Shown here piece after piece: positions 1-64,000 of a stretch of DNA of 64,000 bases. The stretch comes from Rhodobacter xanthinilyticus (GTDB lineage: Bacteria; Pseudomonadota; Alphaproteobacteria; Rhodobacterales; Rhodobacteraceae), in NCBI RefSeq assembly GCF_001856665.1, contig NZ_CP017781.1, positions 186,001-250,000 on the forward strand. The letters run 5' to 3'. The position numbers were made by a program, and so were the translations under genes. The notes under the pieces are model-generated. The model was not told the DNA's origin and made no database searches. It saw only the letters and a list, made by a program, of their open reading frames with translations. How positions within the stretch are numbered: the stretch's first letter is position 1; every line of letters begins with the position of its first letter.

Positions 1-1403
1 TCGGCCTCCTCCGGCGCGGGCCCGCTTGGGCGCCCGACGATCAGCGGCAGCATCTCCGCCCCATGCGGCAAAGGCGCGATCGTCTGCTGCGGCTCGCGCC
101 AGCTCAGCGTGTCGAACCCGCCGCAATTGTCACACACCGGCGCCCAGTCCGCCTGGATATTCTGACATTTGTCGCAGCACCATTGCGGCCCGCGCGGCGC
201 GCTGAGCGCCCGCGTCAGCCAGCCGCGCACCACCGCGTCATCGGCGCCCTCGCCCCGCTCGACCGCCGCCATGATGGTCAGCACCCGCGCCGTCGGATGG
301 CTCTCGACGAGATCGCCGAGCGCGCGCCGCGCCGCCGGGAAATCCTCCGCCGCGATGTTGAGCTCGGCGAGGAGCAGCTTGGTTTCCTCATGATCGGGCC
401 GCGCGGCGAGCAGCTTCTCGAACCGCTTGAGCCGCGCAGAGGGGCTTTCCTCGGGCGCGATCTCGGCAAAAACCGCCGCGAGATCGGGGTGCGGCTGCGC
501 GGCCCAGGCCTTCAGCACGACCCGCGCGGCGGCCTTCGGGTTGGCGCGGTCGATATAGGCGCGCGCCGCCATCACCGCCGCCGGGATCAGATCGGGCGAG
601 GATTTGTTCGCCGCGATCGCCGCCTCGCGGGCCTCGATCGAAGCACCCTCCTCGAAGACCCCCTTCGCCTCCTGCAGTGCCAAAACCGCATCGCGCCGCT
701 TGTGGACATCCTTCGGCAACAGCCCCTGCCGCACCTTGGTGTTCAGAACATTGCGCGCACCGTGCCAATCGCCCTTCGCGGTTTGCAGCGCGAGCAGCGT
801 GTCCTGCACGCCCTCATGCTTGGGCTTGAGCGCATAGGCCTTCTCGGCGAGCTTCAGCGCCGTCGCCGTGTCGCCCTCGGCGAGCTTTTGCTTCATCAGA
901 CCCTGAACCGCCACAAAACGGGTGCGGTTATCGGCCAGAAGACGCTTGTAAACCTCGGTCGCGCGGCGGGTATCGCCGACCATCTCGGCCGCCTGCGCGG
1001 TCAGCAGGTTGGTCAGCTCCGGCCGGCGCAGAAACCGCTCCGCCCGCGCCGCCTTGGAGAGGGCAAGCCGCCCCTCGCCCGAGGCGACCGCCATCATCCC
1101 CTCGGCCAGCGCCTCGAAACCCTTGCGCTCGCGGTTGCGGTCGAAATAGCGGCTGATCGCGGTTTCATCGCCGCTCAGGAAGCGCAGGAACGCGACCAGG
1201 AACCCCACGATCTTGATCACCACCCAGACCGCGATAAAGGTCAGGAGCGCCACGATCACCGCCTGCAACGGCCCGAGCGTGAATTCCATCCCGAGCGCGG
1301 TGATGCGGATCCCCTCGGCGCTTTCGGCCAGATGCGTGGCGCCGAGCGTCAGCCCCGCGACGATGATGAGAAACAGCGCAATTTTAATGAAAGACCAGAT
1401 CAT
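1..1403 (-). CDS. hemY: HemY-like TPR membrane protein (partial, 3' end beyond window)
   Basis: Reading leftwards from an ATG at 1403, preceded by AAGGAG, gives an open frame of 467 residues that runs off the window edge. Two hydrophobic segments lie near residues 5-25 and 45-68, then a long Ala-rich helical region of the HemY/TPR type, then a zinc-ribbon-like Cys cluster (CCDKC...CDNC, about residues 409-427). The HemY family is an inner-membrane TPR protein associated with haem biosynthesis genes; its biochemical role is not settled and it is not the protoporphyrinogen oxidase also called HemY. The gene follows the Mic60-like gene with a 10-bp gap and hemD further upstream, suggesting one transcription unit. 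The symbol is by family and context. Confidence 0.85.
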   Translation of the reverse strand, partial: MIWSFIKIALFLIIVAGLTLGATHLAESAEGIRITALGMEFTLGPLQAVIVALLTFIAVWVVIKIVGFLVAFLRFLSGDETAISRYFDRNRERKGFEALAEGMMAVASGEGRLALSKAARAERFLRRPELTNLLTAQAAEMVGDTRRATEVYKRLLADNRTRFVAVQGLMKQKLAEGDTATALKLAEKAYALKPKHEGVQDTLLALQTAKGDWHGARNVLNTKVRQGLLPKDVHKRRDAVLALQEAKGVFEEGASIEAREAAIAANKSSPDLIPAAVMAARAYIDRANPKAAARVVLKAWAAQPHPDLAAVFAEIAPEESPSARLKRFEKLLAARPDHEETKLLLAELNIAAEDFPAARRALGDLVESHPTARVLTIMAAVERGEGADDAVVRGWLTRALSAPRGPQWCCDKCQNIQADWAPVCDNCGGFDTLSWREPQQTIAPLPHGAEMLPLIVGRPSGPAPEEA

Positions 1404-1413
1404 CGCCGTCTCC

Positions 1414-2628
1414 TTATTGGCCGAGCGCCTGCAGCGCCGCCTGCGCCGCGAGCCGCGCCTTCGCCTGGGCCGCCCAATCGGCGAGCGGGGCCTGCGCCGC
1501 CGGCGGCAGCGTCTCGATCTCGGCCAGCGCGGCGGCAAAATCGCCCCCCTCGACCGCCGCCTGCGCCCGCGAGAGCACCGCATCGGCATCCTCGCCCGCC
1601 CGCGGCGCGACCGACCGCGCCCCGAGCTGCGCCATCAAGAAGGCCTTCATCTTGTCGAGCCCCTCGCCCGCGGTTTCCTTGCGCGCAACCGCAAGCGCCT
1701 GCCGCGCCGCCTCGGGGAAGGCGGCTTGCAGCGCGCCGACGCTGGCGATCTCACCGCCGAGCTCGGCGGGCGCCGCGACCCCGGCCGCCGTCAGATCCGC
1801 GAGCGGCACGGCGAGCGAAGCGCCCGATTCGAAGGCCGCCTTGAGCCGCGCAACGGCCGCCTCCGCCATCACCTTCTTCGCCGCGGCCTCGGTCTCGGCG
1901 CGCATCTGCGCGGCCTGCGCCTCGGCCTCGGAAATCCGCTGCTCGGCCGCGGCGGCGGCGGCCGCGATCGCCTGCTGCGCCGCCTCGCCCGCCGGGGCCG
2001 CGCCCGCCAATTCGCCGCGCAAGGCATCAAGCTGCGCCTGCAGCGCCTGCAACGCCGCCGGCGCCACACCGCCCTCGCCCAGCGGCATCTGCTCAAGCGC
2101 CGCGACCCGCCCAGCGAGCGCCTCTTGCGCCTCGCGCACCGCCCGCACCGAGGCCGAAACCTCATCGAGCGCCGCCTGAACGCCCGACAGATCCGGCGCC
2201 GCCGGAGCCGCCGCCCGCAGCGCGGCAAGCTCTTGGGTCAGCGCCTCGATCTTGGCGTTTTGCGTCTCTATTTCGGCCTGAAATGGCGCCGGATCCGCCG
2301 CCGGCGCGGTGAGCGGCAACATCGCCTTGAGCCCCTCGGGCAGCTTCGGAAGCGCATAGATCACCGCCCCCGCGCCCAGCGCCGCCGCAACCACCCCGCC
2401 CAGCGCCATCGGCACGAACCCGCCTCGCGACGGTGCCGCAACCGGGGCCGGCGCCTCGGCCTTCGGCGCCTCAGGCCCGATCTCGCGCTCCGGCTCCGGC
2501 GCGGGCTCGGCCTCGAGCGGCGGCTCGATGTCCTTGGGGGCCTCCTCGACCGTATCCGCCTTGACCTCCGGGATGACGATCACCGGAACGCCCTCAGCCT
2601 CCGGCTTCTCCCGATCCGACTCAGCCAT
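1414..2628 (-). CDS. Mic60/mitofilin-like inner-membrane protein
   Basis: The 404-residue protein has an acidic, Pro/Glu-rich N-terminus (1-65), one membrane segment (about 70-92), a long Ala/Glu-rich predicted coiled coil (about 115-275) and a C-terminal helical domain. This is the architecture of alphaproteobacterial Mic60 (mitofilin), the homologue of the mitochondrial crista-junction protein, and the gene sits between hemD and hemY as alphaproteobacterial mic60 genes do. In phototrophic relatives Mic60 helps shape intracytoplasmic membranes. The start at 2628 has an AAGGGGGG ribosome-binding sequence. Sequence similarity of the C-terminal mitofilin signature was judged by eye only, so a generic coiled-coil membrane protein remains possible. 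Confidence 0.75.
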   Translation of the reverse strand: MAESDREKPEAEGVPVIVIPEVKADTVEEAPKDIEPPLEAEPAPEPEREIGPEAPKAEAPAPVAAPSRGGFVPMALGGVVAAALGAGAVIYALPKLPEGLKAMLPLTAPAADPAPFQAEIETQNAKIEALTQELAALRAAAPAAPDLSGVQAALDEVSASVRAVREAQEALAGRVAALEQMPLGEGGVAPAALQALQAQLDALRGELAGAAPAGEAAQQAIAAAAAAAEQRISEAEAQAAQMRAETEAAAKKVMAEAAVARLKAAFESGASLAVPLADLTAAGVAAPAELGGEIASVGALQAAFPEAARQALAVARKETAGEGLDKMKAFLMAQLGARSVAPRAGEDADAVLSRAQAAVEGGDFAAALAEIETLPPAAQAPLADWAAQAKARLAAQAALQALGQ

Positions 2629-2692
2629 GTCATCCCCCCTTGACCATCCAGAATTTCGTCTCGCGTCAGTCTAGGCGCCGCGGCCCGAGGGC

Positions 2693-3418
2693 TCAACCCG
2701 CCTTGGCTGGGCCAATAAGCCGCGTCAGCGCCTCGAGAACGCCGCGCAGATCGGGCCGCTCCGCGACCTCAAGCCGCTCCGGGCGCAGCGGCCCGGCCCG
2801 CTCGGCCACCGTCGCGCTGATCGCCGCGACCCAGATCCGCCCGCGCCAATCGCCAAGCTCCTGCACCAGCCGATCGGCCGAGCGCGGCGAGAAGAGCGGC
2901 GCGACCACCAGCCCCGCCCGCGCGAGCTGCGCCCGGATCGCGGGCTCGAGCGCACAGGCCTGCTGTCGGTAAACCACCACCTCTTTCGTCTCTATTTCAG
3001 CGGAATTGAGCAGATCTGCGAGCGGAACCGCCACCTCCTCACCGCGCGCATGGACAAGCCCGCCGCCGCGATGCTGCGCCCTGATCAGCGGCAAGAGCCC
3101 GCGCGCATCGCCCTGCCCCTCGAGCGTCTCGAACCCCGCGCGCCGCGCCGCCGCGGCGGTTTTGCCCCCCACACAATAGGCCCGCCGCCCCGCCGCCGGC
3201 GAACGCGCGACAAACGGCGCCACCGCGTTTTGCGAGGTGAAAATCACCTCTCGCGCCGGCGGGATCTCCGCGGGGAGCGCGACGATTTCCATCAAGGGAG
3301 CGATCAGAACCGGCAGATCTTCGCCGAAGCGCGCGGCGATCTCGGCGGCACAGCGCCGCGAGGCCGCCTCCGGGCGGGTCAGCAGGATCGTCGGACGGGT
3401 GTCACTTTGCGCGGTCAC
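2693..3418 (-). CDS. hemD: Uroporphyrinogen-III synthase
   Basis: This 241-residue protein closes hydroxymethylbilane into uroporphyrinogen III in the cytoplasmic tetrapyrrole pathway. The N-terminal ILLTRPEA motif, the bi-lobed length and the position upstream of the Mic60/hemY pair fit HemD; the family is poorly conserved, so context carries weight. The start is GTG at 3418 with no strong Shine-Dalgarno sequence. It is divergent from tsaD, with only 72 bp between the two starts, a common alphaproteobacterial arrangement. hemC is not in the window. Confidence 0.88.
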
Positions 3419-3490
3419 GGGCAGCCCCGGGATTGTGCGATGCCTGCCCCGGTGTTACCTGCGATGAAAGGCCACCGCAACCGGAGCGAT

Positions 3491-4585
3491 ATGACACAGG
3501 TGCTGACATTTCTCGGGCTGGAGTCGAGCTGCGACGATACCGCGGCGGCGGTGGTGCGCAGCGGGCCGGAGGGCACGGAGATCCTGGCCTCGGTGGTCGC
3601 CGGGCAGACCGAGCTGCACGCGGCCTTTGGCGGCGTCGTGCCCGAAATCGCCGCGCGCGCCCATGCCGAGAAGCTCGACCTCTGTGTCGAGGAGGCGCTG
3701 GCGGGCGCGGGGGTGAGGCTCGGCGATCTGGACGGCGTGGCGGTGACGGCGGGGCCGGGGCTGATCGGCGGGGTGATGTCGGGCGTGATGTGCGCCAAGG
3801 GTATTGCCGCGGGCGCCGGGCTGCCGCTTGTGGGGGTCAACCATCTCGCGGGCCATGCGCTGACGCCGCGGCTGACCGACGGCATCGCCTTTCCGTATCT
3901 GATGCTGCTGGTCTCCGGCGGGCATTGTCAGTTTCTGATCGCCCACGGGCCGGAAGAATTCACCCGCCTTGGCGGCACGATCGACGATGCGCCTGGCGAA
4001 GCCTTTGATAAAACGGCGAAACTTCTTGGCCTGCCGCAGCCCGGCGGCCCCGCGGTCGAGGCGGAGGCCGCCACCGGCAACGCGCGCGCCTTTGCGCTTC
4101 CGCGCCCGCTGCTTGATCGGCCGGGGTGTGACATGTCGTTTTCCGGGCTGAAGACCGCGCTCCTGCGGGCGCGGGATGCGGCGGTGGCGGAGCATGGCGG
4201 CCTGCCGCGGCAGGTGCGCGCCGATCTCTGCGCGAGCTTTCAGGCCGCGGTGCGCGATGTTCTGGCGGAGAAATCCCGCCGCGCGCTGGCGATTTATCTC
4301 GCGCAGGCGCCCGGTGAGCCGGTCTTTGCCGTGGCGGGGGGCGTCGCGGCAAACAAGGCGCTTCGGGCCGAGTTAGAGACGGTTTGCGCCAAGCTCGGCG
4401 TGCGATTCACCGCGCCGCCGCTGCGGCTGTGCACCGATAACGCCGCGATGATCGCCTTCGCCGGGATCGAGCGGTTCCGCATGGGGGCGCGCGACGGGAT
4501 GGATCTGCTCGCCCGGCCGCGCTGGCCGCTCGACCGCAGCGCGCCGGCGCTCGTTGGCTCCGGCAAGAAGGGGGCGAAAGCATGA
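3491..4585 (+). CDS. tsaD: tRNA N6-adenosine threonylcarbamoyltransferase TsaD
   Basis: TsaD transfers threonylcarbamoyl to A37 of ANN-decoding tRNAs. The 364-residue frame shows the ASKHA start ESSCDDT (11-17), the metal-binding HLAGH (H118, H122), LLVSGGH, and the late DNAAMIAF motif. An open frame continues upstream to 3050, but ATG 3491 follows GGAG and begins directly before the conserved first strand, so I chose it. Its stop overlaps the start of gpsA (ATGA at 4582-4585), implying coupled translation. Confidence 0.96.
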
Positions 4586-5536
4586 GCGTGACCGTCCTCG
4601 GCGCGGGCGCTTTTGGCACCGCGCTGGCCGTCAGCCTCGCGCAGAACGGGCCCGTGATGCTCTGGGCGCGCGACGGGGCGCATGTCGCAGATGGGCGCGT
4701 CGCGTGAAAACGCCAAGCGCCTCGCCGGGGTGACTCTGCCCGAAAACGTCTCTGTTACGGCGGAAATCGAGGCCGCAACGCAGGCCGAGACGCTGCTTCT
4801 GGCGATGCCGATGCAGCAGATGTCGCCCTTTCTCACCGCAAACGCCGCGCGGCTTGGGGGCAAGACGCTCGTCGCCTGCTCGAAGGGGATCGACCTTGCC
4901 ACCGGCCGCGGGCCGACCGCGCTGATCGAGGCCGCAGCCCCCGGCGCGCGCGCCGCGATCCTGACCGGGCCGAGCTTTGCCGCCGATATTGCGCGCGGCT
5001 TGCCCACCGCTTTGACTCTGGCCTGCGCGAGCCCCTGCGAAGACCTCCAGCACGCGCTTTCGACCCCCACGCTGCGGCTTTACCGCACGACCGACACCAC
5101 CGGCGCCGAGCTCGGCGGCGCGCTGAAGAACGTCATCGCGATCGCCGCGGGGGTGGTGATCGGCGCGGGGCTTGGCGATTCGGCGCGCGCGGCGCTGATG
5201 ACCCGGGGCTTTGCCGAGATCAGCCGGATCGCCATCGCGATGGGCGCGCGCGCCGAGACCCTCGCCGGGCTTTCGGGCTTTGGCGATCTCGTGCTGACCT
5301 GCACCTCGACGCAATCGCGCAACTTCCGCTACGGGATCGCGCTCGGCGCCGGGCAGGCCTTTGACACAAGCACCACGGTCGAAGGCGTCGCCACCGCCAA
5401 AGCAGTCTCTATTCTGGCGCAAAACGCCCATATCGAGATGCCGGTCGCGGCGATGATCGCCGCGCTGACCGAGCACAAGATCACCGTTTCAGATGCAATT
5501 CAGGCGCTGCTTTCGCGCCCGCTCAAGGAGGAATGA
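4582..5536 (+). pseudogene. gpsA: Glycerol-3-phosphate dehydrogenase [NAD(P)+], frameshifted
   Basis: GpsA makes sn-glycerol 3-phosphate for phospholipids. The ATG at 4582, overlapping the tsaD stop, opens a frame with the nucleotide-binding motif GAGAFGTALA and WARD, but it ends at TGA 4705-4707 after 41 codons. The rest of GpsA ([30 protein letters not shown]-like motifs) continues in another frame to 5536. A missing dinucleotide near 4690/4691 would rejoin the frames as HVAEMGASREN and give about 320 residues, normal for GpsA. A separate start at ATG 4682 would lack the Rossmann motif. Either a sequencing error or a real lesion; a 1-base insertion fits the family spacing less well. Confidence 0.85.
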
Positions 5537-5537
5537 C

Positions 5538-5807
5538 ATGCTTTTCGCCATCATCTGCCGCGACAAGGCCGGCGCGTTGCAAACCCGGCTCGACACCCGC
5601 GCCGACCACCTCGCCTATATCGAGGCGACGGGCGTGGTGAAAATGGCCGGGCCGTTCCTCGAAGAGGGGCAGATGTGCGGCTCGCTGGTGATCGTCGAGA
5701 CCGAAGACCTCGCCGCCGCACAGGCCTGGGCCGCGGCTGACCCCTATGCCAAGGCGGGGCTCTTCGAGAGCGTTTCGGTCACCGAATGGAAGAAGGTGAT
5801 CGGCTGA
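5538..5807 (+). CDS. YciI-like protein
   Basis: An 89-residue protein begins at ATG 5538 one base after the gpsA stop, with AAGGAGG just upstream. The start (MLFAIICRDK), the central TRADHL and the ending typical of the YciI (YCII-related, dimeric alpha-beta barrel) family support the assignment. Members are small cytoplasmic proteins with a conserved His-Asp pair; some act as hydrolases or dehalogenases, most have no known role. It overlaps the next gene by one base, so tsaD, gpsA, this gene and the EVE gene form one unit. Confidence 0.85.
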   Translation: MLFAIICRDKAGALQTRLDTRADHLAYIEATGVVKMAGPFLEEGQMCGSLVIVETEDLAAAQAWAAADPYAKAGLFESVSVTEWKKVIG

Positions 5808-6226
5808 TGGCGTATTGGCTCTTCAAATCCGAGCCGAACAAATGGTCCTGGGACCAGCAGGTCGCGCGCGGTGAGGCGGGCGAGCAATGGGACGGCGTGC
5901 GCAACTATCTCGCGCGCAACAACATGCGCGCGATGAAAATCGGCGATCGCGGGTTCTTCTACCATTCGAACATCGGCAAGGAGATCGTCGGCGTGGTCGA
6001 GGTCTGTGCCGAGAGCCACCCCGATTCGACCACCGACGACCCGCGCTGGGATTGCGTGGATATCAAGGCGGTGAAGCCGCTGGTGCGGCCGGTGACGCTC
6101 GCGGAGGTCAAGGCGGATAGCCGGCTCGACAAGATGGCGCTGGTGACCTCGATGCGGCTTTCGGTGCAGCCGGTGACGGACGAGGAATGGAAGATCATCT
6201 GCGCGCTCGGCGGGATCGACCCCTGA
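5807..6226 (+). CDS. EVE-domain protein
   Basis: The 139-residue protein starts MAYWLFKSEP and contains WDGVRNYLARNNMR and GDRGFFYHS, which are hallmarks of the EVE domain, a PUA-related fold that binds modified bases in DNA or RNA. In bacteria single-domain EVE proteins are often conserved next to housekeeping genes; a specific target cannot be read from sequence. Start ATG 5807 overlaps the upstream TGA by one base. It is the last gene of the tsaD unit. Confidence 0.92.
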   Translation: MAYWLFKSEPNKWSWDQQVARGEAGEQWDGVRNYLARNNMRAMKIGDRGFFYHSNIGKEIVGVVEVCAESHPDSTTDDPRWDCVDIKAVKPLVRPVTLAEVKADSRLDKMALVTSMRLSVQPVTDEEWKIICALGGIDP

Positions 6227-6247
6227 GCGCAGCCGCCCCGAAAAACG

Positions 6248-6281
6248 AGGAGGGCCCCGGCACCCCTACCAGGACCCTCCT
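6248..6281 (+). terminator. Possible terminator hairpin after the EVE-domain gene
   Basis: Arms AGGAGGGCCCCGG (6248-6260) and CCAGGACCCTCCT (6269-6281) pair over 13 positions with two C-A mismatches and an 8-base loop. It begins 22 bases after the EVE stop. No clear T run follows, so intrinsic termination is uncertain. Confidence 0.4.
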
Positions 6282-6492
6282 TCACCCCACGTGCTCCCCT
6301 ACGCACCACACGTGAAACTGTCTATTGGGTCCTGGCCTTCCTGGCCGGTAAGTTGGTTTTAGGCGAGTTCTCGATTCGTCTCAAGCCCTGAATCCCGACA
6401 ATATGACGTATTTTCAATTGGTTAAGGTTTAGATTTTGTAAACCTTCCGCGCCGCCATTGCCGCGCATGACAAAGGCGCTAAGCTCCGAGCC
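6282..6492. other. Intergenic region with an AT-rich patch
   Basis: Apart from the hairpin just upstream, this gap holds no convincing gene. Around 6340-6445 the base composition turns clearly more AT-rich than the surroundings (for example TTTTCAATTGGTTAAGG). It presumably contains the promoter of the CbiX-like gene, but I could not pick a convincing -35/-10 pair. Confidence 0.4.
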
Positions 6493-7188
6493 ATGAAACA
6501 GGTCGTTCTCGTTGCCCATGGCTCGCCCTCCGAGCCCGAACCGCAGGAAGCCGCGCTGCAGGCGCTGGTGGCGCGGCTCGGCGCGCTTTGCCCCGGCGAT
6601 GAGATCCGCGGCGCGACGCTCGCAAGCCCGGGCGCCCTGGCCCGCGCGCTCGACGGGCTCGAGCGCCCGCTGATCTACCCGTTCTTCATGGCCGAAGGCT
6701 GGTTCACCCGGCGCGAGATGCCGCGGCGGATCGCCGAGCTGGGCGTCGAGGTGCGCTACCTGCGGCCGCTCGGGCTGGAGCCCGGCCTGCCCGATCTGAT
6801 CGCGCGCGATTGTCTCGCGGGGGCGAAAACCGCCGGAATAGAGCCGAATTCGAGCGATCTGATCCTGGTCGGCCATGGCTCCAAGGTCGCGCGGAAATCG
6901 AAGGATACGACCTATGCGATGGCCGAGACCCTACGCCGGCGGTTGCCGTTCTGGCGAGTGCGGGTCGCGCTGATCGAGGAGCCGCCGTTCCTTGTCGATA
7001 TCGCGCGCGAATCGCCCGGCGGGGTTTGCCTGCCGTTCTTTGCGCTGCGCGCGGGCCATGTCGCCGAGGATATCCCGCAGGCGCTCGCCGAGGCCGGGTT
7101 CGACGGCGTTCTCCTTGATCCGATCGGGGCGCATCCGGGCACCGCGGAGCTGATCGCCGCGGCAATCGCGCGCGCCGAGGCGCCGTGA
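6493..7188 (+). CDS. CbiX/SirB-like chelatase family protein
   Basis: The 231-residue protein carries two copies of a half-domain, opening with VLVAHGSP (residues 5-12) and, in the second half, ILVGHGSK. This duplicated type II chelatase fold is found in sirohydrochlorin cobalt/ferrochelatases (CbiX, SirB). The first-half His of the HGS motif is the expected metal ligand. Substrate (Co or Fe, sirohydrochlorin or another tetrapyrrole) cannot be told. It stands alone directly upstream of the Pho-regulated pst operon on the same strand, and no cobalamin or sirohaem genes adjoin it. Confidence 0.8.
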   Translation: MKQVVLVAHGSPSEPEPQEAALQALVARLGALCPGDEIRGATLASPGALARALDGLERPLIYPFFMAEGWFTRREMPRRIAELGVEVRYLRPLGLEPGLPDLIARDCLAGAKTAGIEPNSSDLILVGHGSKVARKSKDTTYAMAETLRRRLPFWRVRVALIEEPPFLVDIARESPGGVCLPFFALRAGHVAEDIPQALAEAGFDGVLLDPIGAHPGTAELIAAAIARAEAP

Positions 7189-7193
7189 CGGCA

Positions 7194-7233
7194 TTGTCAC
7201 ACGACTGTCACACAACATTTGCATAAGCGTCAC
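7194..7233 (+). promoter_or_regulatory. Tandem Pho boxes upstream of pstS
   Basis: Four 7-base half-sites lie at exact 11-base spacing: TTGTCAC (7194), CTGTCAC (7205), CATTTGC (7216) and GCGTCAC (7227), separated by 4-base AT-rich spacers. The first two match the PhoB consensus (CTGTCAT repeats with 4-base spacers) closely. PhoB is encoded at the end of the same operon, so positive autoregulation under phosphate limitation is expected. Confidence 0.85.
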
Positions 7234-7297
7234 CGTCGGCACCTACGAGGGGCCCCAAGGCCAGCCCGGCCTGTGCAAGACAGTTCAGGAGTGATCC

Positions 7298-8338
7298 ATG
7301 AAAACCGTGAAATACACCGTCTCGGCCCTGGCGATCGTCGCCGCCTCGGCTTCGGGTGCCCTCGCCCGTGACCAAGTCCAGTCGGCCGGCTCCTCGACCG
7401 TGCTGCCCTATGCCACGATCGTCGCCGAAGCCTTTGGCGAGAACTTCGATTTCCCGACCCCGGTGGTCGAATCGGGTGGTTCGGGCGCTGGCCGCAAGAA
7501 GCTCTGCGAAGGCGTTGGCGAAAACACCATCGACATCGCGAACTCGTCCTCGCGCATCAAGCAATCGGACATCGACCTCTGCGCCCAGAACGGCGTGAAC
7601 GAGATCATGGAAGTCCGCTTCGGCTATGACGGGATCGTCTTCGCCTCGGATATCGGCGGCGCCGATTTCGCCTTCACCCCCTCGGATTGGTACAACGCGA
7701 TCGCCGCCAATGTCGTCAAGGACGGCGCGCTCGTCGCCAACACCGCGAAGACCTGGGCCGATGTGAACGCCGCGCTCCCGGCGCAAGACATCCTCGCCTT
7801 CATCCCGGGCACCAAGCACGGCACCCGTGAAGTGTTCGACACCAAGGTGCTCGAAGCCGGCTGTGAAGCCACCGGCGCGCTGGCGAAATTCGTCGAAGCC
7901 GCGGGCGGCGACGAGAAAGAAGGCGCCAAGAAGTGCCTCGACCTGCGCACCGACGGCGTTTCGGTCGACATCGACGGCGACTACACCGAGACCCTGTCGC
8001 GCATCGACGCCAACAAGAACGCGATCGGCGTGTTCGGCCTGTCGTTCTACCAGAACAACACCGACAAGCTGAAAGTCGCGACCATGGACGGCATCGTGCC
8101 CTCGACCGAGACCATCGCCTCGGGCGACTATCCGGTCTCGCGTCCGCTCTACTTCTACGTCAAGAAAGCGCATATCGGCGTCATCCCCGGCCTGAAGGAA
8201 TACATCGAGTTCTTCGTGTCGGACGATATGGCCGGCCCGGAAGGCCCGCTGGCCGCCTACGGCCTCGTGTCGGACCCGGAGCTCGCCAAGACCCAGGAGA
8301 TGGTCGCGGCCGAGACCCCGATGGGCCCGCTGAACTAA
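7298..8338 (+). CDS. pstS: Periplasmic phosphate-binding protein PstS
   Basis: The 346-residue protein has a signal peptide (residues 1-23, cleavage after ALA) and then the PstS start QSAGSSTVLPYA, the phosphate-contacting ESGGSGAGRK loop and ANSSSRIK. It delivers phosphate to the PstCAB importer. Length and motifs match the PstS family found in alphaproteobacteria. A good ribosome-binding site (CAGGAG) precedes ATG 7298. Pho boxes lie about 65 bp upstream, and a strong hairpin follows the stop, which would favour higher levels of the binding protein than of the permease. Confidence 0.96.
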   Translation: MKTVKYTVSALAIVAASASGALARDQVQSAGSSTVLPYATIVAEAFGENFDFPTPVVESGGSGAGRKKLCEGVGENTIDIANSSSRIKQSDIDLCAQNGVNEIMEVRFGYDGIVFASDIGGADFAFTPSDWYNAIAANVVKDGALVANTAKTWADVNAALPAQDILAFIPGTKHGTREVFDTKVLEAGCEATGALAKFVEAAGGDEKEGAKKCLDLRTDGVSVDIDGDYTETLSRIDANKNAIGVFGLSFYQNNTDKLKVATMDGIVPSTETIASGDYPVSRPLYFYVKKAHIGVIPGLKEYIEFFVSDDMAGPEGPLAAYGLVSDPELAKTQEMVAAETPMGPLN

Positions 8339-8346
8339 GACTTCCG

Positions 8347-8372
8347 GGTGGCGCCTTCGGGCGCCACCTTTT
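8347..8372 (+). terminator. UUCG-capped hairpin between pstS and pstC
   Basis: A perfect 9-bp stem GGTGGCGCC / GGCGCCACC closes a TTCG tetraloop and is followed by TTTT (8369-8372). It lies in the 49-bp gap between pstS and pstC. It may be a partial terminator or an mRNA-stabilising 3' end that sets a PstS excess. Confidence 0.75.
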
Positions 8373-8387
8373 CCCTCCGGGAGAGAT

Positions 8388-9851
8388 ATGATGAGCCTCG
8401 GTATCCTGACCCTGATCGTGATCGCGCTCGCAGGCATCGGCTATGTGATCGGCCGCCGCCTCGCGCTGAAGAAAGCAGGGGGAGACGCGCGGCGGCTCCA
8501 CTCCCTGCCCGGCTATTACGGGCAATCCGTTTTCCTGTTCACCGCCGTGCCCGCGCTTGTCGTGCTCGGCCTGTGGATCCTCGTGCAGCCCGCGCTCATC
8601 GAGAGCCGGGTGAGCGCGCATCTCACCTCCGCCGATATCCCCGAGGGCTCGAGCCTGTCGCTGGTGATGAGCGACGTGCGCCGCATCGCGGGCGGGCTTG
8701 ACCTGATCGCCGCGCAAGGCGCGCTGAGCGAGGACGCCCTGACCAACATGCGCGCCGATCTGAGCGATATCCGCGGCCGCCTCGCCACGGTGGGCGTTGC
8801 GGTGGGCGACACGATCCGCCCCGGCGTGTTCGAGGCCGCCAAGACCTACCGCGACATGACCGCCGCCGGCGCCACCGCGATGAGCGTGCTGACGCTGGCA
8901 CTGGCGCTGGCCGGCATGGCCTTCGCGCTGACCCGGATCACCGCCGAGTTCCGCGCCCGCAACGTCTCGGAAACCTTCGTGCGCTGGCTCCTGATCGGCG
9001 CCTCGCTCGTCGCGATCCTGACGACGGTGGGCATCGTGCTCTCGCTCGTCTTCGAGACGGTGCATTTCTTCCGCCTCTACCCGCTCGACAAGTTCTTCTT
9101 CTCCGCGACCTGGAACCCGAAATTCGGCGGCGGCTCCGATCTCGGCATCCTGCCGCTGATCTGGGGCACGCTCTATGTCTCCTTCATCGCGCTCTTCGTC
9201 GCGGTGCCGGTGGGGATCTTCTCGGCGATCTATCTCGCCGAATATGCGCCCAAGAAGATCCGCGCCACCGCGAAGCCCATGCTCGAACTCCTCGCCGGGA
9301 TCCCGACGATCGTCTACGGCCTCTTCGCGCTGATCACGGTGGGGCCGCTCCTGCGCGATTATTTCGCCGCGCCGCTGGGGCTTGGCTCCTCCTCGAGCTC
9401 GGTTCTGACCGCGGGCCTCGTCATGGGCATCATGCTGATCCCCTTCGTCTCCTCGCTCTCCGATGACATCATCAACGCGGTGCCGCAATCGCTGCGCGAC
9501 GGCTCCTACGGGCTTGGCGCGACGCAATCGGAAACCGTGAAACAGGTGATCTTGCCCGCCGCGCTGCCCGGCATCGTCGGCGCGATCCTGCTCGCGGCCT
9601 CGCGCGCCATCGGCGAGACGATGATCGTGGTGCTCGGCGCGGGGGCGGCGGCGAAGATGTCGCTCAACCCCTTCGAGGCGATGACCACCGTCACCGTGAA
9701 GATCGTCAGCCAGCTCACCGGCGATACCGAATTCGCCTCGCCGGAGACGCTCGTCGCCTTCGCGCTCGGGCTGACGCTCTTTGTCTTCACGCTGTGCCTC
9801 AACGTTCTCGCGCTCTACATCGTGCGCAAATATCGGGAGCAATACGAATGA
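8388..9851 (+). CDS. pstC: Phosphate ABC transporter permease PstC
   Basis: PstC is one of the two inner-membrane permeases of the high-affinity phosphate importer. The protein is 487 residues, well above the roughly 320 of the E. coli protein, because of an N-terminal extension of about 190 residues with several membrane segments. The permease core follows (YLAEYAPKKIR, GIPTIVYG, and the EAA loop with GATQSETVKQVILPAALPG split around residues 385-405). Two ATGs are adjacent (8388 and 8391); the ribosome-binding sequence GGGAGAG serves either. The stop overlaps pstA (ATGA). Confidence 0.93.
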   Translation: MMSLGILTLIVIALAGIGYVIGRRLALKKAGGDARRLHSLPGYYGQSVFLFTAVPALVVLGLWILVQPALIESRVSAHLTSADIPEGSSLSLVMSDVRRIAGGLDLIAAQGALSEDALTNMRADLSDIRGRLATVGVAVGDTIRPGVFEAAKTYRDMTAAGATAMSVLTLALALAGMAFALTRITAEFRARNVSETFVRWLLIGASLVAILTTVGIVLSLVFETVHFFRLYPLDKFFFSATWNPKFGGGSDLGILPLIWGTLYVSFIALFVAVPVGIFSAIYLAEYAPKKIRATAKPMLELLAGIPTIVYGLFALITVGPLLRDYFAAPLGLGSSSSSVLTAGLVMGIMLIPFVSSLSDDIINAVPQSLRDGSYGLGATQSETVKQVILPAALPGIVGAILLAASRAIGETMIVVLGAGAAAKMSLNPFEAMTTVTVKIVSQLTGDTEFASPETLVAFALGLTLFVFTLCLNVLALYIVRKYREQYE

Positions 9852-11182
9852 CGCTCGAAGCGACCAACACCGGCTCCTCGCTTTACCGCACCGACGCCCG
9901 CACCAAACGCCGCAACGCCGCCGAGAAGCGCTTCCGCTTCTATGGCATGGCGACGGTGGCCTTCGGGGTGCTCGCGCTCCTGCTGCTTCTCGGCTCGATC
10001 CTCGGCTCGGGGCTCAGCGCGTTCCGCCAGACCACGATGGACCTCACCGTCACACTCGACGAGAAGGTGCTCGACAAGAAGGGCGCGCGCGACCCGGCCG
10101 ATCTCGCCAAGGTCACGACGGTGGGCTACGCCAAGCTCCTCGAGACCGCGCTGATCCAGGAAGTCACCGAGAAGGGCCTCGCGCCCGCGGGGATGAAACC
10201 CAAGGACATCGCCGGGCTGATCTCGAAAGAGGCCCCCGCGCAGCTGCGCAACAAGGTGCTCGCCCACCCCGATCTGATCGGCCAGACGATCACCTTCAAC
10301 GTGCTCGCGAACGGCCGGGTGGATGGCTTCTTCAAGGGCCGCGTCACGATGGAAAGCGCCGCCCTCGACAGCAATATCTCGCCCGAACAGCTCACCCTCG
10401 CGCAGGCGATGCGCGATGCGGGGCTGATGTCGATGGGCTTCAACCTCGGCTTCATCACCGCGCCCGACGCCTCCGAGCTGCGCCCCGAGGCCGCGGGCCT
10501 GGGCGTGGCGGTGCTCGGCTCGGCCTATATGATGCTGATCGTGCTGGTCCTCTCGCTGCCGATCGGGGTCGCGGCCTCGATCTATCTCGAGGAATTCGCG
10601 CCGAAAAACTGGATCACCGACCTGATCGAGGTGAATATCTCGAACCTCGCCGCGGTGCCCTCGATCGTCTTCGGGATCCTCGGCCTCGCCGCCTTCATCA
10701 ACTTCGCCGGGATGCCGCAGAGCTCGCCGGTGGTGGGCGGGCTGGTGCTCACGCTGATGACCCTGCCGCGGATCATCATCCCGGCGCGCGCCGCGCTCAA
10801 ATCGGTGCCGCCCTCGATCAAGGACGCAGCACTCGGCGTCGGCGCCTCGAAGATGCAGACCGTGTTCCACCACGTCCTGCCGCTCGCGACCCCGGGGATC
10901 CTGACCGGCGCGATCATCGGCCTCGCGCAGGCGCTCGGCGAAACCGCGCCGCTGCTGCTGATCGGCATGGTCGCCTTCGTGCGCGATTACCCCGCCGCGC
11001 CGCCCGAGGGCTTCTTCGACCCGGCCTCGGCGATCCCGGTGCAGATCTACAGCTGGACCCAGCGCGCGGACCCCGCCTTTACCGAACGCGCCTCGGGGGC
11101 CATCATCGTGCTGATGATCTTCCTTCTCGTAATGAACTCGCTCGCGGTTGTGCTGCGGCGCAAATTCGAACGGCGCTGGTAA
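9848..11182 (+). CDS. pstA: Phosphate ABC transporter permease PstA
   Basis: The second permease of the Pst system, 444 residues. A soluble N-terminal stretch follows the first membrane segment (about residues 35-55), consistent with the DUF3333 domain seen in long alphaproteobacterial PstA proteins. The permease core includes SIYLEEFAPKNW, AAVPSIVFGI and the EAA-like GASKMQTVFHHVLPLATPG region. I set the start at ATG 9848 because it overlaps the pstC stop; an open frame extends a further 54 bases upstream without need. Confidence 0.93.
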   Translation: MTLEATNTGSSLYRTDARTKRRNAAEKRFRFYGMATVAFGVLALLLLLGSILGSGLSAFRQTTMDLTVTLDEKVLDKKGARDPADLAKVTTVGYAKLLETALIQEVTEKGLAPAGMKPKDIAGLISKEAPAQLRNKVLAHPDLIGQTITFNVLANGRVDGFFKGRVTMESAALDSNISPEQLTLAQAMRDAGLMSMGFNLGFITAPDASELRPEAAGLGVAVLGSAYMMLIVLVLSLPIGVAASIYLEEFAPKNWITDLIEVNISNLAAVPSIVFGILGLAAFINFAGMPQSSPVVGGLVLTLMTLPRIIIPARAALKSVPPSIKDAALGVGASKMQTVFHHVLPLATPGILTGAIIGLAQALGETAPLLLIGMVAFVRDYPAAPPEGFFDPASAIPVQIYSWTQRADPAFTERASGAIIVLMIFLLVMNSLAVVLRRKFERRW

Positions 11183-11194
11183 GGAGAGCCGATC

Positions 11195-11992
11195 ATGAAC
11201 GTAATGACTCGAATGGAGAACGCCGTGCAGGCCAGTGAAATCAAGATCTCCGCCAAGGATGTGCAGGTCTATTACGGCGCCTCCCACGCGATCAAGGATG
11301 TCAACATCGAGATCCTCGACAAGACCGTCACCGCCTTCATCGGCCCGTCGGGCTGCGGGAAATCGACCTTCCTGCGCACGCTCAACCGGATGAACGACAC
11401 GATCGACATCTGCCGCGTCGAGGGGGAAATCCTGCTCGATGGCGAGAATATCTATGACCGCAAGGTCGACCCGGTGCAGCTGCGCGCCAAGGTGGGGATG
11501 GTCTTCCAAAAGCCAAACCCCTTCCCGAAATCGATCTATGACAACGTGGCCTATGGCCCGCGCATCCACGGCCTGACCCGCTCGAAAGCCGAGCTCGACG
11601 AGATCGTGGAAAGCTCGCTGCGCAAGGCCGCGCTCTGGAACGAGGTCAAGGACCGCATTCAGGAGCCCGGCACCGGCCTTTCCGGCGGCCAGCAACAGCG
11701 TCTGTGCATCGCCCGCGCGGTGGCCACCTCGCCCGAGGTGCTCCTGATGGACGAACCCTGCTCGGCGCTCGACCCGATCGCGACGGCGCAGGTCGAGGAG
11801 CTGATCGACGAGCTGCGCGAGAATTTCTCGGTGGTGATCGTGACGCACTCGATGCAACAGGCCGCCCGCGTCAGCCAGCGCACCGCCTTCTTCCACCTCG
11901 GCAATCTCGTCGAATTCGGCGACACCACGCAGATCTTCACGAACCCGCACGATCCGCGCACCGAGAGCTATATCACCGGCCGGATCGGCTGA
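11195..11992 (+). CDS. pstB: Phosphate ABC transporter ATPase PstB
   Basis: This 265-residue ATPase energises phosphate import. Walker A is GPSGCGKST (residues 50-58), the ABC signature is LSGGQQQR, and Walker B is [13 protein letters not shown]; the H-loop THSM follows. ATG 11195 follows AAGGAG and lies 12 bp after pstA. A later in-frame ATG exists at codon 4. Family length is about 255-270. Confidence 0.96.
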
Positions 11993-12003
11993 CGGAGACC
12001 CAG

Positions 12004-12714
12004 ATGAGCCAGCATATCCTTTCCGCATTCGACCGTGATCTCGAGGCCGTTCAGGCGCTCGTGGTGAAAATGGGCGGCATGGTCGAGGCCCAGATCCTCG
12101 ACAGCGCCGCCGCGCTCGAAACCCGTGACGAAGAGCTCGCCGAAGCCGTGCGCAAGCGCGACAAGGCGGTCGACGGGCTCGAGGAGAAGATCAACGAAGA
12201 GGCCGCGCGGCTGATCGCGCTGCGCTCGCCCGCCGCGAGCGACCTGCGCGTGGCGCTCACCGTGATCAAGATCGCGGGCAGCCTCGAGCGCGTCGGCGAT
12301 TACGCCAAGAACATCGCCAAACGCGCGCAACTCTTGATGTCGATGCCGGCGATCAACGGCTCCTCCGGGGCGATCCGCCGCATGGCCCAGGCCAGCGAGA
12401 CCATGCTCAAGGACGCGATCGACAGCTACATCCAGCGCGACGCCGTGCTCGCCGCCGATGTGCGCGCCCGCGATGTCGAGATCGACCAGATGTATAACGC
12501 GCTGTTCCGCGAATTCCTGACCTACATGCTCGAGGATCCGCGCAACATCACCGCCTGCATGCACCTGCATTTCATCGCCAAGAACATCGAGCGGATGGGC
12601 GACCACGCCACCTCGATCGCCGAACAGGTAATCTATCTCGTCACCGGCGAGATGCCCGAGGAAAGCCGCCCGAAAAGCGAAAGCGTCACCCCCTTTGACG
12701 CGGCGGAGCGCTAA
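12004..12714 (+). CDS. phoU: Phosphate transport regulator PhoU
   Basis: PhoU (236 residues) couples the Pst transporter to the PhoR/PhoB two-component pathway and represses it when phosphate is plentiful. The protein is all-helical with two PhoU repeats, each carrying the metal-binding region (ERVGDYAKNIAK near residue 100 and ERMGDHATSIAEQ near residue 200). It starts 11 bp after pstB and phoB begins 3 bp after its stop. Confidence 0.95.
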   Translation: MSQHILSAFDRDLEAVQALVVKMGGMVEAQILDSAAALETRDEELAEAVRKRDKAVDGLEEKINEEAARLIALRSPAASDLRVALTVIKIAGSLERVGDYAKNIAKRAQLLMSMPAINGSSGAIRRMAQASETMLKDAIDSYIQRDAVLAADVRARDVEIDQMYNALFREFLTYMLEDPRNITACMHLHFIAKNIERMGDHATSIAEQVIYLVTGEMPEESRPKSESVTPFDAAER

Positions 12715-12717
12715 GCG

Positions 12718-13410
12718 ATGAGCCCCGCCCAACAGCCCTGCGTGCTGGTGGTCGAGGACGAATCGGCCCAGCGCGAAGTCCTGCAATACAACCTCGAGGC
12801 GGAGGGGTTCCGCGTCGTCATGGCGGTGAACGGCGATGAGGCGCTTCTCATGGTGCGCGAGGAAAAGCCCGATCTGATCGTGCTCGACTGGATGCTGCCC
12901 AATGTCTCGGGGATCGAGATCTGCCGGCGGGTGAAGGCCAGCCCCGAGACCCGCTCGATCCCGATCATCATGCTCTCGGCGCGCTCCGAGGAGGCCGACC
13001 GCGTGCGCGGCCTCGAGACCGGCGCGGATGATTACGTCGTCAAACCCTATTCGGTTGTCGAGCTGATGGCGCGGCTGCGCACCCAGCTGCGCCGCACCCG
13101 CCCCGCGACCATGGGCGAGCGGCTGCAATATGAGGATATCATCCTCGACGCGGGCGAGCACCGGGTGTTCCGCGACGGCCAGCCGCTGAAACTCGGCCCG
13201 ACGGAGTTCCGGCTCCTCTCGACGCTGATGGAGAAACCCGGCCGGGTCTGGACGCGCGACCAATTGCTCGACCGGGTCTGGGGGCGCGACATCTATGTCG
13301 ATACCCGCACGATCGACGTCCATGTCGGCCGGCTGCGCAAGGCGCTGATGGTCAACGGCGGCGACGATCCGGTGCGCACCGTGCGCGGCACGGGTTACGC
13401 GCTCGGCTGA
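12718..13410 (+). CDS. phoB: Phosphate regulon response regulator PhoB
   Basis: This 230-residue OmpR-family regulator has a receiver domain (VVEDE acidic pocket, phospho-acceptor Asp in VLDWMLP near residue 60, and the Lys in KPYS) and a winged-helix DNA-binding domain ending in GTGYALG. It would bind the Pho boxes upstream of pstS. The cognate kinase PhoR is not in this window. The 3' end overlaps the convergent kinase gene by 16 bp, so both C-termini are encoded on the same DNA. Confidence 0.94.
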   Translation: MSPAQQPCVLVVEDESAQREVLQYNLEAEGFRVVMAVNGDEALLMVREEKPDLIVLDWMLPNVSGIEICRRVKASPETRSIPIIMLSARSEEADRVRGLETGADDYVVKPYSVVELMARLRTQLRRTRPATMGERLQYEDIILDAGEHRVFRDGQPLKLGPTEFRLLSTLMEKPGRVWTRDQLLDRVWGRDIYVDTRTIDVHVGRLRKALMVNGGDDPVRTVRGTGYALG

Positions 13411-14282
13411 GCGGCGAGAAAGGCTTCGACCTCTTCGCGGGCGGGGATCGCATCGGCGGTGCCCGCCCGTGTCACTTTCACCGCCGCGGCCGCCGCCGCA
13501 AGCCGCATCGCCGCCGCCGGCGCCCGGCCTTCGGCCAGCCCCGCGACGAGATAGCCCGCAAAGGTATCGCCCGCGCCGGTGGTATCGCGCGCCGCAACCG
13601 CAAAGGCCGGCACCCGCACCTCGGCGCCCGCGCCAAGGTCATGCCAGACCGCGCCGCGCGCCCCGAGCGTGACGAGCACATGCGGCACCGGCAAGTCGCC
13701 CAGCCCCACGCCCAGCGCCGCGCAAAGCTGCTCGGCCTCGATCTCGTTGAGGATCAGGAGCCAGGTGAAGGGCAACATCGCCCGCGCCGCCCCGGCCTCG
13801 AACGGCGCGGCGGAATAGATCAGTTTCAGACCCTGTTCCAGCGCGATTTGCCCCGCCTCTATCTGCGCCGAGGTCTCGTTTTGCACGATCAGCCAATCGC
13901 CCGGCCCCGCGCCCGCAAGCGCCGCGCGCACCGTTTCCCCTGTGATCACACGGTTCGCACCCGGGTGCAGCACGATCGCATTCTCGCCCGCCGCATCGAC
14001 CGTGATGATCGCATGGCCCGAGGCGCCCGCAACCTCGGCCACCGCCGAACACTCGACCCCCGCCGCAACAAGCCGCGCGCGCATCCAGGCCCCATCGGCG
14101 CCCAGCGCCCCGATATGGCGCACCGCGCCGCCCGCCCGCGCCGCCGCGACAGACTGATTCGCGCCCTTGCCGCCAAGCCCCCGCGCATAAGAGAGCGCGG
14201 CCAGAGTTTCCCCCGGCCGCGGCAGGTGATCGAGCCGATAGAGATGATCGGCGTTGATCGAGCCCAGATTGTAGATCGTCAT
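13395..14282 (-). CDS. Ribokinase-like PfkB-family sugar kinase
   Basis: The 295-residue protein has the PfkB start (NLGSINADHLYRL), the first signature GGKGANQSVAAARAG and the second signature with catalytic Asp in DTTGAGDTFAGYL. These match ribokinase best, which phosphorylates D-ribose for pentose or nucleotide use, but PfkB sugar specificity is hard to fix without neighbours and no ribose transporter adjoins. ATG 14282 is preferred over GTG 14288 because GGAGG lies five bases upstream of it. It overlaps phoB tail to tail and follows maeB on the same strand. Confidence 0.82.
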   Translation of the reverse strand: MTIYNLGSINADHLYRLDHLPRPGETLAALSYARGLGGKGANQSVAAARAGGAVRHIGALGADGAWMRARLVAAGVECSAVAEVAGASGHAIITVDAAGENAIVLHPGANRVITGETVRAALAGAGPGDWLIVQNETSAQIEAGQIALEQGLKLIYSAAPFEAGAARAMLPFTWLLILNEIEAEQLCAALGVGLGDLPVPHVLVTLGARGAVWHDLGAGAEVRVPAFAVAARDTTGAGDTFAGYLVAGLAEGRAPAAAMRLAAAAAAVKVTRAGTADAIPAREEVEAFLAAQPSA

Positions 14283-14303
14283 CGCCACCTCCGGCGCGAC
14301 GGC

Positions 14304-16571
14304 TTATTTCGCCTGGCCGAGCCGGCAGGCCGCGATCGCCGCCATGTTGAGGATGTCATTCACCGTCGACACCGTCGAGCAGATCTGCAACGGCGCCGGG
14401 ATCCCGGTCAGGATCGGGCCGATCACCGTTGCGCCGGCCATCTCCTGCATCAGCTTGACCGAGATCGAGGCCGAATGCCGCGCCGGCACCACAAGGATAT
14501 TCGCGGGCCCCGAGAGGCGACAGAACGGATATTGCGCCATCACCTCGGGGTTCAGCGCCACATCCACCGCCATTTCGCCGTCATACTCAAAATCGGCGCC
14601 GCGCTTGTCGAGCACCTGCGGCGCGATATGCATCTTCGTCGCGCGTTCCGACACCGGATAGCCGAAGGTCGAGAACGAGACGAACGCCACCCGCGGATCG
14701 AGCCCGAGCCCGCGCGCCACCTGCGCGCCCCGCGTCGCGATATCGGCCAGGTCGTTTTCATCGGGCCATTCATGCACCAGCGTGTCGCCGATCAGCACGA
14801 TCTTGCCCTTGTTCAGAACCGCCGTGATGCCCACCGCGCCGTCCGAGGGTTTCGCGTCGAAGACCTTGTTGATCGCCTCGAGCACATGCGCCGATTTGCG
14901 CGTCACCCCGGTGATCATGCCGTCGCCATGCCCATGCGCGAGCATCAGCGCCGCAAACACATGGCGGTCGCGCATCGCGAGCTTGGTCGCTTCGTGGCGG
15001 TCATAGCCCTGGCGTTGCAGGCGGCTGTAGAGGAAATCCTTGTAGGTCTCGATATGTTTGGAATTGACCGAGTTCACCACGGTCAGCTCGCGATACGCGT
15101 CACCCAGACCAACCGACTCGAGCTTTTCGCGCACATCGGCCTCGCGCCCGACGACCAGCGCACGGCCCATGCCACCGCGCTGATAGGCGACCGCGGCGCG
15201 CAGCACGCGCGGCTCGTCGCCCTCGGCGAAGATCATCGTCGCCTGCGCCTGACGCGCCCGGGCGTGGATGCCTTGCAGAATCGAGGCGGTCGGGTCCATC
15301 CGCGCCTTCAGACTATGGGCATAGGCCTCCATATCGATGATCGGGCGGCGCGCCACGCCGGTATCCATCCCCGCTTTCGCCACCGCCGGCGGGATAACGT
15401 GGATCAGCCGCGGGTCAAACGGCGTCGGGATGATGTAATCGCGCCCAAACGTCAGCTTGCGGCCATAGGCCACCGCCACCTCATCGGGCACATCCTCACG
15501 CGCGAGCGCCGCAAGCGCCTTCGCGCAGGCGATCTTCATCTCATCGTTGATCGCGCGGGCGTGGATATCGAGCGCGCCCCGGAACAGATAGGGGAAGCCG
15601 AGAACGTTGTTGACCTGGTTGGGGTAATCCGACCGGCCCGTCGCCACGATCGCATCGGCGCGCACGGCATGGGCCTCTTCCGGGGTGATCTCCGGGTCAG
15701 GGTTCGCCATCGCGAAGATCACCGGGTTGTCGGCCATCGCGGCGACCATCTCGGGCGTCACCGCGCCCTTGGCCGAGACGCCGAGGAACACATCAGCCCC
15801 GACCATCGCCTCTTCGAGCGTGCGCGCCTCGGTCGCCGCGGCATGGGCCGATTTCCACTGGTTCATGCCCTCGGTGCGGCCCTGATAGATCACGCCCTTG
15901 GTGTCGCACATGATGCAATTGTCATGCTTGGCGCCCATCGCCTTGATCAGCTCGAGACAGGCGATGCCGGCCGCCCCCGCGCCGTTCAGCACGATCTTGC
16001 AATCCTCGATCTTCTTGCCCGAGATCTCGAGCGCGTTGATCAGCCCCGCCGCGCAGATCACCGCCGTGCCGTGCTGGTCATCGTGGAACACCGGGATGTC
16101 CATGATTTCCTTCAGCCGCTGCTCGATGATGAAACACTCGGGCGCCTTGATATCCTCGAGGTTGATGCCGCCAAAGGTCGGGCCCATCAGGCTCACCGCC
16201 TTGATGATCTCGTCGGGGTCCTCGGTGTCGAGCTCGATATCGATGGCGTTGACATCGGCGAAGCGCTTGAAGAGCACCGCCTTGCCCTCCATCACCGGCT
16301 TGGAGGCCAGCGCGCCGAGATTGCCGAGCCCGAGGATCGCGGTGCCGTTCGACACGACCGCCACCATGTTGCCCTTGACGGTATAGTCATAGGCGGTCTC
16401 GGGGCGCTCGGCGATCGCCTCGACGGGAACCGCAACCCCGGGGCTATAGGCCAACGACAAATCGCGCTGGGTCGTCATCGGCTTGGAAGCGACGATGTCA
16501 TATTTGCCCGGGCGCGGGTCGATGTGATAGGCCAACGCCTCTTCGGGCGTGATGCGGTTCTTGGTGGACAT
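14304..16571 (-). CDS. maeB: NADP-dependent malic enzyme with phosphotransacetylase-like domain
   Basis: This 755-residue fusion oxidatively decarboxylates malate to pyruvate, supplying NADPH. The N-terminal half holds malic enzyme motifs (SPGVAVPVEAI, FHDDQHGTA, and the NAD(P) loop LNGAGAAGIA). The C-terminal third resembles phosphotransacetylase (ITGVTRKSAHVLEAI, ANILVVPARHSASI) and in characterised relatives acts in oligomerisation or acetyl-CoA control, not as an active transferase. The start has AGGAGGAG upstream. It is divergent from mutS, with 112 bp between. Confidence 0.95.
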   Translation of the reverse strand: MSTKNRITPEEALAYHIDPRPGKYDIVASKPMTTQRDLSLAYSPGVAVPVEAIAERPETAYDYTVKGNMVAVVSNGTAILGLGNLGALASKPVMEGKAVLFKRFADVNAIDIELDTEDPDEIIKAVSLMGPTFGGINLEDIKAPECFIIEQRLKEIMDIPVFHDDQHGTAVICAAGLINALEISGKKIEDCKIVLNGAGAAGIACLELIKAMGAKHDNCIMCDTKGVIYQGRTEGMNQWKSAHAAATEARTLEEAMVGADVFLGVSAKGAVTPEMVAAMADNPVIFAMANPDPEITPEEAHAVRADAIVATGRSDYPNQVNNVLGFPYLFRGALDIHARAINDEMKIACAKALAALAREDVPDEVAVAYGRKLTFGRDYIIPTPFDPRLIHVIPPAVAKAGMDTGVARRPIIDMEAYAHSLKARMDPTASILQGIHARARQAQATMIFAEGDEPRVLRAAVAYQRGGMGRALVVGREADVREKLESVGLGDAYRELTVVNSVNSKHIETYKDFLYSRLQRQGYDRHEATKLAMRDRHVFAALMLAHGHGDGMITGVTRKSAHVLEAINKVFDAKPSDGAVGITAVLNKGKIVLIGDTLVHEWPDENDLADIATRGAQVARGLGLDPRVAFVSFSTFGYPVSERATKMHIAPQVLDKRGADFEYDGEMAVDVALNPEVMAQYPFCRLSGPANILVVPARHSASISVKLMQEMAGATVIGPILTGIPAPLQICSTVSTVNDILNMAAIAACRLGQAK

Positions 16572-16683
16572 GGGGCCGCTCCTCCTGAAAGCCCGCCCCT
16601 CTTAGCGAGAAGCGGCGCGCGCCTCAATGGATTTGCACCTTGATTCACCCTTTTGTAGGGTCGCGCGAAAGCAGGGGGACCGC

Positions 16684-19323
16684 ATGTCAGAACCGACCGT
16701 CACGCCGATGATGGCGCAATATCTCGGGATCAAGGAAGCGAACCCGGGGGCGCTCCTGTTTTATCGCATGGGCGATTTCTACGAGATGTTCTTCGACGAT
16801 GCGGTGGCGGCGGCGGCGGCGCTCGATATCGCGCTGACGAAACGCGGCCTGCATCTGGGCGAAGAGATCCCGATGTGCGGCGTGCCGGTCCATGCCGCCG
16901 AGGGCTATCTGCTCACGCTGATCCGCAAGGGGTTTCGCGTGGCCATCGCCGAGCAGCTCGAAGACCCCGCCGAGGCCAAGAAACGCGGCGCGAAATCGGT
17001 GGTGAAGCGCGATGTCGTGCGGCTGGTGACGCCGGGCACGCTGACCGAGGAAAGCCTGCTCGAGGCGCGGCGGCACAATTTCCTCGCCGCCTGGGCCGAG
17101 CTGCGCGAGGAAGCCGCGCTCGCCTGGGTCGATATCTCGACGGGTGATTTCCGGGTAATGCCCTGCCCGCTCCTGCGGCTCGGACCGGAGCTCGCGCGGC
17201 TGGCCCCGCGCGAGGTGCTGGTGAGCGAGCTGAAAGAGCAAGATTGCGCCGGAATCGTCTCTGATTTGCGGGCCGCGCTGACGCCGCTGGCGCGGTCGAG
17301 CTTCGATAGCCAGGGGGCCGAGAAGCGGCTTTGCGATCTCTTCGGCGTGGGCTCGCTCGATGCGTTTGGCACCTTCTCGCGCGCCGAGATTTCGGCGATG
17401 GGCGCGATTGTCGATTATCTCGACCTGACCCAGCGGGGCAAACTGCCGCTCCTGCGCCGGCCCTTGCGCGAGGATAGCGGCGCGCTGATGCAGATCGACG
17501 CCGCGACCCGGCGCAACCTCGAGCTGACTCAGGCGCTCTCTGGCGGGCGCGAGGGATCGCTTCTGCATGTGATCGACCGCACCGTCACGGCCGGCGGCGC
17601 GCGGCTCCTCGAGCGGCGCATCTCCGCCCCCTCGCGCGATCTCGGCCAGATCCATGCGCGGCATGAAACCATCCGTTTTCTGCTGGAACAGAGCCGCTTT
17701 TCCGAGGATCTGCGCGCCGATCTGCGCCGCTGCCCGGATATGGATCGGGCGCTCTCCCGCCTCGCGCTCGACCGTGGCGGCCCGCGCGACATGACCGCGA
17801 TCCGCGCGGGGCTCACCCAGGCCAGCGCGATCTCCGCGCGCCTTGCCCAGACCGACGCACCCGCGCTCTTGCGCAACGCGGCCTCGGCGCTCGTCGGGCA
17901 TGAGACGCTCGTGGCGCTGCTCGAGGCGGCGCTCGTGGCCGAGCCGCCGCTTCTGGCGCGCGATGGCGGTTTCATCGCGCCCGGCTACGAGCCCGATCTC
18001 GACCAGACCCGCCAGCTGCGCGACGAGGGTCGCGGCGTTATAGCGCGGATGCAGGCGCAATATATTGATGAAACTGGGATCACCTCCCTCAAGATCAAGC
18101 ATAACAACGTGCTTGGCTATTTCATCGAGACTACCGCGACCCATGCCGAGAAGATGCTGAACCCGCCGCTGAGCGAACGTTTCATCCACCGGCAGACCAC
18201 CGCAAACCAGGTGCGCTTCACGACGCTCGAGCTCAGCGAGCTCGAAACCCGGATCCTGAACGCCGGAGCGCGCGCGCTCGAGATCGAAAAGCGGCTCTAT
18301 GACAGCCTGAAAGCAGCGATTCTCGACCACGCCGGGCCGATCGGCGAAGCCTCGCGCGCGCTCGCGGAGATCGACCTCGCCACCGCCTTTGCCGATCTCG
18401 CCGCCGGCGAAGGCTGGGTCGAGCCACAAATCGACGCCTCCCGCGCCTTCGATATCGAGGCCGGGCGCCACCCCGTCGTCGAGGCCGCCCTCAAACGCGC
18501 CCGCGAGCCCTTCATCGCCAATGATTGCGCGCTGACCACGGGCGAAACCCCCGCGATCTGGCTGCTCACCGGCCCGAACATGGCGGGCAAGTCGACCTTC
18601 CTGCGGCAAAACGCGATCATCGCGCTCCTCGCGCAGGCGGGCTCGTTTGTCCCGGCGCGGCGCGCCCATATCGGCCTCGTCAGCCAGCTTTTCTCGCGCG
18701 TCGGCGCCGCCGATGACCTCGCGCGCGGCCGCTCGACCTTCATGGTCGAGATGGTCGAAACCGCCGCGATCCTGAACCAGGCGGATGACCGCGCGCTCGT
18801 GATCCTCGATGAAATCGGCCGCGGCACGGCGACCTATGACGGCCTCTCGATCGCCTGGGCGGTGATGGAGCACCTGCACGGCACGAACCGCTGCCGCGCC
18901 CTCTTCGCCACGCATTACCATGAAATGACAGCACTTTCCGCGAAACTCGCCGGCGTCGAGAACGCCACCGTCGCGGTCAAGGAATGGGACGGCGAGGTGA
19001 TTTTCCTCCACGAGGTGCGCAAGGGCGCCGCCGATCGCTCCTACGGCGTGCAGGTCGCGCGCCTTGCCGGCCTGCCCGAGACTGTCGTCGCGCGGGCGCG
19101 GGTCGTGCTCGATGCGCTGGAAAAGGGCGAGCGCGAGGGCGGCGCCAAGAAACAGATGGTGATCGATGATCTGCCGCTGTTCTCGGCCGCGCCGCCGCCC
19201 CGCGTCGAAAAACCCGCGCCGAGCGCCGTGGAAGAAACCCTACGCAGCCTGAACCCCGATGAAATGACCCCGCGCGAGGCACTCGAGGCGCTCTACGCCC
19301 TCCGCGCCCAGCTCAAGCTCTGA
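16684..19323 (+). CDS. mutS: DNA mismatch repair protein MutS
   Basis: MutS (879 residues) recognises mismatches and starts methyl-independent repair in most alphaproteobacteria. The mismatch-contacting Phe-x-Glu is visible in GDFYEMFFDDA near residue 33, the ATPase Walker A is GPNMAGKST, followed by DEIGRGTATYDG and THYHEM. The frame is open upstream to 16627, but ATG 16684 follows AGGGGG and gives the normal N-terminus. mutL is not in the window. Confidence 0.97.
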   Translation: MSEPTVTPMMAQYLGIKEANPGALLFYRMGDFYEMFFDDAVAAAAALDIALTKRGLHLGEEIPMCGVPVHAAEGYLLTLIRKGFRVAIAEQLEDPAEAKKRGAKSVVKRDVVRLVTPGTLTEESLLEARRHNFLAAWAELREEAALAWVDISTGDFRVMPCPLLRLGPELARLAPREVLVSELKEQDCAGIVSDLRAALTPLARSSFDSQGAEKRLCDLFGVGSLDAFGTFSRAEISAMGAIVDYLDLTQRGKLPLLRRPLREDSGALMQIDAATRRNLELTQALSGGREGSLLHVIDRTVTAGGARLLERRISAPSRDLGQIHARHETIRFLLEQSRFSEDLRADLRRCPDMDRALSRLALDRGGPRDMTAIRAGLTQASAISARLAQTDAPALLRNAASALVGHETLVALLEAALVAEPPLLARDGGFIAPGYEPDLDQTRQLRDEGRGVIARMQAQYIDETGITSLKIKHNNVLGYFIETTATHAEKMLNPPLSERFIHRQTTANQVRFTTLELSELETRILNAGARALEIEKRLYDSLKAAILDHAGPIGEASRALAEIDLATAFADLAAGEGWVEPQIDASRAFDIEAGRHPVVEAALKRAREPFIANDCALTTGETPAIWLLTGPNMAGKSTFLRQNAIIALLAQAGSFVPARRAHIGLVSQLFSRVGAADDLARGRSTFMVEMVETAAILNQADDRALVILDEIGRGTATYDGLSIAWAVMEHLHGTNRCRALFATHYHEMTALSAKLAGVENATVAVKEWDGEVIFLHEVRKGAADRSYGVQVARLAGLPETVVARARVVLDALEKGEREGGAKKQMVIDDLPLFSAAPPPRVEKPAPSAVEETLRSLNPDEMTPREALEALYALRAQLKL

Positions 19324-19330
19324 TTTCATC

Positions 19331-19380
19331 TTGCCTTAAATATCCTGCGGGGGTCCGGGGGTGCAAAACCCCCGGCCTCG
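19331..19380. repeat. Candidate dispersed intergenic palindrome between mutS and grpE
   Basis: A perfect stem CCGGGGG (19355-19361) / CCCCCGG (19369-19375) with a TGCAAAA loop sits in the 65-bp gap between convergent mutS and grpE, following TTAAATATCCTG. From memory, similar words recur in Rhodobacteraceae intergenic DNA, so it may be a REP-like element as well as a bidirectional terminator. Only one copy is seen here. Confidence 0.5.
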
Positions 19381-19388
19381 CCACGCTC

Positions 19389-19937
19389 TCAGCCCTTCGG
19401 CATCGACGAAACGCCGACCTTCGCCGGCCGCAACAGCCGCTCATGCAGCAGGAACCCGTCATCCATCACCTGAATGATATCGCCCGCAACCGTCCCCGGC
19501 ACCGGCGCCTCGAACATCGCCTCATGGATCTGCGGGTCGAACTTGTCGCCCACCTTCGGCGCAACCGCCACAATCCCGTGCCGCGCAAACACGTTGAGCA
19601 ACTCGCGCTGCGTCAGCTCGACCCCGTCGATCAGCGCCTTGGCCTGCACGCGCAGCTCCTCGGGCACCGTATCGAGCGCACGCCGCATCGCATCATAGAC
19701 CGGCAGCATATCGCGCGCGAGTTTCGAGCCGCCATATTGCTCGGCCTCGCGACGATCCCGCTCCGCCCGCTTGCGCGCATTCTCTGCCTCGGCAAAGGCC
19801 CGCATCAGCCGATCGCGCAGCTCGTCCCGCTCGGCGCGCAGCGCCTCCAGCTCATCCACGCTCTCGGCCAGAATATCCTCTAATTCCTCGCCAACCTGCG
19901 CCTGATCCGCCGCCATCTCGTCTTTTTTCTCGCTCAT
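19389..19937 (-). CDS. grpE: Nucleotide exchange factor GrpE
   Basis: GrpE releases ADP from DnaK. The 182-residue protein has an acidic N-terminus, a long coiled coil (about 25-80, including AFAEAENARKRAERDR) and the beta-wing domain ending with HEAMFEAP and GDIIQVMDDGFLLHERLLRPA. I place the start at ATG 19937, five bases after the hrcA stop with AGAGGTGAG upstream, not the GTG at 19946. hrcA-grpE forms an operon, so grpE would be under HrcA or heat-shock control with it. Confidence 0.95.
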   Translation of the reverse strand: MSEKKDEMAADQAQVGEELEDILAESVDELEALRAERDELRDRLMRAFAEAENARKRAERDRREAEQYGGSKLARDMLPVYDAMRRALDTVPEELRVQAKALIDGVELTQRELLNVFARHGIVAVAPKVGDKFDPQIHEAMFEAPVPGTVAGDIIQVMDDGFLLHERLLRPAKVGVSSMPKG

Positions 19938-19942
19938 GCGTC

Positions 19943-21004
19943 TCACCTCTTGCCCTGGCCGGACAACATCCGCCCAACCAGCTGCGCTGTATAATCGACG
20001 ATCGGCACGATCCGCCCATAATTGAGCCGCGTGGGCCCGATCACGCCCACCGCGCCGATAATCTTCCGTTCCGCGTTCATATAGGGAGAGACCACCAAAG
20101 ATGAACCCGTAAGTGAGAAGAGTTTGTTCTCCGAGCCGATAAAAATGCGCACACCGTCGCCCGCCTCGGCCAGATCGAGGAATTCGGCGATATCGCGTTT
20201 GCGCTCGAGATCGTCAAACAGGCTGCGGACCTGCTCGAGATCGCCCTCCTGGCCGAGCAGATTGGCGCGCCCGCGCACGATCAGCCGCTCATAGGGCTCG
20301 CCCCGGTCCTCCCATTGCGCCAGCCCCGATTCCACCAGATCCGCGGCGAGCTTGTCGAGCTCCATCCGCCGCGCGGCGATCTCGCGGCCGATCTGGGTGC
20401 GCAGCTCGGACAGCGTCCGTCCCTCGGCGATCGCGTTGAGAAAATTCGCAGCCTCCCGCATCGAGGAGGGCGTCTGCCCGGCGGGGGGCGTGAACACGCG
20501 GTTCTCCACCTGCCCATCCCCGAAAACCAGCACGACAAGCGCCCTTTCCGCCGAAAGAGAGACGAATTCGATATGCCGGATCGGCGCCTCATGCTTGGGC
20601 GTGAGCACCAAAGACGCGCCATGCGTCACCCCCGAGAGCGCCGCCCCCACCCGATCGAGCAGCGAGCCGACATCGGCCCCGCCCTCGCCCATCGTCGCCT
20701 CGATCGCGGCCCGATCCGAGGCCGCGGGCTCGCTGATCTCCAGGATCCCGTCGACGAACATCCGCAGCCCGAGCTGCGTCGGGATCCGCCCGGCCGAGAT
20801 ATGCGGGCTGTTCAGCAAGCCGAGATATTCGAGATCCTGCATCACGTTGCGGATCGTCGCCGCCGAGAGCCGCTCGCTCATGCTGCGCGTCAGCGTGCGC
20901 GAGCCGACCGGGTCGCCGGTCTCCAGATAGCCCTCGACCACCCGGCGGAAAACCTCCCGCGAGCGGTCGTTGAGTTCGGTCAGAAGCGTGGTTTTGTCGG
21001 TCAT
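19943..21004 (-). CDS. hrcA: Heat-inducible transcription repressor HrcA
   Basis: HrcA (353 residues) represses groESL-type operons by binding CIRCE elements. It opens with a winged-helix domain (RSREVFRRVVEGYLETGDPV, then LSAATIRNVMQDLE) and continues with the GAF-like and inserted domains typical of the family, ending YTAQLVGRML. No CIRCE inverted repeat was found in its own 115-bp upstream region, so direct autoregulation is not evident. It is divergent from rph. Confidence 0.95.
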   Translation of the reverse strand: MTDKTTLLTELNDRSREVFRRVVEGYLETGDPVGSRTLTRSMSERLSAATIRNVMQDLEYLGLLNSPHISAGRIPTQLGLRMFVDGILEISEPAASDRAAIEATMGEGGADVGSLLDRVGAALSGVTHGASLVLTPKHEAPIRHIEFVSLSAERALVVLVFGDGQVENRVFTPPAGQTPSSMREAANFLNAIAEGRTLSELRTQIGREIAARRMELDKLAADLVESGLAQWEDRGEPYERLIVRGRANLLGQEGDLEQVRSLFDDLERKRDIAEFLDLAEAGDGVRIFIGSENKLFSLTGSSLVVSPYMNAERKIIGAVGVIGPTRLNYGRIVPIVDYTAQLVGRMLSGQGKR

Positions 21005-21020
21005 GGCGTTCTCTGCGCTC

Positions 21021-21049
21021 AGTTAAGACCCCCACCCCGCCCGCGTCAA
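21021..21049 (-). promoter_or_regulatory. Candidate sigma-70 promoter for hrcA-grpE
   Basis: On the minus strand TTGACG (21049-21044), a 17-base spacer and TTAACT (21026-21021) form a plausible promoter. The -10 ends 16 bases before the hrcA ATG. It does not resemble a CIRCE-containing promoter. Confidence 0.5.
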
Positions 21050-21119
21050 TCGGCGCCGTCGGGGCTTGCATCGCGGGGCGCGCGGGCTCAAATGGGACAA
21101 AACAACGAAAGGACTTCTC

Positions 21120-21833
21120 ATGCGCCCCTCCGGCCGGAATTTAAGCGATATGCGCCCGATTTCAATCGAGACCGGGGTCACGAAACATGCCGAGGGCTCC
21201 TGCCTGATCAAGATGGGCGACACGCATGTTCTGTGCACCGCCACGATCGAGGATCGCGCGCCGTCGTTCCTGAAGGGCACGGGGCTCGGCTGGGTCACGG
21301 CGGAATATGGCATGCTGCCCCGCGCCACCAATTCGCGCACCCGCCGCGAGGCCGCCGCGGGCAAGCAATCGGGCCGCACCCAGGAGATCCAGCGCCTGAT
21401 CGGCCGGGCCTTGCGCGCGGGCGTCGATCGCTCGGCGCTCGGCGAGCGGCAGATCGTGATCGACTGCGACGTGATCCAGGCCGATGGCGGCACCCGCTGC
21501 GCCTCGATCACCGGCGGTTGGGTGGCGCTGCGGCTCGCGGTCAACAAGCTGATGAAGGCCGGGATCGTGGTCTCCGACCCGCTGATCGACCATGTCGCGG
21601 CGGTGAGCTGCGGGATCTACGCCGGCCAGCCGGTCTGCGACCTCGACTACGCAGAGGACAGCGAGGCGGGCACCGACGGCAACTTCATCCTGACCGGCGC
21701 GGGCCGGCTCATCGAGGTGCAAATGTCGGCCGAGGGCGCGACGTTTTCGCGCGACGAGATGACCAAGCTCCTCGATCTCGCCGAGGCCGGCATCGCCCAG
21801 CTCGTCGCCGCGCAAAAGGCCGCCGTGGCATGA
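21120..21833 (+). CDS. rph: Ribonuclease PH
   Basis: RNase PH is a phosphate-dependent 3'-5' exoribonuclease that trims tRNA 3' ends. The 237-residue protein starts MRPSGR, then [34 protein letters not shown] and [18 protein letters not shown], all strongly conserved in the family. The frame is open further upstream, but ATG 21120 follows AAAGGA. Its stop overlaps the rdgB start (ATGA), and the four genes rph-rdgB-ridA-like-hemW are translationally linked. Confidence 0.96.
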
Positions 21834-22438
21834 GAAAGTTCGCCGAAAAGCGGCTTCTGGTCGCGACCCATAACAAGGGCAAGCTCGAGGAGATGCGCGC
21901 GCTTCTCGGGCCCTACGGGATCGAAGTCGTCGGCGCGGGCGAGATGAACCTGCCCGAACCCGCCGAAACAGAGACGACTTTTGTCGGCAACGCCCGGATC
22001 AAGGCCCATGCCGCGGCCCGCGCGACCGGGCTGCCCGCGCTCTCCGATGATAGCGGGATCGAGGTCGATGCGCTCGGCGGCGCGCCCGGCGTCTACACCG
22101 CCGATTGGGCCGAAACGCCCAATGGCCGCGATTTCGTCATGGCGATGGAGCGGACCTGGGCCGAATGCGAGAAGATCGGCGCGCCGGAGCCCCGCACCGC
22201 GCGGTTCCGCTCGACGCTGGTTCTGGCCTGGCCCGACGGGCATGACGAGGTTTTCGAGGGTAAGGCCGAGGGCCAGCTCGTCTGGCCGATGCGCGGCGCC
22301 CAGGGCCACGGCTACGACCCGATGTTCCAGCCCGAGGGCCATGAGATCACCTTCGCCGAGATGGACCCGGCGCAGAAAAATGAAATCAGCCATCGCGCGG
22401 ATGCGTTCCGCAAGCTGGTCACCTGTTTCGAGGCCTGA
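21830..22438 (+). CDS. rdgB: dITP/XTP pyrophosphatase (HAM1 family)
   Basis: This 202-residue enzyme hydrolyses non-canonical purine triphosphates (ITP, dITP, XTP) and keeps them out of DNA. Motifs: [14 protein letters not shown] for triphosphate binding, FVGNARIKA, the metal-binding [23 protein letters not shown] and SHRADAF near the end. The start overlaps the rph stop by four bases. Confidence 0.95.
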
Positions 22439-22439
22439 C

Positions 22440-22817
22440 ATGCGGAAAAATATCTCGGGCGGCTCGCCCTACGAACCCAAACTCGGCTATTCCCGCGCGG
22501 TTGTGCAGGGCGATTGGTGCTTTGTCGCCGGCACGACCGGCGCCGACCCGGTGACGAAAACCTTCCCCGAAAGCGCGCTCGAACAAGCCCGCAACACGCT
22601 CGCGACGATCAAAACGGTGCTCGAGGGCGCGGGCTTCGGTCTCGAAACCGTCGTGCGCGCGACTTACATCATCACCGATGCGAGCCTGATGGAAGAGATC
22701 GCCCCCGCGCTCGGCGAGGCCTTCGGCGAGATCCGCCCGGCGGCGACGATGATCGTGGCGGGGCTCGTCAACCCGGCGATGAAGATCGAGATCGAAGTGA
22801 CGGCCTTCAAGGGATGA
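22440..22817 (+). CDS. RidA-family (YjgF/UK114) protein
   Basis: The 125-residue protein belongs to the RidA superfamily: GYSRAVVQGDWCFVAGTTG near the start, QARNTLATIKTVLEGAG in the middle and PAATMIVAGLVNPAMKIEIE at the end. RidA proper hydrolyses reactive 2-aminoacrylate and related imines. The Arg that binds the substrate carboxylate in RidA proper falls just before PAATMI here, but the paralogue subgroup is uncertain. It begins one base after rdgB and its stop overlaps hemW. Confidence 0.88.
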   Translation: MRKNISGGSPYEPKLGYSRAVVQGDWCFVAGTTGADPVTKTFPESALEQARNTLATIKTVLEGAGFGLETVVRATYIITDASLMEEIAPALGEAFGEIRPAATMIVAGLVNPAMKIEIEVTAFKG

Positions 22818-23971
22818 CCGAGGATTGGCGAAACGGCGGGTTCGGGCTCTACCTGCATTGGCCGTTTTGCGCCTCGAAATGCCCCTACTGCGATTTCAAC
22901 AGCCATGTGGCCGCGGAAATCGATCAATCCCGCTGGAATAGAGCCTATTTGAGCGAGATCGAGCGCGCCGGACGCGAGACCGGGGGCCGGGTTCTCAACT
23001 CGGTCTTCTTCGGCGGCGGCACGCCCTCTCTGATGGAGCCGGAGCTCGTCGCGAGCATTCTCGAGAAGATCCGCGCGACCTGGCCGCTCGCGAATGACAT
23101 CGAGATCACCCTCGAGGCGAACCCCACAAGTATCGAATCCGGCCGGTTCAGAGCCTATTCCGAGGCCGGGGTGAACCGGGTTTCGATGGGGATGCAGGCG
23201 CTCAATGACGAGGATCTGCGCCGCCTCGGCCGGATGCATACCGCCGCCGAGGGGCGCGCGGCCTTCGATATCGCGCGCGCGCATTTCAACCGGGTGAGCT
23301 TCGATCTGATCTATGCCCGGCAAGATCAAACGCCCGAGGCCTGGGCGACCGAACTGCGCGAGGCGGCGGCGATGGCGGTCGATCACTTCTCGCTCTATCA
23401 GCTCACCATCGAGGACGGCACCGCCTTTGGTGCGCGCCATGCGGCGGGCAAGCTGCGCGGCCTGCCCGATGACGACAAGGCCGCCGATCTCTACGAGATG
23501 ACGCAGGAGATTTGCGAGGCGAATGGGCTGCCGGCCTATGAGGTTTCGAATCACGCACGCGAGGGGGCGGAAAGCCTTCACAACCTGATCTACTGGCGCT
23601 ATGGCGATTATGTCGGCATCGGCCCCGGGGCGCATGGGCGGCTGACGCTGAACGGCACGCGCCACGCGACCGATACGCCGCGCGCGCCCGGGGCCTGGCT
23701 CGCGGCGGTGGAGAAAAACGGTTCGGGCGAGGCCAGCCGCGAGGCCCTTCCGCGCGAAGAACAGGTCACCGAATTCCTGCTTTTCAATCTGCGCCTGCGC
23801 GAGGGGCTCGATATCGCCCGGTATCAGGCGCTGAGCGGCGCGGATTTTGACCCGGAGACGCTCAACAACCTCGAAAATCTCGGGCTGATTACGCTGGAAC
23901 AGGGTCGAATTTGCCCCACCCGCGCAGGAAGGGCCGTGCTGAACGGCGTGATCCGCGAGCTGATGCCTTAA
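22814..23971 (+). CDS. hemW: Radical SAM haem chaperone HemW
   Basis: The 385-residue protein has the radical-SAM cluster motif CASKCPYC (C19, C23, C26) and GGGTPSLM for SAM binding, then HemW-specific regions (RVSMGMQALNDEDL, YEVSNHAREG, GIGPGAHGRL). HemW family proteins bind haem and deliver it to apoproteins; they were long misannotated as oxygen-independent coproporphyrinogen oxidase (HemN), from which this differs by its N-terminus. ATG 22814 overlaps the RidA-like stop. Its stop shares the palindrome TTAA with the convergent parB stop. Confidence 0.94.
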   Translation: MTEDWRNGGFGLYLHWPFCASKCPYCDFNSHVAAEIDQSRWNRAYLSEIERAGRETGGRVLNSVFFGGGTPSLMEPELVASILEKIRATWPLANDIEITLEANPTSIESGRFRAYSEAGVNRVSMGMQALNDEDLRRLGRMHTAAEGRAAFDIARAHFNRVSFDLIYARQDQTPEAWATELREAAAMAVDHFSLYQLTIEDGTAFGARHAAGKLRGLPDDDKAADLYEMTQEICEANGLPAYEVSNHAREGAESLHNLIYWRYGDYVGIGPGAHGRLTLNGTRHATDTPRAPGAWLAAVEKNGSGEASREALPREEQVTEFLLFNLRLREGLDIARYQALSGADFDPETLNNLENLGLITLEQGRICPTRAGRAVLNGVIRELMP

Positions 23972-24858
23972 CGCAGCCCGCTGATCGCCTGACAGAGCAG
24001 ATCGAGATCATCGAGCGAGCCATAGCGCACCGTCAGCGTGCCACCATTTTCGCCGGAATGATCGATCGTGACCTTCATCCCGATCGACGCGGAGAGATCC
24101 GCCTCGAGCGCGCGGGTATCGGCGTCTTTCTCGGCCTTCGGCCGCGGCGCAGCGGTGCGCGGCTTCTCCTGCGCCTGCTTGCTCAGCCGCTCGACCTCGC
24201 GCACGGAAAGCCCCTTTTGCACGGTTTCGCGCGCCAATTTCACCGGGTCGGGCGCGGTGATCATCGCCCGCGCATGGCCCGCCGAAAGACGCCCCTCGCG
24301 CAGCAGATCCTGAACCTCCGCCGGAAGCTGCAAGAGACGCAGCAGGTTCGCGATATGGCTGCGGCTCTTAGACATCGCATCGGCGACCTTTTCCTGGGTA
24401 TGGCCGAACCGCTCCATCAACTGCCGATAGGCCTGCGCCTCCTCCAGCGCATTCAGATCCGCGCGCTGGATGTTCTCGATGATCGCGACCTCGAGCACCT
24501 CGACATCATCGAATTCGCGCACGATCACCGGCAGCTCATGCAGCCGCGCGAGCTGCGAGGCGCGCCAGCGCCGCTCCCCCGCGACAATCTCGTAATGGCC
24601 CGGTTTTTTCGGATGCGCGCGCACGATCAGCGGCTGAATCACGCCCTTTTCGCGGATCGAGGCGGCCAGCTCCTCGAGCGCCTCGGGCTGAAATTCACGC
24701 CGCGGCTGATCGGGGTTCGGCTCGATCTTCTCGATCGCGATCATCTGCTCGGCGCGGCGCGGCCCGGCCTCCGGCTCGGACGGCGCGATGTTGATATCCG
24801 CCATCAGCGCCGACAACCCCCGCCCAAGCCCGCGCCGCTCAACCTTTTTCTCGCTCAT
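23968..24858 (-). CDS. parB: Chromosome partitioning protein ParB
   Basis: ParB (296 residues) is the CTP-dependent clamp that loads at parS and organises the origin region. It starts with the characteristic RRGLGRGLSALMAD, has the CTP-binding GERRWRAS box, the helix-turn-helix (TQEKVADAMSKSRSHIANLL) and a C-terminal dimerisation domain ending in LLCQAISGLR. AGGGGG precedes ATG 24858. It is the last gene of the rho-side block, three bases after parA, and the two parS sites in the same block are its targets. Confidence 0.97.
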   Translation of the reverse strand: MSEKKVERRGLGRGLSALMADINIAPSEPEAGPRRAEQMIAIEKIEPNPDQPRREFQPEALEELAASIREKGVIQPLIVRAHPKKPGHYEIVAGERRWRASQLARLHELPVIVREFDDVEVLEVAIIENIQRADLNALEEAQAYRQLMERFGHTQEKVADAMSKSRSHIANLLRLLQLPAEVQDLLREGRLSAGHARAMITAPDPVKLARETVQKGLSVREVERLSKQAQEKPRTAAPRPKAEKDADTRALEADLSASIGMKVTIDHSGENGGTLTVRYGSLDDLDLLCQAISGLR

Positions 24859-24861
24859 CGC

Positions 24862-25674
24862 TTACCCCCTCGCCTCGGCGCCATGGCGCGCCATCAGCTC
24901 CCGCGCCAGCGCCCGATAGGCCTCCGACCCGCGCGAGCTGCTGTCATAATTGAGCACCGGAAGCGCATAGGACGGCGCTTCCGAAATCCGCACATTGCGC
25001 GGAATCATCGTTCGGAACACGAGCTCGCCCAGCGTTCCGCGCGCATCCGCCTCAACCTGTTGTGAGAGGTTGTTGCGCACATCATACATCGTGAGGACAA
25101 CCCCCTCGATACGCAGGTTCGGGTTTCCGCTCTGCCGCACCTCCCGGATCGTCAGCATCAGCTGCGACAAGCCTTCGAGCGCGTAAAATTCCGCCTGAAG
25201 CGGCACCAGAACCGAATGGGCCGCGACCATCGCGTTCACCGTCAGCAGGCTGAGCGACGGCGGGCAATCGATCAGCACATAATCAAGCGCGTAGCCGTCG
25301 ATATCGGGCTGGCGCAGCGCATCATGCAGCAGAAAGCTGCGCTTTTCCTTCGAGACAAGCTCCATATCCGCCGAAGAGAGATCGGTCGTCGCCGGGCAGA
25401 TCCAGAGCCCCGCGAGCGTGCTCGGCCGAATCACCTTGGCCAGCGGCGCTTCGTCGAGAAGCAGGTCATAGGTGGTATATTCGCGGTCATCGGCGTCAAC
25501 ACCGAGGCCCGTCGAGGCGTTACCCTGCGGATCGAGATCGACCAGGAGCACGCGCCGCCCCTGCTCGACAAGCGCCGCCGCGAGGTTGATCGCAGTCGTG
25601 GTTTTGCCCACGCCCCCCTTCTGGTTGGCGATGGCGATGATTTTCGGCCCGGGCAGACGCGTGAGATCAGACAC
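24862..25674 (-). CDS. parA: Chromosome partitioning ATPase ParA
   Basis: ParA (270 residues) is the Walker-type ATPase that drives ParB-parS segregation. The deviant Walker A is KGGVGKTT (from residue 19), Walker A' is [13 protein letters not shown] and Walker B is [10 protein letters not shown]. The start appears to be GTG 25674, with GGAG six bases upstream, lying inside the 3' end of rsmG (8-bp overlap). No separate promoter is evident, so expression is probably linked to rsmG. Confidence 0.97.
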
Positions 25675-26296
25675 GCCGAACTCCTGTGATTTCGAGAATT
25701 GCGGCCTCCGAATCTGTCACGCTCGGATGGGCCTTGCAGTCAAAGGACCAGATTTTCTGCGCCGCGGAAAGCTCTTCTTTCCACTGCGCGCCCTTTGGAA
25801 AATAAGCGGTGCCGCCGGGCGCCAGATGCAACTCGCAAAAGCCCAGAAGCGCCTCGAGCGAGGCGAGCGCGCGGGCGCTGAGATACTCCGCCGCAAGCGC
25901 CGGCGCCGCCTCGATTCGCTTCGCGATAACCTGCACCGATAGGCCGAGCTCGCGCGCGACCGTCATCAGGAAGGCCGATTTACGATGATCGCTTTCAACA
26001 AGGGTCAGCTTGAGATCGGGCGCAAATTCCTTCGCGAGAACGGCAAGAACAAGGCCGGGAAAGCCTCCGCCGCTGCCCAAGTCCGCCCAGAGCCCGGATT
26101 TTGGGCGTGCGATTGCGAAAATCTGCGCGGAATCGAGGAAATGCCGATCCCAAACCTGCGCCAAAGTCGGCGCGGAAACCAGATTGATCGCCGGATTCCA
26201 CTTTTTGAGAAGCGCCTCATACTGCTCCAGACGCGCAATTGTTTCACGTGAAACATCGAGGCCCGGGAGGCGAAGGTCGTGAGCCATCTCGCTCAT
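25667..26296 (-). CDS. rsmG: 16S rRNA m7G527 methyltransferase RsmG
   Basis: RsmG (GidB) methylates N7 of G527 in 16S rRNA. The 209-residue protein holds the SAM motif [29 protein letters not shown] and [14 protein letters not shown] 26296 overlaps the mnmG stop; MAHDL at 26287 is an alternative. Near the N-terminus the residues DVSRET are encoded by a perfect parS sequence, the position where many bacteria keep a parS site. It overlaps parA downstream. Confidence 0.96.
26240..26255. promoter_or_regulatory. parS: parS site inside rsmG
   Basis: TGTTTCACGTGAAACA, a perfect 16-bp palindrome, matches the universal chromosomal parS consensus exactly. It encodes part of DVSRET in RsmG. It lies 1.4 kb from the parB start and 5.1 kb from the candidate origin. 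Confidence 0.97.
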
Positions 26297-28155
26297 GCCG
26301 TCTGCTGCCGCTGACGTTGGCGCAATTTCGCAAGGATCAGCGTCAACGCCGCCGGCGTCACGCTATCCACCCGCGCGGCCTGCCCGAGCGTCAGCGGCCG
26401 TGCGCGGCTCAGCTTCAGCTTCAGCTCATTCGAAAGCCCCGACAGCGCGGAATAATCGAAATCCGCCGGAATTTCCCAGCTCTCGTCGCGCTTCATCGCC
26501 GCAACATCGCGCTCCTGCCGCTCAACATAATTCGCGTAAAGCGCGTCCTTCGCGAGCTGCCCGGCGATCTCGGGCGAGAGCGCGCCAAGCTCGGGGAAGA
26601 TCGCGGTGAGATCGTCGAGCTCGATATCCGGGAAAGACAGGAGCGAAAACACGCTCCGCCGCGCGCCGTCCTGGTTCAGCTTCAGCCCATGGCCGGCGGC
26701 CTCTTTCGGCGACAAGGTCAGCGCATTCATCAGGCCCCGGCCAGCCTCCAGCGCCTCCATCTTCTCGCCAAACACCCGCGCGCGCGCCTCGCCCACACAA
26801 CCCAGCTCAACACCAAACCCGGTCAGCCGCTGATCGGCGTTATCGGCGCGCAGCAGGAGCCGGAACTCCGCCCGCGAGGTGAACATCCGATAAGGCTCCG
26901 TCACCCCCCGCGTCGTCAGATCGTCGATCATGACGCCGATATAGCTGTTCGTACGGCTAAACCCCACAAGATCTTGCCCCAGCGCCAGCCGCGCCGCGTT
27001 CAACCCGGCCACCAGCCCCTGCGCCCCCGCCTCTTCATAGCCGGTCGTGCCGTTGATCTGCCCGGCAAGGAACAGACCCTCGATCGCGCGCAATTGCAGG
27101 TGCTGCGTCAGCGACCGCGGGTCGACGTAATCATATTCGATCGCATAGCCCGGCTGCAGGATGCGCACCTCCTCCAGCCCGAACATCGAGCGCACATAAG
27201 CCTCCTGCACATCGGCCGGAAGCGAGGTCGAAATCCCATTCGGATAGACCGTATCGTCGTCGAGCCCCTCGGGCTCCAGAAACACCTGATGCGAGGTCTT
27301 GTCGGCAAAGCGCACGATCTTGTCCTCGATCGACGGGCAATAGCGCGGGCCAACCCCCTCGATATGCCCGCCATACATCGCCGAGCGGCTCAGATTCTCG
27401 CGGATGATCTCATGCGTGCGCTCATTCGTGTGGGTGATCCCGCAGGCGATCTGCCGCGCGAAAGGCTTGGCGTTAAGGAAGGAAAACACCTCCGGCGCGT
27501 CATCGCCCGGCTGCATCTCGAGCGCATCCCAGCGGATCGTCTTGCCGTCGAGCCGCGGCGGCGTGCCGGTTTTCAGCCGCCCGAGTTGCACCCCCAGATC
27601 GCGCAAATTCGCCGAAAGCGCGTTCGACGGGCTATCGCCCATCCGCCCGCCCGGCCGCTTCTGATCGCCGATATGGATCAGCCCGCCGAGGAACGTCCCC
27701 GTCGTCAAAATCACCGCCCGCGTCGCGATCTCGGACCCGTCCGCGAGCCGCACCCCACTCACCCGCGCGCCGCCCAGAAGCTCCGCAACCTCCCCCTCGA
27801 TCACCTCAAGGTTCGGCTGCGCCGCGGTCATCGCCTGGATCGCCTGGCGGTAAAGCTTGCGGTCGGCCTGCGCGCGCGGCCCCTGCACCGCCGGCCCCTT
27901 GCGCCGGTTGAGCAGCCGGAACTGGATCCCGGCCATATCGGCGGCCCGACCCATCACGCCGTCGAGCGCATCGATCTCGCGCACGAGATGCCCCTTGCCG
28001 AGCCCCCCGATCGCCGGGTTGCACGACATAACGCCCAGCCCATCGGCCCGCAGCGTCACAAGCGCGGTCCGCGCCCCCATCCGCGCCGCGGCATGGGCCG
28101 CCTCGGTGCCGGCATGACCGCCGCCGACGACGATGACGTCAAAATGTTTCACGTG
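26293..28155 (-). CDS. mnmG: tRNA uridine-5-carboxymethylaminomethyl modification enzyme MnmG
   Basis: MnmG (GidA) acts with MnmE to modify U34 of certain tRNAs. The FAD-binding GGGHAG motif is near residue 10, with the MnmG signatures [22 protein letters not shown] and [14 protein letters not shown] place the start at GTG 28155 (620 residues), because AAGGAG lies eight bases upstream of it; the earlier GTG 28161 abuts that Shine-Dalgarno sequence. The chosen start codon is inside a parS site. The ribosome-binding site overlaps the mnmE stop codon. Confidence 0.95.
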
Positions 28156-28160
28156 AAACA
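28145..28160. promoter_or_regulatory. parS: parS site over the mnmG start codon
   Basis: A second perfect copy of the 16-bp parS palindrome TGTTTCACGTGAAACA. It spans the mnmG translation initiation region and includes the GTG start codon (28155-28153), 1.9 kb from the first copy. ParB bound or spreading here could affect transcription through mnmG-rsmG-parAB. Confidence 0.97.
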
Positions 28161-28164
28161 CTCC

Positions 28165-29448
28165 TTACTTGCCGATGCAGAAACTGGCGAAAATCTCGTC
28201 GAGCAGATGCTCAACATCCACCCGCCCCACAAGCGACTCCAACGCGCGCGCGGCCTGGCGCAAGCCCTCCGCGGCGAGCTCGGCCCGCTCACCCCCGCGC
28301 AATACCTCATCCCGCGCCGATTCCAAAGACCGAATCGCCCGCGCAAGCGCCTCGCGGTGCCGCTCACGCGACATCACGCCCGCGCCCGCCGCCCGCTCGG
28401 TCAGCCGCTCGGTCACCGCCGCCACCAGCGCATCGACCCCCGCGCCGGTTTTCCCGGAGATCGCGAGCCCCTCGGCCGGGTGCAAATCGGCCTTGCCCTG
28501 CACGAGAAGATCACCGTCCCGCGGCGCAATCAGCGGGATCTCCTCCCGATCGAGCAGGAAAATCCGCAGATCGGCGGCCTCCGCCCGGCTCACCGCGCGC
28601 TCCACCCCGATCGCCTCGACGACATCCTCGGTCTCGCGCAGCCCCGCGGTATCCAGCAGCGTCACCGCCAGCCCGCCGAGATCCATCCGCACCTCGATCA
28701 CATCGCGCGTCGTCCCCGCAATCTCCGAGGTGATCGCCGCCTCGCGCCCCGCCAGCGCGTTCAAGAGCGTCGATTTCCCCGCGTTCGGCCGCCCGACAAT
28801 CGCCACCTCGAACCCCTCACGGATCCGCTCCGCAGCGCCGAGCCGGCCGATCTCCGCCCGCACCGCGCCCGAAACCTCGCCAATCAGCTCGAGAACCTCG
28901 GGCGAAACATCGACCGGCACCTCTTCATCGGCAAAATCGATCGTCGCCTCGATCAGCGCCGCCGCCCGCACGAGCTTCGCCCGCCACGCCTCGACAACCT
29001 CGCCCACCGCGCCCGACAACACCCGCAACGCCTGCTTGCGCTGCGCCTCGGTCTCCGCCTCGATCAGATCGGAAAGCCCCTCGACCTGCGCAAGATCGAG
29101 CCGCCCGTTCTCCAACGCCCGCCGCGTGAACTCGCCCGGCTCCGCCAGCCGCAGCCCCTCAACCGCGCCCAAAGCCCGCAAAACAACCGAAACCGTCGCC
29201 ACCGCGCCATGGAGATGCAGCTCCGCCACTTCCTCGCCGGTGAAACTCGCCCCCGCCTCGAAGCACAACACCACCGCCTCGTCGAGCGCCTCCGCCCCGA
29301 GCCGCAGATGCCGCAGCCCCGCCCTGCGCGGCGCGGGCAGCCGCCCGGCCAGGCTCTCGGCCGCCGCAAAGGCCCGCGGCCCGGAAATGCGAATGACCGC
29401 CACGCCCGCCTTTCCGCGGGCCGTGGCCAGGGCAAAGATCGTGTCCAT
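28165..29448 (-). CDS. mnmE: tRNA modification GTPase MnmE
   Basis: MnmE (TrmE, 427 residues) is the GTPase partner of MnmG. It has the formyl-THF-binding N-terminal domain, a helical domain interrupted by the G domain (P-loop GRPNAGKS, residues 219-226; [10 protein letters not shown]), and ends in the catalytic FCIGK with the conserved Cys. The stop lies within the mnmG ribosome-binding region. rho lies 15 bp upstream on the same strand. Confidence 0.97.
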
Positions 29449-29463
29449 GAGCCCCTCCGGGCG

Positions 29464-30735
29464 TCAGCCGTTCATCGAGTCGAAGAATTCGCCGTTGGTC
29501 TTCGTCTGCTTGAGCTTCGAGATCAGGAATTCGATCGCATCGGTCGTGCCCATCGGGTTGAGGATGCGGCGCAGCAGATAGGTCTTTTGCAGATCCTTCT
29601 GATCGGTGAGCAGGTCTTCCTTCCGCGTCCCCGATTTGAGAATATCCATCGCCGGGAACACGCGCTTGTCGGCGACCTTGCGGTCGAGCACGATCTCGCT
29701 GTTGCCGGTGCCCTTGAATTCCTCGAAAATCACCTCGTCCATCCGCGAGCCGGTATCGATCAGCGCGGTCGCGATGATGGTCAGCGAGCCGCCCTCTTCG
29801 ATGTTCCGCGCCGCGCCGAAGAACCGCTTCGGCCGTTGCAGCGCGTTCGCATCCACACCGCCGGTCAGCACCTTGCCCGAGCTCGGCACCACGGTGTTGT
29901 AAGCCCGCCCGAGACGCGTGATCGAATCGAGCAAGATCACCACGTCGCGCTTGTGCTCAACGAGCCGCTTGGCCTTCTCGATCACCATTTCCGCGACCGC
30001 AACGTGCCGCGTCGCCGGCTCGTCGAAGGTCGAGGAAATCACCTCGCCCTTCACCGAGCGCTGCATGTCAGTGACCTCTTCCGGGCGCTCGTCGATCAGC
30101 AGAACGATCAGATAGCATTCCGGGTGATTGACCTCGATCGAATGTGCGATGTTTTGCAAGAGCACCGTCTTACCGGTGCGCGGCGGCGCCACGATCAAGC
30201 TCCGCTGGCCCTTGCCGATCGGCGCCACGAGGTCGATGATCCGCGCCGAACGGTCCTTGATCGTCGGATCCTCGATCTCCATCTTCAGCCGCTCATCGGG
30301 GTAAAGCGGCGTCAGGTTGTCGAAGCTGACCTTGTGGCGCGCGCGCTCCGGGTCCTCGAAGTTGATCTTCTCGACCCCAGTCAGCGCGAAATAGCGCTCA
30401 TTTTCCCCCGGCGCGCGGATGATCCCCTCGACCGTATCGCCGGTGCGCAGGCTGTATTGGCGGATCATCTCGGGCGAGACATAGATGTCATCGGGGCCCG
30501 GCAGATAGTTCGCCTCGGGCGAGCGCAGGAAGCCGAACCCGTCTTGCAGAACCTCGAGCACGCCATCGCCGCCGATCACGATATCGTCCTCGGCGCTTTC
30601 CTTCAGGATCGAGAACATCATCTCGCCCTTGCGCATCGTCGAGGCGTTTTCGATCTCCCATTCCTCAGCCAGCGCGAGGAGTTCCTTGGGGCTCTTCGCC
30701 TTGAGGTCGGCGAGATTCAGACGTTCCGTGCTCAT
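29464..30735 (-). CDS. rho: Transcription termination factor Rho
   Basis: Rho (423 residues) is the hexameric RNA helicase that ends transcription. It has the N-terminal [14 protein letters not shown] domain, the RNA-binding cold-shock-like fold ([15 protein letters not shown]), the P-loop VAPPRTGKT, and the Q/R-loop region. The ATG at 30735 is preferred over TTG 30741. A 102-base leader separates it from a good promoter; rho leaders commonly mediate autoregulation. It heads the rho-mnmE-mnmG-rsmG-parA-parB block. Confidence 0.97.
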
Positions 30736-30836
30736 GGGCAAACCCCCTGAAGGCGCCGTTACCCCCGAGGGCCGGCGCGAAAATTCAACATGTCTTCCGA
30801 AGAACCGATCGGCCGGACGGCCGGGGCTTGGCCGAG

Positions 30837-30865
30837 GATTTACGCGCGAAGCGGTTTCGAGTCAA
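30837..30865 (-). promoter_or_regulatory. Candidate promoter for rho
   Basis: On the minus strand TTGACT (30865-30860), a 17-base spacer and TAAATC (30842-30837) lie in the 137-bp gap between hemJ and rho. The predicted leader of about 95 bases contains GC-rich inverted repeats around 30810-30832. Confidence 0.55.
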
Positions 30866-30872
30866 TGAATCC

Positions 30873-31337
30873 TCAGAATTTCAGGATCACCGAGAGCACG
30901 ATGACGATCATGAACAGCGTCGGCACCTCGTTCATCATCCGGAACTGCCGCCCCGTCAGGGTGTTCACCCCCTCGGCCAGCCGCAGCCGCGCGCCCCCGC
31001 ACCAGAAATGAAACCAGGTCATGCCCAGGATCGAGGCCGCCTTCGTCCAGGGCCAGATCATATCCCATTGCACCACCCCGGGCGTCAGCACCAACAGCAC
31101 CCCGAAGAGCCAACTCGAGATCATCGCCGGCTGCATGATCGCCTTGTAGAGGAGCCGCTCCTGATGGCGAAACAGCATCTCCATCTCGCTCTCGCGCACC
31201 ACGCCGCGCTTTTGCAGCCCCTCGACGTGATAGACGAAGAGCCGCGGCAGATAGAACAGCCCCGCCATCCAGGCGAGCACCGACATCACATGCAGGCTTT
31301 TCGTCCAGAGATAGAAATCCGCGAGAAAGTCGAACAT
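30873..31337 (-). CDS. hemJ: Protoporphyrinogen oxidase HemJ
   Basis: HemJ (154 residues) is the membrane enzyme oxidising protoporphyrinogen IX to protoporphyrin IX in most alphaproteobacteria. It has four or more hydrophobic segments, a conserved His in WTKSLHVMSVLAWMAG, RLFVYH, and a late RxxNE-type stretch (FRMMNEVPT). ATG 31337 with GGAGG upstream was chosen; the open frame continues upstream only across the origin-like gap. It faces away from maf across that gap. Confidence 0.93.
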   Translation of the reverse strand: MFDFLADFYLWTKSLHVMSVLAWMAGLFYLPRLFVYHVEGLQKRGVVRESEMEMLFRHQERLLYKAIMQPAMISSWLFGVLLVLTPGVVQWDMIWPWTKAASILGMTWFHFWCGGARLRLAEGVNTLTGRQFRMMNEVPTLFMIVIVLSVILKF

Positions 31338-31736
31338 GGGCGCCTCCGGGTTCAGCCGCTTCTTCTTAATAAAATTCTTTAAAGAAAGAAAAGATGATGA
31401 TGATTGTAGGGCCTGTGGGTCATGTGGATTACCGGCTTCTCCCGCCTCTGTCCCCAGCCGGGAAAACTCTGCGCCCGCCTCTCCCCGTCTTGGGATATGT
31501 TCCGAAAAATCGCGCGATTTCAGCGCGTTGCGCGCCTGCCAATTTTCCGCCGCCCTGTGGATGTTCGCGAAATGACCCGCCCCCGTGCGGCGAAAGCCCA
31601 CAGCCCGCCCGGGCCCCCGCCCACAGCGGGAAAAGATTAAGGTTTCCTTGACAAAACCGCCCCGGATTGGGGAGGAAACAGATATCGCAGACCCATCCCC
31701 AGACTTTCCCCTGCGCTTCTCCCGCGAGTTATCCCC
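31338..31736. other. oriC: Candidate chromosomal replication origin (oriC)
   Basis: This 399-bp region between divergent hemJ and maf has no gene. Next to hemJ lies an AT-rich block (about 31361-31407, TTAATAAAATTC then an A/G run). DnaA-box-like words with one or two mismatches to TTATNCACA are TGTGGATTA (31423), TGTGGATGT (31556) and TTATCCCCA (31729, touching the maf ATG). A CtrA-like TTAA-N7-TTGA is at 31637. In Caulobacter the origin lies at the equivalent place, with rho-mnmE-mnmG-rsmG-parAB on one side and maf-aroE-coaE-dnaQ on the other; here hemE is absent from the interval. Two parS sites are within 5.5 kb. Not proven by sequence alone. Confidence 0.65.
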
Positions 31737-32336
31737 ATGAGCCTCCCCCTCCTCCTCGCCTCGCAATCGCAAATCCGCGCCACGCTGTTGCGCAACGCGG
31801 GCTTCGAGGTGACCACCCGCCCCGCCCGCATCGACGAGGGGATGATCCGCGCCGCGCTCGAGGCCGAGGGCGCCCGCCCGCGCGATCTTGCCGATGCGCT
31901 GGCCGAGATGAAGGCCGCCAAGGTCTCCGCCGCCAACCCCGGCGCGCTGACGCTCGGCGCCGATCAGGTGCTCGAGCTCAAGGGCCGCGTCTTCGCCAAA
32001 CCCGAAACGCCGGAGGACGCCGCCGAACAGCTGCGCGCGCTCTCGGGCCAGACCCATCGCCTGCTCTCCGCCCTCGTCGTCTTGCGCGATGGCAAACCGC
32101 TCTGGCGCCATGTCGCCGAGGTCCGCCTCAAGATGCACGAGCTCTCCGAGCCCTTCATCGCCGACTATATCGCCCGCAACTGGGAGAGCATCCGCCACGC
32201 GGTGGGCTGCTACAAACTCGAGGAAGAGGGCGTGCGGCTTTTCTCCGCCGTCGAAGGCGATTACTTTGCGGTTCTGGGCCTGCCGCTCATCGAATTCCTG
32301 AACTGGCTTCGCGCCCGAGGAGATCTGACCACATGA
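31737..32336 (+). CDS. Maf-family nucleoside triphosphate pyrophosphatase
   Basis: The 199-residue protein opens [14 protein letters not shown] (the Maf phosphate-binding SxSxxR pattern) and has LGADQVL and [13 protein letters not shown] in the middle. Maf proteins hydrolyse non-canonical or certain canonical nucleotides and are linked to division control. The start is ATG 31737, overlapping a DnaA-box-like word. It leads maf-aroE-coaE-dnaQ, all with overlapping stop and start codons. Confidence 0.9.
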
Positions 32337-33172
32337 CCGACCACCCCCGGATCCCGCTCGCCGGCGTCATCGGCTCGCCCGTCGCCCATTCGCGCTCGCC
32401 CGCGCTGCATGGGTTCTGGCTGAAGAAATACGGCATTCGCGGCCATTATATCCCGATGGATATCGCCGAGGGCGATCTCGAGATCGTGCTGCGCGCGCTG
32501 CCGAAGGCGGGGTTTGTCGGCTGCAATGTCACGATCCCGCACAAGGAGGCCGTGCTCGCCTTCGCCGATGTGATCTCGGATCGCGCGGCGCTGATCGGCG
32601 CGGCGAATACGCTGATCTTCCGGGCCGATGGCAAGATCCACGCCGATAACACCGACGGCTATGGCTTCATCGCGAACCTGCGCGAGGCTGCGCCCAACTG
32701 GAAACCCGCCGAGGCCCCCGCCGCGGTGATCGGCGCGGGGGGCGCTGCGCGCGCCATCGTCGCCTCGCTTCTCGAAATGGGCTGCCCGGAGATCCGGCTC
32801 TCCAACCGCACCCGCGCCCGCGCCGAGACGCTGCGCGCCGAGTTCGGCGCCCGCGTCGTCGTCTATGATTGGGTGCAGGCCGGCAACATGCTCGAGGACG
32901 CGCTGACGGTGGTGAACACCTCCTCGCTCGGCATGGCTGGCAAGGCCGAATTCCGCGTGCCGCTCGACGCGCTCAACCCCCGCGCGGTGGTGACCGATGT
33001 CGTCTACACGCCGCTGAAAACCAAGCTCCTTGCCGAGGCCGAGGCGATGGGCTGCACCGTGGTCGACGGGCTCGGCATGCTCCTGCACCAGGCCGTGCCC
33101 GGGTTCGAGCGCTGGTTCGGCCACCGCCCCGAGGTCACCGCCGATCTGCGCGCCGCGGTGCTCGGCGCATGA
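32333..33172 (+). CDS. aroE: Shikimate dehydrogenase
   Basis: AroE (279 residues) reduces 3-dehydroshikimate with NADPH in aromatic amino-acid synthesis. Motifs: [13 protein letters not shown], the catalytic Lys in [18 protein letters not shown], the nucleotide loop IGAGGAARA, and GLGMLLHQA. It overlaps maf by ATGA and coaE by ATGA. Confidence 0.96.
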
Positions 33173-33765
33173 GCCGCCCCTTTCTCCTCGGCCTGACCGG
33201 CTCGATCGGCATGGGCAAATCGACCACGGCGAAGATGTTCGCCGAAGAGGGCGTGCCGGTCTGGGATGCCGATGCGACAGTTCACGCGCTTTACGCCCCG
33301 GGCGGCGCGGCGGTGGCGCCGATCGCCGCCGCCTTCCCCGGCGCAGTGGTCGAGGGCGCGGTCGATCGCGCCCGCCTGCGCGAGGCGCTGCATGCCGAAA
33401 AAGCGGCTCTATCGCGGCTTGAATCCATCGTTCACCCGCTCACCACCGCCGCCCGCGAGGCCTTCATCGCCGCCCATGCCGAGGCCGATCTGATCCTTCT
33501 CGACATCCCCCTCCTCTTCGAGACCGGCGCCGATCAGCTCTGCGACGCGGTGCTCGTCGTCTCCGTCCCCGCGCCGGTGCAACGCGCCCGCGTTCTCGCC
33601 CGCGGCCAGATGACCGAGGCCCAGCTCGATCTGATCCTCGACCGCCAGCTCCCCGACGCGGCCAAACGCGCCCGCGCCCATCACGTCATCGAAACCCACA
33701 GCCTCGATGAAACCCGCGCCGCCGTCCGCGCGCTGATCAAAGAGATCCGGAGCCGCCATGCGTGA
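33169..33765 (+). CDS. coaE: Dephospho-CoA kinase
   Basis: CoaE (198 residues) performs the last step of coenzyme A synthesis. The P-loop is [12 protein letters not shown] (residues 8-19), then [11 protein letters not shown], the catalytic region IVHPLT and DIPLLFETG. It overlaps the preceding aroE by four bases and the following dnaQ by eight. Confidence 0.96.
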
Positions 33766-34447
33766 GATCGTCCTCGATACCGAAACCACCGGCTTTGAGC
33801 CCTCTGAAGGCCACCGCATCGTCGAAATCGGCGCGGTCGAGCTCTTCAACCACATGCCCACCGGCCGCACCTATCACCAATATATCAACCCCGAACGCGC
33901 CATGCCGATGGAGGCCTTCCAGGTCCATGGGCTGGGCGACGACTTCCTGCGCGACAAACCGAAATTCGCCGAGATCGCGCAGGATTTCCTCGATTTCATC
34001 GGCCCGGACGCGAAGCTCGTCATCCACAACGCCGCCTTCGACATGAAATTCCTCAACGCCGAGCTCAGCTGGGCGAAGAAACCGCTGATCGCCGCCGATC
34101 GCGCGCTCGATACGCTGATGATGGCGCGGCGCCGCTTCCCGGGCTCGCCCGCCTCGCTCGACGCGCTCTGCCGGCGCTTCAACATCGACAATTCCTCGCG
34201 CACCCTCCACGGCGCGCTCCTCGACAGCGAGATCCTCGCCGATGTCTATCTCGAGCTGATCGGCGGCCGCCAGCCAGGCTTTGGCCTCTCGATCGACCCT
34301 GTTCCGGCCAAAAACGCAGGCCCCGCCGAGGAATGGCGCGCCTTCCCGCGCCCCGTCGCCCTGCCCTCGCGCCTGACCGATGCCGAGGCCGAGGCCCATG
34401 CCGCCTTCGTCGCCAAGCTTGGCGAAAAAGCGATCTGGAACCGCTGA
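33758..34447 (+). CDS. dnaQ: DNA polymerase III epsilon subunit (proofreading exonuclease)
   Basis: DnaQ (229 residues) is the 3'-5' editing exonuclease of the replicase. The DEDDh motifs are present: Exo I in VLDTETTGF (D7, E9), Exo II in [10 protein letters not shown], and Exo III in [11 protein letters not shown] with the catalytic His. The C-terminal tail beyond residue 180 should bind the polymerase alpha subunit. Placement as the last gene of maf-aroE-coaE-dnaQ matches the Caulobacter order next to the origin. Confidence 0.96.
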
Positions 34448-34455
34448 GGCGCAGC

Positions 34456-34490
34456 AAAATTGTCATAATTGCACCCCTCCGCGCAATTTT
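34456..34490. promoter_or_regulatory. Inverted repeat upstream of nadA
   Basis: AAAATTG (34456-34462) and CAATTTT (34484-34490) form a perfect 7-bp inverted repeat in the 107-bp gap between dnaQ and nadA. The spacing (about 28 bp centre to centre) suits a dimeric repressor. A NAD-responsive regulator such as NadQ is an inference only; no regulator gene is in the window. Confidence 0.4.
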
Positions 34491-34554
34491 CCCATTTAAC
34501 CCTCGGCGCATTGCCCTTACATGCAACCCGTTCTCGGTTTTGGGGGAGGGACCC

Positions 34555-35607
34555 ATGCTGGACTTTGCTGCGATGCGTGCGACGCTGGCCGGGGCCTATG
34601 ACCTCGCGCCCTCGATGCAACTTGCCGAAGAGATGCGCGAGATCCACGCCCGGATGGATCGGGTCGTGCCGCTCGCGGATTTCGCCCGCCACGCGCCCTA
34701 TATCCGCGCAATCAACCGCCTGAAGGCCGAGAAAAACGCGGTCATCCTCGCCCATAACTACATGACGCCCGAGATCTACCACGGCGTCGCCGATGTCGTG
34801 GGCGACAGCCTGCAACTCGCCATCGAGGCCACCAAGGTCGAGGCCGGGACGATCGTGCAATGCGGCGTGCATTTCATGGCCGAGACCTCGAAGATCCTGA
34901 ACCCGGCCAAGCGCGTCCTGATCCCCGATATGGCGGCGGGCTGTTCGCTGGCGGAATCGATCACCGCAGAGGGCATCGCCACGATGCGCGCCCAATATCC
35001 CGGCGCGCCGGTGGTCAGCTACGTCAACACCACCGCCGAGGTGAAGGCCGCCTCGGATATCTGCTGCACCTCCTCGAACGCCGCGCAGATCGTCGCCGCG
35101 CTCCCCGAGGAGACGATCATCATGACCCCCGACCAATATCTGGCGCAAAACGTCGCCCGCCAGGTGCCGCACAAGAAGGTGGTCTGGTGGGCGGGCTCGT
35201 GCATCGTGCATGAACAATATACCACCGAGGACATCACCGAGTTCCGCAAATGGAACCCCGACACCCGCGTGATCGCGCATCCCGAATGCCCGCCCTCGGT
35301 CGTCGCCGCGTCGGATTTCTCCGGCTCGACCTCGGGGATCATCGATTACGTCGCCCGCGAGAAGCCGCAAAAGGCGATGCTCGTCACCGAATGCTCGATG
35401 GCGTCGAATATCTCCGACGCGCTGCCCGAGGTAGATTTTGTGGGGCCCTGCAATATGTGCCCCTACATGAAGAAGATCACGCTCGAGAAAATCCTCTGGT
35501 CTCTGCATACCGACGGGCCCGAGGTCTTCGTCGCCCCCGAGATCGCCGCCAAGGCGCGCATCGCGGTCGAGCGGATGATCGAACTCTCGCGGGCGGTCGC
35601 GAAGTGA
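34555..35607 (+). CDS. nadA: Quinolinate synthase A
   Basis: NadA (350 residues) condenses iminoaspartate with dihydroxyacetone phosphate to quinolinate and carries a [4Fe-4S] cluster. Conserved regions: ILAHNYMTPEIYH, VGDSLQLA, the Cys in VQCGVHFMAE, AGSCIVHE and the late CNMCPYMKKITLEK. ATG 34555 follows GGGGGAGGG, and the upstream open frame is ignored for that reason. nadA-nadB-nadC form an overlapping de novo NAD operon. Confidence 0.96.
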   Translation: MLDFAAMRATLAGAYDLAPSMQLAEEMREIHARMDRVVPLADFARHAPYIRAINRLKAEKNAVILAHNYMTPEIYHGVADVVGDSLQLAIEATKVEAGTIVQCGVHFMAETSKILNPAKRVLIPDMAAGCSLAESITAEGIATMRAQYPGAPVVSYVNTTAEVKAASDICCTSSNAAQIVAALPEETIIMTPDQYLAQNVARQVPHKKVVWWAGSCIVHEQYTTEDITEFRKWNPDTRVIAHPECPPSVVAASDFSGSTSGIIDYVAREKPQKAMLVTECSMASNISDALPEVDFVGPCNMCPYMKKITLEKILWSLHTDGPEVFVAPEIAAKARIAVERMIELSRAVAK

Positions 35608-37157
35608 TCACCACCGATCGCGTCCTGATCGTCGGCGCGGGGCTTGGCGCGCTTTATGCGGCGTTGAAACTGGCGCCGCGGCCGGTTCTGGTGATCTCGC
35701 CCGAGACCCTGGGCGAGGGCGCCTCCTCGGCCTGGGCTCAAGGCGGCGTGGCCGCCGCCATGGCCGCCTCGGACAGCTCCGAATCCCACGCCCGCGATAC
35801 CGAATATGCCGGCGCCGGCACCGTCGACCCCGCCGTCGCGCGGCTCGTCACCGCCGAGGCGCGCCACCATATCCTAGACCTCACCGCGCTTGGCACCCCC
35901 TTCGACCGCGACGCCGAGGGCGGCTATGTCATGTCGCGCGAGGCCGCCCATTCGGTCGCCCGCGTCGTCCGCGTCAAGGGCGACCAGGCCGGCCATGAGA
36001 TCATGCAGACCCTGATCGCCGAGGTCCGCGCCACCCCCTCCGTGCAGGTCGCCGAGGGGGTTCTCGCCTCCGGGCTCGAGGTCGAAAACGGCCAGGTCAC
36101 CGGCGTCTGGGTCGAAAAAGCGCGCGAGCCCTCGGGCCGGCTGCTGATCCGCACCCCGGCGGTGCTCCTTGCGGGCGGCGGCTCGGGCGGGCTTTTCGCC
36201 GTGACCACGAACCCCCCGCGCATCCGCGGTCAGGTGATCGGCATGGCCGCCCGCGCCGGCGCCCGTATCGCCGACCCGGAATTCGTGCAGTTCCACCCGA
36301 CCGCGATCGCCACCGGCGAAGACCCCGCCCCCCTCGCGACCGAGGCCCTGCGCGGCGAAGGCGCGATCCTCGTCAACGCGCGCGGCGAACGCTTCATGCC
36401 CGCCGTCCACGAACTCGCCGAACTCGCCCCCCGCGATATCGTCGCCCGCGCGGTCTACCTCGAGCGCCAGGCCGGCCGCGAGCCCGCCCTCGACACCCGC
36501 GCAGCGCTGGGCGAGGAGGTGCTGACCCGCTTCCCCGCCGTCGCCCAAGCCTGCAAACGCGCTGGAATAGACCCTGTTTCGTGCCCGATCCCGGTCGCCG
36601 CCGCGGCGCATTACCATATGGGCGGCGTCGATGTGGATACCGCGGGCCGTGCCTCGCTTGGCCGGCTCTGGGTCTGCGGCGAGGCCTCCTCGACCGGGCT
36701 CCATGGCGCCAACCGCCTCGCCTCGAACGGCCTTCTCGAGGCGCTGGTCTTCGCGAAAATCTGCGCCGAGGGGATCGCGGCTGCCCTGCCCGCCCCCGCC
36801 GAAACCCCCGAGGTCGCGCTCGATTTCCCGCCCGGCGGCTGCGTGGTCGATGAAACCGCCGTCGCCCGGATGCGCCGCGCGATGACCGACGGCGTCGGCG
36901 TGGTGCGCGACGCCGCGGGCCTGACAGAGGCGCTGCGCGTGATCGCCGAGGTCGAGGCCGACGCCGCCTGCGAGGCGATGCGCAACATGACCGCCACCGC
37001 CACCCTGATCGCCGCCGCCGCGCTCAAACGCGAGGAAAGCCGCGGCGGCCATTTCCGCGCCGATTTCCCGCAAACAGACCCTGTTCTGGCCCAACGCACC
37101 CATATCACCCTTGCCGAGGCGCTCGAGATCCGCGCCCGCGCGCTGGAGGTAAGATGA
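35604..37157 (+). CDS. nadB: L-aspartate oxidase
   Basis: NadB (517 residues) is the FAD enzyme that makes iminoaspartate for NadA. The dinucleotide fold VLIVGAGLGALYAAL is at the N-terminus, then SSAWAQGGVAAAM, SREAAHSVARVV, EFVQFHPTAIA, and GEASSTGLHGANRLASNGLLE. The start is GTG 35604, overlapping the nadA stop (GTGA), since no ATG lies between that stop and the Rossmann motif. nadC starts four bases before its end. Confidence 0.95.
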   Translation: MITTDRVLIVGAGLGALYAALKLAPRPVLVISPETLGEGASSAWAQGGVAAAMAASDSSESHARDTEYAGAGTVDPAVARLVTAEARHHILDLTALGTPFDRDAEGGYVMSREAAHSVARVVRVKGDQAGHEIMQTLIAEVRATPSVQVAEGVLASGLEVENGQVTGVWVEKAREPSGRLLIRTPAVLLAGGGSGGLFAVTTNPPRIRGQVIGMAARAGARIADPEFVQFHPTAIATGEDPAPLATEALRGEGAILVNARGERFMPAVHELAELAPRDIVARAVYLERQAGREPALDTRAALGEEVLTRFPAVAQACKRAGIDPVSCPIPVAAAAHYHMGGVDVDTAGRASLGRLWVCGEASSTGLHGANRLASNGLLEALVFAKICAEGIAAALPAPAETPEVALDFPPGGCVVDETAVARMRRAMTDGVGVVRDAAGLTEALRVIAEVEADAACEAMRNMTATATLIAAAALKREESRGGHFRADFPQTDPVLAQRTHITLAEALEIRARALEVR

Positions 37158-37996
37158 CGACGCTCCCCGATTTCATCCTCGAACCGCTCGTCCGCGCCGC
37201 GCTCATGGAAGACCTGACGCCGATGGGCGATGTCACCACCCGCGCGGTGGTGCCCGCCGGGCTGCGCTATACCGCCCGGCTCAACGCGCGCGAGGCCGGC
37301 GTGGTCTCGGGGATGCAGATCGCCGCGCTCGCCTTCCGCCTCGTCGACCCCGCGCTCAAGGTCGAAACCTGCGTCGCCGATGGCGCGCCCTGCGTGCCGG
37401 GCCAAACCCTGATGACCATCGAGGGCGAAGCCGCCTCGATCCTGATGGGCGAGCGCGTCGCGCTCAATTTCGCGGGCCGCCTGACCGGCATCGCCACCCT
37501 CACCGCCGCCTTCGTCGCCCAAACCCGCGGCACCGCGACCCGCATCACCTGCACCCGCAAGACCACCCCGGGCCTGCGCATCGTCGAAAAACTCGCCGTC
37601 ACCCATGGCGGCGGCTCGAACCACCGGTTCGGCCTCTCCGATGCGATCCTGATCAAGGATAACCATATCGCCGCCGCCGGCGGCATCCGCGCCGTTCTCG
37701 AGGCCGCGAAAGCGGCGCGCAGCCACATGATGCGCGTCGAACTCGAGGTCGACACCCTCGCGCAGATGGAAGAGGCCCTCGCCGTCGGCGGCGCCGATGT
37801 GATCTTGCTCGACAATATGGATACGGCCACCCTGCGCGCCGCGGTGGCGCTCAACGCCGGGCGCGTCGTGCTCGAGGCCTCGGGCAACATGAAGCTCGAG
37901 CGCATCGCCGAGGTCGCCGCGACGGGGGTGGATTACATCTCCTCGGGCGCGCTCACCCATTCGGCGCGCACGCTCGACCTCGGCCTCGATTTCTGA
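37154..37996 (+). CDS. nadC: Nicotinate-nucleotide pyrophosphorylase (quinolinate phosphoribosyltransferase)
   Basis: NadC (280 residues) converts quinolinate and PRPP to nicotinate mononucleotide. The substrate-binding TCTRKTTPGLR and KLAVTHGGGSNHRFGLSDAILIKDNH regions (split here for length), VELEVDTLAQ, and the C-terminal EASGNMKLERI and SSGALTHS are all family features. ATGA overlap with nadB; it is the last gene of the operon and converges with rppH. Confidence 0.95.
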   Translation: MTTLPDFILEPLVRAALMEDLTPMGDVTTRAVVPAGLRYTARLNAREAGVVSGMQIAALAFRLVDPALKVETCVADGAPCVPGQTLMTIEGEAASILMGERVALNFAGRLTGIATLTAAFVAQTRGTATRITCTRKTTPGLRIVEKLAVTHGGGSNHRFGLSDAILIKDNHIAAAGGIRAVLEAAKAARSHMMRVELEVDTLAQMEEALAVGGADVILLDNMDTATLRAAVALNAGRVVLEASGNMKLERIAEVAATGVDYISSGALTHSARTLDLGLDF

Positions 37997-38002
37997 GCGA
38001 TT

Positions 38003-38488
38003 TCAGCCGAAATAGTCTCGAAATTCGTCGAAAACCGCCTCGTAGACCGCGCGTTTGAACGGCACGATCCCCTCGATCACCTCGGTATGCGGCTTCCAGG
38101 CCCAGACCGAGAATTCCGGGTGCTCGGTCGCGATATTCACATCGCTGTCCTGGCCCAGAAAGCGGAACAGGAACCATTTCTGCTTCTGGCCCCGGTAGCG
38201 GCCCTTCCAGATATTGCCGACCAGATCGGCCGGCAGATCATAGGTCACCCAGTCGCGCGTCTTGGCGATCTTCTCGACCAGATCGGCGCGCACGCCGGTC
38301 TCCTCGAACAGCTCGCGCAGCGCGGCCTCTTTCGGCTTTTCGCCCTCGTCGATGCCCCCCTGCGGCATCTGCCAGGCGGCGCCGGGGTTGTCGATGCGCT
38401 GGCCGGTGAACACAAGCCCTTGTTGGTTCACCAAAACAACCCCCACGTTCTTGCGATACGGCAGGGCAGAAATTTCGTCAGGGGTCAT
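38003..38488 (-). CDS. rppH: RNA 5' pyrophosphohydrolase RppH
   Basis: RppH (161 residues) removes pyrophosphate from mRNA 5' ends, starting decay. The Nudix box [16 protein letters not shown] continues to LFEETGV (about residues 43-65), preceded by WQMPQ and followed by [19 protein letters not shown], all typical of RppH over other Nudix proteins. It lies downstream of gpmI-envC-ctpA on the same strand, separated from ctpA by a hairpin. Confidence 0.94.
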
Positions 38489-38507
38489 CGTCTCATTCCT
38501 GAAGACA

Positions 38508-38525
38508 GGGGGCCCGAAGGCCCCC
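38508..38525 (-). terminator. UUCG-capped hairpin after ctpA
   Basis: On the minus strand the stem GGGGGCC / GGCCCCC closes a TTCG loop between the ctpA stop and the rppH start. No T run follows, so read-through into rppH or RNA processing is more likely than full termination. Confidence 0.55.
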
Positions 38526-38530
38526 GTGGA

Positions 38531-39904
38531 TCAATTCGCCGGGGCCTTCTCGGCCGGCGCGGCCTCGGTGGGGGCCTGTTCGACCGAAATCGCCGAGAAG
38601 CCCTTGAGGATGTCGATCGCATAGGCGAGCTGATAATCCTCGACGCGCAGCTTGGCGGCCTCCTCGGCCTTCTTGCGCTCCTCCTCGGCCTGCTTCTTCT
38701 CATCCTCGGTCATCGAGTCATTGGTCAGCACGCCGCGCAGATCGGCTTCCGAGGTGGTCTGATGGGCCTCGTCCTCGGTCTCGGCCTCGGGTTTCGCCGC
38801 GGGCTGCGCCACCACGATATCGGGCGCAATGCCGAGCGCCTGGATCGAGCGCCCCGAGGGCGTGTAATAGCGCGCCGTGGTCAGCCGCATCGCGCCCTCG
38901 CCCTGGATCGGGATCACCGTCTGCACCGAGCCCTTGCCGAAGCTCTTGGTGCCGACGACGATCGCGCGGCGATGGTCCTGCAGCGCCCCGGTCACGATCT
39001 CGGAGGCCGAAGCCGACCCGCCGTTGATCAGAACGACAATCGGCTTGCCCTGCGCGAGGTCGCCCGGCGTCGCATTGAACCGCTCGCTCTCCTCGGCCTT
39101 GCGCCCGCGCGTCGAGACGATCTCGCCCTTGTCGAGGAACGCGTCCGACACCGCGATCGCCTGCGTGAGCAGCCCGCCCGGGTTGTTGCGCAGGTCGATG
39201 ACGAAGCCTGTCACCTTGTCGATGCCGCCGGCCTCCTCGACCGCCTTCTTCAGGCTCGCCTCGAGGTTCGGATAGGTCTGGTCGTTGAAGGTGGTCACCC
39301 GCAGCACAACCGTGCTGCCCTCGAGCCGCCCCTTCACCGCGGTGAGCTTGATCGTGTCGCGCGTCAGCGTCACGTCGAAGGGCTCGGGCGTGCCCTCGCG
39401 CGCGATCGTCACGGTGAGCTCCGAGCCGACCGGCCCGCGCATCTTCTCCACCGCCTGATCGAGCGTCAGCCCCATCAGCGTCTCGCCATCGACCTGGGTG
39501 ATGAAATCGCCCGACTGGATGCCCGCCGCCGCCGCCGGCGTGCCATCCATCGGCGAGACGACCTTGACGAAGCCGTCCTCCTGGGTGACCTCGATCCCGA
39601 GCCCGCCGAAGGAGCCGCGCGTCTGCACGCGCATGTCGTCGTAATCATCGGGCGGCAGATAGCTCGAATGCGGGTCGAGCGAGCTCAACATCCCGTTGAT
39701 CGCCGCCTCGATGAGCTTCTTGTCATCGACCTGCTCGACGTAATCGGTGCGGATCCGCTCGAAGATATCGCCAAAAAGGTTGAGCTGCTCGTAGACCGAG
39801 CCGGGTTTGGCGGCCTCATCAGCCAGAAGCGGCGCCGCGATCTGCGTCGAGAGCACCACCCCGGCCACGGTGCCGCCAAGCGCGGCCATAACGAACTTTT
39901 TCAT
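38531..39904 (-). CDS. ctpA: Carboxyl-terminal processing protease CtpA
   Basis: The 457-residue S41 protease acts in the periplasm, in related bacteria on cell-wall enzymes or their regulators. It has a signal sequence (MKKFVMAALGG...), a PDZ domain (FGGLGIEVTQEDGFVKVV) and the catalytic region with Ser in INGGSASASEIVTGAL and Lys in GTKSFGKGSVQ. The C-terminus is charged (KKQAEEERKKAEEAAK). ATG 39904 is chosen because it follows the envC stop by two bases and starts the signal peptide. Pairing with EnvC suggests a role in peptidoglycan remodelling. Confidence 0.94.
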   Translation of the reverse strand: MKKFVMAALGGTVAGVVLSTQIAAPLLADEAAKPGSVYEQLNLFGDIFERIRTDYVEQVDDKKLIEAAINGMLSSLDPHSSYLPPDDYDDMRVQTRGSFGGLGIEVTQEDGFVKVVSPMDGTPAAAAGIQSGDFITQVDGETLMGLTLDQAVEKMRGPVGSELTVTIAREGTPEPFDVTLTRDTIKLTAVKGRLEGSTVVLRVTTFNDQTYPNLEASLKKAVEEAGGIDKVTGFVIDLRNNPGGLLTQAIAVSDAFLDKGEIVSTRGRKAEESERFNATPGDLAQGKPIVVLINGGSASASEIVTGALQDHRRAIVVGTKSFGKGSVQTVIPIQGEGAMRLTTARYYTPSGRSIQALGIAPDIVVAQPAAKPEAETEDEAHQTTSEADLRGVLTNDSMTEDEKKQAEEERKKAEEAAKLRVEDYQLAYAIDILKGFSAISVEQAPTEAAPAEKAPAN

Positions 39905-39906
39905 CC

Positions 39907-41049
39907 TCAACCCTTGTCCTGGTCTTTCGTCTGGGTGAACCACGCGGCCGGGTCCACGGGCGTGTCGCCCTTCCTGAGTTCCATATAAAGCGTCTCCGTC
40001 CGCCCGGCGCCACCGCCTTTCTGCGCCGAACGAATGAAATCCGCCCCGAATTCTTCCGCGCTGGGCTCGGTGCCGCCCATCAACCCGATCGGCGCCCCGC
40101 GCGGCAACACGTCTCCGGTCTCACCATAGACGGTGCCGAGCCCGGCCAGAACCAGAAGATAGCCCTCCGCGGGCTCGAGGATCATCACATTTCCGTAGTC
40201 GAGAAGCGGCCCCCGATATCGGATCGTCGCGGGCCAGGGCGCGGTGACGAGCGCGGCGGGCGCCGTCGCGATCAAGAGCCCCGGGCGGCGGATCCCCGCG
40301 GCATCGGCCTCGTTGAACCGGCGCAGCACCGAGCCCATCACCGGCAGGCTGAGCGTGCCCTCGGCGCCGGCGAAATCCTCGAGCGGCGCGCCGATGTCGC
40401 TGTCGAGATCGGCCAGCCCCGTGGCAAAGCCCTCGAGCGTATCGGCGCTTTCCACGAGCTTGCGCAGCTCCTCCGGGTCTTCAAGATACCGCCCCGGCAG
40501 CGCCGCGCGCTCGGCCACCGCCTCGGAGAGCGCCGTGCGCGCCGATTGCACCGAGAACAGACCCTGTTCCAGCGTCTTCTTGGCGTTCATCTGCAGATCT
40601 TGCAGCGTGCGGATCTCCTCGAGATCGCCGCGCATCGCCTCCGCCTCGGCCTGCAGCGCGGGCGTCACCGCGCTCAGCACCATCCCCGAACGCGCCGAGC
40701 CCAAGGGCCCCGCCGGGTGCAGCAACAAAAGCGGCCCCTCGGAGCGCTCCATCGTGCTCATCACCCCTAAAAGCCGGCCGATCTCCTCGCGTTTGGCGTC
40801 GAACCCCGCCTCGATCTCGCCCTCGCGGATCGCCGCGCGCCGCAGCCCGTCGCGCAGCGCGCCAAGCCCCGCCTCATAGGCGCTGATCGTCTCGCTCAGC
40901 GCCGCGATCCGGTCGGCCTTGGTCTTGGCCGCATCCAGCGCCGCGATCGAGGCGCGCAGATCCTCGGCCGCCTTCAGTGCGCTATCGGCCGCGGGGCTGG
41001 CCAGGGCCGCCCCCGCGCTGAGAACCCAAGCGAGAACCGCGCCCCGCAT
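39907..41049 (-). CDS. EnvC-like murein hydrolase activator
   Basis: The 380-residue protein has a short signal peptide (cleavage near residue 18), a long coiled coil (about 25-220) and a C-terminal region resembling a LytM/M23 domain. The HxxxD and HxH zinc ligands of active M23 peptidases are absent: the GNVMILEPAEGYLLVLAGL stretch holds none. EnvC-type proteins activate amidases without being peptidases themselves, which fits. The start overlaps the gpmI stop by one base, and ctpA follows. Confidence 0.88.
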   Translation of the reverse strand: MRGAVLAWVLSAGAALASPAADSALKAAEDLRASIAALDAAKTKADRIAALSETISAYEAGLGALRDGLRRAAIREGEIEAGFDAKREEIGRLLGVMSTMERSEGPLLLLHPAGPLGSARSGMVLSAVTPALQAEAEAMRGDLEEIRTLQDLQMNAKKTLEQGLFSVQSARTALSEAVAERAALPGRYLEDPEELRKLVESADTLEGFATGLADLDSDIGAPLEDFAGAEGTLSLPVMGSVLRRFNEADAAGIRRPGLLIATAPAALVTAPWPATIRYRGPLLDYGNVMILEPAEGYLLVLAGLGTVYGETGDVLPRGAPIGLMGGTEPSAEEFGADFIRSAQKGGGAGRTETLYMELRKGDTPVDPAAWFTQTKDQDKG

Positions 41050-42569
41050 CAGCGCTCGATCAGCGTCTTGCCGGTCATCTCGGGCGGCACGTCGAGCCCC
41101 ATCAGATCAAGCAGCGTCGGCGCGAGATCGGCAAGCCGCCCCTTGTGCAGCCGCGCCCCCGCCGGCCCGCCCACCAGCGCCACCGGCACGAGGTTGGTGG
41201 TATGCGCGGTATGCGGCCCGCCCGTCACCGGGTCGATCATCGTCTCGCAATTGCCGTGGTCGGCGGTGATGATCATCGCGCCCCCCGCCGCCTCCAGCGC
41301 CGCCAGAACCCGCCCGAGATCGCGGTCGATCTCCTCGCAGGCCGCAATCGCCGCGGGCAGGCTGCCGGTATGGCCGACCATATCGGGGTTGGCATAGTTC
41401 ACCACGATCAGGTCATAGCCCTTCTCGATCGCCTCGACGAATTTGTCGGTGACCTCCGGCGCGCTCATCTCGGGTTGCAGATCATAGGTCGCAACCTTGG
41501 GCGATTTCGGCATGAACCGATCCTCGCCCGCCCAAGGCGCCTCCTTGCCGCCGTTCAGGAAGAAGGTGACATGGGGGTATTTCTCGGTCTCGGCCAGGTG
41601 GAACTGCGTCAGCCCCTGTTTCGAGACCCATTCGCCCAGCGTGTTGACGATATCGCGCTTGGGGTAGGCCGTCGCCATATAGGCGTTGTGGTCGACCGAA
41701 TATTCGACCATGCCAAGAAGCGCCGACCAGCGCGGCCGCGCCGAGATATCAAGCTCGGCAAACCCCGGCTCGGCCAGCGCGCGCAGGATCTCGCGCGCCC
41801 GGTCGGCGCGGAAATTCAGACAGAAGACCCCGTCGCCATCCGCCGTGCCCGCATAATCGCCGATCACGGTCGGCTTGATGAATTCATCCATCTCGCCCTT
41901 GGCATAAGATTGCGCCACCGCCTCGGCCGCGCTCGCCGCCGTCAGCCCCTCGGCCTTGACCATCGCGTCATAGGCGAGCCCCACCCGCTCCCAGCGGTTG
42001 TCGCGGTCCATCGCCCAATAGCGCCCGATCACCGTGCCGATCGTGCAGCCCGCCGGCAGCCGCGCCACGAAATCGTCGATGAAGCGCGCCGCGCTGTCGG
42101 GGGCCACGTCGCGCCCGTCGGTGATCGCATGGACCACAACCGGCACGCCCGCCTCCGCCACCGCCTTGCAGGCCGCAAGCGTGTGCTCGATATGGCCATG
42201 CACCCCGCCATCCGAGATCACCCCCATCAGATGCGCCCGCCCGCCCGCGGCCTTCACCTTGGCGATGAAATCGAGGATCGCCTCGTTGCGGTAGAACGAC
42301 CCGTCCTCGATCGCGAGGTCGATCTGGCCGAGATCCATCGCCACGACGCGCCCCGCGCCGATATTGGTGTGGCCCACCTCGGAGTTGCCCATCTGCCCGG
42401 TCGGCAGCCCGACATCGGGGCCATGGGTGATCAGCGTCGCCTTCGGGCAGGTCGCGAAAACGCGGTCGAGGTTCGGCGTGCGGGCCTGCGCGGGGGCGTT
42501 GCCCTCGACCTCGGCGCGTTCGCCCCAGCCATCGAGAATGCACAGAACAACGGGTTTCGGACGGGTCAT
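41049..42569 (-). CDS. gpmI: 2,3-bisphosphoglycerate-independent phosphoglycerate mutase
   Basis: GpmI (506 residues) interconverts 3- and 2-phosphoglycerate using two manganese ions. It opens VVLCILDGWG with the metal-binding Asp, has the nucleophile Ser in MGNSEVGHTNIGAGR, VISDGGVHGH, and the metal site ADHGNCE with HTTNLVPV-like ending. I chose ATG 42569 with GGAGG seven bases upstream over TTG 42584. It heads the gpmI-envC-ctpA unit and is divergent from kdsA. Confidence 0.95.
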   Translation of the reverse strand: MTRPKPVVLCILDGWGERAEVEGNAPAQARTPNLDRVFATCPKATLITHGPDVGLPTGQMGNSEVGHTNIGAGRVVAMDLGQIDLAIEDGSFYRNEAILDFIAKVKAAGGRAHLMGVISDGGVHGHIEHTLAACKAVAEAGVPVVVHAITDGRDVAPDSAARFIDDFVARLPAGCTIGTVIGRYWAMDRDNRWERVGLAYDAMVKAEGLTAASAAEAVAQSYAKGEMDEFIKPTVIGDYAGTADGDGVFCLNFRADRAREILRALAEPGFAELDISARPRWSALLGMVEYSVDHNAYMATAYPKRDIVNTLGEWVSKQGLTQFHLAETEKYPHVTFFLNGGKEAPWAGEDRFMPKSPKVATYDLQPEMSAPEVTDKFVEAIEKGYDLIVVNYANPDMVGHTGSLPAAIAACEEIDRDLGRVLAALEAAGGAMIITADHGNCETMIDPVTGGPHTAHTTNLVPVALVGGPAGARLHKGRLADLAPTLLDLMGLDVPPEMTGKTLIER

Positions 42570-42730
42570 CGCGGCCTCCATCAAGATCCTGCTTCTCCTT
42601 ACGCGCCTGCGGCGAAATCGGCAACTGCGGCCAATGTGCCAAAACCCGCAAGCCCCCGCGCGCTTTCCTTTTCATCGGGGCGCAGACTTGCTAAGCAGCG
42701 GGAAACAGTTTGCGCGTAAAGGAGACCCCG

Positions 42731-43561
42731 ATGACCAGCCCCAAGATCGTGACCGTCGGCGATATCGCCATCGGGGGCAATGAGCCCTTCGCGCTGATCA
42801 CCGGCCCGTGCCAGCTCGAGAGCTATGACCACGCCCGGATGATGGCCGAGAAAATCGCCGAGGCCTGCGCGCCCACCGGCACGAAATTCATCTTCAAGGC
42901 CAGCTACGACAAGGCCAACCGCTCCTCGATCAAGACCCAGCGCGGGCTGGGCATGGAGAAGGGCCTCGAGATCCTCGCGAAGATCCGCGATGAATTCGGC
43001 TGCCCGATCCTGACCGATGTCCATGACGCCGCCCAATGCGCCCCCGCCGGCGCGGTGGTCGATGTGCTGCAGATCCCCGCGTTCCTGTGCCGCCAGACAG
43101 ATCTTCTGCTCGCCGCGGGCGAGACCGGCTGCGCGATCAACGTCAAGAAGGGCCAGTTCCTCGCGCCGTGGGATATGGGCAATGTCGCCGAGAAGATCGC
43201 CTCGACCGGCAATGAGCGCATCATGCTGTGCGACCGCGGCACCTCCTTTGGCTACAACACCCTCGTGACCGATTTCCGCGGCCTGCCGATCATGGCGGCG
43301 ACCGGCTACCCGGTGGTTTTCGACGCGACCCATTCGGTGCAACAGCCGGGCGGCCAGGGCATGACCTCGGGCGGCCAGCGCGAATTCGCGCCCGTGCTCG
43401 CGCGCGCGGCCTGCGCGGTCGGCGTCTCGGCGCTCTTCATCGAGACCCATGAAGACCCCGACAACGCGCCCTCGGATGGGCCGAACATGATCCCGGTGGA
43501 CCAGATGGGCGCCCTGATCGCGAAGCTGCGCGCCTTCGACGCGCTGCAAAAGGGCCTCTGA
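42731..43561 (+). CDS. kdsA: 3-deoxy-8-phosphooctulonate (Kdo-8-P) synthase
   Basis: KdsA (276 residues) condenses phosphoenolpyruvate with arabinose 5-phosphate to Kdo-8-P for lipid A core and for Kdo-linked capsules. Motifs: [21 protein letters not shown], the [11 protein letters not shown] segment, [10 protein letters not shown] and [18 protein letters not shown] precedes ATG 42731. It is 38 bp upstream of the capsule-type glycosyltransferase on the same strand, which fits a group 2 capsule built on a Kdo linker, though kdsA is also needed for lipopolysaccharide. Confidence 0.95.
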
Positions 43562-43599
43562 GCCCGCGCCGCCAGCCCCAACAGCGAGCCGCCGACCAA

Positions 43600-45912
43600 A
43601 TGACCGACCGCGTTTATCTCGTTCTTGCCGTCTTCCGGCCGAACCGGGATTTCCTCGCCGCGCAGCTCGCCTCGATCGCCGCGCAAGACCACCGCGATCA
43701 CCGCCTCGTCGCGGTGATCTCCGATCGCGTCTCGGCCGACCTTGTGCGCGCGCTCTGCGCCGAAGTGGGCCTCGCCGACCCGCATATCCATGTCCCCGGC
43801 GAGACGCTCGACGCCGTGCGCGGCTTCGAGGCGGGCCTTGCCGAGGCGCTGTTCCTCGCCCGCAAGGAGGGCGCCGAGGACGCGCTCTTCGCGCTGTGCG
43901 ACCAGGACGACATCTGGCACCCGAACCGCCTCTCGCGCGGGGTGGCCGAGCTGCGCGCCAGCGGCGCCGATCTCGTCCATTCCGATGCGCGCCTCGTCGA
44001 TGGCGCGGGCGCGGTGATCGCCCCCTCGATGTTCGCCTTCGAAAAACGCGCCCGCGCGCCGGGCCTGCGCGGGCTGCTCTACCGCAACAACATCACCGGC
44101 ATGACCGTGCTGATGCGCCGCCGGGTCGTCGAGATCGCCCTGCCCTTCCCGCAGCAAAGCGGCGTGCATTTCTACCATGACCTCTGGCTCGGCCTCGTCG
44201 CCGCGGCGCTGGGCGGGGTGCGGCTGATCCCCGAACCGCTCGTCGATTACCGCCAGCACGGCGCCAACACGATCGGCGCGGTCGACCGCTCCGACGCCGC
44301 CCGCCCGCGCCTTTTCAAACGCTTGCGCGGCCTCAACGGCATGTGGCTGCGCCGCGAGGCGGCGAGCTACGCGCTCGCGCGCTATCTCGCGCAGAGCGTC
44401 GACGGCCGCCTCGCCGAGGTTTCCGCCGCGGGCGAGCTCGCCCATGGCGAGGCGCATCTGGCGCCCCTGCGCCCCTATCTGGCGCGCCGCCGCGGCGGGC
44501 TGAGCTTCCTGCGCGACGCGATCTCGCTCGCCGCGCGCGGCAAATTCGGCCTCGCCCGGATCGCGCTGGGCTTCGGCACGGTGCATGTCGGCCGCCTCGT
44601 CTGGGCGCTGCGCATCAGCCTGACGCGCGGCATGACCGAGGCGCTCGAGGCCTTTGACGAACGGCTCTACTCACTCTCGCCGGGCGTCGCGCCCCGCCAC
44701 CCCTCGCTCGAGGGCGGGCCCTCCTCGAAGCCGGTGAAATTCGAGACCCTGACCGACCTGCGCAAACGCCCGCGCTGGACGCCCGAGTTCACCGCCCCCG
44801 CGCCGAGCTTCACCGTCCTCGTGCCGACCCTGAACCCGACCGAGATCTTCGCGGGCATCCTCACCGCGATCGACATCGGCGTGGGGCTGGCCGAGCGCGG
44901 CTATCGCGTCACCTTCATCGCGACCGATCTGCCGATCTCCTCGCAAGGCGCCTCGCGCAGCTTCGTTCTGCGCCGCCTCAGCCCCGCCGCGGGCCTCGAG
45001 GTCGCCGACCGCATCGCGCTCCATTGCGGGGTGCAGAGCGAAACGATCCCCGCGCACCCGGGCGATCTCTTCCTCGCCACCGCCTGGTGGACCGCCCATG
45101 TCGCGCAGGAGCTGATCGCCCGCCACGGCTTCACCGCGCGCCGCTTCCACTACCTGATCCAGGATTACGAGCCCAATTTCTACGCCTGGGGCCCGGAATA
45201 TGCCGATGCGGTGGCGAGCTATGCGCTGCCCTTCGAGCCGATCTACAACACCTCGCTCCTGCGCGATTTCATGGCCGAAAAGGGCTATCGCCTCGGCACG
45301 CAGGCGCCGCTGTGCTTCCACCCCGCGATCGAGATCGCCCGCTACGCGACCGGCGCCCGCCCGCCGCGCCGCGGTCCGCGCCGGCTCGCGCTTTACGGCC
45401 GCCCCGAGGTGCCGCGCAACATGTATGCGATGGCGATCGAGGTGCTCGCGCGTTTCATCGAGGCCGAAAATCTCGGCCCCGAGGACATCGAGCTGATCTC
45501 CGTCGGGCTGCGCCACGCGCCGGTGAGCCTGCCCAACGGGCTGACGCTCGCGAGCCACGGCAAGCTGCCCTGGGAGGAATATCCGGGTTTCCTGCGGGGC
45601 CTCGATCTCGGCCTCTCGCTGATGTATTCGCCCCACCCGAGCCACCCGCCGATCGAGATGGCGGCCTCGGGCGTGCGCGTCGTGACCAACAGCTTCGGCC
45701 CGAAAGACCTCTCCACGCTCAGCCCCGCGATCGTCTCGGCCACGCCCGACGCCGATGAGCTGACCGCCGCGCTGCGCCGCGCCTGGGCGATGGCCCCGGT
45801 CGAGGAGGCCGAGCGCGCGATCGACCTCAAGGCGCTTGGCCTGCCGCCCGATGAGATGATCGACCTCCTCGCCGACCGCCTCGCGGCCGACCTGCCCCGA
45901 CAGAATGGATAA
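43600..45912 (+). CDS. Two-domain glycosyltransferase (GT2 plus GT4/WsaF-like)
   Basis: The 770-residue protein appears to be two glycosyltransferases in one chain. Residues 1-250 form a GT2 domain with LAVFRPNRDFLAAQLASI and the nucleotide-sugar/metal motif DQDD (101-104). Residues about 400-770 resemble the WsaF rhamnosyltransferase group of GT4, with FHYLIQDYEPNFYAWGPEYA and the late PHPSHPPIEMAASGVRVVTN. It likely builds the capsule polysaccharide in the cytoplasm, given kdsA upstream and Kps export genes downstream. Sugar donors and linkages are unknown. The end overlaps the sulfotransferase-like gene if that starts at 45905. Confidence 0.85.
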   Translation: MTDRVYLVLAVFRPNRDFLAAQLASIAAQDHRDHRLVAVISDRVSADLVRALCAEVGLADPHIHVPGETLDAVRGFEAGLAEALFLARKEGAEDALFALCDQDDIWHPNRLSRGVAELRASGADLVHSDARLVDGAGAVIAPSMFAFEKRARAPGLRGLLYRNNITGMTVLMRRRVVEIALPFPQQSGVHFYHDLWLGLVAAALGGVRLIPEPLVDYRQHGANTIGAVDRSDAARPRLFKRLRGLNGMWLRREAASYALARYLAQSVDGRLAEVSAAGELAHGEAHLAPLRPYLARRRGGLSFLRDAISLAARGKFGLARIALGFGTVHVGRLVWALRISLTRGMTEALEAFDERLYSLSPGVAPRHPSLEGGPSSKPVKFETLTDLRKRPRWTPEFTAPAPSFTVLVPTLNPTEIFAGILTAIDIGVGLAERGYRVTFIATDLPISSQGASRSFVLRRLSPAAGLEVADRIALHCGVQSETIPAHPGDLFLATAWWTAHVAQELIARHGFTARRFHYLIQDYEPNFYAWGPEYADAVASYALPFEPIYNTSLLRDFMAEKGYRLGTQAPLCFHPAIEIARYATGARPPRRGPRRLALYGRPEVPRNMYAMAIEVLARFIEAENLGPEDIELISVGLRHAPVSLPNGLTLASHGKLPWEEYPGFLRGLDLGLSLMYSPHPSHPPIEMAASGVRVVTNSFGPKDLSTLSPAIVSATPDADELTAALRRAWAMAPVEEAERAIDLKALGLPPDEMIDLLADRLAADLPRQNG

Positions 45913-46738
45913 GACGATGACGAAACGGATCCTGCTCCACGTTGGCTCGCCCAAATGCGGCTCGACCTACCTGCAACAGGTGATGGCCCATAACGGCGAG
46001 AGCCTGCGCGCCGCCGGGGTGAGCTACCCCAAACCCGCGGGCACCCACCCGGGCAACGCCGCCGCCCTCGCCGAGCTCGACGCCGCGACCGTGCTCGGCT
46101 GGTTCACCCCGGGGATCCACACCGTCGTGCTCAGCCACGAGGATCTCTTCTCGATGCCGAAAAAGGGCGATGCGCTGCACGCGATCGCCGCCAAGGCCGG
46201 GATCGAGGTGCAGGTGATCATGTTCCTGCGCCCGTTCAGCGAATTCATGTTCGGCGATTACTCGCAGTTCATGAAACAGCATTTCGAGACCTATCTGAAA
46301 ACGCGCGAGCCCTATAACGGCATGACCTTCCGCGATTTCACCATCCGCCGCGCCTCGACGATGAAACCCGCGCTCTATGCCCGCAACTGGGGCGCGCGCT
46401 TCCCCGCCCGGAAGATCATCCTCGCCAGCCACCGCGAGATCCGCCCGGTGATCGAGGGGCTGATCGGGCCGCAGGCGTTGGCGAGCTGGGAGGTGCCGAG
46501 CGCGCTGACCAACCCGTCGCTGCGGATGGAGGATTGCGACCGGATCGCCGAGGCGATGCGCAACCCGAAGATCTCGGATGGCGAGATCCGCGACATGCTG
46601 CGCGCGGCCTTCCACAAGACCGCCGAGCGCGACGCCGGCAAGAGCCCCGAGCGCATCGCCTTCGCCGAGGAGCAATTCGCCCCGCAAAACGAGGTTCTGC
46701 TCAGCGAATTCGGCTTCGACAACCGCCGCAGGGGCTGA
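45905..46738 (+). CDS. Sulfotransferase-like protein in capsule locus (I)
   Basis: The 277-residue protein begins with a P-loop-like GSPKCGSTYLQ at about residues 14-24, matching the 5'-phosphosulfate-binding loop of PAPS sulfotransferases, and later has MFLRPFSEFMFGDYSQF, where R and S fit the 3'-phosphate-binding motif. No signal peptide or membrane segment is seen, so it would act in the cytoplasm on a sugar precursor or growing chain. ATG 45905 overlaps the glycosyltransferase; ATG 45917 is an alternative. A non-sulfating family member is possible. Confidence 0.75.
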   Translation: MDKTMTKRILLHVGSPKCGSTYLQQVMAHNGESLRAAGVSYPKPAGTHPGNAAALAELDAATVLGWFTPGIHTVVLSHEDLFSMPKKGDALHAIAAKAGIEVQVIMFLRPFSEFMFGDYSQFMKQHFETYLKTREPYNGMTFRDFTIRRASTMKPALYARNWGARFPARKIILASHREIRPVIEGLIGPQALASWEVPSALTNPSLRMEDCDRIAEAMRNPKISDGEIRDMLRAAFHKTAERDAGKSPERIAFAEEQFAPQNEVLLSEFGFDNRRRG

Positions 46739-47413
46739 TCACTCGTCGCCCTTGTCGTCGCCGCCCATCAGCCGCTCATGATGGGCGATGGCGTCCTCCA
46801 CATCTTCATAGAAATGGAAGACGCCGTTCTCGAGCACGCCCGCGTGGTGGCACAGCCGTCGCACCTGGCCCATCGTATGGGTGACCATCACCGCCGCGCT
46901 TTGCGAGATCCGCTGCTGAAACAGCGCCTCGGATTTGCGCTTGAACGAGGCATCGCCCACCGCGGTGACCTCGTCGACGAGATAGGTGTCGAAATGGATC
47001 CCCATCGACACCCCGAAGGCGAGGCGCGATTTCATCCCCGAGGAATAGCTGCGCACCGGCAGGTTGAAATGCTGCCCGAGCTCGGCGAAATCGGCGACGA
47101 AATCGACCAGCTCATCGGTATCGACGCCGTAGACCCGCGCGATGAAGCGCACGTTTTGCAGCCCGGTGAGATCCTGGTGGAAACTGCCCGCAAAGCCCAC
47201 CGGCCAGGAGACCGTGCCATGGCGCACGACCTCGCCGCTATCGGGCTCCATCGCGCCGGAGATCATCCGCAGAAGCGTCGATTTCCCCGCCCCGTTGCGC
47301 CCCAGAACCGCCACCGCGCGCCGCGCCGGGAAGATCGCGTTGACATTTTGCGCCACGATCTTGCGCCGGCCGTTCGTCACATACGTCTTGCAGACGTTGC
47401 GCAGCTCGATCAT
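46739..47413 (-). CDS. Capsule polysaccharide ABC exporter ATPase (KpsT-like)
   Basis: The 224-residue ATPase has Walker A GRNGAGKST, the signature YSSGMKSRL (the SSGMKSRLAF form typical of polysaccharide exporters) and Walker B YLVDEVTAVGD. Length equals that of KpsT/CtrD. With the KpsM-like permease it would export the lipid-linked capsule. I chose ATG 47413 (MIELRNVCKTY); ATG 47434 is possible. It follows the kpsE-like gene on the minus strand, and its stop abuts the sulfotransferase-like stop. Confidence 0.92.
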   Translation of the reverse strand: MIELRNVCKTYVTNGRRKIVAQNVNAIFPARRAVAVLGRNGAGKSTLLRMISGAMEPDSGEVVRHGTVSWPVGFAGSFHQDLTGLQNVRFIARVYGVDTDELVDFVADFAELGQHFNLPVRSYSSGMKSRLAFGVSMGIHFDTYLVDEVTAVGDASFKRKSEALFQQRISQSAAVMVTHTMGQVRRLCHHAGVLENGVFHFYEDVEDAIAHHERLMGGDDKGDE

Positions 47414-47438
47414 CGGCGTCTCGCCCGCGATCATCGGA

Positions 47439-48626
47439 TCAACGCCGGTCGCGAAGCGAATAATAGATCATCGCCATGATCGACCAGGCGACGAACAAGA
47501 GCCCCGCAAGCGCCGAGAGGATCACGAAGCGGCGCGGATATTCCGAGGTTTCCGCCCGCGTCGGCGGGATATGGATCGCGAGATACCGCGACTTGCGCTG
47601 TGCCTCGGCCACCGCCGCATCATAGGTCGCAAGCGCGGTCAGATAGCGCTTCTCGGCAAAGGCCTGATCGACGGTGAGCGATTCATATTCGTTGATCAGA
47701 TTGGCGAGATTGTCCGGGTTTTCCTGCTCGGCGCGGCCGAATTCGCTGCGCTCATCGGCGATGCGACCGCGGATGACATCGATGCGCTGCTGCAACTCGC
47801 CGCGGCGCGGGTCGTCCTTGGCGAGCATGTCGAGCTCGATCATCGCGCTGGCGAGGCGTTCTTGCAGGTTGTTGAGGATCCCCATCCGGCCCTGCACATT
47901 CGCCTGCGGGTCGACGATCTGGCTGCGCACGCGGAACTGGGTGATCGCCGAGCGCGCCTCCTTGAGCGAGGCGACGGCCTGGTCGAGATCCTCGCGGGCG
48001 TAGCGCGTCGCATCCTCGCGCGCGATCGCGGAGAGCTGGTTGATCATCTTGCTGCTCTCGTCGGCGATCGCGGTGGCGATCTGCTGCGCATCCTCGGGGT
48101 CGAAGGCGAGCACCCGGATCTCGATCAGCCCGGCCGAGCTGTCGTAGAAGACATCGACCATCCGCTTCCAGAAGGCGAGCATCTGCTCGATCCGCGCATC
48201 CGAGCCGATCGAGAACACCGGGTCGCCCGGGTTGGCAAAGACCGTCATCAGGTCGATCCGCGCATTGATCGCGCGCACCATCGCCTCGCTGCGGATGTAT
48301 TCGTAAAGGATATCGGTATCCGACGAGCTCGAGCCTGAGAGCTGCGCGATCCCGCCGAGCATCTCGACGGCGGAGCCTGCCTCCTCGCGGCGCACCGAAA
48401 AGCCGACGCGGCTGGCGAACTGGTCATTGGCGATCGCGTAGAGATAGAGCCCCGCGAGCAGCACCGGCGCCACCACCACCGCCGCAAAAGACGCCGCGAG
48501 GAGCTTGTGGCGCCGTTGCAGCCGCGCGAATTGGGCCGGCGGGCGCACCTTGAGCTTGAGCTTCTTTGCCGCGGCGGCGGCCAGACGAGTGGGGTGCGAC
48601 GCGGGCGCCTCGGCGGGATCAGTCAC
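47439..48626 (-). CDS. Capsule export inner-membrane protein (KpsE/CtrB-like)
   Basis: This 395-residue protein has one membrane segment at about residues 45-65, a long periplasmic region with coiled coil (about 190-310) and a second membrane segment near 370-388 just before the C-terminus. That is the polysaccharide co-polymerase layout of KpsE, CtrB and BexC, which bridge the ABC exporter to the outer-membrane channel. The start is GTG 48626. It is divergent from the KpsM-like gene, with 84 bp between. Confidence 0.9.
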   Translation of the reverse strand: MTDPAEAPASHPTRLAAAAAKKLKLKVRPPAQFARLQRRHKLLAASFAAVVVAPVLLAGLYLYAIANDQFASRVGFSVRREEAGSAVEMLGGIAQLSGSSSSDTDILYEYIRSEAMVRAINARIDLMTVFANPGDPVFSIGSDARIEQMLAFWKRMVDVFYDSSAGLIEIRVLAFDPEDAQQIATAIADESSKMINQLSAIAREDATRYAREDLDQAVASLKEARSAITQFRVRSQIVDPQANVQGRMGILNNLQERLASAMIELDMLAKDDPRRGELQQRIDVIRGRIADERSEFGRAEQENPDNLANLINEYESLTVDQAFAEKRYLTALATYDAAVAEAQRKSRYLAIHIPPTRAETSEYPRRFVILSALAGLLFVAWSIMAMIYYSLRDRR

Positions 48627-48710
48627 GGAAAACCTGTTCGTATCGTTGGCGAAAGCGGCTCACTCTGCTGATTTGCAGATCTCGGCAACTGTGTTACGTC
48701 ACTTTTCACC

Positions 48711-49526
48711 ATGACTCAATCGGCACTTCCCTCGCCGGGCCTGCGCGCCCCGCAACGCCCCCGCAGCCTCGCCACCGCGCGCACCATCGCGGCGCTGATG
48801 CTGCGCGAGATGAGCACGACCTATGGCCGCTCGATGCTGGGCTATCTGTGGGCCGTGCTCGAGCCGGTGGCGGGCATCATGCTGATGACCTTCATCTTTT
48901 CCTTCGCCTTCCGGGCGCCGCCGATCGGCACGAACTTCCCGCTGTTCTACGCCTCGGGCATCCTGCCGTTCATGGCCTATATGGATATCGGCCAGAAGAT
49001 CTCGGTCTCGCTCAGGTTCTCGAAATCGCTGATGTTCTACCCCGGCGTGACCTTCATCGACGCGATCGTGGCGCGGTTCCTGATCAACGCGCTGACCTTC
49101 GTCATGGTGGCGGTGATCGTCTACGGGCTGATCTTCCTGGTCTTCCGCCTCAACGCGATCATCGACCTGCCGGCGATCTTTCTGGCCTTCGCCATGGCCT
49201 TCGCGCTCGGCCTCGGGATCGGCACGCTCAATTGCTTCCTGCTCTCGAGCTACCCTTTGTGGGAACGCGCCTGGGCGGTGATCACGCGGCCGCTCTTCAT
49301 CGTGTCGTGCATCTTCTACATCTTCGATTCCATCCCCGAGCCCTATCGCGGCTGGCTGTGGTGGAACCCGCTCGTCCATATCATCGGCCAGGCGCGCAAG
49401 GGCTTTTACGCCACCTATGACGGCGCCTATGTCTCGCCGCTCTATGTGTTCACCGTGTCGGCCGTGACCTTCGCCGCCGGGCTGTTGCTGCTGCGCCGGT
49501 ATCACCGCGACATCGTGAACTTCTGA
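48711..49526 (+). CDS. Capsule polysaccharide ABC exporter permease (KpsM-like)
   Basis: The 271-residue protein is an ABC-2 type permease with about six hydrophobic segments, including LREMSTTYGRSMLGYLWAV near the N-terminus and the closing LVHIIGQARKGFY typical of KpsM/CtrC. It pairs with the KpsT-like ATPase, although the two genes are on opposite strands and cannot share one mRNA. It is followed by the second sulfotransferase-like gene on the same strand. Confidence 0.92.
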   Translation: MTQSALPSPGLRAPQRPRSLATARTIAALMLREMSTTYGRSMLGYLWAVLEPVAGIMLMTFIFSFAFRAPPIGTNFPLFYASGILPFMAYMDIGQKISVSLRFSKSLMFYPGVTFIDAIVARFLINALTFVMVAVIVYGLIFLVFRLNAIIDLPAIFLAFAMAFALGLGIGTLNCFLLSSYPLWERAWAVITRPLFIVSCIFYIFDSIPEPYRGWLWWNPLVHIIGQARKGFYATYDGAYVSPLYVFTVSAVTFAAGLLLLRRYHRDIVNF

Positions 49527-49587
49527 GCGCAGAGCGGTTGCCCCGGCCCCGCCGGTTTGCTAGCCCGAGATCAAAGAGGAGGGCTCC

Positions 49588-50355
49588 ATGGGCTGGCGCG
49601 GTTATATCGACGATCCCCACAAGACGGTGTTTTTCTGGTCGCAAAAGGCCGCCTGCACGACGCTGTTCAACCTGCTCGCCGATAACATGCCCGAGCGCCC
49701 GGCCGCGAAAAGCCATTTCCACACCACCAGCGCGCCCTATCAGAAATGCCTCGAGGCGATCGAGAAGCGCGGCTACCGCGCGGTGATCCTCGCGCGCCAC
49801 CCGGTCACCCGCTCGATCAGCGCCTATTTCAACAAGTTCCTCGTCTACCGCGACAAACGCCTGATGACCCGCGCCGATCTCGAGCCCTTCGCGCAGGTGC
49901 TCCATGACAAGTTCTGCGAGATCACCGGTCAGACGACCGAGGATAACATCATCACCTATGAGCAGTTCCTCGATACCGTCGCCGCGATGCGCGCCGATCT
50001 CGCCGAGAAGCCGCATATCCCGATCAACGGCCATTGGGAAACCCAGGTGCCGCCGCTCCTGCGCGAGCGCGGCTTTCGCTATGACCGGATCGTGCATGTC
50101 GAGAACCTCGATGCCGAGCTCGCCGAGCTTTGCGCCGAGCTCGGCCTGACCCATGAGCCGCGCACGCTCAACCGCACCAAGATCGCCGCCGAGCGCCATC
50201 AGGGCTATCTCGGCGACCGCCCCGCGCGCGAGGTCTCGGGGCTGAACTTCGGCTATGAGAATTTCATCGCGCCGGCGACGCTTGCGCGGCTCGAGCGGCT
50301 CTATGGCGTCGATTTCGAGATGTTGGGCTACCCGCCCGGGGCCCCGCAGCGCTGA
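49588..50355 (+). CDS. Sulfotransferase-like protein in capsule locus (II)
   Basis: The 255-residue protein has a 5'-phosphosulfate loop pattern (FFWSQKAACTTLFNLL, residues 15-30) and a 3'-phosphate-binding pattern in ILARHPVTRSISAYFNKF (about 68-85), as in the Golgi-type/bacterial Sulfotransfer_2 group. AGAGGAGGG precedes ATG 49588. It is distinct in sequence from the other sulfotransferase-like protein 3 kb upstream. Its location between export genes implies capsule or surface sugar sulfation. Confidence 0.8.
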   Translation: MGWRGYIDDPHKTVFFWSQKAACTTLFNLLADNMPERPAAKSHFHTTSAPYQKCLEAIEKRGYRAVILARHPVTRSISAYFNKFLVYRDKRLMTRADLEPFAQVLHDKFCEITGQTTEDNIITYEQFLDTVAAMRADLAEKPHIPINGHWETQVPPLLRERGFRYDRIVHVENLDAELAELCAELGLTHEPRTLNRTKIAAERHQGYLGDRPAREVSGLNFGYENFIAPATLARLERLYGVDFEMLGYPPGAPQR

Positions 50356-50376
50356 GGCTGCGGGCGCCGGAAGGGA

Positions 50377-51489
50377 TCATTCGGAGATCAAGGTGGCGGT
50401 GCGCGCCGTGCCGAGAACCGAGCCGATCACCGAGAGCACATTGCGCGTCATGGTGAGCGAGGCCTCGGTCGCAACGACCGTATCCTCGGGGTTGATCTGG
50501 AACTTGCGCGCCGCAAAGAGCCCGTCCGCCGAGGTCAGATCGAAGGCGAAGATCATCTGCGCGCGCTCGGGCCCGCCGGGTTTGACCGCCGAGGCCGGAT
50601 ATTCGCGCAGAACGATCAGCCCCTTCGGATCGGCGCGGGTATCGGCAAGCCCGCCGATCTCGGCCAGCGCCTCGAGCGCGGTGAGCCGGGCCTTGGAGAA
50701 ATAGACGATCTCCTCGCTGCCGGTGGCGCCGATCGCGGTGAAGTAACGCTCATCCGCCGCCACCACGATCTTGTCATTGCCGCGCACGGGGATGTTTCTC
50801 GAGGCATCCGAGAGCAGCTCGCGCGCCGGGATCCGATAGGTCTTGCCCGCGCGGATCAGCCGCACCTCGGGGTTGCGCAGATTGGCCGGGATACCGCCGG
50901 CCTGCGCGATCACGCTGAGCACCGAGGTGTTGCGATCAGCGAGCGGGAAGCTGCCCGGCTTGGCCACGCCCGAGACCACGTCGACGGTGTTGAGCCGGCC
51001 CTGGGTCACGTTGAGCTGGACCTGCGCGGTGGGCGAGATCGGCTCGAGCGCCTTCTGGATCTTGGCCCGCGCCTGCGTCGGCGTCAGCCCGCGCACGAAA
51101 ACGCTGTCGATATAGGGCACGAAGACATCGCCGGATTCGGTGACGACCAGGCCTTTCATGGTCGAGCTGCGGCTGGCGTTTTGCGTCAGCAGCGAGTTTT
51201 CCTGGCTGTCCCAGACCATCAGATCGAGCGTGTCGCCCGTCTCGATCACGCCGGTATCGGCGCCCCGATGCGGGCCGGGCCAGTTCGCCCCGCCCGAGGG
51301 GCCGGTGCGCGGAAAGGCCTGGATCTGCGCGATATTGTCGCGACCGACGCGCATCACCGCAAAATCTTGATCCGGCGCGGTTTCCTCGCGGACGATTTCA
51401 CGCGTCAGCGCCGCCCCCCGAGGGGTCGTGCAGGACGCAGCAACAAGGATCGTCAGCGTGAAGCCGACGGTGGTAAGCAAGCGGCTCAA
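50377..51489 (-). CDS. Polysaccharide export outer-membrane protein (KpsD/Wza-like)
   Basis: The 370-residue protein has a signal sequence ending in AASC, a plausible lipoprotein cleavage site (Cys about residue 20), then a polysaccharide export (PES) domain (IETGDTLDLMVWD) and SLBB-type repeats (VDVVSGVAKPGSFPL). It would form the outer-membrane exit for the capsule. The start appears to be TTG 51489, with GGGGGG seven bases upstream; a later start would remove the signal peptide. It converges with the second sulfotransferase-like gene. Confidence 0.9.
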   Translation of the reverse strand: MSRLLTTVGFTLTILVAASCTTPRGAALTREIVREETAPDQDFAVMRVGRDNIAQIQAFPRTGPSGGANWPGPHRGADTGVIETGDTLDLMVWDSQENSLLTQNASRSSTMKGLVVTESGDVFVPYIDSVFVRGLTPTQARAKIQKALEPISPTAQVQLNVTQGRLNTVDVVSGVAKPGSFPLADRNTSVLSVIAQAGGIPANLRNPEVRLIRAGKTYRIPARELLSDASRNIPVRGNDKIVVAADERYFTAIGATGSEEIVYFSKARLTALEALAEIGGLADTRADPKGLIVLREYPASAVKPGGPERAQMIFAFDLTSADGLFAARKFQINPEDTVVATEASLTMTRNVLSVIGSVLGTARTATLISE

Positions 51490-51584
51490 TACGATCCCCC
51501 CAGACCATGAGACAGCTCCGTTCTAATCATGACCGCCCGAATTGCCAGCCGAAAATTCTGCATCGGCGAGATCTTCCACAGAAA

Positions 51585-51606
51585 AGGCGGGCCCGAAGGC
51601 CCGCCT
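51585..51606 (-). terminator. Intrinsic terminator after the RTX protease gene
   Basis: On the minus strand the stem AGGCGGGCC / GGCCCGCCT closes a TTCG loop and runs into TTTTC. It starts 24 bases after the protease stop codon and is a convincing Rho-independent terminator. Confidence 0.8.
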
Positions 51607-51629
51607 CTGTGGATAAGTCGGCGCCGGGA

Positions 51630-54600
51630 TCAGGCGAAGATGAAATCGTCCTTGGTCAGCTCGGCGGCGCTGACGCCGACCACATAGATCACCTGACCGC
51701 CATAGGTCATCGAGACACCGGCCTCGCCGTCGATGGTGGTGTTGGTGATGTTGAGGGCCGCGACATAGCCGTTCATGCCCGAGCCAGGCGCGTTTTCGAC
51801 GCCGGAGATGCGGAACATGTCCACGCCATCCTCGAAGTCGAGGATCGTGTCGACATCGCCGTCGATCATGCCGTTGAACACGAAGACATCCGCGCCGTCG
51901 CCGCCGGTCATGGTGTCGTCGCCCTGACCGCCGTTGATCACGTCATCGCCCAGGCCGCCGTCGATCAGGTCATGGCGCCCGCCGCCGGCGAGGAAGTCGT
52001 CGCCCGCGCCGCCGAAGATCGTATCGTCACCTTCGCCGCCGCCGATCGAGTCGTTGCCGCCGTTGCCGGTGAGATAGTCGCGCCCGGTGCCGCCGCCCAT
52101 GTCGTCGTTGCCGGTGCCGCCCATCAGGGTGTCGTTGCCGAAGCTCGCGCCCATGATGTCGTTGCCGTCGCCGCCGTCCATGGAGTCATTGCCGGCGCCG
52201 CCGTTGACGGTGTCGTTGCCGGTGCCGCCGGTCATGGTGTCGTTATCCATGCCGCCGCCCATGAAGTCGTTGCCGTCGCCGCCGTCCATGGAGTCATTGC
52301 CGGTGCCGCCGCCCATCAGGTCATCGCCGGCGTCGCCTTGCAGCATGTCATCGCCGTCCGAGGCCGCGAGGTTGTCGTTGCCGTTGCCGCCGACCAGCGT
52401 GTCATTGCCGCCCTGGCCTTGCAGACCGTCATTGCCGTCACCGCCGGAGAGCAGATCGTTGCCGTCGCCGCCGGAGAGCAGGTCATCGCCGCCGAGCCCG
52501 TTGATCGTGTCATCGCCCTCGCCGCCGCCGATCGAGTCGTCGCCCGAGCCGCCCCAGAGGTAATCGCGCCCCGAGCCGCCGCCCATCGCATCGGCGCCCT
52601 CGCCGCCGTCGAGCGTGTCGTTGCCGAAGCTCGCGCCCATGATGTCGTTGCCGGTCTCGCCCATCATGAGGTCGTCGCCCGCGCCGCCGTTGACGGTGTC
52701 GTTGCCGCCATCGCCCGACACGGTGTCATTGCCCATGCCGCCGCCCATGAAATCATTGCCGGTGCCGCCCGACATCGAATCGTTGTCGAGCCCGCCGCCC
52801 ATCAGGTCGTCGCCGTCGCCGCCGTCGAGGATATCGTTGCCGTCCGAGCCCGAGATGTTGTCGTTGCCCGCGCCGCCGTCGATCGTATCGGCGCCGGAAT
52901 TGCCGCGCAGACCATCGTCGCCGCTCGAGCCATAGATCTCGTCATCGCCCTCATTGCCGGTGAGCAGGTCATCGCCCGCGCCGCCATAAATCGTGTCGTC
53001 GCCGGTGCCGCCGGTGAGATACTGATCCTCGGTCTCGGTATCATCGCCGAGCTCGACGCCATCGCCCGAGCCGCCGCCGCCGGTATCCTCGCCGGTGAGC
53101 TGGGCATAGCTGTAGGTGCCGTCGGCGAACTGGAAATATTCGACATTGGTGAAGAGATCGGTGCCATCGGCCGAGACGATCCGCAGCCCCGAGGAGAGAA
53201 CCGTGACCGTCGCCGCCGCCATCGTGCCGGCGATCACCGCGGTGTCGCTGCCCGCGCCGCCGTCGACCACGTCATTGCCGGTGCCCGCGTCGATCGAGTT
53301 GTTGGCGCTGTTGCCGGTGATCGTATCATCGCCCGCGCCGGAGAGCACCGCCTCGACGATCGTGCCCGAGGCGATGGTCATGCTGTTGAGCACGCCGTCG
53401 ATGTCGGAGATCCCCTCCGGGGTCAGGTCGATCACCTGATCGGTGCTGAACACCGAGACATCGAGCGTGTCATAGCCGCCGGTATCATAGATGGTGAAGA
53501 CAATCTCGGCGCCGGCGTAGAGGTCGCTGTCGACCGCGTCGCCGTCGAAGATCATCCCGAAGATCTCGCCGAGGTAACCGCCGACGTTCGAATTCGCGCC
53601 CCAGGTGGTGTTGCCGGAATAGGCGGTGCTGCCGCCGCCGTAGAGGGTTTCCATCGAGATGTAATCGGACATCATCGGCGTGATCACCGACAGGAAGTCG
53701 CCGTCGATCGTCGTGTTTTCCTCGGGGCTGAAATACGACATGATCGAATAGACCGTGCTGTCGTTCAGATAGGCATTGTCGGTGCCATAGGTCGCCGAGC
53801 CGTCATAGGGGCCGGTATGGCCGAGCCCGAGCGCATGGCCGATCTCGTGGATATAGGTCTGGAAGGAATAGCTGTCGATCGTGGAGCCGTAATAGGCGAC
53901 CCAATCGGCGCCGACATTGACCGAGGCCTGCGTCAGGATCCCGGTGTTCGGGTTGTAGCTGACCGGGCCGGCGAAGGCGCCGCTTTCGGTATCGTCGAAG
54001 ATGATATTGGCGGTCGCGCTCGTGGTCGTGGTGAAGGTGATCCCGGTGGCGATCGACCAGGCCTCGAGCGCCCAGAGCGCGAGCTGTTTGGCGTCGGCGG
54101 TCAGGCCGGTGATGTTGACGGTGATCGTATCGCCCGCCTCGGCGTCGAAATGGATCGGCGCCGAGATCCCCCAGTCGAAATCGACGGTGTAGGAGGAGAT
54201 CTGCTCGGGCGTGTAGACATCATCGGCGACCTGCAGCGTATAGGCGCCGGTCTCGCTGCCATAGGCGCCGACGGCGACGTAATAGGTGCCGCTGTAGCTT
54301 GCGGTGAAATCGATCAGCGAGAAGCGGTTGTAGCTCGTGACATCGTCATTCGAGGCGATCAGCGTGCCGTTCGAATTGTAGACGGAGAGCAGGGTGTCAT
54401 CCACGCCGGTGCTCTGGCCGGTGGCGCCCCAGGCCGAGAACACATAGCCCTCGCCCGCGGTCAGCGTGACCTTGTACCAATCCTTGTCGCCCGAGGTGCC
54501 GACATGCCCGGTGACCGTATCGTCGACCGCCAGCGTGTAGGAGGTCGCGGTCGAGGCCGCGGCGTCGGTGCTTTCGGTCAGCGCGGCATCGCGCGTCAGG

Positions 54601-54644
54601 CTGTCGTCCGACAGGCTCGCTTTGGACGAGAAATCAAGGCTCAT
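51630..54644 (-). CDS. Secreted serralysin-type RTX metalloprotease
   Basis: A 1004-residue protein from ATG 54644 (GAGGGA at good spacing; ATG 54650 is also in frame). Numbering from 54650: a pre-peptidase-like domain (about 40-140), then a zinc protease domain with HEIGHALGLGH (H268, H272, H278; catalytic E269) and the Met-turn SIMSY (302-306), characteristic of serralysins, then about 42 tandem GGxGxDxxx calcium-binding nonapeptides (547-924) and a C-terminal tail ending DDFIFA, a likely type I secretion signal. No ABC/MFP secretion genes are in the window. No N-terminal signal peptide is seen, as expected for type I export. Confidence 0.93.
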   Translation of the reverse strand: MSLDFSSKASLSDDSLTRDAALTESTDAAASTATSYTLAVDDTVTGHVGTSGDKDWYKVTLTAGEGYVFSAWGATGQSTGVDDTLLSVYNSNGTLIASNDDVTSYNRFSLIDFTASYSGTYYVAVGAYGSETGAYTLQVADDVYTPEQISSYTVDFDWGISAPIHFDAEAGDTITVNITGLTADAKQLALWALEAWSIATGITFTTTTSATANIIFDDTESGAFAGPVSYNPNTGILTQASVNVGADWVAYYGSTIDSYSFQTYIHEIGHALGLGHTGPYDGSATYGTDNAYLNDSTVYSIMSYFSPEENTTIDGDFLSVITPMMSDYISMETLYGGGSTAYSGNTTWGANSNVGGYLGEIFGMIFDGDAVDSDLYAGAEIVFTIYDTGGYDTLDVSVFSTDQVIDLTPEGISDIDGVLNSMTIASGTIVEAVLSGAGDDTITGNSANNSIDAGTGNDVVDGGAGSDTAVIAGTMAAATVTVLSSGLRIVSADGTDLFTNVEYFQFADGTYSYAQLTGEDTGGGGSGDGVELGDDTETEDQYLTGGTGDDTIYGGAGDDLLTGNEGDDEIYGSSGDDGLRGNSGADTIDGGAGNDNISGSDGNDILDGGDGDDLMGGGLDNDSMSGGTGNDFMGGGMGNDTVSGDGGNDTVNGGAGDDLMMGETGNDIMGASFGNDTLDGGEGADAMGGGSGRDYLWGGSGDDSIGGGEGDDTINGLGGDDLLSGGDGNDLLSGGDGNDGLQGQGGNDTLVGGNGNDNLAASDGDDMLQGDAGDDLMGGGTGNDSMDGGDGNDFMGGGMDNDTMTGGTGNDTVNGGAGNDSMDGGDGNDIMGASFGNDTLMGGTGNDDMGGGTGRDYLTGNGGNDSIGGGEGDDTIFGGAGDDFLAGGGRHDLIDGGLGDDVINGGQGDDTMTGGDGADVFVFNGMIDGDVDTILDFEDGVDMFRISGVENAPGSGMNGYVAALNITNTTIDGEAGVSMTYGGQVIYVVGVSAAELTKDDFIFA
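52014..52985 (-). repeat. Two tandem 486-bp copies inside the RTX array
   Basis: Nonapeptide repeats 2-19 (52500-52985) and 20-37 (52014-52499) align one-to-one as an 18-repeat (162-residue) unit. Unusual units recur in register: ASFGNDTL followed by a GGxGxDxMG unit and GGxGRDYL in both copies. At the DNA level AAGCTCGCGCCCATGATGTC occurs at 52141 and again at 52627, exactly 486 bp apart. Confidence 0.85.
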
Positions 54645-54722
54645 AATCATCTTCCCTCGGGTAACGCACCCGTGAGCCTAGCCGATAAGATTGCTCATCT
54701 CAAAGGCGAAAAACCCTACCTT

Positions 54723-57191
54723 TCAGACGAATATGAAGTCATCCGCCGAGAGATCCGCCTTGACGACGCCCTCGAGCAGGATTTCGTGGCCGTGGTAGCT
54801 CACCACCGTGCCGCCGCTGACCGAGGTCAGGGTGAGCGCGCCGAACCGGCCGCCGCTGGCCGCGGGGTCGATGCCGCTCAGGCGGATCTTGTCGAGCCCG
54901 TCCTCGAAATCGGTGATCGTGTCGTATTCGCCGTCGATCAAGTCGTTGAAGATGAAGGTATCCGCGCCGTCGCCGCCGGTGAGCAGGTCATCGCCCTCGC
55001 CGCCGTTGAGCGAATCCACGCCCGCGCCGCCCGAGAGCGTGTCGTTGCGCCCGCCGCCGGCGATGAAATCGTTGCCGGCGTTGCCCGAGAGTGAATCGTC
55101 GCCCTCGCCGCCGCCGAGCCGGTCGTTGCCGGCGCCGCCGATCAATGTGTCGCGCCCGGTGCCGCCGCCGAGGTCGTCATCGCCGTCGCCGCCGTCGACG
55201 GTGTCGTTGCCGAAACTGCCCGCGATCGAATCGTTGCCCGCGTCGCCGAAGAGAATATCGGCATCGGGCCCGCCGCTGATCGCGTCATTGTCGTCGCCGC
55301 CGCGCAGCGAATCGAGCCCCGCGCCGCCGCCGATCGTGTCATTGCCGGTCTCGCCGAAGACGGTGTCGTCGCCGGTGCCCGCGCCGATATTGTCGTGGCC
55401 CGCGCCGCCATAGATGAGGTCATCGCCCTCCGCCGCGGCCACCGCATCATTGCCCGCCCCGGCGTAGATGCTGTCATTGCCGCCGCGCCCGACGAGCCAG
55501 TCATCGCCGCCGTTGCCATAGAGCAGGTCGTTGCCCTCATCGCCGTCGATCAGATCGCCCGCCTCGCCGCCGACGAGGCTATCGGCGCTCGGCGTGCCGA
55601 GGAGGGTGAGCGCCACCGGCCCCTCGGGCTCGGGCTCGGGTTCTGGCTCCGGCGGGGGGTCTGGCTCCGGCACGGGTTCGGGCTCGCTCACCTGAAGCGG
55701 TTGTTCCACCACCTTGACATGGCTCGTCACGAACGGGATCAGCGCCGAAATATCCGCCGCGGTCAAAGGCTTGCCCGAGGCGCTGAAGAGCACGAGCACC
55801 TCGTCGCCAAAGCTCAGCGTGCCGCCCGTCGCAGTCGCGGTGAAGTTCGCCTGACTTGCCGCATAGATCATCGGCCAGCCGGAGATGTCGATCAGGTCCT
55901 GCCCGGGCGTCACATCCGAGATCGTGTCGGTCTTGCCGTCGAGGCTCAGCACGAAGATATCCTGCCCGGCGCCGCCTTGCAGCGTATCCGCGCCCGGCCC
56001 GTCGCTCAGGATATCATTGCCCGCCCCCGCGAGGATCTGCCCCGCGCCGGTGGTCAGCGCGAGCACATCGTCGCCCGCGGTGCCGGTGAGCTTGCCCGAG
56101 CCCTGCGAGGTCACCGCGCCGAGGTTCGAGATGTCGATCTTGAACTGGCCCAGCCCCGCCTCGCCCGCCGCGGTGGTGAAAATCTGGATCGCGTCGCCGA
56201 CCTCGACCGCGGCGAGGCTCGTCACCCCGTCGAGCACGAGATCGTCGCTATCGGCGAGGCTGTTGATCAGCACGAGCCGCCCCTCCGGGGTCAGCTCGAA
56301 GAGCGTGATCCCGTCATCCATGCCGGTGGCGAGCACGAAGACATGGTCGTCGACGGTGATCACCTCGAGCTGGGTGACGCCCTGAAAGCGGGTGTTGAGG
56401 TCGTCGATCACATGATCGGTGACATCGAGGCTGCCATCGGCGCCGACCTTCATCACCGTCAGACTCGACGAGCCGCTCGCCGCGACGACGAGAAACCCCT
56501 GCGTGCCGATCGTGGCCGAGCCGAGCGCGGTGACCGTCTGGATCGGCACGGAGTCGGGTTTGCCGAGGCTCTCGACGGCGGTTACATGGCCGGTCGCGTC
56601 GATCTCGAACCCGCTCACGCCATGTTCGGTGGCCGAGCCCGCGAAGAGGAAGCTCGCCCCCCCCGATTGCACCAGCGCGATGTCGGAGACCCGGTCGAGA
56701 TAGGTGGCCGTGCTGTCGGCGACGGCCTGAATCGTGCTGACCACCGATTTCTTGTCGTTCCAGCCATAGACGGTGAAGCCCGCGCCCTCGGCCGGCGCCG
56801 CGATCACCACGAATTTCCCCTCGATCTCGCCCGCGAGCAGGCTGATCGCCTGGGATTGGTTGGCGAGCGGGTCGAGAAAGCCGAGCCGCGCGCTGGTGCC
56901 GCCCTGCGCGAGATCGGCACGGGCGTCCTCGATCGCGGCGCTCGAGAGGCTGCCTGAAACGCCGTTGATCGTCGTTGCGATCCGGGTCTCGGTCAGGTGG
57001 ACGCGCTCCCCCGCCCCGCTCAGCGCGCCGGTCGCACCGATGTCGAAAATATAGCTGGTGCCGAAGCTGTAATCGGCCACCGTAATCTGCGGATTGGCGG
57101 CGCTGCCGCTCACCCAAATGGACGCTTGTCCAGCGGGCAGGTCCAACCCGCCGCCGAACTGAGTGCCCATGCCCACCACCCCTGATGCCAT
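54723..57191 (-). CDS. Large RTX calcium-binding protein with beta-propeller-like N-terminus
   Basis: This 822-residue protein has no protease motif. Residues 1-355 are rich in repeating beta-strand blocks (for example VTALGSATIGTQGFLVVAAS and VTQLEVITVDDHVFVLATG), suggesting a beta-propeller. A first RTX-like patch (about 370-440), a Pro/Glu-rich linker (about 505-530) and a run of about 20 nonapeptides (535-747) follow, ending in a tail with DDFIFV. Type I secretion is likely. Function is unknown; adhesion or matrix roles are possible. It lies 72 bp upstream of the protease gene on the same strand, so they may be co-transcribed. Confidence 0.85.
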   Translation of the reverse strand: MASGVVGMGTQFGGGLDLPAGQASIWVSGSAANPQITVADYSFGTSYIFDIGATGALSGAGERVHLTETRIATTINGVSGSLSSAAIEDARADLAQGGTSARLGFLDPLANQSQAISLLAGEIEGKFVVIAAPAEGAGFTVYGWNDKKSVVSTIQAVADSTATYLDRVSDIALVQSGGASFLFAGSATEHGVSGFEIDATGHVTAVESLGKPDSVPIQTVTALGSATIGTQGFLVVAASGSSSLTVMKVGADGSLDVTDHVIDDLNTRFQGVTQLEVITVDDHVFVLATGMDDGITLFELTPEGRLVLINSLADSDDLVLDGVTSLAAVEVGDAIQIFTTAAGEAGLGQFKIDISNLGAVTSQGSGKLTGTAGDDVLALTTGAGQILAGAGNDILSDGPGADTLQGGAGQDIFVLSLDGKTDTISDVTPGQDLIDISGWPMIYAASQANFTATATGGTLSFGDEVLVLFSASGKPLTAADISALIPFVTSHVKVVEQPLQVSEPEPVPEPDPPPEPEPEPEPEGPVALTLLGTPSADSLVGGEAGDLIDGDEGNDLLYGNGGDDWLVGRGGNDSIYAGAGNDAVAAAEGDDLIYGGAGHDNIGAGTGDDTVFGETGNDTIGGGAGLDSLRGGDDNDAISGGPDADILFGDAGNDSIAGSFGNDTVDGGDGDDDLGGGTGRDTLIGGAGNDRLGGGEGDDSLSGNAGNDFIAGGGRNDTLSGGAGVDSLNGGEGDDLLTGGDGADTFIFNDLIDGEYDTITDFEDGLDKIRLSGIDPAASGGRFGALTLTSVSGGTVVSYHGHEILLEGVVKADLSADDFIFV

Positions 57192-57330
57192 GGTCCTTCA
57201 CCCCAAGTGTGCCCCCACACTGGTGATGGATTTACCGGTTTGGCGCGGCTATCGCGGGTGCGAGAATGTGGCCTCAGGGTGGCCTTTAAGAACAGTTCGA
57301 GCCAAATGCGCCCGATCTGTCAGGCCCCGG

Positions 57331-57720
57331 TCAGGGGGTCGGCGTGGCGGCCAGAAGCTGGTCGAGAAGCTGGGCGCGCGCGGCCCGGTCGAGCGGCGCG
57401 CCGCGGCGCATCGTGCCCAGGGGCTCGCCCGGGCCCTGCGCATGATCGACCCGCGCCGAGAAGCTCTGCGCGCTCGCATCGAGCAGCACGAGCGTCAGAT
57501 CCGCCCCCGCCCCCGCGCCGATCAGTTGCAGATCGTGGTTCGGGTAGCGCGCCGCGACGCGTTCGAGAAACAGCGTGCAGATCTCGTCATCGACCCGCGC
57601 CTTGGCGCTTTCCGTGCGGCAGCCGAGCCGGAGCGGTGTGATCGCATCGCCCATCGCCTGGGCGGCGGGGGCGGCGAGCAGGCTGGCGGCGGTGATCAGG
57701 GCGGCGGCCTTGCGGGTCAT
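57331..57720 (-). CDS. Small exported protein of unknown function
   Basis: A 129-residue protein from ATG 57720 (AAAGGAG upstream) with a signal peptide of about 23 residues (cleavage near APAAQA). The mature part has two Cys (about 30 and 43) that could form a disulfide. I do not recognise a family. The frame is open to 57774 but the ribosome-binding site supports 57720. It lies 57 bp downstream of rlmH on the same strand. Confidence 0.7.
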   Translation of the reverse strand: MTRKAAALITAASLLAAPAAQAMGDAITPLRLGCRTESAKARVDDEICTLFLERVAARYPNHDLQLIGAGAGADLTLVLLDASAQSFSARVDHAQGPGEPLGTMRRGAPLDRAARAQLLDQLLAATPTP

Positions 57721-57777
57721 GGCGGGCTCCTTTGCGGCTCGGGCGAGGGTGCCGCAAAGCCGGGGCCGCAGCAAGCC

Positions 57778-58245
57778 TCAGACGCGGTGATAGGGGGTGC
57801 CGGCGAGAATCTGCCCGGCGCGGTAGAGCTGTTCGGCGAGCATCACCCGCACCAGCATATGCGGCCAGACCATCCGCCCGAAGCTGAGCGACCAATCCGC
57901 CTTGGCGCGCAGGCCTGGCGCGATCCCGTCGGCGCCGCCGATGACAAAGGTCACATCGCGCGCCGCATCGCGCCAGCCGCCGAGCCGCGCGGCAAATTCG
58001 GGCGAGCTGACCAGATCGCCGCGCTCATCGAGCGTGACCAGCACCGAGCCGGGCAGCACCGCGCGCTCGATCAGCGCCGCCTCCGCCTCCATGCCGAGGT
58101 TCTTCTTGTCCTCGACCTCGATGACAGAGGCCGGCCCGAGCCCCATCGCCCGGCCGGCCTTGCCGAACCTCTCCAGATAATCCTCGATCAGCGCGAGCTC
58201 GGGGCTTTTGCGCAGCCGCCCCACGGCGCAGATCGCGAGCTTCAT
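57778..58245 (-). CDS. rlmH: 23S rRNA pseudouridine-1915 N3-methyltransferase RlmH
   Basis: RlmH (155 residues) methylates pseudouridine 1915 in helix 69 of 23S rRNA. It is a minimal SPOUT knot: start MKLAICAVGRL, TLDERGDLVSSPEFA, the SAM loop FVIGGADG, and the C-terminal MLAEQLYRA...YHR with the catalytic end. It follows rsfS by three bases, the usual ribosome-related pairing in bacteria. Confidence 0.95.
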   Translation of the reverse strand: MKLAICAVGRLRKSPELALIEDYLERFGKAGRAMGLGPASVIEVEDKKNLGMEAEAALIERAVLPGSVLVTLDERGDLVSSPEFAARLGGWRDAARDVTFVIGGADGIAPGLRAKADWSLSFGRMVWPHMLVRVMLAEQLYRAGQILAGTPYHRV

Positions 58246-58248
58246 GCC

Positions 58249-58611
58249 TCAGACCGGGGCGCCCGTCGGCATCCACATTTTCTCGAGCTGGTAGAACTCG
58301 CGCACTTCGGGGCGGAACACATGGACGATCACGTCCTGCGTGTCGATCAAGACCCAGTCGCCCTGATCCTTGCCCTCGATCTTGCAGATCCGGCCGAACT
58401 CTTCCTTCAGCCGCTCGGTCAGTTTCTCGGCGATGGCGCCGACCTGCCGCGAGCTGCGGCCCGAGCAGATCACCATGTAATCGGCGATCGACGAGCGCCC
58501 GCGCAGGTCGATGGTGACGATTTCCTCGGCCTTGTCGTCGTCGAGAGAGGTCAGCACGCGCGCCAGGATCTGGTCGCTCGAGACTTCGGCGTCTTTCAGA
58601 TCGGCCGTCAT
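58249..58611 (-). CDS. rsfS: Ribosome silencing factor RsfS
   Basis: RsfS (120 residues from ATG 58611) binds uL14 and blocks subunit joining under starvation. It shows the family core DDDKAEEIVTIDLRG, ADYMVICSGRSSRQVGAIAE, DWVLIDTQDVIVHVF and REFYQLEKMW. Three starts are possible: ATG 58611, ATG 58623 and TTG 58677; none has a strong ribosome-binding site, and 58611 gives the usual family N-terminal length. Confidence 0.94.
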   Translation of the reverse strand: MTADLKDAEVSSDQILARVLTSLDDDKAEEIVTIDLRGRSSIADYMVICSGRSSRQVGAIAEKLTERLKEEFGRICKIEGKDQGDWVLIDTQDVIVHVFRPEVREFYQLEKMWMPTGAPV

Positions 58612-58836
58612 GCGCGCCACCATTGCGCCCGCATCAGAGGCCGCGAGAGAGAGATGAGACAGGACATAGTCCTCCAAGGGGTCACGCGCCGTCAGGCCCC
58701 GGCGCTGGGCGTAACTTCAAAATAGCATCGCACCCCCGGAATCTCAACTCCGCGGGCGTTTGCGGCCCCGGTCTGCCATCGGCGGGCGAATGTCAAGGGC
58801 GTGCGGTAAGGTCAGCCCCTCTTCCCTTAGATTTTC

Positions 58837-58865
58837 TTGCCCCGGGCGGGCCGATCCCCTATATC
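58837..58865 (+). promoter_or_regulatory. Candidate promoter upstream of leuC
   Basis: TTGCCC (58837-58842), a 17-base spacer and TATATC (58860-58865) form a plausible sigma-70 promoter. Transcription would begin near 58872, at or next to a small ATG frame and about 190 bases before leuC. Confidence 0.5.
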
Positions 58866-58872
58866 GCGCGCC

Positions 58873-58959
58873 ATGACGACGATTTTCGACATGGATGACC
58901 GCGCCCGCCTGCGGGAGCGATTCTACGGCGAGAGCCGCTCCATCCTCGCCCGACTTTGA
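58873..58959 (+). CDS. Possible 28-codon small ORF in the leuC leader
   Basis: ATG 58873 to TGA 58959 encodes 28 residues, starting MTTIFDMDDRARLRERF. It begins about where transcription should start, so it could be leaderless. It contains only two Leu residues besides the final one, so it is not a classical leucine attenuator peptide. It may be chance; there is no ribosome-binding site. Confidence 0.3.
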   Translation: MTTIFDMDDRARLRERFYGESRSILARL

Positions 58960-59061
58960 TGTCGGCGCGGGGGCGTTTCGCGCGCCCTTGTCGCCCACGG
59001 CGGCCGCTTGCCCGCCCGCCGTTCCCCGATCCAGGTTACCTAGCTATCGAAAGTGAGAGCC

Positions 59062-60489
59062 ATGTCCGCTCCGAAAACCCTCTATGACAAGATCTGGGAC
59101 GCCCATGTCGTCTCCGAAGACGCCGACGGCACCTGCCTGCTCTATATCGACCGCCACCTCGTCCATGAAGTGACGAGCCCGCAGGCCTTCGAGGGCCTGC
59201 GCATGACGGGCCGCAAGGTGCGCGCGCCGGAAAAGACCATCGCCGTGCCGGACCATAACGTGCCGACCACGACCGATCGCGCCTCGGGCGTGATCGAGAA
59301 CGAGGAAAGCCGCATCCAGGTCGAGGCGCTCGACAAGAACGCGCGCGATTTCGGCGTGAACTACTACCCGGTCTCCGATATCCGTCAGGGCATCGTGCAT
59401 ATCGTCGGCCCGGAACAGGGCTGGACCCTGCCGGGCATGACGGTCGTCTGCGGCGACAGCCACACCGCGACGCATGGCGCTTTCGGCGCGCTCGCGCATG
59501 GCATCGGCACCTCGGAGGTCGAGCATGTGCTCGCCACCCAGACGCTGATCCAGAAGAAATCGAAGAACATGAAGGTGGAGATCACCGGCAAGCTGAAGCC
59601 CGGCGTCACCGCCAAGGACATCACGCTCGCGGTCATCGGCCATACCGGCACCGCCGGCGGCACCGGCTATGTCATCGAATATTGCGGCGAAGCGATCCGC
59701 GATCTGTCGATGGAAGGCCGCATGACGGTCTGCAACATGGCGATCGAAGGCGGCGCGCGCGCGGGCCTGATCGCGCCCGACGAAAAGACCTTCGAATACG
59801 TCAAAGGCCGCCCGCACGCCCCGAAAGGCGCGCAGTTCGAGGCCGCGCTGAATTGGTGGAAGACGCTCTACACCGATGAGGGCGCGCATTTCGACAAGGT
59901 CGTGACCATCGCCGCCGAAGATATCGAGCCGGTCGTGACCTGGGGCACCTCGCCCGAGGACGTGCTGCCGATCTCGGGGGTTGTCCCCGCGCCGGAGAGC
60001 TTCACCGGCGGCAAGGTCGAGGCGGTGAAACGCTCGCTCGACTACATGGGCCTTGAGCCCGGCCAGAAGCTGACCGACATCAAGATCGACGTGGTGTTCA
60101 TCGGCTCGTGCACCAACGGCCGCATCGAAGACCTGCGCGCCGCCGCCGAGGTGGTGAAGGGCAACAAGCTCGCGCCGGGCGTGCGCGCGATGGTGGTGCC
60201 GGGCTCGGGCCTCGTGCGCTATCAGGCCGAGGAAGAGGGTCTCGACAAGATCTTCACCGATGCGGGCTTTGAATGGCGGATGGCGGGCTGCTCGATGTGC
60301 CTCGCGATGAACCCCGACCAGCTCGCCGAATACGAGCGCTGCGCCTCGACCTCGAACCGCAACTTCGAGGGCCGTCAGGGCTACAAGGGCCGCACCCACC
60401 TGCTGAGCCCCGCGATGGCCGCCGCCGCCGCGATCACCGGCAAGCTGACCGATGTCCGCGCGCTGATGGCCGCGAAAGAAACCGCCTGA
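59062..60489 (+). CDS. leuC: 3-isopropylmalate dehydratase large subunit
   Basis: LeuC (475 residues) isomerises 2-isopropylmalate to 3-isopropylmalate with LeuD in leucine synthesis. The aconitase-like [4Fe-4S] ligands are in GSCTNG and [11 protein letters not shown], with [17 protein letters not shown] near residue 130 and the closing [17 protein letters not shown] 59062 is chosen over GTG 59053. The leuD start is 12 bp downstream; leuB lies further on behind two extra genes. Confidence 0.97.
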
Positions 60490-60501
60490 GGAGCACCGAC
60501 C

Positions 60502-61107
60502 ATGCAAAAGTTCGAAAAACTGACCGGCATCGCGGCGCCCATGCCGCTCGTCAACATCGACACCGACATGATCATCCCGAAGGTCTTCCTCAAGACGATC
60601 AAGCGCTCGGGTCTCGGTGTGAACCTCTTCGACGAGATGCGCTATGACCGCGCGGGCAACGAGCTGCCCGATTTCGTGCTCAACAAGCCGCAATACCGCA
60701 ACGCCTCGATCCTGATCGCGGGCGACAACTTCGGCTGCGGCTCCTCGCGCGAGCATGCGCCCTGGGCGCTGGCGGATTTCGGCATCAAGGTGATCGTCTC
60801 GACCTCCTTCGCCGACATCTTCTTCAACAACTGCTTCAAGAACGGCATGCTGCCGATCGTGCTGCCTCAAGAGCAGGTCGACCTGTTGATGAAAGACGCC
60901 GAGAAGGGCTCGAACGCGCGGATGACCGTTGATCTCGAGGCGCAGCAGATCACCACCTCGGACGGCACCGTGATCGACTTCGAGGTCGATCCGTTCAAGA
61001 AGCACTGCCTGATCGAGGGGCTCGACGATATCGGGCTGACGCTCGAGAAGGCCGCGGCGATCGACAGCTTCGAGGCGCAGGCCGCGCAATCGCGCCCCTG
61101 GGTCTGA
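60502..61107 (+). CDS. leuD: 3-isopropylmalate dehydratase small subunit
   Basis: LeuD (201 residues) is the swivelling subunit of isopropylmalate isomerase. It has [14 protein letters not shown] near the N-terminus and the substrate-binding [14 protein letters not shown], with [10 protein letters not shown] later. GAGGAG precedes ATG 60502. It forms an operon with leuC. Confidence 0.97.
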
Positions 61108-61356
61108 GGCTCTGGGTGCGTTCACCGCGACTTGCACAATATCTTGGGCCGCCCCCTGGGCGGCCTTATTCTTGCCGCAGGATTGATGCAGCGAGGCACC
61201 AGTTTGACCCAGAAATGGCCGGATTTCGGGCGTCTTCCTTCAAGAGACATTGCACGGGGCTGTGAAATGGGCGAAATTGGGGCAAGAATGAGGCATGCCG
61301 CCACAATTGGCGGGCAGAACGTGGGAAAAGGCGCCGGCATCGTATCGGGGTCGACC

Positions 61357-62205
61357 ATGGTTGAGGGTAGGGCAGTGATCTCTCGGATTCTGGGTGCGCT
61401 GATGCGTGCCGTGATGGTGGCCATGGTGATCACGACTCCGTCGCTGATGCTGCCGTCGATCTCCATGGATACCGGCCAGATCGTCGCGTTGATCGCGCTT
61501 TTCGCCGGCGCGCTGACGCTCTTTGAATATGCCTCCGTCTATCCCGGCCTGATCGAGTTTCGCGACGCGCCGCCGTTCAACCGGCTGCGGTTCATCGCGC
61601 TCTTCGCGATCGTGCTCTATGGCGCGACGGTGTTTCGCGCCGAGACCGCGCCGACCACGCTCAGCCAGTTTCTCGATCTCCTGGGCATGAAGGTCGGCCG
61701 GCTGATCGACATCCCCTATAGCCCGGTGCGGGTGCTGACGCTGATGCTGCCGCCCGATGCCGCCCCCGAAACGGTGGAGCGGCTGCGCACGATCGGCGGG
61801 GTGGGGCATCTGATCTCGCTCGTCGCCCTGCTCGTCTTCGGGCTGACGATGCGCTTTGGCGGCTGGCCGCTGCAGCCGCAGGGCTTCAACGTCTGGGTCA
61901 ACCTGCCGACCTTCGACCCGACCGCGGGCGGCGATGTCGTCGAGCGGTTGCGCCGCGATGCCTGGGGCAACCTGGCGCTGGGCTTTCTTTTGCCCTTCCT
62001 GCTGCCGGCGTTTATCAAGACGGTGTCGGTGATGTTCTCGCCGATCACGCTCGACGCCCCGCAAACGATGATCTGGACGGTGACCGCATGGTGCTTCCTG
62101 CCTTTGAGCCTGTTGATGCGCGGCCTTGCGATGGGGCGCGTGGCCGGGCTGATCGAGGAAAAACGCCGCATGAGCGCGGGCGAGCAGGGCTATCAGCCGG
62201 CCTGA
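61357..62205 (+). CDS. Membrane protein of unknown function
   Basis: From ATG 61357 the protein is 282 residues with about five hydrophobic segments (near residues 10-30, 40-60, 75-95, 150-170 and 210-250 by eye) and a polar C-terminus. An open frame continues upstream to 61132 with a non-membrane, low-quality N-terminus, so I prefer the later ATG; its ribosome-binding site is only GGGG. No family is recognised. It sits between leuD and leuB with the next gene, possibly cotranscribed. Confidence 0.6.
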   Translation: MVEGRAVISRILGALMRAVMVAMVITTPSLMLPSISMDTGQIVALIALFAGALTLFEYASVYPGLIEFRDAPPFNRLRFIALFAIVLYGATVFRAETAPTTLSQFLDLLGMKVGRLIDIPYSPVRVLTLMLPPDAAPETVERLRTIGGVGHLISLVALLVFGLTMRFGGWPLQPQGFNVWVNLPTFDPTAGGDVVERLRRDAWGNLALGFLLPFLLPAFIKTVSVMFSPITLDAPQTMIWTVTAWCFLPLSLLMRGLAMGRVAGLIEEKRRMSAGEQGYQPA

Positions 62206-63254
62206 TCGCGGCGCTGCTGGCCGGGCCCGCGGGGGCGGAAGTGCTGCGCGTGGCGACCTGGTCGGCCGAGCTCAGCCGCAAGGGCCCGGGCCTTCTGTGG
62301 CGCGATATCGAGAGCGGCAAGGACAAGCAGATCGCCGCCGCGATCGAGGTGATCACCGCGACCGCCCCGGATATCTTGCTGATCACCGGCTTTGACTGGG
62401 ATTTCGAGGGCCGGGCTCTGGCGGCTTTCGAGGCGCGGCTGGCGGCGGCGGGGCAGGGCTACCCCTATCGCTTCGCGCCGCCGACGAATGCGGGCCTCGC
62501 GACCGGGCTCGATCTCGATGGCAACGGCCGGCTGGGCGAGGGGCGCGATGCGCAGGGCTATGGCCGGTTCACGGGGCAAGGCGGGATGGCGCTGCTCTCG
62601 CGGCTGCCGATCGAGACGGAGCGCGCGCGGGATTTCTCGACGCTGGCCTGGCGCGACCTGCCCGGCGCGCTGATCGAGGGCGCGGGGCTCTCGCCCGAGG
62701 CGCGCGCGGTGCAGCGCCTCTCGACGGTGGCGCATTGGGATCTGCCCCTGCGGCGCGCGGATGGCTCGGCGCTGCATCTTCTCGCCTTTGCCGCCACGCC
62801 GCCGGTGTTCGACGGGCCCGAGGACCGCAACGGCCGGCGCAACCATGATGAGGCGGCGTTCTGGCGGCTTTACCTCGACGGCCGGCTGGGCGAAGCGCCC
62901 CCCGCGCCGCCTTTCGTGGTTCTGGGCGATGCCAACCTCGACCCGGCGGATGGCGAGGGCCGCCCCGAGGCGCTCACCGCGCTGCTCGCCGATCCGCGGC
63001 TGCAAGACCCGCGCCCGGCCTCCGCGGGCGGGGCGGCGGCGGCCGACCCGGGCCAGAAGGGCGACCCCGCCCTCGATACCGCCGATTACCCCGACCCGCC
63101 GGGCAATCTGCGGGTGGATTACGTCCTGCCCTCGGCGGGGCTGCGCATCGAAGGCGCCGGGGTCTATTGGCCCGCCCCGGGCGCCCCCGGCGCCGCCGCC
63201 GCCGAGACCGCCTCGCGCCACCGCCTCGTCTGGGTCGATCTCGCCTTTCCCTGA
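62088..63254 (+). CDS. Exported endonuclease/exonuclease/phosphatase-fold protein
   Basis: The mature protein begins AEVLRVATWSAELS after a hydrophobic stretch resembling a signal peptide (LIAALLAGPAGA). Later landmarks of the EEP fold are DILLITGFDWDFEG, the metal-binding VVLGDANLDP, NLRVDYVLPS and the SRH replacing the usual SDH near the end. The only in-frame ATG (62088) lies 118 bases inside the upstream gene, so the start is uncertain and a non-standard start or sequencing error is possible. Substrate (nucleic acid, phosphoester or lipid) unknown. leuB follows 92 bp later. Confidence 0.7.
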   Translation: MVLPAFEPVDARPCDGARGRADRGKTPHERGRAGLSAGLIAALLAGPAGAEVLRVATWSAELSRKGPGLLWRDIESGKDKQIAAAIEVITATAPDILLITGFDWDFEGRALAAFEARLAAAGQGYPYRFAPPTNAGLATGLDLDGNGRLGEGRDAQGYGRFTGQGGMALLSRLPIETERARDFSTLAWRDLPGALIEGAGLSPEARAVQRLSTVAHWDLPLRRADGSALHLLAFAATPPVFDGPEDRNGRRNHDEAAFWRLYLDGRLGEAPPAPPFVVLGDANLDPADGEGRPEALTALLADPRLQDPRPASAGGAAAADPGQKGDPALDTADYPDPPGNLRVDYVLPSAGLRIEGAGVYWPAPGAPGAAAAETASRHRLVWVDLAFP

Positions 63255-63346
63255 GCCTTTTCGCCCCCTTCGCTTGACCCGGCCTTGACCCGGGGGCGGG
63301 CATTGGATAGGCCGCTTCCAACCCAATAGGCGTTGGAGAAAACGGC

Positions 63347-64000
63347 ATGTCGAACCCCTCTATCCTCATCCTCCCCGGCGATGGCATCGGCCAGGAAGTC
63401 ATGGCTGAGGTGAAAAAGATCATCTCGTGGTATGGCGACAAGCGCGGGCTCGCCTTCGACGTCTCCGAAGACCTCGTGGGCGGCGCGGCCTATGATGTGC
63501 ATGGCGTGCCGCTGGCCGATGCGACGATGGCCAAGGCGCAAGAGGTGGATGCGGTTCTGCTCGGCGCCGTGGGCGGCCCGAAATACGATGTGCTCGATTT
63601 CTCGGTGAAGCCCGAGCGCGGCCTGCTGCGCCTGCGCAAGGAGATGGATCTCTACGCCAACCTCCGCCCCGCGCAATGTTTCGACGCGCTGGCGGATTTC
63701 TCCTCGCTGAAGAAAGACGTGGTCGCGGGCCTCGATATCATGATCGTGCGCGAGCTGACCTCGGGGGTCTATTTCGGCACGCCGCGCGGCATCTTCGAGG
63801 AAAACGGCGAGCGCGTGGGCATCAACACCCAACGTTACACCGAAGCCGAGGTGGAGCGCGTGGCGCGCTCGGCCTTTGAGCTCGCGATGCGCCGCAACAA
63901 GAAGGTCTGCTCGATGGAGAAGGCCAATGTGATGGAATCGGGGATCCTGTGGCGCGAGGTTGTCACCCGCGTCGGCGCCGACTACCCCGAGGTGGAGCTC
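63347..64000 (+). CDS. leuB: 3-isopropylmalate dehydrogenase (partial, 3' end beyond window)
   Basis: ATG 63347, after TTGGAG, opens a frame that runs past the window edge (218 residues visible). It has the N-terminal [39 protein letters not shown] and the catalytic-region [10 protein letters not shown] of isopropylmalate dehydrogenase, the step after LeuCD. Expected full length is about 370. Leucine genes leuC, leuD and leuB are thus on one strand, interrupted by two unrelated genes. Confidence 0.96.

Follow-up and report, generated by a model that had tools for sequence, protein, structure and literature searches.

A candidate chromosomal origin of replication in the hemJ–maf intergenic gap of Rhodobacter xanthinilyticus

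The intergenic gap between hemJ and maf is very probably the chromosomal origin of replication (oriC) of Rhodobacter xanthinilyticus, since in many relatives this gap recurs at nearly equal length and with DnaA-binding words of a similar type; its replication activity is a prediction from sequence. We analysed a window of 64,000 nucleotides, by which we mean the whole stretch of contig C1 from position 186001 to 250000 (C1 measures 3,462,926 bp in an assembly of four contigs). A preliminary description of this window had put forward the gap as a candidate oriC, and the proposal is strengthened by the conserved length, the recurring boxes, the adjacent parS sites and a skew minimum at or near the gap in three relatives. 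The gap looks like an ordinary origin and not one of a new kind, and we infer that it is active in this strain.

Results

Setting of the gap

To the left of the gap, on the minus strand, Pfam matches identify hemJ, rho, mnmE, mnmG, rsmG, parA and parB, and to the right, on the plus strand, maf, aroE, coaE, dnaQ, nadA, a FAD-binding protein and nadC; the FAD-binding protein is taken as nadB by its position between nadA and nadC. We take this neighbourhood, with rho, mnmE, mnmG, rsmG and parAB on one side and maf, aroE, coaE and dnaQ on the other, to be that of Caulobacter too. The boundary genes of the Caulobacter origin, hemE and COG1806, are not at the gap, since hemE lies at C1:2797999 and no match to PF03618 (ppsR/COG1806) was found in the genome; that hemE had gone from the interval was noted from the start, and its distant position agrees. 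The only two places in the genome that match parS with at most one mismatch lie 3.2 and 5.1 kb from the gap. No Rfam family matched at gathering scores within 30700–32400.

Table 1. Features in and around the hemJ–maf gap, in positions of the window.
Feature	Position	Strand	Remarks
parB and parA	23968–25674	-	ParB_N/HTH_ParB and AAA_31/CbiA
parS TGTTTCACGTGAAACA, perfect	26240–26255		one of two genome places at ≤1 mismatch
parS TGTTTCACGTGAAACA, perfect	28145–28160		one of two genome places at ≤1 mismatch
hemJ	30873–31337	-	UPF0093
Candidate oriC (hemJ–maf intergenic gap)	31338–31736		399 bp; conserved gap length, conserved blocks, DnaA-box enrichment
AT-rich patch, candidate duplex-unwinding element	31359–31407		GC 0.213 over 31361–31407; A-rich in the alignment of relatives
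Triplet repeat GATGATGATGAT, candidate DnaA-trio-like element	31393–31404	+	between AT-rich patch and first DnaA boxes; -344 from maf
Weak DnaA box TGACCCACA, two mismatches	31414–31422	-	head-to-tail with the TAATCCACA box; CTATCCACA or TTATCCACA around there (-322 to -325) in some relatives
DnaA box TAATCCACA, one mismatch	31423–31431	-	word recurs at -289 to -333 in many relatives
Weak central DnaA box ACATCCACA, two mismatches	31556–31564	-	several Thioclava have exact TTATCCACA at -180/-181
TTGACA, possible -35 element of a maf promoter	31648–31653	+	in 12 of 16 rows of the genus alignment, by eye; promoter role putative
DnaA box TTATCCCCA, one mismatch	31729–31737	+	final A shared with the maf ATG
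maf	31737–32336	+	Maf family

AT-rich patch and DnaA boxes

The AT-rich patch that had been described at 31361–31407 is real. Its GC content over these 47 bp is 0.213, and no other place in the 64 kb window is so poor in GC: only five of 63,954 segments of that length are as low, all of them at this patch. It lies beside the DnaA boxes, as an unwinding region of an oriC would, and unwinding itself is predicted.

The gap contains no exact DnaA box, two with one mismatch and four with up to two. By comparison, 1000 dinucleotide shuffles of the gap contained on average 0.03 boxes at up to one mismatch (p 0.002) and 0.56 at up to two (p 0.001), so the boxes go beyond chance, as do those in the gaps of relatives. 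The box-like words seen earlier, one of them touching the maf start, therefore hold up, at four with up to two mismatches. Their degeneracy had been called unusual, a view that we cannot share, as 10 of 15 gaps of the same genus (L144–L158) also have no exact box.

We counted exact boxes over the whole genome, and boxes with mismatches over about 670 kb of it, or about one fifth of the chromosome. When up to two mismatches are allowed, the gap has the top box score in these 670 kb (6, the next being 5), and no cluster equal to it was found in the stretches so scanned. At up to one mismatch, another place in the 64 kb window, near 51.6 kb and with an exact box, reaches an equal score. Exact TTATCCACA occurs 14 times in this genome compared to 10 times for the reversed control, so single exact boxes carry little meaning.

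CtrA and IHF sites were sought in the window gap and are unsupported there at published criteria. There is no CtrA site of the form TTAA-N7-TTAA with at most one A mismatch, and the near-match CtrA box of the preliminary description is at chance level, with 2 sites versus 0.83 expected at up to two mismatches (p 0.23). Over the 56 gaps described below, 25 CtrA sites fall in 19 gaps, or 0.446 per gap versus 0.124 in shuffled gaps, when both strands are counted and symmetric sites hence counted twice. The IHF site (WATCAN5WTR) is absent from the window gap and present in 17 of the 56 gaps (0.304 per gap versus 0.171 shuffled).

The gap in relatives

Comparing the gap in related genomes had been proposed as a check, and the outcome favours the candidate. 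We used two sets of relatives, the second partly made up of species of the first, and the relatives counted are not independent of each other. For the first set a Maf scan gave 63 loci, 55 with a hemJ match and eight without (L061, L064, L065, L070, L072, L079, L080 and L081; the contig of L079 begins at maf). These eight were left out of the gap counts, and seven of them entered the gap alignment but not its conservation line. The gap measures 385–438 bp in the 55 relatives, with gene starts extrapolated from alignments. Together with the window this makes 56 gaps, which contain a mean of 0.89 exact DnaA boxes and 3.30 near-exact ones (up to one mismatch) each, compared to 0.10 near-exact boxes in shuffles. 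The enrichment reaches p≤0.01 in 52 of the 56, and 43 have three or more near-exact boxes. In many gaps the boxes recur at the same positions relative to maf, namely -312 to -333, -289 to -307, -181 to -191 and -8, the last on the maf start codon, where TT.TCC.CATG is found in 35 of 56.

In 53 of the 56 loci, most of them 20 kb spans and a few short, no other place is as rich in boxes as the gap; the window, L074 and L076 show ties. A similar picture emerges over 160–200 kb in six relatives (G001, G003, G005, G011, G022 and G032), in all of which the gap is the top box place. The six scores are 6, 6, 6, 5, 4 and, in G022, 2, and the best score outside the gap is at most 2 (1 in G022).

The second set comprised 40 relatives, 38 of which had a match; the 29 best were taken as loci in addition to the genome's own copy. 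Among these 29 loci, 19 have a gap of 386–422 bp, L166 has a hemJ–maf distance of 1229 bp, and nine lack a hemJ match. One of the latter, L159 from the same genus (genome G015), has five near-exact boxes within the 450 bp before maf; L164 has one there and L165 none, both again with no hemJ match beside maf. The pattern is thus missing or altered in three of the 24 same-genus or same-family relatives with the locus (L164, L165 and L166), where the origin may lie elsewhere or the locus may be rearranged. The remaining six of the nine loci without a hemJ match come from outgroup families of the class. Within 450 bp of maf on this side, L172 has one near-exact box and L167–L171 have none, which suggests that the position beside maf is not shared throughout the class.

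A triplet repeat beside the boxes

When read 3′ to 5′ away from the box, GATGATGATGAT gives TAG four times and then AAA. We applied a published search rule for DnaA-trios, which asks for a box with up to two mismatches, a spacer of 0–16 bp and at least three NAN trios (PMC8287927). The window has such an arrangement, with a run of five NAN trios 9 bp from the box, matched by 0.7% of 300 shuffles. A run of three or more is found in the hemJ-side part of 35 of the 56 gaps, compared to 13.6% of 1120 whole shuffled gaps, and the other 21 have no run of three. None of the five trios in the window run has the 3′-GAT-5′ consensus, and only one of the 56 gaps has two or more that do. For the 50 gaps in which the triplet place could be set, the 20 bases there show an identity of 0.573 at lag 3, above the 0.296–0.333 at lags 2, 4 and 5, which indicates that the triplet element recurs.

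GC skew and KOPS-like polarity

GC skew is weak and uneven in this genome, and we rejected it as the sole means of locating the origin. Cumulative skew in the window falls on past the gap to a minimum at 60868, about +29 kb from maf. A skew minimum elsewhere had been named in advance as evidence against the candidate; formally there is one inside the window, yet it belongs to a skew of this weak and uneven kind. Of the six relatives, three have their cumulative minimum within 2 kb of maf: at -379 bp in G001 and -518 bp in G011 (Sulfitobacter, 200 kb each), and, over 182 kb, at -1951 bp in G032. The genome of this last relative is complete, and the skew sampled from its two arms is mostly of opposite sign, positive on one and negative on the other. 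No minimum so close to maf is seen in the present genome or in the other three relatives, where a local minimum lies to the right of maf, at +78.8 kb in G003 and +76.1 kb in G005 (both Thioclava) and at +66.6 kb in G022. When relatives are pooled, mean skew changes sign across the gap, being -0.064 over 2 kb on the left side and +0.015 over 2 kb on the right. Of 51 loci with long flanks, the window included, 46 have negative skew to the left and 24 have positive skew to the right; the means of the two sides are -0.050 and -0.005.

Polarity was followed with GGGCAGGG, which is one version of the KOPS motif GGGNAGGG as published (PMC13342612). It occurs 605 times in the genome, compared to 101 for the reversed control, and two arms are visible: 24 reverse and 4 forward sites up to C1:231 kb, then 96 forward and 22 reverse from 248 kb to 1.10 Mb among the matches listed, with polarity reverting near 1.89 Mb, roughly opposite the gap. 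The near turn falls between C1:230138 and 248451 (window 44138–62451), which is +12.4 to +30.7 kb from maf. For the relatives we used GGG[CA]AGGG, whose best switch lies at +7 kb in G001, +7 to +8 kb in G011 and +11.5 kb in both G003 and G005; in G022 the run changes between +10.4 and +14.9 kb, and in G032 forward sites make up 10 of the 11 on the left side of the gap. The turn is therefore displaced 7–31 kb rightward in six of seven genomes (this one and five of the six relatives), so we rejected KOPS-like polarity as a fine locator and used it coarsely only. Pooled over the 10 kb flanks of relatives, GGGCAGGG counts 1 forward and 57 reverse sites on the left, and 21 and 116 on the right.

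An alternative is an origin 12–31 kb further right (window 44–62 kb), with the gap as a relic or another DnaA-bound site. Such an origin would match the polarity switch and the skew minimum, the region has an exact TTATCCACA at C1:237608, and the similar switch offset in relatives speaks for it as well. We nevertheless consider it unlikely. There is no box cluster there, the place near 237.6 kb scoring 4 compared to 6 for the gap (up to two mismatches), and much of 43.6–57.2 kb consists of polysaccharide, sulfotransferase and RTX genes (Pfam), whose own composition may carry the skew. In addition, five relatives share reverse-polarity sites near +3 kb, which so appear to have been inherited with coding sequence rather than to be independent, and the two Sulfitobacter with a like offset have their skew minimum at the gap. 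The polarity offset may reflect both the inheritance of coding sequence and a weakness of selection close to the origin.

Separately, we note in window 51630–57191 two large minus-strand frames of 1006 and 822 aa, the second with 11 matches to RTX calcium-binding repeats, adjoined by polysaccharide export and sulfotransferase genes.

Promoters and the dnaA locus

We regard it as very unlikely that the gap does no more than serve hemJ and maf as a long two-way promoter region, with a DnaA-regulated maf promoter. The two genes are divergent, TTGACA is widely kept in the genus (Table 1) and a DnaA box sits on the maf start codon, all as such a region would have them. However, it would need neither the conserved length of about 400 bp nor the boxes at the hemJ end, the conserved AT-rich patch, the nearby parS sites or the skew minima of relatives. 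Promoter and origin functions can coexist in the gap.

An origin at dnaA, its common place in other phyla, has next to no probability here: the gene lies at C1:349, where the assembly begins, 217 kb from the gap, and the 1.4 kb on its 5′ side (C1:1–400 and the last 1000 bp of C1, the contig ends being assumed joined) contain no DnaA box with up to two mismatches, GGGNAGGG counts 0 forward and 3 reverse sites in both C1:1–20000 and 3400001–3420000, and there is no parS. A 283-aa frame with a weak Bac_DnaA score (33 bits) was also seen at 21 places in this genome (G000), 14 on C1 and 7 on C2; it is presumably an IstB-like insertion-sequence ATPase.

Discussion

With the hemJ–maf gap as the origin, initiation might proceed as follows. 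DnaA would bind the head-to-tail boxes at 31414–31431 and the weaker ones in the middle of the gap and on the maf start codon, and would then oligomerise leftward, past the GC-rich spacer, to reach the triplet repeat. Opening would take place at the AT-rich patch (31359–31407), a site and direction suggested by the layout of the sequence, and the helicase would be loaded there, with two forks departing.

The gap provides a testable anatomy for Rhodobacterales origins: an element of about 400 bp, boxes at recurring positions and a triplet repeat. It also means that the assembly, beginning at dnaA, starts 217 kb off the likely origin, a distance to be allowed for in studies of gene dosage and replichores. 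A literature search at the level of titles and abstract openings, with most subscription journals outside its reach, found no Rhodobacterales origin named by hemJ and maf as flanks. Marker-frequency data have been published for Cereibacter sphaeroides and Paracoccus (PMC13342612).

The origins of 101 Rhodobacteraceae have been predicted with Ori-Finder (Kopejtka et al. 2019, PMC6699656). Origins were chosen there across the family by DnaA boxes, GC disparity, a local GC minimum and nearness to parAB; the part of that report drawn on here gives no shared origin anatomy. Another survey describes parAB as close to the origin in nearly every genome, some members of Rhodobacterales being exceptions (PMC8116508).

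The origin of Caulobacter crescentus, Cori, is described as exceeding 400 bp and as having DnaA boxes and an AT-rich stretch; it is flanked by hemE and COG1806 and contains five CtrA sites and an IHF site. An origin beside hemE is also predicted in Rickettsia (PMC1914354). The hemJ–maf gap likewise has DnaA boxes and an AT-rich stretch. It differs from the account of Cori in that it has no hemE, COG1806 (PF03618), CtrA site or IHF site at published criteria.

There is also a likeness in layout to origins with a basal unwinding system (BUS) and DnaA-trios. The order of the box TAATCCACA, TGACCCACA, a GC-rich spacer, triplets and the AT-rich patch is that described for the basal unwinding system (PMC8287927), and the head-to-tail boxes, the GC-rich spacer and the middle-A triplets, five in a row here, are shared with these origins (PMC8287927, PMC10721633). 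The triplets themselves are different, being 3′-TAG-5′ and not 3′-GAT-5′; in Bacillus the preferred pair in the trios is given as 3′-GA-5′ (PMC10721633). We raise, as a tentative idea with the odds against it, that Rhodobacterales origins use a variant opening triplet in the DnaA-trio position, GAT read 5′ to 3′ (3′-TAG-5′) or a GTT-like form in some genera, and that the DnaA of this order reads another triplet than does the DnaA of Bacillus.
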